DNA of 35,037 bases. It comes from an uncultured Bacilli bacterium (lineage in GTDB: Bacteria; Bacillota_I; Bacilli_A; RFN20; CAG-449). Numbering within the stretch: position 1 is the first letter of the stretch; every line of letters begins with the position of its first letter. This document shows positions 1-35,037 of the stretch, one piece after another. The notes beneath the pieces were generated by a model. It ran no database searches, was not told the DNA's origin, and was given only the letters and a program-made list of their open reading frames with translations. The DNA lies in NCBI GenBank assembly GCA_947627505.1, contig CANQWG010000010.1:1-35037 (forward strand), given 5' to 3'. Made by a program: the position numbers and the translations under genes.

Positions 1-9
1 ATTACCTCC
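1..9 (-). promoter_or_regulatory. Ribosome-binding site of a gene lying beyond the left edge
   Basis: On the minus strand the last bases of the window read TTGGAGGTAAT, a near-perfect Shine-Dalgarno sequence placed about 55 bases after the flippase stop. No start codon is inside the window. This suggests that another gene follows the flippase on the same strand and that the polysaccharide locus is cut by the window edge. No hairpin terminator is seen between the flippase stop and this site. Confidence 0.4.
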
Positions 10-62
10 AAGACTTGTTTCTAATAATAATATAACACATTTATAAACTAATAAAAAAGCCT

Positions 63-1517
63 CTAATTTTTTGAAGTATTACGTTTATTTATTAATCGCT
101 TTATTTTTTGATTAATTATTTTAAAATTAAATCCATAATTGATAATTATAAAACTAGTTAAATACAAAGTTCCGCTAATATAGTAATTGTTTATTTCGGT
201 AATCGCATAAAAAACCACCATCATCATAAGCATATATATAAAATTTTTAATCCATGGTACGTGATAATTTTTTATAAAATAAGATTCTACTAAAATATAC
301 CAAAAGATCATTGTAAATATCGAAGCCATAGAAATTGAGATTGTGGTTTGAAAGATTAAATATACAATAGCATTGGCAATTATAGAAACAACAAGAACAA
401 TTAAACTTTTTATAAAGAAGTTGAAATTTTTATTTAATATTTTATAAAAATTATGGATTACAATCGTCACAGTCGAACTAATCGCTAATCCTGGAAAGAT
501 TACTCTAAAAATCACTAAAGAATCGATGTAATTAGGTAAAAACGCCTCTATAAAAAGACACAAAGGAAAATAAATGACCAAAACACCAAAAACTAGCGTA
601 AGAATAATGCTTCTAAGTTTTGGAAAATTGAGTTTGATGTTTTTATTATCATTATCGCTTCGCTTCATCGTAGGATATAAAACAACCGATATTGCGGAAA
701 TCGCAGTAGTGACTAAAGTTAACATATTGTAAGCAAAAGCATAAACAGCGTATGTTTTAGTATCGAAAATAATATTAACAAACTGACGATCTAAAGTTAA
801 AATCAAAGTTGTACAAAGATTAGCGATAGTCAAAGGAATCCCAAGCTTCATAAATTCAACGATGTCGCTTTTACCTTGTTTAAATGTTATTGAAGAACCA
901 AAAGTGATTTTTCGATAAGTGAAGAGATACCACACAAAAAGTAAACTGACAATTGCTACTGAAATTAAAGTATAAACTCGATATGAAATTGTAACACCTA
1001 CAAATCGATAAAGAAGTGCTAACACAACAATCGCTATCGTCGTCAACACTGATTGAATGATAGTTCTTATAGAATATTCGTTAAAGCGACTTGTAATTTG
1101 CGAAATCATTTGATAATAGCTATACATATTATTACCAACCATATAGATAGCAAGACATATGAATATAAATTTTAATTCGTTTGGTAATAATAACAAAGCA
1201 ATAAGTGAAATCAAAATTGCCATGATTAAATGAAGATAAAATAAAAATCTACTATAAAAACGGAATTTACCCTCTTCTAATTCTCCGTAAGATTTGCCTC
1301 CAAATTTTAAATAAATCCCATCAACTATACCGAGATGCAAAATTCCGATATATGTCGTATATAACGTAAAAGTTTTATAATAGCCATAGTCTTCAACACC
1401 GACGATTTTGGGTAATAAAAAGCCAACTAAAACACCAGACAGCACCTTAAAAAGATTGCTGATAACAACTTTTAAAATATCAAATAAAGTCTTTTTATTA
1501 CTTCTTGTTTCTTCCAT
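63..1517 (-). CDS. wzx: Wzx-type polysaccharide flippase
   Basis: A 484-residue, almost wholly hydrophobic protein with roughly 12 to 14 membrane segments and a short charged N-terminus, which fits the polysaccharide-transport branch of the MOP superfamily (PF01943/PF13440). The early pattern, an amphipathic helix followed by a glycine-rich segment ending LLPKIVGVEDYGYY, is typical of Wzx proteins. The role would be flipping the undecaprenyl-PP-linked repeat unit across the membrane for polymerisation by the neighbouring EpsG-like protein. It is the last complete gene of the capsule locus, 101 bases after rmlB. The ribosome-binding site (GAGA before ACCGG) is weak, so the start is not certain. 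The symbol reflects family role only; the substrate is unknown. Confidence 0.85.
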   Translation of the reverse strand: MEETRSNKKTLFDILKVVISNLFKVLSGVLVGFLLPKIVGVEDYGYYKTFTLYTTYIGILHLGIVDGIYLKFGGKSYGELEEGKFRFYSRFLFYLHLIMAILISLIALLLLPNELKFIFICLAIYMVGNNMYSYYQMISQITSRFNEYSIRTIIQSVLTTIAIVVLALLYRFVGVTISYRVYTLISVAIVSLLFVWYLFTYRKITFGSSITFKQGKSDIVEFMKLGIPLTIANLCTTLILTLDRQFVNIIFDTKTYAVYAFAYNMLTLVTTAISAISVVLYPTMKRSDNDNKNIKLNFPKLRSIILTLVFGVLVIYFPLCLFIEAFLPNYIDSLVIFRVIFPGLAISSTVTIVIHNFYKILNKNFNFFIKSLIVLVVSIIANAIVYLIFQTTISISMASIFTMIFWYILVESYFIKNYHVPWIKNFIYMLMMMVVFYAITEINNYYISGTLYLTSFIIINYGFNFKIINQKIKRLINKRNTSKN

Positions 1518-1618
1518 ATCCGGTTCTCTTAAATATATTTCAAAATATCATCTTATCTATTGATTATAATTTTCCAAATTTATCTTTTAAATTTTAACTT
1601 AATTCCATTATCAAACAT

Positions 1619-2638
1619 TTAATTATTTGGACTATATCTTTTCATCCAATTGCGATATTCACCGGATTCAACATGATTTATCCATTCTTGATGTTCCAAA
1701 TTCCATTGAATTGTCGATTTAATTCCAGAATCGAAATCATATTTCGGCTTCCATCCTAGTTCAGTTTTAATTTTAGTGGGATCCATCGCATAACGTAAAT
1801 CATGACCTGGTCGATCTTTTACAAAAGAAATCAATGATTCGGGCTTTTTCATAAGCTTTAATATAGTTTTAACCACATCTAAATTACTCTTCTCGTTATG
1901 TCCGCCGACATTATATATTTCGCCATCTCTACCTTTTCTTACAATAAGATCAATTGCATCACAATGATCTGCAACATAAAGCCAATCACGTACATTTTGA
2001 CCATTTCCGTAAATTGGTAATTGCTCATTTTTTAAAGCTCTTTGAATCATTAGAGGAATTAATTTTTCCGGAAAATGATAAGGTCCGTAATTATTACTGC
2101 AACGAGAAATTGTCACTGGCAATTTATATGTTCTGTAATAGGCTAAAACCAATAAGTCAGCTGCAGCTTTTGAAGCGCTATAAGGGCTGCTTGCATGGAG
2201 AGGTGTTTCTTCGTTAAACAATAAATCTAGGCGATTTAAAGGAAGGTCTCCATATACCTCATCAGTCGATACCTGATGATATCTTTTAATTCCGTATTTA
2301 CGACAAGCGTCCAAAAGAACCTGTGTCCCTAAGATATTGGTTTTTAGAAATATTTCCGGATTATCAATCGAACGATCGACATGCGATTCAGCCGCAAAAT
2401 TTATCACATAATCAAATTTTTCAATCTCAAATAATTGATAAACAGCTTCGCGATTGCAGATGTTTTCATGTATAAATTTAAAGTTTTTTTCTTTCATAAT
2501 CGGTTCTATCGTTTCAATATTCCCGGCATATGTCAATGCGTCGATACATACATATTGATCTTCGGGATATTTTCTAACCATCATATGTAGAAAATTTCCA
2601 CCGATAAATCCCGCTCCTCCTGTAACTAGAAATTTCAT
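1619..2638 (-). CDS. rmlB: dTDP-glucose 4,6-dehydratase
   Basis: An extended short-chain dehydrogenase of 339 residues, the usual RmlB length. The NAD-binding motif GGAGFIG is at residues 7-13. The catalytic Thr-Asp-Glu triad lies in STDEVYG (T125, D126, E127) and the YxxxK pair is Y153/K157. It makes dTDP-4-keto-6-deoxy-glucose from dTDP-glucose, step two of dTDP-L-rhamnose synthesis. A strong Shine-Dalgarno (AAGGAGTG) precedes the ATG. It follows the polymerase gene by 12 bases and completes the rhamnose set with rmlA, rmlC and rmlD, although here it is separated from those three by the polymerase. Confidence 0.96.
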   Translation of the reverse strand: MKFLVTGGAGFIGGNFLHMMVRKYPEDQYVCIDALTYAGNIETIEPIMKEKNFKFIHENICNREAVYQLFEIEKFDYVINFAAESHVDRSIDNPEIFLKTNILGTQVLLDACRKYGIKRYHQVSTDEVYGDLPLNRLDLLFNEETPLHASSPYSASKAAADLLVLAYYRTYKLPVTISRCSNNYGPYHFPEKLIPLMIQRALKNEQLPIYGNGQNVRDWLYVADHCDAIDLIVRKGRDGEIYNVGGHNEKSNLDVVKTILKLMKKPESLISFVKDRPGHDLRYAMDPTKIKTELGWKPKYDFDSGIKSTIQWNLEHQEWINHVESGEYRNWMKRYSPNN

Positions 2639-2650
2639 TCTTACACTCCT

Positions 2651-3736
2651 TTAAAAATAAATATTATTGTTGATAAATGGTTCAAAAACTGTATGAATAT
2701 TGTTGTTTTCAAGAACCAACATATATAAACAAGCAATTGATACGATTATCGTTACTGCTTGAATCGCAAAATTTCTTTTTTTAACTACTAGCATACTTGC
2801 TACGGAGCAGCAATTAAAAATTACCATCATCTGTTGAATGCGATAAAAATCCATCACTAAAAAAATCAGCGGAATAATTGCAAGCATTACGATATTTGCT
2901 TTAAAAACAAAATCTTGAAATTCAGTAGTCTCCATTCTACGCAGATATTTAATGTAAATATAAGGGAATGCTTGTAATACAAAAACTAATAATATTAACT
3001 TAATGATTTTAAGTTGTTGTACTAAAGTATATTTACTTCCTAAGCCAAATACACGATCAAGTTTGTCAGGAGAAATAAAAATTGACGCAATCTGCTTTAA
3101 TAAGGGTGTAAAACAAAGTATCGATATAATGCTTGCCAACAAAATAGTGTACCCTAAAGTAAAACCCTTTTTATCTTTAGTTAGTACAACTGGAACCAAA
3201 ATAAGATAAAAAATCGTTGAAGCATGGATACAAGCCGATAGAATTATCAAAAGCGTTGATCCGATTATTGCCAAATATTTCGATTTAGTTTTAAATAACC
3301 AAAAAATCGCCATCCACCCGACAATCATCGCCAAAGTTTGGCGCAACTGTGTTGCATCCATACAAAGTGGGAAAATCAAAAGACACGCTAAAACAAAATT
3401 ACGATTATCCGGGCACAATCTATTGACTAAAAATCCAGTTGCGCCGGCATAAATTATTCCATTAACTAGTAGCCAATCATAATAAGAAAAATGAAGTAAA
3501 TTGAAAATTCCGATAAAGATCGTGTAAATTATTTCAGTTTCTCCTTGATGTTTTAAGTAATCATTATATCTAGTGATATATACCGCTTCGTCAGCCAGGC
3601 CACGGCTGCCACCGATTAATAAAGCCATATAAATTAAAATAGCAATAAAAAGAAATTTATTTTTTTTAAAAACAAATCCCGCGATAACTGCACTTATAAA
3701 TAAAATAAATGGGAAGAATTCCAACAAAACAATCAC
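2651..3736 (-). CDS. EpsG-family polysaccharide polymerase (Wzy-like)
   Basis: A polytopic membrane protein of up to 361 residues with about ten hydrophobic segments. Near residue 44, GSRGLADEAVYITRYN matches the conserved first-loop signature of the EpsG family (PF14897), in which a small motif with G, D and Y precedes the second helix. The predicted role is polymerisation of flipped repeat units at the outer face of the membrane. The first in-frame start is a GTG (3734-3736) that overlaps the Shine-Dalgarno GAGGTG. A TTG at 3725-3727 has better spacing and may be the true start, shortening the protein by three residues. It sits between rmlD and rmlB, consistent with a Wzx/Wzy locus. Wzy proteins vary greatly in sequence, so the polymer cannot be predicted. 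Confidence 0.75.
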   Translation of the reverse strand: MIVLLEFFPFILFISAVIAGFVFKKNKFLFIAILIYMALLIGGSRGLADEAVYITRYNDYLKHQGETEIIYTIFIGIFNLLHFSYYDWLLVNGIIYAGATGFLVNRLCPDNRNFVLACLLIFPLCMDATQLRQTLAMIVGWMAIFWLFKTKSKYLAIIGSTLLIILSACIHASTIFYLILVPVVLTKDKKGFTLGYTILLASIISILCFTPLLKQIASIFISPDKLDRVFGLGSKYTLVQQLKIIKLILLVFVLQAFPYIYIKYLRRMETTEFQDFVFKANIVMLAIIPLIFLVMDFYRIQQMMVIFNCCSVASMLVVKKRNFAIQAVTIIVSIACLYMLVLENNNIHTVFEPFINNNIYF

Positions 3737-3776
3737 CTCTACTGCTATTCTTTAAAATATTATACACCTTGAAGGT

Positions 3777-4652
3777 TTAATTTAATAATCTTTTAAGATA
3801 TTCACTTACTGCCTCTTTCCATTGAGGTAGTCTTTTAAAGCCTGCTTCATCCAAAGACTTTTTACTCAGCCTGCTATTTAAAGGTCGTTTTGCTTGATTC
3901 AAAACAAGTTTTCGATATTCTTCAGTTGTGATTGGAATAACTTTCGTATCTCTTTGCGATTCTTTAAAAATAAAACAAGCCAATTCCGCCCAAGAACAGA
4001 TACCTTCATTTGTAGCATGATATATTCCATATTTATCTGTTTCCATCATATCGCACATCAATTTGCTTAAATCATATGTATATGTCGGACTACCAATTTG
4101 ATCATTAACAACAAAGATTTCTTTTTTTCCACTATCGGATAATTTAAGCATTGTCTTGATAAAATTATTACCATTTATTCCAAACACCCACGATATTCTA
4201 ATTATGAAATATTTCTTCATAATTGATGTTACAAAGTCTTCACCTATCGATTTAGTTTTACCATAAACACTTAATCCGAGTTTAGGATCATCTGTTTCAA
4301 AAAATTTTTCGCCTTGACCATCAAAAACATAATCGGTAGAAATATAAATAAGTTTCGCACCTACTTTATGACATGCTTCAGCAATATATTTTGTTCCCAT
4401 GGCATTGACAGCATAGCATTCCTCTTTCATTTCTTCGGCTTTATCAACTGCCGTCCAAGCAGCGTTATGCAAAATAATATCAGGTTTATACTCTAAAATT
4501 AATCGATTCACATCATTTTGAATTGTAATATCAAGTTCGTCTTTATCGATGGCTACAACATTTTTATAGCCTCTTTCCTTTAATTCACGAACACAATCAT
4601 AACCTAACTGACCTTTGGCACCGGTTACTATAATTTTAAGATTTTGATTCAT
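3777..4652 (-). CDS. rmlD: dTDP-4-dehydrorhamnose reductase
   Basis: 291 residues, as expected for RmlD. The Rossmann motif TGAKGQLG is at residues 10-17, STDYVFDG at 105-112, and the catalytic Tyr/Lys pair at Y130/K134 in YGKTK. It reduces dTDP-4-keto-L-rhamnose to dTDP-L-rhamnose with NAD(P)H, the last step of the pathway. It begins 8 bases after the rmlC stop, so rmlA, rmlC and rmlD are almost certainly on one transcript. The polymerase gene follows after about 40 bases, in which a short ACCTT/AAGGT inverted repeat can be seen but no T-tract. Confidence 0.95.
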   Translation of the reverse strand: MNQNLKIIVTGAKGQLGYDCVRELKERGYKNVVAIDKDELDITIQNDVNRLILEYKPDIILHNAAWTAVDKAEEMKEECYAVNAMGTKYIAEACHKVGAKLIYISTDYVFDGQGEKFFETDDPKLGLSVYGKTKSIGEDFVTSIMKKYFIIRISWVFGINGNNFIKTMLKLSDSGKKEIFVVNDQIGSPTYTYDLSKLMCDMMETDKYGIYHATNEGICSWAELACFIFKESQRDTKVIPITTEEYRKLVLNQAKRPLNSRLSKKSLDEAGFKRLPQWKEAVSEYLKRLLN

Positions 4653-4660
4653 AGTTTCTC

Positions 4661-5203
4661 CTAAAATGAAATTTTCATTTCTGTTAAGAAAGGATGATTT
4701 TTATCTTTTTCAGATAGAATAGGCTCGCCTTTATAAGGCCAAGCAATATTTATTGTTGGATCATTCCACCTGATTCCTCCTTCATCCTCCGGATGATAAA
4801 ATTCATCGCATTTATAAGTAAATATCGCAGTATCGCTAAGCACTACAAACCCATGCGCAAACCCTCGTGGAATCAAAAATTGTCGCTTATTTTCCTTTGA
4901 AAGTATAACACCTATCCACTTGCCGTAAGTGACGCTATTTTTTCTTAAATCTACTGCAACATCAAAAACTTCCCCCTCTAATACTCTTACAAGTTTCGCT
5001 TGCGGAAAATTTTTTTGAAAATGAAGTCCTCTTAACACTCCTTTTTTAGATTTAGATTGATTGTCTTGTACAAATTTAAAGTTTAAATTATGTTCTTTAA
5101 ACTCCTTCTCATTATATGTTTCCATAAAGTAACCACGATAATCTCCATACACTCGTGGTTCTAAAATATAAACTCCTTCGATTTCTGTTTTAATAAATTC
5201 CAT
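4661..5203 (-). CDS. rmlC: dTDP-4-dehydrorhamnose 3,5-epimerase
   Basis: A cupin-fold protein of 180 residues, the standard RmlC length. The motif VLRGLHFQ contains the catalytic base His61. FTYKCDEFYHPEDEGG (from about residue 128) carries the conserved tyrosine, and GGIRWNDP is the family's late signature. It epimerises C3 and C5 of dTDP-4-keto-6-deoxy-glucose. The ATG at 5203 was chosen because GAGGT lies seven bases upstream. An in-frame TTG two codons earlier (5209) overlaps this spacing and is less likely. It lies between rmlA (13 bases to the longest reading) and rmlD (8 bases). Confidence 0.95.
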   Translation of the reverse strand: MEFIKTEIEGVYILEPRVYGDYRGYFMETYNEKEFKEHNLNFKFVQDNQSKSKKGVLRGLHFQKNFPQAKLVRVLEGEVFDVAVDLRKNSVTYGKWIGVILSKENKRQFLIPRGFAHGFVVLSDTAIFTYKCDEFYHPEDEGGIRWNDPTINIAWPYKGEPILSEKDKNHPFLTEMKISF

Positions 5204-5221
5204 AGTCAATACCTCGACATA

Positions 5222-6106
5222 TTAATATTTTATCTTATCTAAAGCAACATTAAGTAAATGCTTACCATATTGATTATTGGACATTTTATTACCCGTTTCT
5301 AATAATTGTTCTTTACTAATCCATCCATTTTTATAAGCAATTTCTTCGGGACAACAAATTTTTATACCTTGATGCTCTTCTAATAATTTTATGTAATTTG
5401 AAGCATCGATTAAAGAATCGTGAGTTCCCGTATCCAACCATGAATAACCGCGTCCTAAAATTGTTACATGTAATCTATGACTCTGTAAATACATATTATT
5501 TAAAGTTGTAATTTCAAGTTCTCCTCTAGGTGATGGTTTTACCAATTTCGCCATTTCACTGACACCTTTAGGATAAAAATAGATTCCAGTAACACAATAA
5601 TTTGATTTTGGATTTAATGGTTTTTCCTCAATTGAAACAGCATTATTATCGACATCAAATTCTACAATCCCATATCGTTTTGGATCTTTTACAAAATATC
5701 CATATATAGTCGCCTCTCCGTTTATCGCTCGATTAACGGAATTTTTTAAATGATTAATAAGACCTGCTCCATAAAAAATATTATCTCCCAATATCATCGC
5801 ACATGGTTCATCACCAATAAAATCTTCACCTAAAATAAAAGCTTGTGCCAACCCATCAGGAGAGGGTTGCACTTTATATTGAAGATTGATACCAAATTTA
5901 GAACCATTTCCCAATAGTTTTTCCATTCTTGGAAGATCAATAGAAGTAGAAATAATTAAAATATCTTTTATTCCGGCCATCATTAAAACACTTAATGGAT
6001 AATAGATCATCGGTTTATCATAAATTGGTAAAAGTTGTTTTGAAGTTACCAATGTCAAAGGGTATAGTCTCGTTCCAGAGCCACCAGCTAATATAATACC
6101 TTTCAT
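5222..6106 (-). CDS. rmlA: Glucose-1-phosphate thymidylyltransferase
   Basis: 294 residues, matching the short RmlA class. The nucleotide-binding signature GGSGTRLYP is at residues 8-16. It is followed by the typical [22 protein letters not shown] and VEEKP-like ([17 protein letters not shown]) motifs. It forms dTDP-glucose from glucose-1-phosphate and dTTP, committing carbon to dTDP-rhamnose. In this window glucose-1-phosphate could also come from the predicted glucan phosphorylase in the glucan operon, although that link is inference. Good Shine-Dalgarno (GGTGGAG) before the ATG. First of the rml genes in transcription order. Confidence 0.96.
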
Positions 6107-6133
6107 AAGTTACTCCACCTTTATAATATTTTA

Positions 6134-6976
6134 TCATATTTTTACTTTACATTTAAAGCCATCTTTAAAGCCTTTAAAAGCTGCCTTTAATTTTGAAAAT
6201 TTTTGTTTTTCAAAAACAAATACAAAAATCGTTCTCCCTAAAGTTTTAAAAAACGCTTTAAATAGCGATATATCACGATATTTTTTGGCAAGATATATAT
6301 CGTTTCTTACAATGTAATAACGCCTAAAACTATTATGATTGTAAATTGGATGTTCCTTACCGAATACTTTTACTACCTTGCTTATTTGACCAATTTCATG
6401 AAGTAATCCAATATATGGTATCCGATATGTAATATAATTATTGTTTTTAAGATTTAAACCGAAGTCACGATCTACTCCATCAATAAACAAATATTCATCA
6501 AATCCTCCAACTTTTTTCCAAATATCAAGCACTAAAAATGATCCTGATGTGATACACCAATCGATTTTTATCGGTTCATTTTTTAATTGTATGTCTCGTT
6601 TATTATTGCGATCTATAATTTCACAAGTCAATTGTCCAATTTGTGGTAAATTACAATATTTAAGATAATTCTCAACAAGTTTTTCATAACACACCGAATC
6701 TTGATCTAAAGTTATTGCATACAAATACCCGTCATTTATAGCATTTTTGCAACCTTCGTTTAATGCTGCAGCAATACCTTTATTTGCTTTTAAATCAATC
6801 GTTGCAATTTTTTTATTATCTTTAAAACATTGAACTATTTCATCAATATTAGAAGAGCCGTTTTCAACTAAATACACTCTGTCGACTTGTGCTAAAATTG
6901 CAGAAACGTTTTCTTTCAATCGCTCCATTTTCGGATTATACAGCACGATAATTGCACACACTTTAGTAGTTTGCAT
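6134..6976 (-). CDS. GT2 glycosyltransferase, rhamnosyltransferase-like
   Basis: 280 residues with a GT-A fold. It opens with CAIIVLYNPKMERL, followed by VYLVENGSSN and KGIAAALNEGC. The DxD-type metal motif is in ITLDQDSV near residue 107. A GSFLVLDIWKKVGGFDE segment near 155-175 is the usual acceptor-side signature. The N-terminal pattern and length fit bacterial rhamnosyltransferases of family GT2, and the neighbouring rmlACDB genes supply dTDP-L-rhamnose, so transfer of rhamnose to the lipid-linked repeat is the likely job. Its start overlaps the end of the upstream glycosyltransferase by 14 bases, implying translational coupling. The sugar specificity is inferred from context only. Confidence 0.82.
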   Translation of the reverse strand: MQTTKVCAIIVLYNPKMERLKENVSAILAQVDRVYLVENGSSNIDEIVQCFKDNKKIATIDLKANKGIAAALNEGCKNAINDGYLYAITLDQDSVCYEKLVENYLKYCNLPQIGQLTCEIIDRNNKRDIQLKNEPIKIDWCITSGSFLVLDIWKKVGGFDEYLFIDGVDRDFGLNLKNNNYITYRIPYIGLLHEIGQISKVVKVFGKEHPIYNHNSFRRYYIVRNDIYLAKKYRDISLFKAFFKTLGRTIFVFVFEKQKFSKLKAAFKGFKDGFKCKVKI

Positions 6977-7865
6977 ACTTAATCACTCTTTCTAACCAGT
7001 TTTCAAAATAATAATATTCTTTGTAATGATTTTCCAATCGAAAATAAGGACTAGTAATAAATTCATAAAGATCAGCAATATTATCTTCACCAAGAATAAA
7101 GATATTCTCTTTCCGATAAAATTTAAAATTTGCGATATTGCGATTATCAGTTATTAATTTTTTTTCAAATGTTAATGCCTCTAATGGTCTTAGTGTCAAC
7201 CCGATTTGATTAGTTCTATTAAGATCAACGATCACTTTTGTACCGATAATTTTTTCGATAATTTCTTGATAAGTTAATCGATCGTTTATTCCTTCTAAAC
7301 CGGTAATCTTAAAATCGCATATTAAATTTGTGCGTGACAACTCGTTTGTTAGTGCTTGAAGTTGTTCTTGACGTCCTTTGCGATTTACACCTATATAAAA
7401 GAGATCACTTACATAAGAATTAGACTCTCCTTTTTCTAAAGGAAAATAGTAAGTATCAACAAAAGCTATATGAAACTTTTTTGCATCCCCTTCATCAAAA
7501 GTACAAAGAAAAACATTGTTGCTTAAAATTTCACTTGGTAGCATTTCTCGATCCGTATAGAGATTCCAATAATAAACGATTACTTTTTTATTTTTCAAGA
7601 TTTTTAAAGCATGTTTAGCCGACTTACGCGAAGGTAAAATAAAGATATCATATTCCTCAATATGTTTCTTCCACTCTCCGTAAATGAGTGATAAAAAACC
7701 AGAATAAATGTGAATTCCTAAAAATAAACAGATTTTTTTTATAAATTGACCACAATTGCGATAAAGTTTTTGAGAAGAAACATTCACGATTCTTTGCCGT
7801 TGCTCTCTAAAAAAAGCACCAAAATCGTCAGAATCGACATCTAAATAAAGTATTTTTTTATTCAT
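6963..7865 (-). CDS. Probable GT-B glycosyltransferase of the polysaccharide locus
   Basis: 300 residues. No strong named match is recognised. The C-terminal half has a glycosyltransferase look: FYIGVNRKGRQEQL, then GLTLRPLEALTFEKKLITDN near residues 223-243, similar to the donor-binding end of GT-B enzymes in capsule and LPS loci. The N-terminal half contains a beta-strand/helix pattern (YDIFILPS, KKVIVYYWN) suited to the acceptor domain. There is no signal peptide. It lies between the GT4 enzyme and the rhamnosyltransferase-like gene and overlaps the latter by 14 bases. The start is preceded by GAGAGGATGAG. It could also be a sugar-modifying transferase, such as a CgeB-like protein, rather than a chain-building enzyme. 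Confidence 0.6.
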   Translation of the reverse strand: MNKKILYLDVDSDDFGAFFREQRQRIVNVSSQKLYRNCGQFIKKICLFLGIHIYSGFLSLIYGEWKKHIEEYDIFILPSRKSAKHALKILKNKKVIVYYWNLYTDREMLPSEILSNNVFLCTFDEGDAKKFHIAFVDTYYFPLEKGESNSYVSDLFYIGVNRKGRQEQLQALTNELSRTNLICDFKITGLEGINDRLTYQEIIEKIIGTKVIVDLNRTNQIGLTLRPLEALTFEKKLITDNRNIANFKFYRKENIFILGEDNIADLYEFITSPYFRLENHYKEYYYFENWLERVIKYANY

Positions 7866-7924
7866 TCATCTCATCCTCTCATAATTTTAAGTTTAAAGGA
7901 ATTTTTGTATTAAAACAAATATTG

Positions 7925-9037
7925 TTAGTTGTCATTTACAATCTTCTCGTAAGCTTCAAGTAATTTTTTAGCTTCAATTGAAATGTCATATTTCGTATTA
8001 ACGAATGAAAGATATCCATTGCTACGATCAATTTCCGGAGCACTAATTATCCTTTCTGCGATTGTTCGTTTATCATCAGCAAGATTAAACGAATATACAT
8101 TTTGATTAACCACAAGTTCACTAGTGATTGTATCTGAATAAAAAAGATTTAGACCATTGACTTGTGCTTCAATTCCAACAACCGGTAGTCCTTCATAAAG
8201 GCTTGGTAATATAAAGCAATCCATAGCTTGATAAAATCTAGACGGATCTTTTTGAACCGCCAAAAAAATAATTTTATCATAAATATCCAATTTTTTAGAC
8301 CTTTCTATGACTTCATTATGTAGTGGACCATCGCCTATTAAAAATAAAACGGCATTTTCTTTTTTTACTAAAATTTCTTTAAATACTTCTAGCAAAAATA
8401 AATGATTTTTTTGAGGAACAAATCTTCCGATATGTCCAATCACAAATTTGTCTTTTAAATCGAACACTTTGCGAGTTTTTTCACGCAGTTCGTCGTTATA
8501 TTTAAAACGCTCTATATCAACAGCATTATTGATGATAGTAATTTTTCCTTTTTCAAAATAATCCTTACCAAACAACCACTTACCAGCCAATTCTGAGCAT
8601 GCAAAATAATGTGTTGCATATCGTTTTGAAAAAGGTCTTAGTAGATTTTTAATGATAGTTTTTAAAACTTCTTTATTATTCGCCGTCGAATGAGAATGAG
8701 CAATCCTAATTTTAATTCCTGCACGTTTAGCGGCTCTAAGCGCAAAAACGCTCAATGTATTCATATTGGAATGAACGATATCATACTTTTCTTTTCTAAA
8801 CAACTTCTCTAAACGCTTCATATATTTAAATGGATGCAAATAAGAGGGAATAACATAAACTTTACCGCCAAATTCTTTAATCTTATTTTTAACTACAAAG
8901 CTTGAATCTTTGTCTACAAAAAAATCAAACTGTACTTTTGTTTGATCGATAAATTTATAGTAATTTAAAATAACAGCCTCAACTCCCCCACCAGCTGTTC
9001 CAATAATCTGTGCAACTTTAATCTTCTTGTTTTCCAT
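7925..9037 (-). CDS. GT4-family glycosyltransferase
   Basis: 370 residues with the classic GT-B architecture. The N-terminal lobe starts KVAQIIGTAGGGVEAVILNYY, the glycine-rich acceptor-side motif seen in EpsF-like enzymes. The C-terminal lobe has GHIGRFVPQKNHLFLLEVF and FILPSLYEGLPVVGIEAQVNGL, which contains the E-x7-E donor-binding motif of GT4. It probably adds one sugar to the undecaprenyl-PP acceptor made by the priming transferase encoded upstream. It is the first gene after a strong promoter at 9146-9174, with a leader of about 100 bases, so it probably heads the transcript for the glycosyltransferase, rml, polymerase and flippase genes. Confidence 0.88.
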   Translation of the reverse strand: MENKKIKVAQIIGTAGGGVEAVILNYYKFIDQTKVQFDFFVDKDSSFVVKNKIKEFGGKVYVIPSYLHPFKYMKRLEKLFRKEKYDIVHSNMNTLSVFALRAAKRAGIKIRIAHSHSTANNKEVLKTIIKNLLRPFSKRYATHYFACSELAGKWLFGKDYFEKGKITIINNAVDIERFKYNDELREKTRKVFDLKDKFVIGHIGRFVPQKNHLFLLEVFKEILVKKENAVLFLIGDGPLHNEVIERSKKLDIYDKIIFLAVQKDPSRFYQAMDCFILPSLYEGLPVVGIEAQVNGLNLFYSDTITSELVVNQNVYSFNLADDKRTIAERIISAPEIDRSNGYLSFVNTKYDISIEAKKLLEAYEKIVNDN

Positions 9038-9122
9038 CTTTAAAATTCTATCTTCATTACTACTTTTTACTTTTAACTAAAATTATATTCACGATATTAA
9101 CTTTAATTAATGTGCTTTTTTG

Positions 9123-9136
9123 GACTAAAAATAGTC
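9123..9136 (-). repeat. Short inverted repeat in the 5' leader
   Basis: The arms GACTA and TAGTC are separated by a four-base loop. The repeat begins a few bases after the predicted transcription start. On the minus strand it is followed by CAAAAAAG rather than a T-tract, so it does not look like a terminator. It could be an operator or an RNA structure protecting the 5' end. Confidence 0.3.
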
Positions 9137-9145
9137 ACGTTAATA

Positions 9146-9174
9146 TTTATACAAGAAAAAATTTTAATTGTCAA
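9146..9174 (-). promoter_or_regulatory. SigA-type promoter for the glycosyltransferase/rml/wzy/wzx genes
   Basis: The minus strand shows TTGACA (9169-9174), a 17-base spacer and TATAAA (9146-9151). The -35 box is a perfect consensus and the -10 box has five of six matches. Transcription would start near 9139, giving a leader of about 100 bases before the ATG at 9037. Confidence 0.7.
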
Positions 9175-9184
9175 TATTACAATT

Positions 9185-9196
9185 AATGTTAACATT
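9185..9196. promoter_or_regulatory. Perfect 12-base palindrome upstream of the -35 box
   Basis: AATGTTAACATT is perfectly self-complementary and ends about 11 bases upstream of the -35 box of the promoter at 9146-9174. The position suits a dimeric regulator or activator. AT-rich DNA makes short palindromes common, so this is only suggestive. Confidence 0.3.
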
Positions 9197-9291
9197 GATT
9201 ATAGCTAACTAGATATCAACTACTAAAAATATTCAATTGTGAATCTTTTAATTTAATTATTGAGTCTATTTAACCATATCTCTGCTAAAAA

Positions 9292-10017
9292 TTATTTAGC
9301 GCCTTCTTTTTTAAAGACAGCACCAAAGGTCAAGAATATCAGTTTAATATCATACCAAAAAGATCTTTTGTTTTTAATGTAATCTAAATCTAACTCAATC
9401 ATTTGATTGAAAGTAGTATTACTTCTTCCTCTAACTTGCCATTCACCTGTCAATCCTTGAGGAACAAGAAGTCTTTTTTTATCATATTCATTATAAAGTT
9501 TATATTCACGAACAGTACATGGTCTAGGTCCCACTACCGACATATCGCCCTTTAAAATATTAATAAGTTGTGGCAATTCATCAAGCGATGTTTTTCTGAT
9601 AATTTTTCCAAACTTCGTAATTCGAGGATCATTTTCCATTTTAAAAGTTATTCCGTCGGTCTCATTTTTATCTAATAAACTATCCAATTCTTTTTCAGCA
9701 CCTTCATGCATTGATCTAAATTTATAGAAATTAAAGATTTTTCCATTTTTACCAACTCTTTGAGAAACATAAATCATTTTTCCCTTGGAAGTACATTTAA
9801 CCAATATGCCAATTATAAGCATAATAGGTGAAAGAATTATAAGTGCCAAAAGTGAAAAAACAATATCAAAAGTTCGTTTAAAAAAGGCATAAATTTTACC
9901 TCCTTTAACTATAGTTTCATCATTGTCTAATCTATAATCAATATCAAAAGTTTTTGGAATATCACTTATAGCAACTCCGCCACCACTTTCAATATTTTCT
10001 TCAAATTCTTTTTCCAT
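9292..10017 (-). CDS. Priming polyprenyl-phosphate glycosyl-1-phosphate transferase
   Basis: 241 residues from the ATG at 10017, the size of the short, single-helix (monotopic) phosphoglycosyl transferases (PF02397). After about 40 polar residues comes one hydrophobic re-entrant helix (FDIVFSLLALIILSPIMLI). The catalytic region follows with KFRSMHEGAE, the Asp-Glu pair in KTSLDELPQLINILKGDMSVVGPRP, and GLTGEWQVRGRS near the end. It transfers a sugar-1-phosphate from a UDP-sugar to undecaprenyl phosphate, starting repeat-unit assembly; the sugar cannot be predicted. The ATG at 10017 has AAGGG at suitable spacing. An upstream in-frame GTG at 10029 overlaps that Shine-Dalgarno and is less likely. 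It has its own promoter. Confidence 0.92.
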   Translation of the reverse strand: MEKEFEENIESGGGVAISDIPKTFDIDYRLDNDETIVKGGKIYAFFKRTFDIVFSLLALIILSPIMLIIGILVKCTSKGKMIYVSQRVGKNGKIFNFYKFRSMHEGAEKELDSLLDKNETDGITFKMENDPRITKFGKIIRKTSLDELPQLINILKGDMSVVGPRPCTVREYKLYNEYDKKRLLVPQGLTGEWQVRGRSNTTFNQMIELDLDYIKNKRSFWYDIKLIFLTFGAVFKKEGAK

Positions 10018-10065
10018 TCCTAACAACACCCTTTTAATTGTAGCACAATCACTGCCACCTATACA

Positions 10066-10094
10066 TTTATACTAAAAAAGAATGTTTGTGTCAA
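10066..10094 (-). promoter_or_regulatory. SigA-type promoter for the priming transferase
   Basis: On the minus strand TTGACA (10089-10094) is followed by a 17-base spacer and TATAAA (10066-10071). The predicted start, near 10059, lies about 42 bases before the ATG at 10017. The promoter lies in the 88-base gap after cpsB and would let the priming transferase be transcribed separately from the cpsC/D/B genes. Confidence 0.65.
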
Positions 10095-10117
10095 TATTTA
10101 TATTGGTCATTTAATTT

Positions 10118-10846
10118 CTATTTATTGGAAATATTTTTTATTTTTAATATTTCGTTTTTAATATTATTGGCATTAATTTCAAATACTTGTTCCGCAATTT
10201 TTATGCCATATTTTTTGGTTATAAGTTCTTTAGTCTCTTTAAGATTGGGGCTTCTAAAATTATTATCGTGACAATCGCTTGAAATTAAATCTACAAGATT
10301 TTTCTTAAAGCACAAATGAGAAATTTTTTTGGCTCGCTTTCCAAAAAAACCAAATAGACTAGCGCTATCAATTTGAATTAAAGCGCCTTGTTCTTTATAA
10401 TTTAATATTTTTTTTAAATCTATATAATTATATCTTTCAGGATGAGCGATAATTGGTTTAAAGCCGTTGGCTTTAAGATCAAATAGGACATTTTCAATAT
10501 TATAATTTTCGTAAAACGGATTAAATTCAATTAAAATATAATTAGAGTCATTTAGTGTTTTAATTTCTCTTTGAATCAGTTTTTCTAATAAATTTTCAGT
10601 GTAGTATATTTCACTACCAAGTAAAAATGCGATATTAAAAAAAGATACTTTTGAATAAAATTCTTCAAAGAATTTATCTATATCTTTCTTTTTTAAAAAT
10701 TTATTATCATTATATTTTATATGTGGCGTGAGAACTATCGTATCAACGCCATCGGCAATTTCTTTTTTTATCATCGCAAGCGATGTTTCCATATCCCTAG
10801 ATCCATCATCAACATTTGGCAAGATATGGGTGTGAAAATCAATCAT
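10118..10846 (-). CDS. cpsB: CpsB/CapC-type PHP-fold tyrosine-protein phosphatase
   Basis: 242 residues, the normal size for the manganese-dependent PHP phosphatases of Gram-positive capsule loci. The metal-binding motifs appear in order: MIDFHTHILPNVDDG at the N-terminus, TPHIK, IIAHPERYNYI, and SSDCHD near the C-terminus. It would dephosphorylate the tyrosine cluster of CpsD, resetting the kinase cycle that controls chain length and export. The ATG at 10846 was chosen because it begins the HTH motif at the family's usual position and follows AAGGAGG. It lies after cpsD here, across a terminator-like hairpin, whereas in the streptococcal order cpsB precedes cpsC and cpsD. Confidence 0.93.
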   Translation of the reverse strand: MIDFHTHILPNVDDGSRDMETSLAMIKKEIADGVDTIVLTPHIKYNDNKFLKKKDIDKFFEEFYSKVSFFNIAFLLGSEIYYTENLLEKLIQREIKTLNDSNYILIEFNPFYENYNIENVLFDLKANGFKPIIAHPERYNYIDLKKILNYKEQGALIQIDSASLFGFFGKRAKKISHLCFKKNLVDLISSDCHDNNFRSPNLKETKELITKKYGIKIAEQVFEINANNIKNEILKIKNISNK

Positions 10847-10865
10847 AAACATATCCTCCTTATTT

Positions 10866-10890
10866 ATAAAAAGCACTTTTAAAAGTGCTT
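10866..10890 (-). terminator. Terminator-like hairpin between cpsD and cpsB
   Basis: On the minus strand an eight-base stem (AAGCACTT / AAGTGCTT, 10871-10890) with a TTAA loop is followed by TTTAT, giving five consecutive T with the stem end. It starts 4 bases after the cpsD stop and ends about 20 bases before the cpsB start. The stem is short and AT-rich, so partial termination or attenuation is more likely than a full stop. No new promoter is seen before cpsB, so cpsB would depend on readthrough. Confidence 0.55.
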
Positions 10891-10894
10891 AATA

Positions 10895-11590
10895 TTAATG
10901 GTTCTTTTGACCATAATGATATCTATAGTAATAGTAAGATTTTTTCAATTTATCGTGAGTTACGACAATTCCTAAAATATTTATATTAGTATCCTTTAAA
11001 AGTCTAACGCTTTTCATCACTTCAGCTTTTTTAGTAAATCCAATCGATGCTACGTTTATCACTCCATCAACAATTTGACCTAAAAGTAAAACATCACTGA
11101 CTAAAAGAACCGGTGGCGTATCTAAAATAATATAATCGTATTTGTCGCGAAATTGTGATATCAAATTTTCTAACATCTTACTTTGTAATACGACATTTGG
11201 GAAAATTGTCGCCTTACCTGCTGTAATAATGTCTAAATTGTCGCGAGTCTTTATAACTTCTTCTAAAGTAGCTTTCTTAGAGCAATAATCAACAATGCCA
11301 TTACGATTTTCAACACCTAAAACACGATGGACATCACTGCGGCGTAAATCTAAATCAATAATAATCACTTTTTTACCTTGTTTGGCATAAAGGTTTGCTA
11401 AATTACACGCAGTTGTGGTCTTACCTTCACCGGGATTAGGCGAAGTAACTGCAAAAACTTTCACAGGCTTATCGATAGAAGATAAATCAATATTTACTTG
11501 TATAGTTTGATAAGCTTCAGAGTAAATAGAAGACAAATCTTCTACAAGATAAGATTGTTTATTAGACCTAGTGCCTTCATGTTTAGTCAT
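10895..11590 (-). CDS. cpsD: CpsD-type capsule tyrosine kinase (BY-kinase)
   Basis: 231 residues. The Walker A motif is at 50-59 (SPNPGEGKTT), Walker A' at about 75-83 (VIIIDLDLR) and Walker B in YDYIILDTPP. The C-terminus ends in a tyrosine-rich tail (SYYYYRYHYGQKNH), the autophosphorylation cluster typical of these kinases. The catalytic domain is separate from the membrane activator CpsC, as in Gram-positive bacteria. It would control polymerisation and export by cycles of phosphorylation (with CpsC) and dephosphorylation (by CpsB). The ATG at 11590 follows AAGGAG and overlaps the end of cpsC by 8 bases, a sign of coupled translation. Confidence 0.95.
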   Translation of the reverse strand: MTKHEGTRSNKQSYLVEDLSSIYSEAYQTIQVNIDLSSIDKPVKVFAVTSPNPGEGKTTTACNLANLYAKQGKKVIIIDLDLRRSDVHRVLGVENRNGIVDYCSKKATLEEVIKTRDNLDIITAGKATIFPNVVLQSKMLENLISQFRDKYDYIILDTPPVLLVSDVLLLGQIVDGVINVASIGFTKKAEVMKSVRLLKDTNINILGIVVTHDKLKKSYYYYRYHYGQKNH

Positions 11591-12338
11591 TTTTTTTCTC
11601 CTTTTTTGTCTCAAAATCAGGAATTACTCCTAACACTTTAGCATCTACGATTTTTTCAACATCATCACTATTATGAATATCGGTATTGGTTAATTCTTTT
11701 ATAAACGCGATGGCAAGTCCAACAATTAATCCTACTGCAAAACCTACAATTACATAAGTGGTTCTACCATTACTGACACTATAATAACCACTTGCTGAAG
11801 ATGCTTCTTTGATAACGCTAGACAACAATGCATATTCATCAGCAGATATTGTTGTAATTCTATTAATAATAGCTTCGACTGCAGCTTGTGCAAATTCGCC
11901 ATCAGTTGAATTAAAATAAATCTTTACAATCAAAGAATTCTGAGTATTCGATGTCGACAAACTAGATCTCAATGAATTTAATAACGTTGGGAATCTATCA
12001 TTTTCCTTTAGTTTTGCAATATATTCTTCCTCATAAAAACCTTTTTGAGTTAAATCATCGGCAACTTCTGTCAAAAATTTTTCTTCATAAAGGTAGTCAT
12101 TCAATGTCGGAATATATCTAAGACCTGCAATAATACTATCTACTCCGGTTTCTTCTTTTCTAGAACTTGTATCAATTAACACTGATCCATTAGCTTGATA
12201 TTTAGGAGCAACCATAACAAAGGCATAAACTATCGCTGCCGCTGTTGCTATAATTGTCGAAATAATAATTATCAGTATGTTCTTTTTAATTATTCGCCAA
12301 ATATCAATTAGCGATAATCCGTCTTTTTCTTGATCCAT
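11583..12338 (-). CDS. cpsC: CpsC-type chain-length determinant / kinase activator
   Basis: 251 residues with a Wzz domain. The first membrane helix is near residues 20-42 and the second near 205-228. Between them is an extracytoplasmic region beginning PKYQANGSVLID, the usual Wzz motif after helix one. The cytoplasmic tail ends KKEKKND. The family anchors and activates the cognate BY-kinase, here CpsD, and sets chain length. The start at 12338 is preceded by AAGGAG at good spacing; a longer reading from 12395 would put extra residues over the promoter. First gene of the capsule region. Confidence 0.92.
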   Translation of the reverse strand: MDQEKDGLSLIDIWRIIKKNILIIIISTIIATAAAIVYAFVMVAPKYQANGSVLIDTSSRKEETGVDSIIAGLRYIPTLNDYLYEEKFLTEVADDLTQKGFYEEEYIAKLKENDRFPTLLNSLRSSLSTSNTQNSLIVKIYFNSTDGEFAQAAVEAIINRITTISADEYALLSSVIKEASSASGYYSVSNGRTTYVIVGFAVGLIVGLAIAFIKELTNTDIHNSDDVEKIVDAKVLGVIPDFETKKEKKND

Positions 12339-12366
12339 AAATAAATCTCCTTGTAAGCCTTTTTTC

Positions 12367-12395
12367 ATTTTATCCATATTTAGCAATAACTTCAA
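12367..12395 (-). promoter_or_regulatory. Probable promoter of cpsC-cpsD-cpsB
   Basis: On the minus strand TTGAAG (12390-12395), a 17-base spacer and TAAAAT (12367-12372) fit a SigA promoter with four and five matches of six. The predicted start, near 12360, leaves a leader of about 22 bases that holds the Shine-Dalgarno. It sits in the 94-base gap after the nucleotidyltransferase gene, where no terminator is visible, so capsule genes could also receive readthrough from the upstream cassette. Confidence 0.45.
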
Positions 12396-12432
12396 TACTT
12401 AAACATATTTTTAGGTATTTTGTAAAAATTTA

Positions 12433-13521
12433 TCACTTTAAATGCAAAATTTTATGCACATTTTTCGTCTCTTCAATTACGCTATTTTTCATCGTCAACG
12501 AATCAAACGCTTTTTTCAAATGTTTAAAAGGAAAGGTAAAAAAATGATAAATATAGGTTAAGGGAACCATAAATTTCTTTCCTCTTATTTTTGGATAACG
12601 TAGGTACAATATCTCAAGTTTTGGAAACATTTTACTCAAGAAAAATTTAAATTTACTTTGCCCTTGACCAGCCATCATATTTCCAATATAAACATCCCCG
12701 TTAGCGTAACCATGAATTCCCGAGCGAACAATGTAATCTAAAATCGTATTGGTGTCTTCTTCACTTAATGCTTCTTCATTTGCTTCAAAAATCACTTTAA
12801 TTAATTTTTGCAAACTTTCATAAAACTCTTCTAATTTAAGAGATTGTAAATAAGAAATGACCTTTGTTTGATCCACTGTGTTGAATTTTAAAAAAAGATA
12901 GATATCAATAAGGGGACGAATCCCAGCACCCGCCATTAACATATGCCTCGAATAATGGTAAACCAAATAAGCTAATTCGAACTCTTTTTCAAATCGGAAG
13001 GCTCCTTCTATTATTTGAAGATGCTCGACATAATTTGTAAAAGCTACATCTTTAATATCACTATTAATCAAATGATGATGCATTTCAACATTGATATTAT
13101 TTCTAGTAAACAATGCTTCATGAAGATTTTCTTTTTTATAATTAAAACCATTATTTTTAATCAAGGCCACGGCTTTATCATAGTTATCATCAAGAATCAA
13201 ACAATCTAAATCGCCCATCGTCCGAATAGTGCGATCCGGATATAAATTACGAAGATAATAACCTTTTAAAAACATGAAATCAATATTATTTTCTTTTAAT
13301 AATGTCGCTATTTCATTTGCTACTTCATCGTATTTTTCATGAAGTAAAAAAGCAGCATAATAATATGTTTTTAGACGTTTGTCTTTTGTTACTAAATACA
13401 ATAAAGGTAACAATGATTGTTCCTTAAAAAAGTCAAACATTTTTTGATCAATTTTGACATCGGTTAATGTTTCGCCTTTTAAACCACAATTTATAATGTC
13501 GATGTATTCTTGATACTTCAT
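12433..13521 (-). CDS. NTP_transf_5-type nucleotidyltransferase of the CotH/HprK/PqqD cassette
   Basis: 362 residues, resembling the uncharacterised nucleotidyltransferase family PF14907. The family motif spans residues 84-106: FLKGYYLRNLYP, then R100 and MGDLD, with D104 and D106 as probable metal ligands. VEMHHHL near 145-151 offers the third acidic residue, E146. The remainder is helical with no membrane segment. Such proteins occur with HprK-like kinases and PqqD-like proteins in some peptide and exopolysaccharide loci, but the acceptor is unknown. The ATG overlaps the stop of the ABC gene by 4 bases (ATGA), so it is the last member of the coupled cassette. The residue before D104 is Gly, as in active members, so catalytic activity is plausible. 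Confidence 0.78.
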   Translation of the reverse strand: MKYQEYIDIINCGLKGETLTDVKIDQKMFDFFKEQSLLPLLYLVTKDKRLKTYYYAAFLLHEKYDEVANEIATLLKENNIDFMFLKGYYLRNLYPDRTIRTMGDLDCLILDDNYDKAVALIKNNGFNYKKENLHEALFTRNNINVEMHHHLINSDIKDVAFTNYVEHLQIIEGAFRFEKEFELAYLVYHYSRHMLMAGAGIRPLIDIYLFLKFNTVDQTKVISYLQSLKLEEFYESLQKLIKVIFEANEEALSEEDTNTILDYIVRSGIHGYANGDVYIGNMMAGQGQSKFKFFLSKMFPKLEILYLRYPKIRGKKFMVPLTYIYHFFTFPFKHLKKAFDSLTMKNSVIEETKNVHKILHLK

Positions 13522-15101
13522 TTATTCCGCTCCAATTCAATTGTTCGAATATTATCGATATCCAATCGTCGATGAGAAACGATAATCAATGTTTTGTTGA
13601 GATTTATTAAATCCTGTACTATTTGACGTTCATTGGTGTTATCTAATGCCGAAGTGAACTCATCAAGCAGCATAACTTGCTTACCATTTAAAAGTGAAAT
13701 AGCAATCAGAATCCTTTGAATTTGGCCCAAAGAAAGCCCTTGTCCTCTTTCTTTTAATTCGGTATCGATTCCCTTTTCCAATTTCATTAAATCATCGTAA
13801 ATCCGCGCTTTTTTCAAAGCCTCAACAATCTTTAATTCATCTTCTTCTCCGGATAAAATCATTATGTTTTCTTTGATGGTTCCTGAAAAAAGAATATTTT
13901 CTTGAGGAACATAAGAAAATAAATTGCGATTTTCAGCCGACAACGGATATTTTTTACTATCTTTTTCTAAGTATATTTCTCCCTTTTGCGGCTTATTAAA
14001 TCCTAATATTAAATTAAATATCGTCGTTTTTCCAATTCCCGATTCGCCTTTTATGAGGACGATTTCACCTTTTTTAATTCTCATCGAAAAATTTTCAAGG
14101 ACTTTTACATGATCATCATAAGCAAAATCGACACTATCAAATACTAGTGCGTCAAAATCAGATAATTGAATCGCGCTTTTTTCTTCATTTTCAAGTTTAA
14201 AAATATTTTCTAGCCGAGCATATGAAACACGATACACGGCAATACCATTAAATACCGAAGAAAAATTAGCTAACGGATTTTCAATATGACTTATTAATTG
14301 TAAAATCGCCGCGAAAGAACCATAAGTTAAAACTCCTAAATAAATTAAACTAGCCCCATAAACGATCCCAAAGGCGTAGACAATATTTAAAGCAGAAGAA
14401 ACCCCGACACTTCCTATTAGTCCAACCATCAAAAGTTTTCTCTTGATGACTTTATTTTTGTCTAACAATTGATCCATCATCTTTAAAGAACGCTTTTCAG
14501 CTTCCATAGCTTTAATGATTTTAGCATTTTCAATCGATTCTTGAACGTAAGCGTTGACTTTACCGCCGATTTCCAAAGATGCTTTGTGCCATTTTTTAGC
14601 AAATTTAGTATAGATTCTAGCGCCTATGATCATTAGAAATCCAAAAGCTATCAAAATCAATAATAATCGCCAATCAATGATGGCTAAAGAAATCAATGCA
14701 CAAACAAAGCGAGAAATATCGCCCCACAAAAAAGGAATTGCCGAGGTGACACCTGTAGCGACATTTTCAATGTCATGTAGAAAACTATTAGTGTATTCAC
14801 CTGAATGTTGGCTTGAAATTTCAGTGATCGTTTTATTTAATAAACTAGAGTAAATTTTTCTCTTTAAACCGAGGGTTATTTCGATATTATATTTATTTTT
14901 AATAATCCCTGAAGCGATTTTAATTCCCACTTGAAGAGCGATGCAAGCAACCAACAAACATCCAAAAAGAATTACACCTTCAAGATTTTTATTAGTGGCA
15001 GCATCAACTAAAAATTTAGTAAAAAGTGCAAGGGCGATTAATATTGAAGCACCAAAGGCATTTAAGATGCTTAGGTAGTACATTTTTTTCTTATCGATCA
15101 T
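13518..15101 (-). CDS. ABC exporter half-transporter (membrane domain fused to ATPase)
   Basis: 527 residues. Residues 1 to about 290 form a six-helix exporter membrane domain and 315-527 the ATPase. Walker A is GESGIGKTT (352-360), the Q-loop glutamine Q400, the signature LSLGQ (456-460), Walker B VMLLDE (476-481) and the H-loop H510. The signature has Leu in place of the first Gly of LSGGQ, which is tolerated in active exporters. There is no N-terminal C39 peptidase domain, so any leader would have to be removed by another protease; the S26-like gene overlapping it by 4 bases is the obvious candidate. It also overlaps the nucleotidyltransferase by 4 bases. The substrate is unknown: a modified peptide is inferred from the PqqD neighbour, but a lipid or glycan is possible. 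Confidence 0.85.
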   Translation of the reverse strand: MIDKKKMYYLSILNAFGASILIALALFTKFLVDAATNKNLEGVILFGCLLVACIALQVGIKIASGIIKNKYNIEITLGLKRKIYSSLLNKTITEISSQHSGEYTNSFLHDIENVATGVTSAIPFLWGDISRFVCALISLAIIDWRLLLILIAFGFLMIIGARIYTKFAKKWHKASLEIGGKVNAYVQESIENAKIIKAMEAEKRSLKMMDQLLDKNKVIKRKLLMVGLIGSVGVSSALNIVYAFGIVYGASLIYLGVLTYGSFAAILQLISHIENPLANFSSVFNGIAVYRVSYARLENIFKLENEEKSAIQLSDFDALVFDSVDFAYDDHVKVLENFSMRIKKGEIVLIKGESGIGKTTIFNLILGFNKPQKGEIYLEKDSKKYPLSAENRNLFSYVPQENILFSGTIKENIMILSGEEDELKIVEALKKARIYDDLMKLEKGIDTELKERGQGLSLGQIQRILIAISLLNGKQVMLLDEFTSALDNTNERQIVQDLINLNKTLIIVSHRRLDIDNIRTIELERNK

Positions 15102-15523
15102 GAGATTTTTCTACCTTTCAATCTAAATAGCATTCTCCTTAGTCCCATTATACACCAAAAAAAGACAAAAAGCCGATAAAGTAAATTATTGACGCTGTGT
15201 TCTTTGCCTTTACGTTTAAAACTCACGACAACACCGATTACATTATCTTTTGGCACAATTTCAAATACCACTTGATTATCACCGGTCACTACCAAATTAT
15301 TTCCTTTAATTTTTATAACACGATGCAAAACGTAAGCATCGGTTGCTCTTTTATAAAAAATCGCATCACGCTTTTTTATTTCAGTAGCTTTTTTTAAAGT
15401 AACAATATCCCCAGTATTAAAAATCGGGCGCATCGAAGTACCACGCACCGGAAAAGAAAACAGTTGATTTAAAGCGAAAGTTTCCTCCATCAAAGGAATC
15501 AAATCTTGAATACTTTTATTCAT
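15098..15523 (-). CDS. S24/S26 signal-peptidase-like protease with Ser/His arrangement
   Basis: 141 residues. PVRGTSMRPIF places the nucleophile at Ser30. GDIVTLKK and RDAIFYK follow. VLHRVI places His67 where bacterial type I signal peptidases carry the catalytic Lys, and TGDNQ (80-84) is the late conserved box. A Ser/His pattern is the hallmark of SipW, archaeal and ER signal peptidases. Unlike standard signal peptidases there is no N-terminal anchor; a hydrophobic helix lies near 113-127, close to the basic C-terminus (RLKGRK). It overlaps the PqqD-like gene by 8 bases and the exporter by 4. Trimming of an exported peptide is inferred; cleavage of the CotH-type lipoprotein is less likely because that protein has a lipobox. 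Confidence 0.8.
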   Translation of the reverse strand: MNKSIQDLIPLMEETFALNQLFSFPVRGTSMRPIFNTGDIVTLKKATEIKKRDAIFYKRATDAYVLHRVIKIKGNNLVVTGDNQVVFEIVPKDNVIGVVVSFKRKGKEHSVNNLLYRLFVFFWCIMGLRRMLFRLKGRKIS

Positions 15524-15785
15524 CTTCTAAAATACCGAGTTTTTTAAAATTTTCAAAAATCTCCAATAAATCTTGCTTAGCAACATCCTCTTCTACTTCA
15601 TATTCTTTAACTATAGCGTCTAAAATCTCTTCAAAACTTTTATTATCGAGAAGTTTTCGATATATAAATAGCGCTGTTTCGTTTAAAGACACTAAAGAAG
15701 AAGTATCCAATTTTCCATCACTAAAAGGTACTAACACTTCATCTGGTCCGATTTTTTTTAAAAAGTAGTTTCCTGTAAGTTTCAT
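15516..15785 (-). CDS. PqqD-family peptide-binding protein (RRE-like)
   Basis: 89 residues, the full length of a stand-alone PqqD. The N-terminal half is predicted beta (VLVPFSDGK), followed by the family motif SLNETALFIYRKL (33-45) and a helical part with FEEILDAIVKEYEV and DLLEIFENFKKLGIL. PqqD-like domains bind leader peptides of ribosomally made, modified peptides and present them to enzymes. Here it overlaps the HprK-like gene by 4 bases and the protease by 8, which makes joint action very likely. No precursor peptide gene is found within the cassette, so the partner must be encoded elsewhere, or the protein has been adapted to another client. Confidence 0.88.
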   Translation of the reverse strand: MKLTGNYFLKKIGPDEVLVPFSDGKLDTSSLVSLNETALFIYRKLLDNKSFEEILDAIVKEYEVEEDVAKQDLLEIFENFKKLGILEDE

Positions 15786-16600
15786 AGTGATAATAACTCC
15801 TTTTCTATTATTTTAACAGCGTCATAAGAAATATCGCAAGTAAGTAAAAAACAAGGGAGCAAAATGAGACGGTCGACAAAGTAGTTCCAATGATCAAGTT
15901 CATCAAAATCCGCCGGTTGTACAACTTGAGTAATCAATCTTACAAATGCTTCTTTAGGTGTCAGACGAGATACTTCATTGATCTTTCCTTGTTGTAAAAA
16001 AATGATAGCTTTTAATGGAGCATGAATCGGATTATCTCTTCCATGTTTGCCGGAAAATGGTGTTCCATAAAGATACAACTTATCATTTTCGGAAAGAATT
16101 GTATTTTTGTCATCGTTAATATGCGAAACACCATATAATTCTTTCCATAAATTAGTATGCGTTGATTTTCCCGTTCCTGACGGTGCGGTAAACAAATATC
16201 CGTTATCACGATATAAGATTGATGAACCATGAATCAAAAAAGCTTGTTCACATTCTTCAATCAAGTGATTAAAAGCATATTGAACCATGATGATTTCTTT
16301 AGTAATATCGTCATTAAAAAGATCGACATAAGCATTGTTTCCATCATACGTTATTTTACCAAATGCTTCTCCATCTAAGCCTAAGGGAATTTGCACAAGT
16401 TTTCCGTTTTCATAACCTTTATAAAAGGAATTGCTCTTCTTTAAATCGGTAAAACTTAAAGTTTGTGTTTTTACATTTACGATAATTTTAAATTCTTCTT
16501 TATCATCATTTGTCTTATATTTTCTAAACCGCCACGATAAATAATCTTTATTAAAAAATTCAATTTCAAAATAATGTTTGGCAATCAAATACTTATTCAT
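15782..16600 (-). CDS. HprK/PEPCK-like P-loop kinase
   Basis: 272 residues from the ATG at 16600. AFLIHGSSILY (about 120-130) is followed by the P-loop APSGTGKST (139-147), then SHINDDK (159-165), where the aspartates are placed for metal binding as in HprK-type enzymes, and SGKHGRDN (184-190). The pattern fits HPr-kinase-related proteins seen with PqqD partners (the HPr-rel-A type and the ScmC type; names from memory) rather than true HPrK/P, whose N-terminal domain differs. A kinase of this fold phosphorylates a serine in the lasso peptide paeninodin, so a peptide Ser/Thr target is reasonable here, by inference. The start overlaps the CotH gene by 8 bases and the end overlaps PqqD by 4. It would probably be annotated automatically as PEP carboxykinase. 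Confidence 0.82.
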   Translation of the reverse strand: MNKYLIAKHYFEIEFFNKDYLSWRFRKYKTNDDKEEFKIIVNVKTQTLSFTDLKKSNSFYKGYENGKLVQIPLGLDGEAFGKITYDGNNAYVDLFNDDITKEIIMVQYAFNHLIEECEQAFLIHGSSILYRDNGYLFTAPSGTGKSTHTNLWKELYGVSHINDDKNTILSENDKLYLYGTPFSGKHGRDNPIHAPLKAIIFLQQGKINEVSRLTPKEAFVRLITQVVQPADFDELDHWNYFVDRLILLPCFLLTCDISYDAVKIIEKELLSL

Positions 16601-18965
16601 AACTATAGTCCGCTTTTGCAACAGAAACCGTCGCATTTGCTACGTTCAAAACAATATTTAACTTTTCACCGACGCTCAATTCATAAACTTTAAAAGTTTG
16701 AGCGGTTGCTGAATCGTATAAAACCGAATTATCTCCGTTGTTTCCATATAAAATACCATTGGAGCACATAATTTTAAACTTCAACGGATATAAATCATTG
16801 TAATCACCTAACGAAGTAAATTCATATTGATAGATATCGTCGTTTATTTTAGAAAAAAGATATTGCTCGTTATTTAAAGCTTCTGCCCACCCATTGCCTT
16901 CAAAAGCAAAATAGTAGTCATAAGATGGGTCGGTCCATTGTCCTTCATTTTCATAACTATAGTTAAGTTTCATCTCATTCAAATCGAGCGTAAAGCAAAT
17001 CTTTTGATAGTCATTAAAGCCACTCAAAACCCCATTAGGGCCACCTTCAACGATATTGAAGTCTTCATCAAACCCGTAATCGACATTACCAAAGAAATTG
17101 CCATCATTGATTTTAAATTCGATTGAATTTCGATAAGATTTATCAATTTTAAAATCTAAGTTATAAATATTGTCGTTAGTACTTTTGGTAAATTTATATT
17201 TATCTAACGCTTCCCAACTTGAAAAATCACCGACGAGATAAAAATTTCCGTTAACCGGCTTAATCGGCTTATCATCATTTCCATCATCATCTTCTAAGGA
17301 TACATGTTTTAATTTTCTGTTTACGTAATTTTCAAACGTCAAGTTTCCGCTATACTCTTCAAGGGAGAAGCGAACTTCGTTATTTCTGATTCCACCGATT
17401 TCGCTTGTACGATAATCTTCGCCATAATTCGCTTCAGCCAACTGATAATATATGTTAAATTTCTCCGTAGTAAACCATCTCGAGATTTTTAATGCTTTAC
17501 AATAATTATCAAAATCGGTTTTTACTTGATTTGATGAAGAAGCTAAAATGGTCTTTAAATATAACGGATTTACTTGTTGACCACCATTACCTACGGCCAT
17601 ACGAGAATACATTTCAACTTCACTCATACCATTTCCACTTGGATTCCAATCTTCGCATAATCCAAAAACACGATCGTGATCATAGGGAATAATGATCATC
17701 TTACCATCAGTTCTTCGAATATAAAGATAATAGTTGTTGTAATTGTTACGCAAATCATCGGGATCACCGACAAGATAATTGATCGCTTCAAGCCGAGCAA
17801 AATATTGCAGATCGATTTTTTGAGCGATGTCATTGTAAGATCCACTATTTAAAGTTTCTAAAGCCGTTCTCAAACGATCATTATTATCGGTTCCTTTATT
17901 GGTTTTACGATTATAAACCGGCACATAGGCTCCGTTATCACGGTCTTCTCCGATTTTTTGACCGGAGAACGAATCATAAGTCATATCGGGAGTGCCGCCA
18001 CCGCTTCCCCGACCATAAGTTACCTTATAAAGATCGCCGTATTTAGAATTTGCCACTCCATTAGCGGCCGCTTTTTCTTCATCCCAAGTTCCCATATTGA
18101 GGTAACTTTGTTTAGAATCTAAATTTCTCTTAATAAATTCTTTATCGATGGTTTCATAAATCGAACAAACTCCTAAATCAAGAGTTCTGGTTCCATCATT
18201 GAAATCGAGATTGGCCAATGAAACGTGTGGCACCAATAATCCGTTGGCACGATAAATATCATAAGCATAAATCTCTTTAACGTGGGAAGCATCGTGAGTT
18301 CGATTCCATTTAATATCTAATTTTTCTAAACCCAACAAATTACGATTTTTTCGTTCTTCCCTTTCAGTAGGAGTATAAGTTTTAGCATCGCTACCATAAA
18401 TAGCGACGTCATCAAACAATTCACCAAACGATAATTTATAATGCGATTGATTCACCAAATTACCACTATCATCGAATGGATCAGATAATGACATATTTCC
18501 TTTAAGACGAATTCCGACATCATTAAAAGAATAATTATAGTTTTCACCACATCTTGTAAGCGAAATAGTGACTTCTTTAGCAATGCGATAGATATCCGAC
18601 TTAGCATAATTATAAAAATCCGATTTTAATTTCAATATTTGATTTTTATCCATCTTAATCGAAATATTAACTTTATTATGCAAATCAAAAAGATCTTCAT
18701 ATGTCATTTCGCTATTATTAGGACAAGTGTAAACTTTATCTTCATCGTGAGTGTCAATTTGTCGATAATCGTCAGGGATTGTTACAGAGCTTTGATTATG
18801 TGAAGAATCACCGCTTGTATCACTTTGAACAAATGAACTCTCATCACCTTCACTATTACTTTGATTTTCATTTGAATTCTCATTTGAAGAAGAAGGTTGT
18901 TTGAAAAAAGAACATGAGCTTAATGCAACGAGTGTTAAAAGCAAACCTAATTTCATTTTTTTCAT
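16593..18965 (-). CDS. CotH-kinase lipoprotein with two C-terminal beta domains
   Basis: 790 residues. A lipoprotein signal ends at Cys18 (ALSSC). A Ser/Asn-rich linker (about 20-62) leads to the CotH domain (about 75-560). CotH motifs present are GIRLKGNMS (151-159), LEKLDIKWNRTHDASHVKEI (213-232), and VGDPDDLRNNYNNYYLY then IPYDHDRVFG (399-435), which corresponds to the metal-binding Asp motif of CotH kinases. An acidic linker is followed by two related domains (about 573-672 and 683-790) that begin NFYLVGDFSSW and YYFAFEGNGW and resemble carbohydrate-binding beta-sandwiches of the SusE/F or CBM kind. The ATG at 18965 has AGAGG upstream, inside the mgsA end; a longer reading from 19007 lacks that support. 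It overlaps the kinase gene by 8 bases. CotH phosphorylates spore-coat serines in Bacillus; the substrate here is unknown. Confidence 0.87.
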   Translation of the reverse strand: MKKMKLGLLLTLVALSSCSFFKQPSSSNENSNENQSNSEGDESSFVQSDTSGDSSHNQSSVTIPDDYRQIDTHDEDKVYTCPNNSEMTYEDLFDLHNKVNISIKMDKNQILKLKSDFYNYAKSDIYRIAKEVTISLTRCGENYNYSFNDVGIRLKGNMSLSDPFDDSGNLVNQSHYKLSFGELFDDVAIYGSDAKTYTPTEREERKNRNLLGLEKLDIKWNRTHDASHVKEIYAYDIYRANGLLVPHVSLANLDFNDGTRTLDLGVCSIYETIDKEFIKRNLDSKQSYLNMGTWDEEKAAANGVANSKYGDLYKVTYGRGSGGGTPDMTYDSFSGQKIGEDRDNGAYVPVYNRKTNKGTDNNDRLRTALETLNSGSYNDIAQKIDLQYFARLEAINYLVGDPDDLRNNYNNYYLYIRRTDGKMIIIPYDHDRVFGLCEDWNPSGNGMSEVEMYSRMAVGNGGQQVNPLYLKTILASSSNQVKTDFDNYCKALKISRWFTTEKFNIYYQLAEANYGEDYRTSEIGGIRNNEVRFSLEEYSGNLTFENYVNRKLKHVSLEDDDGNDDKPIKPVNGNFYLVGDFSSWEALDKYKFTKSTNDNIYNLDFKIDKSYRNSIEFKINDGNFFGNVDYGFDEDFNIVEGGPNGVLSGFNDYQKICFTLDLNEMKLNYSYENEGQWTDPSYDYYFAFEGNGWAEALNNEQYLFSKINDDIYQYEFTSLGDYNDLYPLKFKIMCSNGILYGNNGDNSVLYDSATAQTFKVYELSVGEKLNIVLNVANATVSVAKADYSYE

Positions 18966-18966
18966 T

Positions 18967-19362
18967 TTAATTACCTCTTTTACGATCCTTGATATGACCT
19001 TCATCAAGTGCGTGAATCATAATCATCGCACTTGTAACATTGGTGGCAAGTGGTACATTTTGAACATCGCACAGTCTAAGCAGTGCTGAAATATCCGGTT
19101 CATGAGGTTGGGCCGTCAAGGGATCTCTTAAAAAAATCACCAAATCAAGTTCGCCATTAGCGAGCATCGAACCAATCTGTTGATCACCGCCCAAAGGACC
19201 GCTTTTCATGCGATGAATTTGCAATCCGGTTTCTCCCATTACTAAAGTACCTGTAGTTCCCGTAGCGTACAACGTATGTTTGGCCAGAATATCTTTATAC
19301 TTTATGGCCAATTTAATCATCTCATCTTTTTTCTTGTCGTGTGCAATCAAAGCGACATTCAT
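18967..19362 (-). CDS. mgsA: Methylglyoxal synthase
   Basis: 131 residues, the usual length. The motifs [17 protein letters not shown] (catalytic Asp of the GGD motif) and [24 protein letters not shown] are all present. It converts dihydroxyacetone phosphate to methylglyoxal and phosphate, an overflow route that frees phosphate when sugar phosphates build up. A phosphorolytic glucan pathway upstream would draw on phosphate, so the link may be physiological, but this is inference. A strong Shine-Dalgarno (AGGAGAG) and an extended -10 promoter precede it. Its stop is 1 base from the CotH start, so it probably leads the cassette transcript. Confidence 0.96.
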
Positions 19363-19383
19363 AATGACACTCTCCTTTTTTTA

Positions 19384-19392
19384 ATTATAGCA
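19384..19392 (-). promoter_or_regulatory. Extended -10 promoter of mgsA and the following cassette
   Basis: The minus strand reads TGCTATAAT, an extended -10 element with a perfect TATAAT (19384-19389). The -35 region is poor, as is common for extended -10 promoters. The predicted start is about 15 bases before the ATG at 19362. No clear terminator lies between the GH30 stop (19466) and this element, so readthrough from the glucan operon is possible. Confidence 0.5.
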
Positions 19393-19465
19393 CCTAAAAT
19401 ATATCTTTTATAATATTATTTTATTTGACATGATAAGACTATTATTTAACCATATATCAAAATTA

Positions 19466-20767
19466 TTAAATTACAAGCGTCGTAACGGATTCTGCATCAA
19501 TAGATAATTTGTAGGTAATACCTTTAACTTGAATAGTTGTCTCTTTACTAGCACCTTCATTAGCAATTACCACTATTATTTGGCCATTAGGATTTTTATA
19601 AGATGTAACTAGCAACTCACTTTGGTTTTTAACATCGATCCTTTTAGCACCCTTTTCAACAAAATGGGCAAAATGTTTGACGATATAATAACTCGGATTA
19701 AAGTGTAACTCTTTGGTTTTAGTATCAAACATGATCAACGCTTCACAATAATTACCGACGTGATTAGGGCCACCTTTTTGATCCAAAAGCAAATTCCAAT
19801 CAATAAACCCTTCCGTATAATTTAAACTATCCAAAATATAGTTTTTGGCGTAACGCAACGCATTTTTCATCGTTCCGCTGGCACTTGAAGGATCTTGAGG
19901 ATTAAGTCCTAATAGTTCGATGCAACCTTCAGTAAAAATCAAGTGTTTACTTGGATGCATATCATGTACTTTTTTAAGATTATTTGAACAATATCCCTCA
20001 TACCAATGATAAGCAAAACCATATATGATTTCATCTGCCTTATCATCTTCATAATATCCTTGAACTCGTTCGACAATGACGTCGCGATTATGGTCCCAAA
20101 ACAACAACTTGGTATTTAATTTTTCTTTTTGAATGTTTTCATAAATTTTCTTACCTAGTTTCATTTCGTTTTGAGGAGTATAAATACACGATTCCCAACT
20201 TTGAACTGCTTCCGGTTCGTTTTGAATGCTCAGCAACGAAATTTCGATTCCCGCTTGTTTCATGTGTTTCAAATATAACGTAAGGTACTTAGCATAGTCA
20301 TCATAACTGTTTTCTTTAAGATACCCACCACGACATTTTTCGTTCGTTGTTTTAAACATTTTAGGTGGTGACCAAGGCGAAGCCATAAAGGTGATATCAT
20401 TCTTTTGAAGCGCCTTAAGAACAAATGGTAAGATGTGTTTTTTATCGTAGTCTAAAGAAAAATCCGAACAATCGGGTTTAAAAGCATAATCATAATCCGC
20501 TGTTGCAAAATCGCAAGATCCGATAGTAAGACGTCCCAAATTATAATTAAGCCCATCTTTTGAAAAATAAGCGTCTAAAACCTTAGTCTTTTGCTCTTCG
20601 TTTAATTTTTCAAAAATCGAACATGCCGCATCGGTAAAAGCCCCTCCAAAGCCTAAATGGGTCTGGTAAGTAATCTTATCGTCAACGATTATTTGAGGAT
20701 TACTTTTATAGGCATCGCAATGCTTTACCTTAAAATAATTATTATAAGTTGAAGTGATCTGTTTCAT
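19466..20767 (-). CDS. Cytoplasmic GH30 beta-glycosidase
   Basis: 433 residues with the GH30 layout: a (beta/alpha)8 barrel from about residue 35 and a short beta domain at the end. GFGGAFTDAA (39-48) and SPWSPPKMFK are family signatures. The acid/base is Glu184 in IQNEPEA and the nucleophile Glu280 in FTEGC. Characterised relatives are glucosylceramidases and beta-1,6- or beta-1,3-glucan-active enzymes. There is no signal peptide, so it acts on imported oligosaccharides. Its place at the end of a laminarin-type operon suggests removal of beta-1,6 branches or of glucose units, by inference. The start has AAGGA ten bases upstream and overlaps the previous gene by 26 bases. Subfamily not determined. 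Confidence 0.9.
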   Translation of the reverse strand: MKQITSTYNNYFKVKHCDAYKSNPQIIVDDKITYQTHLGFGGAFTDAACSIFEKLNEEQKTKVLDAYFSKDGLNYNLGRLTIGSCDFATADYDYAFKPDCSDFSLDYDKKHILPFVLKALQKNDITFMASPWSPPKMFKTTNEKCRGGYLKENSYDDYAKYLTLYLKHMKQAGIEISLLSIQNEPEAVQSWESCIYTPQNEMKLGKKIYENIQKEKLNTKLLFWDHNRDVIVERVQGYYEDDKADEIIYGFAYHWYEGYCSNNLKKVHDMHPSKHLIFTEGCIELLGLNPQDPSSASGTMKNALRYAKNYILDSLNYTEGFIDWNLLLDQKGGPNHVGNYCEALIMFDTKTKELHFNPSYYIVKHFAHFVEKGAKRIDVKNQSELLVTSYKNPNGQIIVVIANEGASKETTIQVKGITYKLSIDAESVTTLVI

Positions 20768-21563
20768 TTTTTTTCAATCCTTTCCGATAAATCTCTTTAA
20801 ATTGATTTTTATTGATCGTCATGTCGAAGACATGAAGAGAAAAAGCCATAAATACTACTTGAGCAAACCCAAAATAGAAAACCATGGAAATAAAAATACT
20901 GATCCATATGGCAAAATTATAAGGGATAAATTCAAATAGTAAAAATGGGATCATCACCAATATGAAAATTAAGATATTTTTATGCAGATATCCAAAAGTA
21001 AATCTCAAAGCATTGTTAAGCAACTGTTTGAATGTCACTTGATACAAAATCGTCTGTGTCTGCATATATAAAATCACGATTAAGACCAAGAAAAACAAAG
21101 CGTAGCTAAGACCGCTTAAAATAATTTTAAAATTACTATTAAGTTCCATAACGCTTATTAAAGATAACGAAGTATGCAAAATAAAATAGAATATTCCACA
21201 TAGTGCAAAAATCTTTGCGAAAGATTTACCGTTTTTCTTAATCCCCAAAGCGAAGTCTTTTGTGACATTGGCTCCTTCATTAAAGAGCAGGCGTTTAAAA
21301 AAATATAATCCTCCGGCAAAGCCCAAAGACATGATCATCAAAAGGAAGATCAAAACGCCATAAATTAAAATCACATTCAGCAATTGATTTTCGGCAAAAA
21401 ACGAAGAGAATCCCACAAAGACGATCCACAATATCGAAGGTAACGCAAATAAAAACGTGTAGATACTGCAAGTTATGATTTCAAAAAGATGATATCGCAA
21501 AACATCGATAATCTGTTCTCGTCTATTTAAAGGTAAATTGCCTTCATTAAAATTTTCAATCAT
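20742..21563 (-). CDS. DUF624/YesL-like membrane protein
   Basis: About 273 residues with six hydrophobic helices and a basic, polar C-terminus. The overall pattern (an N-terminal amphipathic region, paired helices, a GGLYFFKRLLFNEGANVTKDFALGIKKNGKS loop near residue 88) is reminiscent of DUF624 proteins, which accompany ABC sugar transporters in Bacillota and have no settled function. The ATG at 21563 has GAAAGG at better spacing than the ATG at 21569. It overlaps the upstream gene by 8 bases and the GH30 gene by 26, so all are translated as one unit. Family assignment is by pattern only. Confidence 0.6.
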   Translation of the reverse strand: MIENFNEGNLPLNRREQIIDVLRYHLFEIITCSIYTFLFALPSILWIVFVGFSSFFAENQLLNVILIYGVLIFLLMIMSLGFAGGLYFFKRLLFNEGANVTKDFALGIKKNGKSFAKIFALCGIFYFILHTSLSLISVMELNSNFKIILSGLSYALFFLVLIVILYMQTQTILYQVTFKQLLNNALRFTFGYLHKNILIFILVMIPFLLFEFIPYNFAIWISIFISMVFYFGFAQVVFMAFSLHVFDMTINKNQFKEIYRKGLKKNETDHFNL

Positions 21564-22194
21564 GCGCATACCTTTCTAGAATAAATTTTGCCGTTTGAAG
21601 CGCCATATCATTCAAGTCATCGGTTTTTCCAAATTTTAAACTATTTTTGTTAAAAACCATATAAAAATTATCAATCGGGTTAAATTCTATCCATTGATCA
21701 AAATGGTATTGATTGTTAAATAATGGATTTTCATGATCATAAATTTTTATACCATAACTTTCAGTCTGATAATTATAGTATTCTACTATCATTTCATCAC
21801 TAACAATTTGCTCTTTCATTTGTGAATCTATTTCAAGAAAATTGTCCTTAATCAAGCTTGAAACGTCGATTAAATCTTGCTCTCTTAGAATCAAAATATC
21901 GGCATTTGTTCCAAAGGCTTCATAAAAATCAAATAGTTTAGGATCTTCAGGAGAATATAAATAAAAATTATATTCTAGAATCCGAGGATCCTGTTCTTTT
22001 AAATCTTGGGCGAATTTTTCATCGATCAAACGTTCACCCTCTACGAAGATATTGATTTTTTCTTCATCTTTATATTCGTTGATTTTATTGAGCGAATAAT
22101 AAAACAAGCAATAAAATAAAAGAAAAACGACGATAAGAAAAATCCAATTATATTCAAAATACCGCGATAACTTTCTTTTCGATAATTCTTTCAT
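21556..22194 (-). CDS. Membrane-anchored protein with a solute-binding-like lobe (unrecognised)
   Basis: 212 residues from the ATG at 22194. One membrane helix (about residues 17-38) is followed by an outside domain of about 170 residues. The domain contains INIFVEGERL, NADILILREQDLID and DNFYMVFNKNSL near the end, which recall segments of MalE-like solute-binding proteins but cover only part of that fold. The start was chosen on GAGGAAA upstream; a TTG further 5' is less likely. It overlaps the DUF624-like gene by 8 bases and is separated from the gene before it by 1 base. A role as a small accessory part of the sugar transporter is a guess from context. Confidence 0.6.
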   Translation of the reverse strand: MKELSKRKLSRYFEYNWIFLIVVFLLFYCLFYYSLNKINEYKDEEKINIFVEGERLIDEKFAQDLKEQDPRILEYNFYLYSPEDPKLFDFYEAFGTNADILILREQDLIDVSSLIKDNFLEIDSQMKEQIVSDEMIVEYYNYQTESYGIKIYDHENPLFNNQYHFDQWIEFNPIDNFYMVFNKNSLKFGKTDDLNDMALQTAKFILERYAHD

Positions 22195-22195
22195 C

Positions 22196-22681
22196 TTAGA
22201 TTTCCTCAATCTTTACAATCACGCGATTAAAAACCGCTATCCGATAGTTTTTTTGTTCTATCAAGTCTTTTAAATAATCCGCTAAAAGATAGTAATGTAA
22301 CGTTTTATTTAATTCGTCGTCAATCACTTCGATTTTACATACATCAAAACCTTCATATATTTCAAAATTACGATTTATTTTGCTGATCTTCATCTCGTTC
22401 AGTTTAGGATGGCTATGTTCAGCGTTATAAATAAGCGTCAAAATTTTTCTTTGAGGATTAACGACACTAAACCACAAAAAAGACATAAACCCGGCACAAA
22501 GACTACAGATAATCGTGCTACCAAATACAAACCACATCATCGTTTCTCGATTCTGCAAAACGAAAGTTAAGATAATGCATAAGACGATCACGACAGCGAA
22601 AAAGATCATCATTACAACATACATGGTGACCTTTTTTTTCAAGTTATTAAAGAAAGTATCTGTCAATAAATCGTATATCAT
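22196..22681 (-). CDS. Small two-helix membrane protein, function unknown
   Basis: 161 residues. Two membrane helices (about 18-43 and 49-70) are followed by a soluble cytoplasmic domain of about 85 residues with alternating strands ([34 protein letters not shown]). No family is recognised. The ATG overlaps the stop of the transporter ATPase gene by 4 bases, which strongly suggests that it is made with the transporter. Together with the next two genes it forms a run of three membrane proteins placed between the ATPase and the GH30 enzyme. Confidence 0.65.
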
Positions 22682-24117
22682 GCGATATATTTTTCGGTAT
22701 TCACATCGAATAGATGGACTTTGTCTAGGTCAAATACGATCTCGATTTCTTCATGGTTATTGATATCGCGAACCGCGGAAAGTTTTGCAATTAAGCGCTC
22801 ATCTTTAACCATCGTATGAATGAAATATTCTTGACCGAGCAATTCCGCTGTCATCACTTCGACCTTCAAAGGTTTTGAAAGGTTAGTCGCATTGGTAGAC
22901 ATTCCGCTTTCAGTGATATTTTCTGGACGCACCCCAAAAATAATCTGATGCTTTCCTTCTTTTAAGTAAGTGTCAATAATCGATAGTTGCTTATCGATCG
23001 AATTGATTTCTTGACTATCGAGGATTTTTTCTTCTTCACTCAAAACACTTTGATCTTTTCCAAGCAAATCTTCTTTTTGTTGTTTGAGTCTCAATATCTC
23101 TGACGCGTAAAAATCATCGTGAGCTTTTTGATGTTTTTTCGTCAATTCAATTTCAAATCCGTTTTGCAAAATCAATTTACCATGATCATAAGTGGCTTTT
23201 AAAATATTCATCGCCGGAGAACCAATAAAGGTGGCCACAAAGATATTGCTCGGATGATTGTAGACTTCTTTTGGAGTCCCGACTTGTTGTATTCTTCCTT
23301 TATTCATGACGACGATGCGGGTTGCCATCGTCATCGCTTCCGTTTGGTCGTGAGTAACGTAAATCGTCGTCGAGCCTAAAGTTTCATGAAGATTGACAAT
23401 CTCGCTTCTCATTTGAACACGCAGCTTGGCATCAAGATTGGATAAAGGTTCATCCATCAAAAACAATTTAGTGTCGCGTACGATCGCTCTTCCTAAAGCC
23501 ACACGTTGACATTGTCCACCCGACAACGCCTTCGGTTTACGATCCAAATATTCTTCAAGTTGCAAGATTTTAGCGACACGATGAACTTTTTCATCGATTT
23601 CTTCTTTCGGCACTTTACGCATTTTTAACCCGAAAGCCATGTTATTATAAACCGACATATGGGGATATAATGCATAGTTTTGGAAGACCATTGAAAGATT
23701 ACGATCTTTTGGTTCTAAATCATTCGAATAAACTTTATCGATATACAAATCACCGGACGTGATCGCTTCAAGACCGGCGATCATTCTTAAAGTCGTCGAT
23801 TTACCACATCCTGACGGACCGACAAAAACGATAAATTCATGTTCCTTGATTTCTAAGTTAAAATCAAAGACCGCTTGAACTCTATTACCATAGATTTTAT
23901 TGATATGTTGTAAAGAGATAAAGCTATCTTCAGGAGCGACTTTCGGTTCTAAGCGATGTTTGCTTTGATATTCAATCATCTCTTTATAAACGCGTTCTCG
24001 TTTTTTCTCTAAAAGTTTTTCCTGTTCTTCGTCTTGCTTTTCTTTTTCTTTACGAAGGGCCTTGGCCTTGCGGATTTCTTCTTTTTCCTCTTCGGTTTTA
24101 GGGGCATTAAATTTCAT
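22678..24117 (-). CDS. UgpC/MsmK-type sugar ABC transporter ATPase with extra segments
   Basis: 479 residues, about 100 more than usual for this family. Residues 1-62 are a very charged, Glu/Lys-rich helix ahead of the normal start. The ATPase core follows: Walker [10 protein letters not shown] (100-108), Q146, LSGGQ (198-202), Walker B LFLMDEP (218-224), H256. The regulatory TOBE-type domain begins near 285 but is split by about 60 charged residues (327-388, coiled-coil-like) before FGVRPENI. It energises the CUT1 permeases encoded 7 kb upstream in the same operon; in many Bacillota a single such ATPase serves several sugar importers. The start has a Shine-Dalgarno AAGGAG. Confidence 0.92.
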
Positions 24118-24128
24118 GTTTCTTCTCC

Positions 24129-25559
24129 TTATTTCTTAAACCATTTGACGTAATCTATCATCATATTCGCCGGTAAATCAGAATTGACCGGCAAACGATT
24201 GCCATCGAAGTTACCACCGACTGCCATATTTAATAAGATGTGAAAATTTTGATCAAACGGGGCAGGAAATTCTCCCGATTCTTCTTTGACGCTCCAAGGA
24301 TCATTATTCGCATCGGCAGTGTAGAATAAATTACCATCGCAATACCATTTAAGGGATCCTTCTTCCCATTCTACCGCATAGACATGGAAATTTGAAATAT
24401 CTTGACCTTGCGGGAAAAGATAATTTCCCGCCGTTGAAGTATGAGCGCCTTGAGCTGTCGCATAGTGAATGGTACCAAACATCGAGCCGTGAATTCTTCC
24501 ACGTACTTCCATAATATCAATTTCGCCGCTATTGGGCCATCCTCCATAAGGATTTTTAGTTTTGTTATTATCGGGAAGCATCCAGAAAGCCGGCCACAAA
24601 CCATCACCATACGGGCAAGAGATTCTCGCTTCAATTCTACCATAGGTGTAGGATACTTTTTCTTGGGAACGGATTCTGCCGCTGGTGTAATTTTTACCGC
24701 GCGTATCGTTACGACCTTCTTCTCTTTTCGCGGTAATATACATCATCGAATCTTTAAATTTAATATTGTCTTCACGATAAAATTGTTTCTCTTGGTTACC
24801 CCAATCTTCGACATTATATTTCTTTCCGTCTCCGATCATCACTTCCCAGTTATTGTAATTGAGGTTATTGCTCGAAAAGTCGTCTTTGAAAATCAAGCGA
24901 TAGTCTCCGACCTTTTCAACTTCTTCTTCAATGGCCTCTTTTCCGTCTGCAGAAGGAAGAATATCGATCACTAAGTTTTCACTTTGTTTAGTCGGATTGA
25001 TTTTAGAGAACGCATTCACGATTACTTTTCCTTCTAAGCCTCTTTGAATTGCTCTTAAATTACCTTCTTGATCGATAGTCGCTAACGCTTCGTTATTAAC
25101 CATCCAGCCAATTCCACTTCCCGTGGTATCGCCTTGAACGGAACCACTTAATTTAATCGTTTCCCCGACTCTAATCGATGTCGGTTTAGTAGTGATTGAA
25201 ACGCTTATAAGACCATTGTAATTGACATTAACTGTAACTTCCGCGCTTTTATCGGGATCAGCCACGCTAGTCGCTTTGACTTTAGTCGTTCCTTGAGAAA
25301 GACCCGTCAATTTTCCGTCCTCGCTGATGGAAGCGACAAGCGGATCATCCGCGGTCCACTTCACTCCTTGATTAGAATCGTCGTTATTGACGACCGCTTT
25401 TAATTCGATTTGATTTCCGCATTCTACGCGACTTGGACAATCTTCGGCAATGCTGACTGCAAGTTCTTTCTTTTCCGGTTCGCTTTCATTGCCACATCCG
25501 ACCAATACCGAAAGCGAAGACAATGCACAAAGTGCTAAATACAAATGTGATTTTTTCAT
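24129..25559 (-). CDS. GH16 laminarinase lipoprotein with two Big2 domains
   Basis: 476 residues. A lipoprotein signal ends in LVGC (Cys22). Two Ig-like bacterial Big2 domains (about 32-112 and 117-200) precede a GH16 domain (about 218-476). The catalytic motif is GEIDIME, with nucleophile Glu346, helper Asp348 and acid/base Glu351. WPAFWMLP and the strand order fit GH16 endo-beta-1,3-glucanases (laminarinases); the extra Met in EIDIME is the beta-1,3-glucanase-type form rather than the EIDIE form of lichenases. It would cut beta-1,3-glucan at the cell surface and feed the importer. It starts 12 bases after the phosphorylase stop. Confidence 0.94.
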
Positions 25560-25570
25560 GACCTTACCTC

Positions 25571-28500
25571 CTATTCGATCACGACGCTCAATTTATCGAT
25601 TTCACCATCGCGGATTTTTTCCGCCAAGGAACCTACCACTTCATCGTATTTTTGATTATCGATAATGTAGGTTAATTTAGTTTTTTCGTAAGCATTGATA
25701 TTTTTAGGATTGATGTAAGTAACTTTTACTTTATTCAATAACTTAAAGCTGAAAGTACCATCCTTTTTAAAGAATCTCTTTTCCAACAATGGATTTAAAT
25801 TCAATTTCAATTGCTGATCCTTGACCACAAATAAATTTTTGCCAAAGATCATCGTATTAAACATGTCGAGGAACTCTGCGTTAGCCCCAGTCAACCTTGC
25901 AAAGAATCCCTGTCCATGCAACTTATCATCCGGATTACAAGTCGGGACAATAAACGAAGAACTTTCAAGTGGACTTCTTCCATAAATATAAGGATCGAGA
26001 TTATAGACGAAATTACTCTTTATTTCCCGATAAAATTCACGGTAATAACCACCTTTTAAAAGTCCTAAAAGATACTTATATGTCATGTGCAAAAATACAC
26101 ATTCTCGCTCTAACCAACCTTTGGTGAAAGCGTGGACACGTCCGATTTCAAATGGAGCCTCATCAAGCGAAGCGCAGGTTTTATACATTTTAATGACCGG
26201 ATCATAGAGCTCTGTCTTTTTTATCGCTTTATAATCTGCTCTTGAAGTTATCTCTTTTCCGACTTTGAATGAACGGGCGCTTGCTTCAAGGAATAGAGGA
26301 ATCATTTTTAAGTTAAACGATTTCACTTTTATCGAAGGATAACCATTGTGATTGATCTTGTCTAATTTTTCATAATCTTGAACTTCATAAACTAAATATG
26401 ACGGAATAATTCCGTGATTGAGTTTTTTAGACTCTATGATTCCTTCAATAAGAATCTCACGTAAGCGTTTAAAAAGCAGAATCACTTTCTTGACTTTGAT
26501 CTTCCTAACTTTTCCTATAACATCGATGTGTGTCACAGCGCGCATTTTTTCACGGCTTGTAGTCACTAAATCCCAATAATCAAACGAAGATAATTCGTGA
26601 CGTCTTAGTGCTTTAGTAAGTCGATCGATATCGCAATAGAGACTATATTGTTCATTTAAAAGAGAAATTTCACGATCCTTAAAGGAGCCGCTATACTCTA
26701 AGAAAAATTCAATGAGCCTTAAAAGTTCGATTGATTCGCCGACACTAGAAGCAAAAAGTCCCGGAAGTCCGTTCATCGCATCGTTCCACCCTGGTTTTTC
26801 GCATTCCATTTCGATTCCCAATTGACGTGAATCCAAAGTGGAAAATTTTACAAGCGCTAAATTGACGATTTTCGAGATCAAAGTAGTTTGATAAATTTGT
26901 CCGTTTTTATCTTTAAGCCAATCGGTGTTATTTAAATCTAAATGGCGTTCTTCACACTCTTTTTTTAATTTTTTAAGATCGATGGCGCCGTATTGGCGAA
27001 TTCTTCCATCAGGAAGTAAGCAATATTTTTCATCGCGCGGTTCAACCATCACCGGGGAATAAAAATATTGGTAATCGTCGCGAAAAAGAAGCTCTTCTAC
27101 ATGATCTGGATAAACACTTACATAGTTATATAATAAATCGACATTGTAAGTCCAATGATCGATCCAATAGCCTTCGCCAAAATTCGCTTCGATCATTAAC
27201 GAAGAATTGGCAATCAATTCTTCAAAATGCTTTTCATATTCAGCATCTTTTTTCTGATCTTTTAAATAAGCGTAAAGAGATGACGGTTCATACGCTTTTG
27301 AAACTAAGGCTTCTAATGTTTGATCGTGATATTTTGAAAGATCGTATTCTTTTTTTATTTCAAAGCGCGGAGGACGGACATTTAAAGGATTTTGACCATC
27401 CAGCTGAATTAAATCAAAAAACATTTTGATATTGTAATCTTTGACAAACGGATAAAAATAAATGTCACTGCGCCGATTTTGATTTACATCTCTAAAATTG
27501 CCTTCGCCTGAAGAATAATATTTATCCGCTATTTTAAAGAAATTATAATCTCTTTCCATGTCGCCATGTTTACGGCTATAGACATAGTAAGGAACGCCTT
27601 TAGATATCTCGATAGGAAATCCGCCGCGAAGATTATTATCCAATAACGCTTGCTTGGCATACATATCAAAAAGCGGAATATTTGAAGAAACCTCAATCGG
27701 TGAAAGTAATTCTTCCACTAAATTTTGCGATTCATCGATCATCGCTTCGATTTTTTGAATAGTAATATGCTCTAGTTCATCATGGAAACTAATTTGATCG
27801 TCAAACTTTCCGTATATCGAAGCAAATTGATATTTTTCATGGGCTTTGAGTTTAAATTTCGCATAAGAGAAAGCAGATGGTAATTTATTTTCGGTTTGCT
27901 GTTTATCAAAGGATAAGATTCCTTTTTTGAAGTTACGGGCTTCAATAAGCGATAAATCATTGCCGAATACCACAGAACCGTCGACGATATTCAAAAGCTT
28001 TTCTCCATCTTGATTTACCGATAAAAAGGCATTGCCACTTTTAACTTCTTTAACTTCGCTACAATCGGCAGTCGAAGTCTTGAATTTAACAAACGGCATC
28101 CTTTTTTCTAGATCATGCACTTCACAATAAGCCGCCATCAACGAAACTAATTCTTTGTAATCGACATTTGAAAGTCCATGTGGGAAAAAGATCGGAAGAC
28201 CATCGATCATTTCAAATTCACTTTGATGATCCGCGAGATTTTCAATCGTTACTTTTCTTATAAGTCCGCTATAAGGACGATGTGGCACGTTGCTATAACT
28301 AATTGTAACACGGACATTTTTTTCGATGGTTTCAATGGTGAGTTTAGCTTTATCGATCGCCATTTTGGTTTTGTGATTATCAAGTGAAGCAAAAGGCTCA
28401 AAATACTTTCCGTTGATTTTTAAAAAAGTCCTAAAGGCTTTTAAATTGATATTTTGATAGGCTAATGTCGCACTATCGAAAGGAATAATCGGCGTCGACT

Positions 28501-28666
28501 TGGAATTGACCCCGAAAGAAGAAATCGCTTGACCGCGCGAGCAATAGAAAGTCCACATCGGCTTTCCGTCTACTCCGCTGACCGCAGGAAAAAAAGATGA
28601 AAACGTTTTAGCGTTTTGATAATCTTCGATCACAAATGTTTCCCCGGCAAAATAGTACTTGACCAT
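25571..28666 (-). CDS. GH94/GH149/GH161-type phosphorylase, probably beta-1,3-oligoglucan phosphorylase
   Basis: 1031 residues without a signal peptide, so cytoplasmic. The N-terminal 300 residues are beta-rich and a helical (alpha/alpha)6 barrel region follows. Motifs seen: DMERDYNFFK (369-378), GEGNFRDVNQNRRSD (387-401), NFGEGYWIDHWTYN (near 500, the likely catalytic Asp region), and KPGWNDAMNGLPGLFASS (near 645). These match the inverting-phosphorylase clan of GH94, GH149 and GH161. The length and the laminarinase next door favour GH161, which uses phosphate to release alpha-glucose-1-phosphate from beta-1,3-oligoglucans. Assignment to GH161 rather than GH94 is by recollection of motifs and context, not by search. 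The start has GGAG upstream. Confidence 0.78.
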   Translation of the reverse strand: MVKYYFAGETFVIEDYQNAKTFSSFFPAVSGVDGKPMWTFYCSRGQAISSFGVNSKSTPIIPFDSATLAYQNINLKAFRTFLKINGKYFEPFASLDNHKTKMAIDKAKLTIETIEKNVRVTISYSNVPHRPYSGLIRKVTIENLADHQSEFEMIDGLPIFFPHGLSNVDYKELVSLMAAYCEVHDLEKRMPFVKFKTSTADCSEVKEVKSGNAFLSVNQDGEKLLNIVDGSVVFGNDLSLIEARNFKKGILSFDKQQTENKLPSAFSYAKFKLKAHEKYQFASIYGKFDDQISFHDELEHITIQKIEAMIDESQNLVEELLSPIEVSSNIPLFDMYAKQALLDNNLRGGFPIEISKGVPYYVYSRKHGDMERDYNFFKIADKYYSSGEGNFRDVNQNRRSDIYFYPFVKDYNIKMFFDLIQLDGQNPLNVRPPRFEIKKEYDLSKYHDQTLEALVSKAYEPSSLYAYLKDQKKDAEYEKHFEELIANSSLMIEANFGEGYWIDHWTYNVDLLYNYVSVYPDHVEELLFRDDYQYFYSPVMVEPRDEKYCLLPDGRIRQYGAIDLKKLKKECEERHLDLNNTDWLKDKNGQIYQTTLISKIVNLALVKFSTLDSRQLGIEMECEKPGWNDAMNGLPGLFASSVGESIELLRLIEFFLEYSGSFKDREISLLNEQYSLYCDIDRLTKALRRHELSSFDYWDLVTTSREKMRAVTHIDVIGKVRKIKVKKVILLFKRLREILIEGIIESKKLNHGIIPSYLVYEVQDYEKLDKINHNGYPSIKVKSFNLKMIPLFLEASARSFKVGKEITSRADYKAIKKTELYDPVIKMYKTCASLDEAPFEIGRVHAFTKGWLERECVFLHMTYKYLLGLLKGGYYREFYREIKSNFVYNLDPYIYGRSPLESSSFIVPTCNPDDKLHGQGFFARLTGANAEFLDMFNTMIFGKNLFVVKDQQLKLNLNPLLEKRFFKKDGTFSFKLLNKVKVTYINPKNINAYEKTKLTYIIDNQKYDEVVGSLAEKIRDGEIDKLSVVIE

Positions 28667-28694
28667 GTCGTATCTCCTTTAAACTTCTAAAAAA

Positions 28695-30044
28695 TTAATA
28701 AATAGCGGTCGGATATGGATTTCTGAAAGTCGGAATTCCTCCCTCAACAATATTCCATATTTCAGTCGAGAATGAGGAATAAAGGCTACTGCTTTTCATT
28801 TCGTCTTCGGTTTTAACCACACAATTGATGAAATGACCCATATCTTCATTGCCACTGCTTTCTTTATTGACCGCTAAATGCGTTTGGCCAAATGGTCGTA
28901 TGCCATATGCTCCTTCATTGAAGGCTAAAGCAACGCAATTTGACGCTGTCGCCCAGCTTTTGCCGATTCCGGCATAGACGCCGGTAGTAACCAATCCGTT
29001 TGAATCGGTCCATCCCTTATCACCGTTATAAAAAATGTGTGAAACTTCAACGACATCTTCAGTTTCAGGATTATCGTAACTTTCCTCATCAAAATCGGTA
29101 AACTGCGGTAAAATTTCCGCTTTAGCAAGACTTATGACGTTACGGATTTCGCCTTTTCCCTGAAGTCCGACAATACCGCCGACATTGCAATCGTCGTCAT
29201 AGAAGTGAGTTGAAGCAACCGCCGAACAATCCTTGTCAATAAAGACATTTTCAATAATGCCATTGCAAGTTCCGGCAACCACCCCTACTATCGTCTTTCC
29301 GACAATATCGCAATTCATGAAAGACACGTTGCGCACAACACCGCTAGGTCCGATATTTTGGAATACTCCAAATTCAGTGCCTTCGCGATGAGATTCATCT
29401 TCAAAAACGTATCCGCGACCATGATATTGTTCTTCGGTGCTTTCAGGGTGCAAGGAATATTTGGTTGAAATGTTTTTAATTGCAAATCCATTACCATCGA
29501 AGATACCGCCGAATTCTTGATTGTAGTGAGAATCACTTTCTGAATATCCTAAAGGTTCAAAATTAGAAACCCCGGATAAATCGATATCTTTACCTAAGAT
29601 ATAAGAACCCATAGGACGATTGTTGATGTCTTGTAAATCGTCTGGAGTGTTAATGACTTTATCGACCATAAAACAATCTTGGTAAATCATTTTTCCTTCA
29701 ACTCGAATGCCAAAACGATTGTCCCCAGAAGCGATTAAAAGCTTTCCGTTTTCGTCTTTTAGCACATCGCTATTGATTGAAAGAATTCCGTCTCGATAAT
29801 CAAAATCTTCTTCGTAAATTAAGATTCTTCCGATTGAAATATCAAGAATATTCTCCTCAATATCCACTTTAAAAGAAATCTTTTCGGGAATGTTAGAAAG
29901 ATCGACATAAGGGGTTTTCGTAAAATAACGATCGCCCTTTTCTAAATACACATTTTTGGGGCTTGAAGCACACGCGCTTAAAGCACCACATCCACTTACC
30001 ATTGATACCGCTAATAATAGCGATGTTAATATTCTTCTCTTCAT
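28695..30044 (-). CDS. Surface lipoprotein with beta-helix (GLUG-like) repeats
   Basis: 449 residues. The signal peptide has a lipobox at Cys19 (MVSGC); a second possible Cys at 25 (LSAC) also fits. A short beta domain is followed from about residue 130 by repeating strands ending in Gly-Asx turns: IFDGNGFAIKNIS, VFQNIGPSGVVRNVSFMNCDI, VVAGTCNGIIENVFID, IVGLQGKGEIRNVIS. This is the pattern of right-handed parallel beta-helices with GLUG-like repeats. The C-terminal signature STEIWNIVEGGIPTFRN recurs in the neighbouring lipoprotein. No catalytic motif is recognised. Binding or cutting of beta-glucan at the surface is an inference from the operon. Confidence 0.72.
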   Translation of the reverse strand: MKRRILTSLLLAVSMVSGCGALSACASSPKNVYLEKGDRYFTKTPYVDLSNIPEKISFKVDIEENILDISIGRILIYEEDFDYRDGILSINSDVLKDENGKLLIASGDNRFGIRVEGKMIYQDCFMVDKVINTPDDLQDINNRPMGSYILGKDIDLSGVSNFEPLGYSESDSHYNQEFGGIFDGNGFAIKNISTKYSLHPESTEEQYHGRGYVFEDESHREGTEFGVFQNIGPSGVVRNVSFMNCDIVGKTIVGVVAGTCNGIIENVFIDKDCSAVASTHFYDDDCNVGGIVGLQGKGEIRNVISLAKAEILPQFTDFDEESYDNPETEDVVEVSHIFYNGDKGWTDSNGLVTTGVYAGIGKSWATASNCVALAFNEGAYGIRPFGQTHLAVNKESSGNEDMGHFINCVVKTEDEMKSSSLYSSFSTEIWNIVEGGIPTFRNPYPTAIY

Positions 30045-30066
30045 ACTCTTTTGTCCTTAAATTCTA

Positions 30067-31491
30067 TTAAATATTTTTTAAAGACGGCATCTGATTATCG
30101 GTTAAGTTCCAAATAGTTTCGTTTAAACTATATTCAGAAGCCTTAGTTGACGCGTAATTTAGATTGATATGGTATGTGCTCAAATCCTTGATCGGTGCCC
30201 CATATTCGTAAGCTTGACCACCGATATTCGAAGCGCCTTGATTGGTGTAAAGATTCGTCACTTTAGCGTTTTGCTTAGTCATTAAAGTGTCACCGCCATT
30301 TGGATAAGCGACATCTGAATAAATCGTGCTTTTGCCTTCGGTATCGGCAATTTCAACGACGACATCACGAATAGTGCCATCTAAATTACCCGCGATTGCG
30401 GAACAGAAAGGAACATAATAATTGTTTTCTGCAGTGGCCCATTTACCCGTATCAAACGAATGATTGACTTTAAAGTAACAATTTTCAATCAATCCGTCAC
30501 AACCGGCCGTCAAGGCTCCCGTTCCCCATCCAGAACCATTTTCTGGAATCTCACATTCAAGTCCGAGATTACGAACAATACCGCTTTGTCCAAAATGAGG
30601 AATTTGATGTCCATGGTGCATCGTGATTTTCGAAAATAGTCCGGCATTTGCATGACCGCTTGCAGAACTTTCGATTTTGAAATTATAAACTTTGTATCCG
30701 CGGCCATCCAAAACACCCGCAAAAACGGTATTATTGCTCACAAAGGTTTCACCTTCTAAATCAATGTCGTTTGTCAAATAATATTTAGTTTCAAGCGGTT
30801 CTGAACCACGATTTTTAAATGCCGCCAGGAATTCAGCCTTGGTGCCGATCTCTTGCCACCCGGTAGAATAATCATCGCGGATATAGATGCTTTTTTGTGC
30901 TCTTAACACATATGGTCCCACTTCTGCTTCAAGATGAATGATCTCAGTTCCGGCTAAAGTCGGATGAAACTCTTGTTCGCTTCCGCCATTACCGATAAAA
31001 GTCCCTTTTTCATACTCATTTGACCAATGATATTTAACATCAAAGTTTTGAGGATTATGCAATTTCGCGGTAAATATCGGTTTTTGTCCGACTATAGACG
31101 GACTATCAACGTTAACTTCGATATCGAGAGTCGGAATCGTCGATTCAATGACATCGACCATATATGTTTTAATAACCGTTTCATCAGCTCTAGAAGTGAC
31201 GGTAATTTGAACGGTACCGACTTTAACACCGGTCACGATTCCATTTTGATCGACAGTTGCCACAGAATCATCGCTACTAGTGATCGTATATCCGTCACGA
31301 TTATCATCGTTTGTAATATCGATTACTAATCTTATCGAGGATTCGACTTGTACTGAAGTCGGTCCTGAAATCGAAAGTGTAATTTTATTTTCGTCAACAT
31401 CATCGTTGTTGTTTTGAGAACAACCGCTTAAGGTTGTCACTCCGACTAAGAGTAAACTTAAGGATAGAATCATCAATTTTGAGGTTTTCAT
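30067..31491 (-). CDS. Surface lipoprotein with Big2 domain and beta-helix repeats
   Basis: 474 residues. Lipobox LSGC at Cys24. A Big2 domain (about 37-115), an Ig-like beta domain (about 118-205) and then beta-helix repeats: VFAGVLDGRGYKVYNFKIE, FGQSGIVRNLGLEC, LTAGCDGLIENCYFKV, IAGNLDGTIRDVVVE. The end, LNETIWNLTDNQMPSLKN, parallels that of the following lipoprotein, so the two are paralogues that share the helix but differ in the front domain. The Big2 domain resembles those of the GH16 protein in the same operon, pointing to a common surface role. It lies 19 bases after the second permease gene. No enzyme motif recognised. Confidence 0.75.
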   Translation of the reverse strand: MKTSKLMILSLSLLLVGVTTLSGCSQNNNDDVDENKITLSISGPTSVQVESSIRLVIDITNDDNRDGYTITSSDDSVATVDQNGIVTGVKVGTVQITVTSRADETVIKTYMVDVIESTIPTLDIEVNVDSPSIVGQKPIFTAKLHNPQNFDVKYHWSNEYEKGTFIGNGGSEQEFHPTLAGTEIIHLEAEVGPYVLRAQKSIYIRDDYSTGWQEIGTKAEFLAAFKNRGSEPLETKYYLTNDIDLEGETFVSNNTVFAGVLDGRGYKVYNFKIESSASGHANAGLFSKITMHHGHQIPHFGQSGIVRNLGLECEIPENGSGWGTGALTAGCDGLIENCYFKVNHSFDTGKWATAENNYYVPFCSAIAGNLDGTIRDVVVEIADTEGKSTIYSDVAYPNGGDTLMTKQNAKVTNLYTNQGASNIGGQAYEYGAPIKDLSTYHINLNYASTKASEYSLNETIWNLTDNQMPSLKNI

Positions 31492-31510
31492 ATTTTTATC
31501 TCCTTTATTA

Positions 31511-32455
31511 TTAACCTTTCAAACCACCGACTGAGGTGTTTTCCATAATCGTTTTCGAAAAGAAACAGAACATTAAAATTATCGGAATAATCGCCAAAGT
31601 TATCGTTGAAAATAACAAGACGTAGTTCCCTTCTTGCTGCATTTGATCGGCAAGAAGCCTTAAACCGACAGCGATGGTCGGCATATCCGGCAAATAAATC
31701 ATCGGAGTCATGTAATCGTTCCATTGTCCAATCAAGGTAATTACCGAAATCGCAATGATCGGGCCTTTAGCCATCGGCAATATAATCGAGAAGAAGATTT
31801 TAAAATCGGATGCTCCATCGATTTTTGCCGCTTCTACATAAGTCCACGATAAATTCTTAAAGAATGAATATAACAACATGAAATTCATTCCAAAACCGCC
31901 GCTATACAAGAAGATAACGCCGATTATCGTTCCGTCCAAACCGAGATTTTTCATCAATTGAATTTGACTTGGTAACGAACCGACGATTGGAATTATCATC
32001 GAGAAAATGACGACTGAAAAAATGACATTTCGACCCGGGAATTCGTATTTAGCAACGACATAGGCCGCACAACTTGAAACAAACACTGTCACTAAAGTAC
32101 CAAGTGAACAAATAAGAACAGACATCCCGAGCATTTGGAAAATATTGAAGTAATGTGTTTCCGAACTCGAATAAGTGAATGCTTCTAAGAAATTGTCAAA
32201 TGTCCACGAAGTCGGTAAACCTATGTAATCTTGAGCGTAATTGATCCGCGTTTTAAATGAATTGTAGAAAACCCAAATAAACGGATAAATATAAGTGATG
32301 GCAAAAAACAAGAAAATGATAAACATAAATACGAATAAAATCTTCTCGCCACGATGTCGTTTATAAAGCAAATCGTTTTTACGTTCGTAATCGCTTTGGC
32401 GAATAGCATTTTTCTTGGCTTTGACTTTTTGTTTAAAAAATGTCGAGATAGACAT
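31511..32455 (-). CDS. CUT1 sugar ABC permease, MalG-like
   Basis: 314 residues with six membrane helices and a basic N-terminus. The EAA loop that contacts the ATPase is EAAKIDGASDFKIFFSIILPMAKG near residue 200. The long first periplasmic-side loop and the GGFGMNFMLLYSFFKNL segment are typical of MalG-type permeases for oligosaccharides. The ATG lies inside the MalF stop (TAATG, one shared base), so translation of the pair is coupled. Imports glucan oligosaccharides with the MalF-like partner and the UgpC-type ATPase, by operon context. Confidence 0.92.
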   Translation of the reverse strand: MSISTFFKQKVKAKKNAIRQSDYERKNDLLYKRHRGEKILFVFMFIIFLFFAITYIYPFIWVFYNSFKTRINYAQDYIGLPTSWTFDNFLEAFTYSSSETHYFNIFQMLGMSVLICSLGTLVTVFVSSCAAYVVAKYEFPGRNVIFSVVIFSMIIPIVGSLPSQIQLMKNLGLDGTIIGVIFLYSGGFGMNFMLLYSFFKNLSWTYVEAAKIDGASDFKIFFSIILPMAKGPIIAISVITLIGQWNDYMTPMIYLPDMPTIAVGLRLLADQMQQEGNYVLLFSTITLAIIPIILMFCFFSKTIMENTSVGGLKG

Positions 32456-33387
32456 TAGAAATTCACCTCCTTAAAGAAGTGATTGAGCAAAGCTCTAGTT
32501 CCAAGCACGATCGGGGTACCGATAATGGTGCAAAATAAACCGATTGTCGCCGGATGGTTTTTAGCGACGTTAGTTGATTCACGGAAAATTTGTAATCCGA
32601 TTGTATTAGTGTTATTTTGTCCCGCCGTCAATAACATCGGTTGTAAATAAGTGCCAAAGACACCCATCATACCGAAAATAAATAGTGTAGTAATCGTCGG
32701 CCAAGTTAACGGGATAATAACATGGACGAACTCTTTTAAAGGCGGAACTCCGTCCATTTTAGAAGACTCCAAAATATCCCGAGGAATTCTTGCCATTCCG
32801 GCAGTAAGCATCATAACGTTGTATCCAATACCGGTCCAAAAGCAGAAAATCCATACCATCCATTGAGCCGTATCACCCATAAAGAAAGTAGAACTTTTAA
32901 GTCCAAAGAAATTGAAAATCGGAGTTAAAAATCCATTGTTTTCAAAAGCGGTTTTGTACACGAGCGTCAAAGCTACGATTGGAAGAATCGAAGGCAAGTA
33001 GAAAATGACCTTAAAAGCCCCGGCTGCATATATTTTTTTGAAGATAAAATACGCAAATAGCAAAGATATCGGCAAAGTAATCAAGCAGTTTAAGACAAAG
33101 TATACTAAACTCGCTTTATACATATTTGATATAACAGGATCCGAAAATTCTTGAAATAAATTATTATAGTTATAGAACAATTGATTCATCGGAACCCATT
33201 CGAGGCGCGAATTTCGTACCCATTGAAACGTTAATAAAATAGAATTGATGTTTACTCCAAACCACATCAAGCAAAAATGGAATACCGGATAAGCTAGCAT
33301 TAAAATAACGAAAAACGCAGTACGCGGAAATTTGCGCTTGCGTTTTTCATTTACTCCATTTTCTTTTTTTACAAAGACACTGCTCAT
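32455..33387 (-). CDS. CUT1 sugar ABC permease, MalF-like
   Basis: 310 residues with six membrane helices. The EAA-type loop is ESSKMDGVPPLKEFVHVIIPLTWP near residue 205. The N-terminal cytoplasmic stretch (KKENGVNEKRKRKFPR) is basic. It begins 1 base after the binding-protein stop and shares one base with the MalG-like gene. It forms the transport channel with that partner. Confidence 0.92.
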   Translation of the reverse strand: MSSVFVKKENGVNEKRKRKFPRTAFFVILMLAYPVFHFCLMWFGVNINSILLTFQWVRNSRLEWVPMNQLFYNYNNLFQEFSDPVISNMYKASLVYFVLNCLITLPISLLFAYFIFKKIYAAGAFKVIFYLPSILPIVALTLVYKTAFENNGFLTPIFNFFGLKSSTFFMGDTAQWMVWIFCFWTGIGYNVMMLTAGMARIPRDILESSKMDGVPPLKEFVHVIIPLTWPTITTLFIFGMMGVFGTYLQPMLLTAGQNNTNTIGLQIFRESTNVAKNHPATIGLFCTIIGTPIVLGTRALLNHFFKEVNF

Positions 33388-33388
33388 A

Positions 33389-34825
33389 TTAACTCACCAT
33401 CGCTGCGTTACAGAAACGAGCCCAGGATCCTTTAGCGGCATTGTATACGTCATTCATTACTCGATCAACGCTGTAGGCAACCGGATCAAGCATCGCATCA
33501 TTGTAATAACGAGTATTATTGATCCAGCAACAAACATCAGTATCACCATTAGCGATAACTAATGGCGAATTAGTCGCGTTAGAAATGTTTACAGAATCGC
33601 CCAATATCTCAATCATCGAAGCGATGTATTTATCTTTCGCCGCTAAATCACTCATATCGAAGGAACTATAATCAAACGCAAGGAATGGTCCTTCAGACAA
33701 TTCAACGAATTTTTTACAAGCCCATTCAGTCTGTAAGAAAAGGATGAATTGCTTGGCGAGATCTTTGCTTGGTGAATTTTCTGGAATAAGAATTGAATCT
33801 CCAAATCCGACCATGAAATTATAATAATCGCTTTCAGCACTGACACGTGGTGTTCTCATAAACTTAACGTCGAAAGTGAAATCGGCTTTTAACATTTGTT
33901 GGATTTCTCTTTTAGCCCATTGTCCATATGGAATCATGGCCGCCTTTTCTAAATAGAAATCAGTTTGTGCAGTCGACAAACTAGTACCATATGGTTCGCT
34001 ATTTGAATATTGTGGATTTTTTGCGATCAAATCGTGCCACATTTTAAATGCTTTTTTAAAGTTAGCGCCACGACCATCAGGATTGAAGTTTTCATAACTA
34101 TTGCTATAAGTCCCGTCATCACTTTGGAAAGTCATCCACTTATTGAAGTTTTCAACCCCTTCTAGTTCAGCCCACCATTCATATATTACATAATCCCAAT
34201 AATAATCTCTGGAATTTGGACCGCCGGCCCAAACAAACGGTGTTACAGTTCCATTAGTATCCTTAACTATCCTTGAACATAACGTAACCAATTCATCATA
34301 GGTGGTCGGTACTTCCCAACCATATTTTTCAAACATTGAAGAGTTATAAACTAATCCTCCGGCGCCTTGAGTCCAGTTAACTTTATAATAATGTTCTTCC
34401 CCGTTTTCATTTTTATAACGACTCAATTCTGGAGCTCCGTTAGAAAAACGATCCACAAATTTTTTACCGGTGCTTTCATCGACGACCGTGTCATATAAAT
34501 CATCGAGATTGGCTAATAAGCCACGTGAAGCGTAGTTTTGCCAATTGAGACCATGTGACATGTAAATGTCGTAATTGCTAACGCCGGTCAATTGTTCGTC
34601 GATCTTTTCAAGAATCAAAGAGTCCGTTTCAAATTCGACTCTAGTTCCAGTTTGATTAGTAAATTCTTGGGCAATTGCTTGTAACCATTCATCACCGTAA
34701 CCACCATTATAAGCGACGATGCTGAGGAAGCCACCTTCACGCGGACGTTCTTTTCCACTACCACAAGCAGTTAATGTTGTAGCAACCGCTAGCGCCAAAA
34801 ATGGTATTAGTTTCAACTTCTTCAT
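33389..34825 (-). CDS. Sugar-binding lipoprotein of the CUT1 importer
   Basis: 478 residues from the ATG at 34825. The signal peptide ends LTAC (Cys21). The mature protein has a family-1 solute-binding pattern: YNGGYGDEWLQAIAQEFTNQTGTRVEFE at the front, YDIYMSHGLNWQNYASRGLLANLDDLYD, and a C-terminal lobe with FMVGFGDSILIPENSPSKDLAKQFI. It captures oligosaccharides, here most likely laminari-oligosaccharides, for the MalF/MalG-like permeases; the ligand is inferred. The start was chosen by its AAGGAG Shine-Dalgarno and the signal peptide; a longer reading to 34906 would run through the promoter and operator. It is the first gene of the glucan operon. Confidence 0.93.
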   Translation of the reverse strand: MKKLKLIPFLALAVATTLTACGSGKERPREGGFLSIVAYNGGYGDEWLQAIAQEFTNQTGTRVEFETDSLILEKIDEQLTGVSNYDIYMSHGLNWQNYASRGLLANLDDLYDTVVDESTGKKFVDRFSNGAPELSRYKNENGEEHYYKVNWTQGAGGLVYNSSMFEKYGWEVPTTYDELVTLCSRIVKDTNGTVTPFVWAGGPNSRDYYWDYVIYEWWAELEGVENFNKWMTFQSDDGTYSNSYENFNPDGRGANFKKAFKMWHDLIAKNPQYSNSEPYGTSLSTAQTDFYLEKAAMIPYGQWAKREIQQMLKADFTFDVKFMRTPRVSAESDYYNFMVGFGDSILIPENSPSKDLAKQFILFLQTEWACKKFVELSEGPFLAFDYSSFDMSDLAAKDKYIASMIEILGDSVNISNATNSPLVIANGDTDVCCWINNTRYYNDAMLDPVAYSVDRVMNDVYNAAKGSWARFCNAAMVS

Positions 34826-34851
34826 TTTAAGATATCTCCTTTCGTTTGATA

Positions 34852-34863
34852 GAAATCGATTTC
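34852..34863. promoter_or_regulatory. LacI/CcpA-type operator O1 downstream of the -10 box
   Basis: GAAATCGATTTC is a perfect 12-base palindrome. With its flanks it matches the cre pattern TGWAANCGNTNWCA at all positions but the first and last. It lies at about +8 to +19 from the predicted start, where a bound repressor would block initiation or early elongation. Confidence 0.65.
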
Positions 34864-34877
34864 CTTTATCTATGTTA

Positions 34878-34906
34878 ATCATATAATGGAGGAAGAAAAT
34901 TGTCAA
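34878..34906 (-). promoter_or_regulatory. SigA-type promoter of the beta-glucan operon
   Basis: On the minus strand TTGACA (34901-34906), a 17-base spacer and TATGAT (34878-34883). The -35 box is perfect and the -10 box has five of six matches. The start is expected near 34871, giving a 46-base leader with a strong Shine-Dalgarno. It is flanked by operators O1 and O2. No second promoter or terminator was recognised down to the GH30 gene, so a transcript of about 15 kb is possible. Confidence 0.78.
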
Positions 34907-34914
34907 TAATAAAT

Positions 34915-34928
34915 TGAAATCGGTTTCA
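34915..34928. promoter_or_regulatory. cre-like operator O2 upstream of the -35 box
   Basis: TGAAATCGGTTTCA matches the catabolite-responsive element consensus TGWAANCGNTNWCA at every defined position. It ends 8 bases from the -35 box. Its centre is 64 bases, about six helical turns, from that of O1, a spacing suited to looping or cooperative binding. The binder may be CcpA or a dedicated LacI-family regulator of glucan use; neither is encoded in the window. The bases from here to the right edge hold no recognisable gene. Confidence 0.7.
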
Positions 34929-35037
34929 TTGCCATTGTAATCGCTTACTTTGTAAAAAATAATGGTTAATTATAAAAGCAAGTGCAACAAATAAAGAAAG
35001 AAAATTGAAAGAATAAAAAATGTAGTAAAAAAACTGA

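Follow-up and report, generated by a model that had tools for sequence, protein, structure and literature searches.

A probable cyclase-less, lasso-like peptide maturation cassette acting in trans in an uncultured Bacilli bacterium

The stretch of DNA analysed here (the window; 35,037 nucleotides from an uncultured Bacilli bacterium of the gut) contains at positions 12433-16600 a set of genes that probably constitutes a cyclase-less, lasso-like cassette for the maturation of peptides (phosphopeptides), acting in trans. Five features were read directly from the sequences: the order of the genes, the family of peptides, the occurrence of both in the same genomes, the modules in which the peptides lie and their leader register. 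No description of this cassette, or of its pairing with the scattered peptides, was found in the full-text literature searched. The cassette and its neighbours are as follows, in the order of transcription.

16593..18965, minus strand: CotH-family lipoprotein kinase (790 aa), outside the conserved core and genus-specific
15782..16600, minus strand: HprK-like protein, a putative peptide kinase (272 aa; start codon ATG at 16600)
15516..15785, minus strand: PqqD-like leader-binding protein (RRE; 89 aa)
15098..15523, minus strand: Sec11/SipW-type S26 protease, soluble (141 aa)
13518..15101, minus strand: ABC exporter, permease and ATPase (527 aa)
12433..13521, minus strand: NTP_transf_5 protein (PF14907), nucleotidyltransferase fold (362 aa)
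9292..12395, minus strand: exopolysaccharide (EPS) genes that follow in the operon, for Wzz, a CpsD-type tyrosine kinase, a CpsB phosphatase and a sugar transferase

The preliminary description of this DNA had reported six genes, from CotH to NTP_transf_5, that overlap without a gap; all six were confirmed on the minus strand at these coordinates, with overlaps of 8, 4, 8, 4 and 4 bases. Overlaps of 4 to 26 bases also occur in the same compact operon among the genes at 20742-22681, and the distance from MgsA to CotH is 1 base. Because overlaps are so common in this operon, overlap alone is weak evidence for joint function, and it was rejected as a functional argument. The order of the six genes is not unique to this contig, being present in three of the four genomes of the window's genus (HprK identity, 90-94%), and the version containing CotH was confined to them. 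Outside the genus the cassette core consists of five genes (HprK-like kinase, PqqD, S26 protease, peptidase-less ABC protein and NTP_transf_5), which occur throughout the order and also in Clostridia; some loci have no ABC or NTP_transf_5 gene, and therefore the export and NTP_transf_5 steps may be optional.

CotH itself (PF08757, 69.6 bits against a cut-off of 23.8; lipobox ALSSC) is a lineage-specific neighbour of the cassette. It shares the PF08757 domain with the CotH spore coat kinases, from which it differs in being a lipoprotein, in having an additional C-terminal region without a Pfam match, and in adjoining the cassette in only one genus. One might place it at the functional centre, as a kinase outside the cell that acts on what the cassette exports, given the 8-base CotH/HprK overlap in three genomes of the genus and the phosphorylation of a Ser-rich coat protein by B. 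subtilis CotH (PMC7821199); the modules described below include Ser-rich lipoproteins. However, the cassette genomes G004, G006, G007, G010 and G047 have no CotH, many genomes carry CotH without the cassette, related CotH proteins are encoded away from it, and none was found in 80 HprK loci of other genomes. On this distribution CotH was rejected as a core member, contrary to the preliminary description, and a central role for it is improbable.

The HprK-like protein had no Pfam match, and its assignment rests on the catalytic motifs (His124; the P-loop 141-SGTGKST-147, of the G.GKS form; Asp163-Asp164) and on the HPrK/PEPCK fold: the AlphaFold (AF2) model (pLDDT 93.8) had its best Foldseek matches to HPr kinase/phosphatase and PEPCK structures. 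The spacing from His to G.GKS is identical to that of the lasso kinase BsfK, the first Gly of which (G163) corresponds to Ala139 here (PMC10368454). An HprK-like protein beside PqqD is also a feature of the HPr-rel-A/HprK_rel_B and ScmC/ScmD cassettes, and the profile of ScmC shows a weak resemblance; the scores with TIGR04352, TIGR04355 and TIGR04249 were, however, all far under the cut-offs (HPr-rel-A TIGR04352, 12.2 bits against a curated cut-off of 200; SynChlorMet ScmC TIGR04249, 23.7 bits against 125). The pattern scan for HprK used four members, the full 14-member alignment being too diverse. The PqqD-fold leader-binding protein (PF05402, 48.1 bits; cut-off 23.4), which adjoins the modifying enzymes, had as its top NCBIfam match a lasso PqqD chaperone, under the cut-off of that model. 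The NTP_transf_5 protein (PF14907, 107.9 bits; cut-off 31.2) has invariant K86 G87 and D104xD106, the latter giving the DxD motif of nucleotidyltransferases, and its AF2 model (pLDDT 91) was matched best in Foldseek by ANT(2'')-Ia and LnuA, with FKRP ranked lower; PF14907 is, we presume, also the family of the lasso nucleotidyltransferase PsmN. In the exporter, the Pfam scan found ABC_membrane and ABC_tran and no C39 peptidase domain.

The candidate substrates are a family of ORFs of 40-55 aa with a lasso-type leader, [Y/F]xxPxPhi...[D/E][I/V]IxxS, which had no NCBIfam match in the scans run. No such precursor was found within the window with the YxxPxPhi pattern and profiles, in agreement with the preliminary description. 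In Clostridia the ORFs lie directly upstream of HprK, and in Clostridia and Bacilli loci the intervals are, for example, 5 bp (L046), 86 bp (L031) and 85 bp (L085); L056 has four tandem peptides upstream of HprK. Ruminiclostridium cellobioparum, which is in culture, carries both cassette and peptides (L093/L105). In the window's own genome they are scattered: two peptides, G000:C28:14391-14534 and a copy at a contig end (C35:1-73), were found where the sequence was read in stretches around matches, and a search with one peptide of G047, too distant a query, gave no match. The cognate precursors are encoded in trans in this genome and adjacently in other taxa. A Shine-Dalgarno-like site is present at 59 of 63 peptides (random expectation, 7.6%), and the G000/G003 pair gave dN 0.05 and dS 0.19.

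Small ORFs matching the leader profile were present in 30 of the 38 genomes of the order with HprK and in 6 of the 241 others (9 counting noise rows), HprK alone being scored as a proxy for the cassette; a conserved small ORF encoded elsewhere that tracks the cassette, as had been predicted, does therefore exist. The Fisher probability over the 279 genomes (about 1e-25 to 1e-27) overstates independence because the genomes are related. The peptide was undetected in eight HprK genomes (G009, G012, G023, G039, G186, G194, G205 and G246), and HprK in the peptide-carrying genomes G002, G195, G198, G199, G235 and G245; the HprK of G009 and G012 has lost the P-loop. When a profile made only from scattered peptides of the window's order was searched against 8925 small ORFs of the 80 loci, 11 matches lay on the strand of HprK and 1 on the opposite strand (E<=0.01), and this last, from S. 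merionis, shares its strand with the S26, ABC and NTP_transf_5 genes of that locus. Shared ancestry, by which unrelated genes would have been retained in the same lineages, might produce such a co-occurrence, as the genomes within a genus are close and the Fisher test ignores phylogeny. Nevertheless, the contrast of presence and absence holds within three genera (g3, g4 and g24), with gains and losses, and the same peptide family directly adjoins HprK in Clostridia, which makes ancestry alone a highly improbable explanation.

Among the closest known systems are the phosphorylated lasso clusters (paeninodin PadeK, BsfA/K/B1/B2 and pseudomycoidin PsmK/PsmN), whose tailoring set of HprK-like peptide kinase, PqqD-like protein, nucleotidyltransferase-like protein and ABC exporter is common to the cassette (PMC10368454, PMC9266682). 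The leader of the peptides is of the YxxPxL type known from these clusters, and their Ile(-2) and Ser(+3) recur in BsfA (PMC10368454, PMC9266682). In the lasso register (taken from PMC10368454), they have Tyr/Phe at -17 and Pro at -14, 94% having Ile/Val at -2 and 92% Ser at +3, and position -12 is I, L, A, V or F; in the more diverse Clostridial peptides Ser stands at +3 in only 52%. The match of kinase, PqqD, nucleotidyltransferase, exporter and leader might suggest a lasso pathway with the cyclase and B2 protease encoded elsewhere. However, the cyclase domain PF00733 was not found in G000-G004, G007, G010, G013, G017 and G047, which cover the window's own genus and six cassette genomes (G006 gave a single weak match), and the transglutaminase-type B2 protease PF13471 was found in 0 of 58 genomes, the control being positive in 2 genomes. 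Position +1 is usually L, A or T instead of Gly, and none of the columns +7 to +9 is consistently acidic, so that the peptides lack the lasso core, in which the macrolactam requires Gly1 and an acidic residue at 7-9. A lasso pathway is largely refuted by the missing PF00733 and PF13471; it was rejected for the window's order and is extremely improbable. Unlike the lasso clusters, the cassette has a Sec11-type S26 protease in place of B2, and several scattered precursors with an acidic core and no Gly start in this register, paired with secreted proteins.

That protease (Pfam Peptidase_S24, 33 bits, cut-off 23.3; TIGR02228, 54.1 bits, barely over the cut-off of 51.85) has the catalytic residues Ser30 and His67 in SM..P and LHR motifs, the latter carried by 55/55 homologues, and its closest solved relative is human SEC11C (E 4e-6). 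It shares the Ser/His motif and the core region with the ER/SipW-type signal peptidases I (SEC11, SipW) and differs from them in being co-encoded with PqqD and in lacking an N-terminal membrane anchor: none of the 55 homologues has a TM-like stretch ahead of the catalytic Ser. Because of this lack, trimming of the leader is most likely intracellular, which disfavours the proposal that trimming follows export. Nor is the coupling to an S26 protease unusual, as had been supposed, since PqqD and S26 occur together in 44 of the 80 other HprK loci.

The role of Ser(+3) is ambiguous. Signal-peptidase sites have a small or aliphatic residue at -3 and a small one at -1, and the peptides, with L, T or A at +1 and Ser at +3, match this pattern ([L/T/A]-x-S). 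The near-invariant Ser may thus be P1 of the S26 cleavage site, the kinase acting elsewhere or regulating cleavage; we regard this as possible but doubtful, since precisely this register position is phosphorylated (Ser3) by BsfK, aided by its PqqD-like partner (PMC10368454), and some peptides have no further hydroxyl residue after it (about 10 lack any other Ser, Thr or Tyr beyond it, two of these being cut at a contig end). The phosphorylation proposed in the preliminary description is a prediction that fits the near-invariant Ser, and the leader is of the type that PqqD-like proteins bind in lasso systems.

The peptides directly follow large secreted proteins with a common C-terminal domain, and a Ser-rich lipoprotein often comes after the peptide; 22 of the 26 strong matches to the domain were followed by a peptide. 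In genomes of the window's genus several of these modules break off where a contig stops. The shared domain, which had no Pfam match in the scans run, is undescribed.

In the pathway that we propose, PqqD would bind the YxxPxPhi leader and deliver the peptide for phosphorylation by the HprK-like kinase at the near-invariant Ser (leader-register +3), and the NTP_transf_5 protein may then attach a sugar or nucleotide to that Ser phosphate. The soluble S26 protease would remove the leader in the cytoplasm, replacing the lasso leader peptidase, and the ABC protein would export a short acidic peptide, which may act with the neighbouring large secreted protein and the Ser-rich lipoprotein, probably in cell-surface or matrix assembly. 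One cassette would serve several small precursors encoded elsewhere. It is alternatively conceivable that what the cassette modifies is not a peptide but a capsule lipid or sugar belonging to the EPS operon, the peptides being incidental, as in the window's genus the Wzz-CpsD-CpsB-sugar transferase genes come after the cassette and EPS genes lie near HprK in 10 of the 80 other loci (in L085 in the same order). We consider this unlikely, since the sister genera (L020-L022) have the cassette away from EPS genes and yet carry the peptides, PqqD proteins of characterised lasso systems bind peptide leaders, and the peptides both track the cassette and bear a PqqD-type leader.

If the proposed peptide maturation is correct, the orphan HprK-PqqD-S26-NTP_transf_5 sets of gut Firmicutes would acquire a family of substrates and a chemistry open to testing, and the lasso phosphorylation toolkit would function without a lasso cyclase. 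Secreted surface proteins, and in some loci exopolysaccharide operons, would also be connected with a small peptide that carries modifications. More tentatively, the kinase/RRE/S26/exporter cassette may represent a new RiPP-type class acting in trans, in which one cassette would mature phospho- or phosphoglyco-peptides from scattered genes. Each peptide would be matched to its own large secreted protein by way of that protein's C-terminal domain, and would act as a tether, a chaperone or a cap when the surface or EPS matrix of gut Bacilli and Clostridia is assembled. The pairing of cassette and scattered peptides recurs in many gut bacteria.

The six cassette genes of the window (CotH, 16593-18965; the others, 12433-16600) were all located on the minus strand, with successive overlaps of 8, 4, 8, 4, and 4 bases from CotH to NTP_transf_5 (NTP5), as the preliminary description reported. 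The window proteins gave Pfam matches to CotH, PqqD, Peptidase_S24, ABC, and NTP_transf_5; the HprK-like kinase (HprK) had no match in Pfam, and its structure model (pLDDT, 93.8) resembles HPr kinase and PEPCK. NTP5 has a nucleotidyltransferase fold (E-values were modest for the nearest proteins, ANT(2'')-Ia and LnuA), and the nearest solved relative of the S26 protein was human SEC11C. The unit found in relatives was HprK-PqqD-S26-ABC-NTP5. Among 80 HprK loci from other species, PqqD was found near HprK in 57 and together with S26 in 44 (of which 19 also had ABC and 17 NTP5); within the fetched DNA of these loci, no CotH was found save one 17-bit trace (L106). CotH was joined to the cassette in only three genomes, all of the window's genus, and its distribution across 58 relatives does not track the cassette. 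Thus, the proposed six-gene unit is a five-gene core, which recurs, plus a local neighbor, CotH, whose suggested coupling to the cassette was not borne out.

Just upstream of HprK, Clostridial and Bacilli loci had a short ORF whose leader is of the lasso type. With a profile of these HprK-adjacent leaders, scattered ORFs of about 45-60 codons were detected in the window's own family, and a second leader profile, made mainly from the scattered ORFs, gave E-values to 1e-14. The precursors included the following (L, fetched loci; G000, own genome, 1.38 Mb in 60 contigs, with the 35 kb window as contig C10, estimated completeness 96.6%).

L046, 9655-9765: precursor MKEQYQTPEIECIIFKTQDIITTSGDPIELPVIPID, ending five bases before HprK
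G000, contig C28, 14391-14534: own-genome precursor MKTYQKPALKIDNICINDIILASVLAQGEGDIYNWDDFWGEVFDSTN
G000, contig C35: second own-genome copy, truncated by the end of the contig
L056, 715-1336, plus strand: four tandem precursor-type peptides directly upstream of HprK (genome labelled Synergistaceae)

Shine-Dalgarno sites preceded 59/63 ORFs (versus 7.6% at random), and peptide orthologues of G000 and genome G003 showed a dN of 0.05 versus a dS of 0.19. A profile made exclusively from the order's scattered peptides retrieved small ORFs beside HprK in other classes (11 on the same strand versus 1 on the opposite strand). HprK (called at E<1e-30) was found in 38 of the order's 279 genomes, and the leader peptide, the kind of co-occurring small ORF that had been sought, in 30 of these 38. 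Outside the HprK genomes, the peptide was represented by six genomes with small-ORF matches and three rows resembling noise; three of the six, G002, G198, and G245, were each under 70% complete. The Fisher p-value, which ignores phylogeny, was 4e-27 (4e-25 including the noise rows). Independent of this p-value are the direct peptide-HprK adjacency and the contrasts within genera: kinase and peptide were both present in G013 and G017 of genus g3 and both absent from six others, both present in G047 of genus g24 and both absent from its relatives in that sample, and, in genus g4, both present in G006, with G009 and G012 lacking the peptide and having just an HprK without a P-loop. Two P-loop-less proteins, from genomes missing both the PqqD/S26 linkage and the peptides, look like decaying or repurposed copies.

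L026, 5044-5859, plus strand: HprK-like, alone beside a gene resembling tyrosyl-tRNA synthetase
L027, 8489-9322, minus strand: HprK-like, likewise alone beside a gene resembling tyrosyl-tRNA synthetase

The central guess of the preliminary description, a short peptide encoded elsewhere with predicted binding to PqqD, is thus well supported, as scattered leader peptides track the cassette.

In the lasso cluster bsf, whose leader bears Tyr(-17), Pro(-14), Leu(-12), and Ile(-2), BsfK (motif, H-G-G-G-K-S-D-D) phosphorylates core Ser3, and the PqqD-like BsfB1 enhances this phosphorylation (PMC10368454). With Y(-17) as the anchor, 94% of the peptides of this order (n = 63) had Ile/Val at -2, and 92% had Ser at +3; note that the collecting profile partly selects for these two positions, with no part of it fitted to the lasso register. 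The window kinase shares with BsfK the His to G.GKS spacing and the Asp pair, and has Ala139 in place of the first Gly. By analogy, HprK would phosphorylate Ser(+3). About ten peptides, two of them truncated by contig ends, had no Ser, Thr, or Tyr past Ser(+3). The main uncertainty of the mechanism is the role of this near-invariant Ser: the [L/T/A]-x-S pattern also fits a signal-peptidase site, and therefore the Ser might be P1 of S26 cleavage. Because all 55 S26 homologues were short and lacked a membrane anchor, S26, as judged from sequence, is probably cytosolic and would take the place of lasso B2; the external trimming proposed earlier was not supported. NTP5 may add either a sugar or a nucleotide; in pseudomycoidin, PsmN, annotated as a nucleotidyltransferase, gives rise to hexoses on phospho-Ser according to a review (PMC9266682). 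The cassette would work like lasso tailoring, yet a lasso pathway was rejected: PF13471 (B2 protease) was found in 0/58 genomes, and PF00733 (cyclase) neither in the own genus nor in most cassette genomes. Two further loci bear on the chemistry.

L035, 7143-15284, both strands (split): Streptococcus merionis cassette, with a peptide and a 452-aa protein that has a PqqD domain at its C-terminus
L091, 13953-15056, plus strand: member of a protein cluster (also in six other loci) whose CxxxCxxC-like motif looks, by eye, like the radical-SAM type

The apparent CMP-sialate synthetase and GT52/polysialyltransferase-like protein of L035 suggest that its peptide is decorated with sugar. The L091 cluster, near HprK in 7/80 loci, hints at other modification chemistries on the same leader-binding parts.

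The peptides typically lay 0-30 bases after the gene for a large Sec-secreted protein, and a small Ser-rich lipoprotein (tails, e.g., VELPWL, LEFPPIH, and VDLPYV) was often next.

G000, contig C35, 76-2145, with relatives in L147, L150, and L195: large secreted proteins with an undescribed C-terminal domain (xAxAYxxxxGxxYFxxExxxSxxxLAxxY)
L147, 4102-4338, plus strand; L158, 3924-4217, plus strand; and L195: small Ser-rich lipoproteins in which an [E/D][L/F]P motif is conserved at the C-terminus

One similarity cluster takes in the C-termini of 30/47 such secreted proteins, some with List_Bact repeats upstream of the domain. The profile of this domain gave 26 matches at ~1e-6 or better, none of them outside the cassette genomes, G002, and G023; 22 were followed by a peptide within ~110 bases (manual count). 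The order was secreted protein-peptide-HprK in L031, L102, and L085, secreted protein-lipoprotein-peptide-HprK-PqqD-S26-NTP5 in L046, and peptide-secreted protein-lipoprotein in one own-genome module (L141). Some peptide cores, such as IELPVIPID in L046, look similar to the lipoprotein motif.

The window cassette runs on into Wzz-CpsD-CpsB-sugar transferase, and other parts of the window have the following genes.

63-9037, minus strand: exopolysaccharide (EPS) cluster, with a Wzx-type flippase and dTDP-rhamnose genes by sequence
5222, 4661, 3777, and 1619, minus strand: rmlA/C/D/B-like genes, by sequence
19466-34906, minus strand: carbohydrate-use region (solute-binding protein, permease, MalK-like ATPase, GH30 and GH16 proteins)
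25571-28666, minus strand: 1031-aa protein without a Pfam match, in the carbohydrate-use region

EPS genes also lay near HprK in L036, L039, L050, L066, L067, L085, L091, L093, L105, and L106 (a raw count, without a background rate); the order NTP5-Wzz-CpsD-CpsB in L085 is identical to that in the window. Since the peptides are also kept in sister genera that lack the EPS adjacency, EPS is a frequent neighbor rather than the defining substrate.

No description of either the cassette or the peptide family was found in the open full-text literature (most subscription papers, and preprints, lie outside this scope). The cassette and its peptides are a new variation on RRE-dependent peptide modification; should the role of the partner proteins be confirmed, they might constitute a new class.
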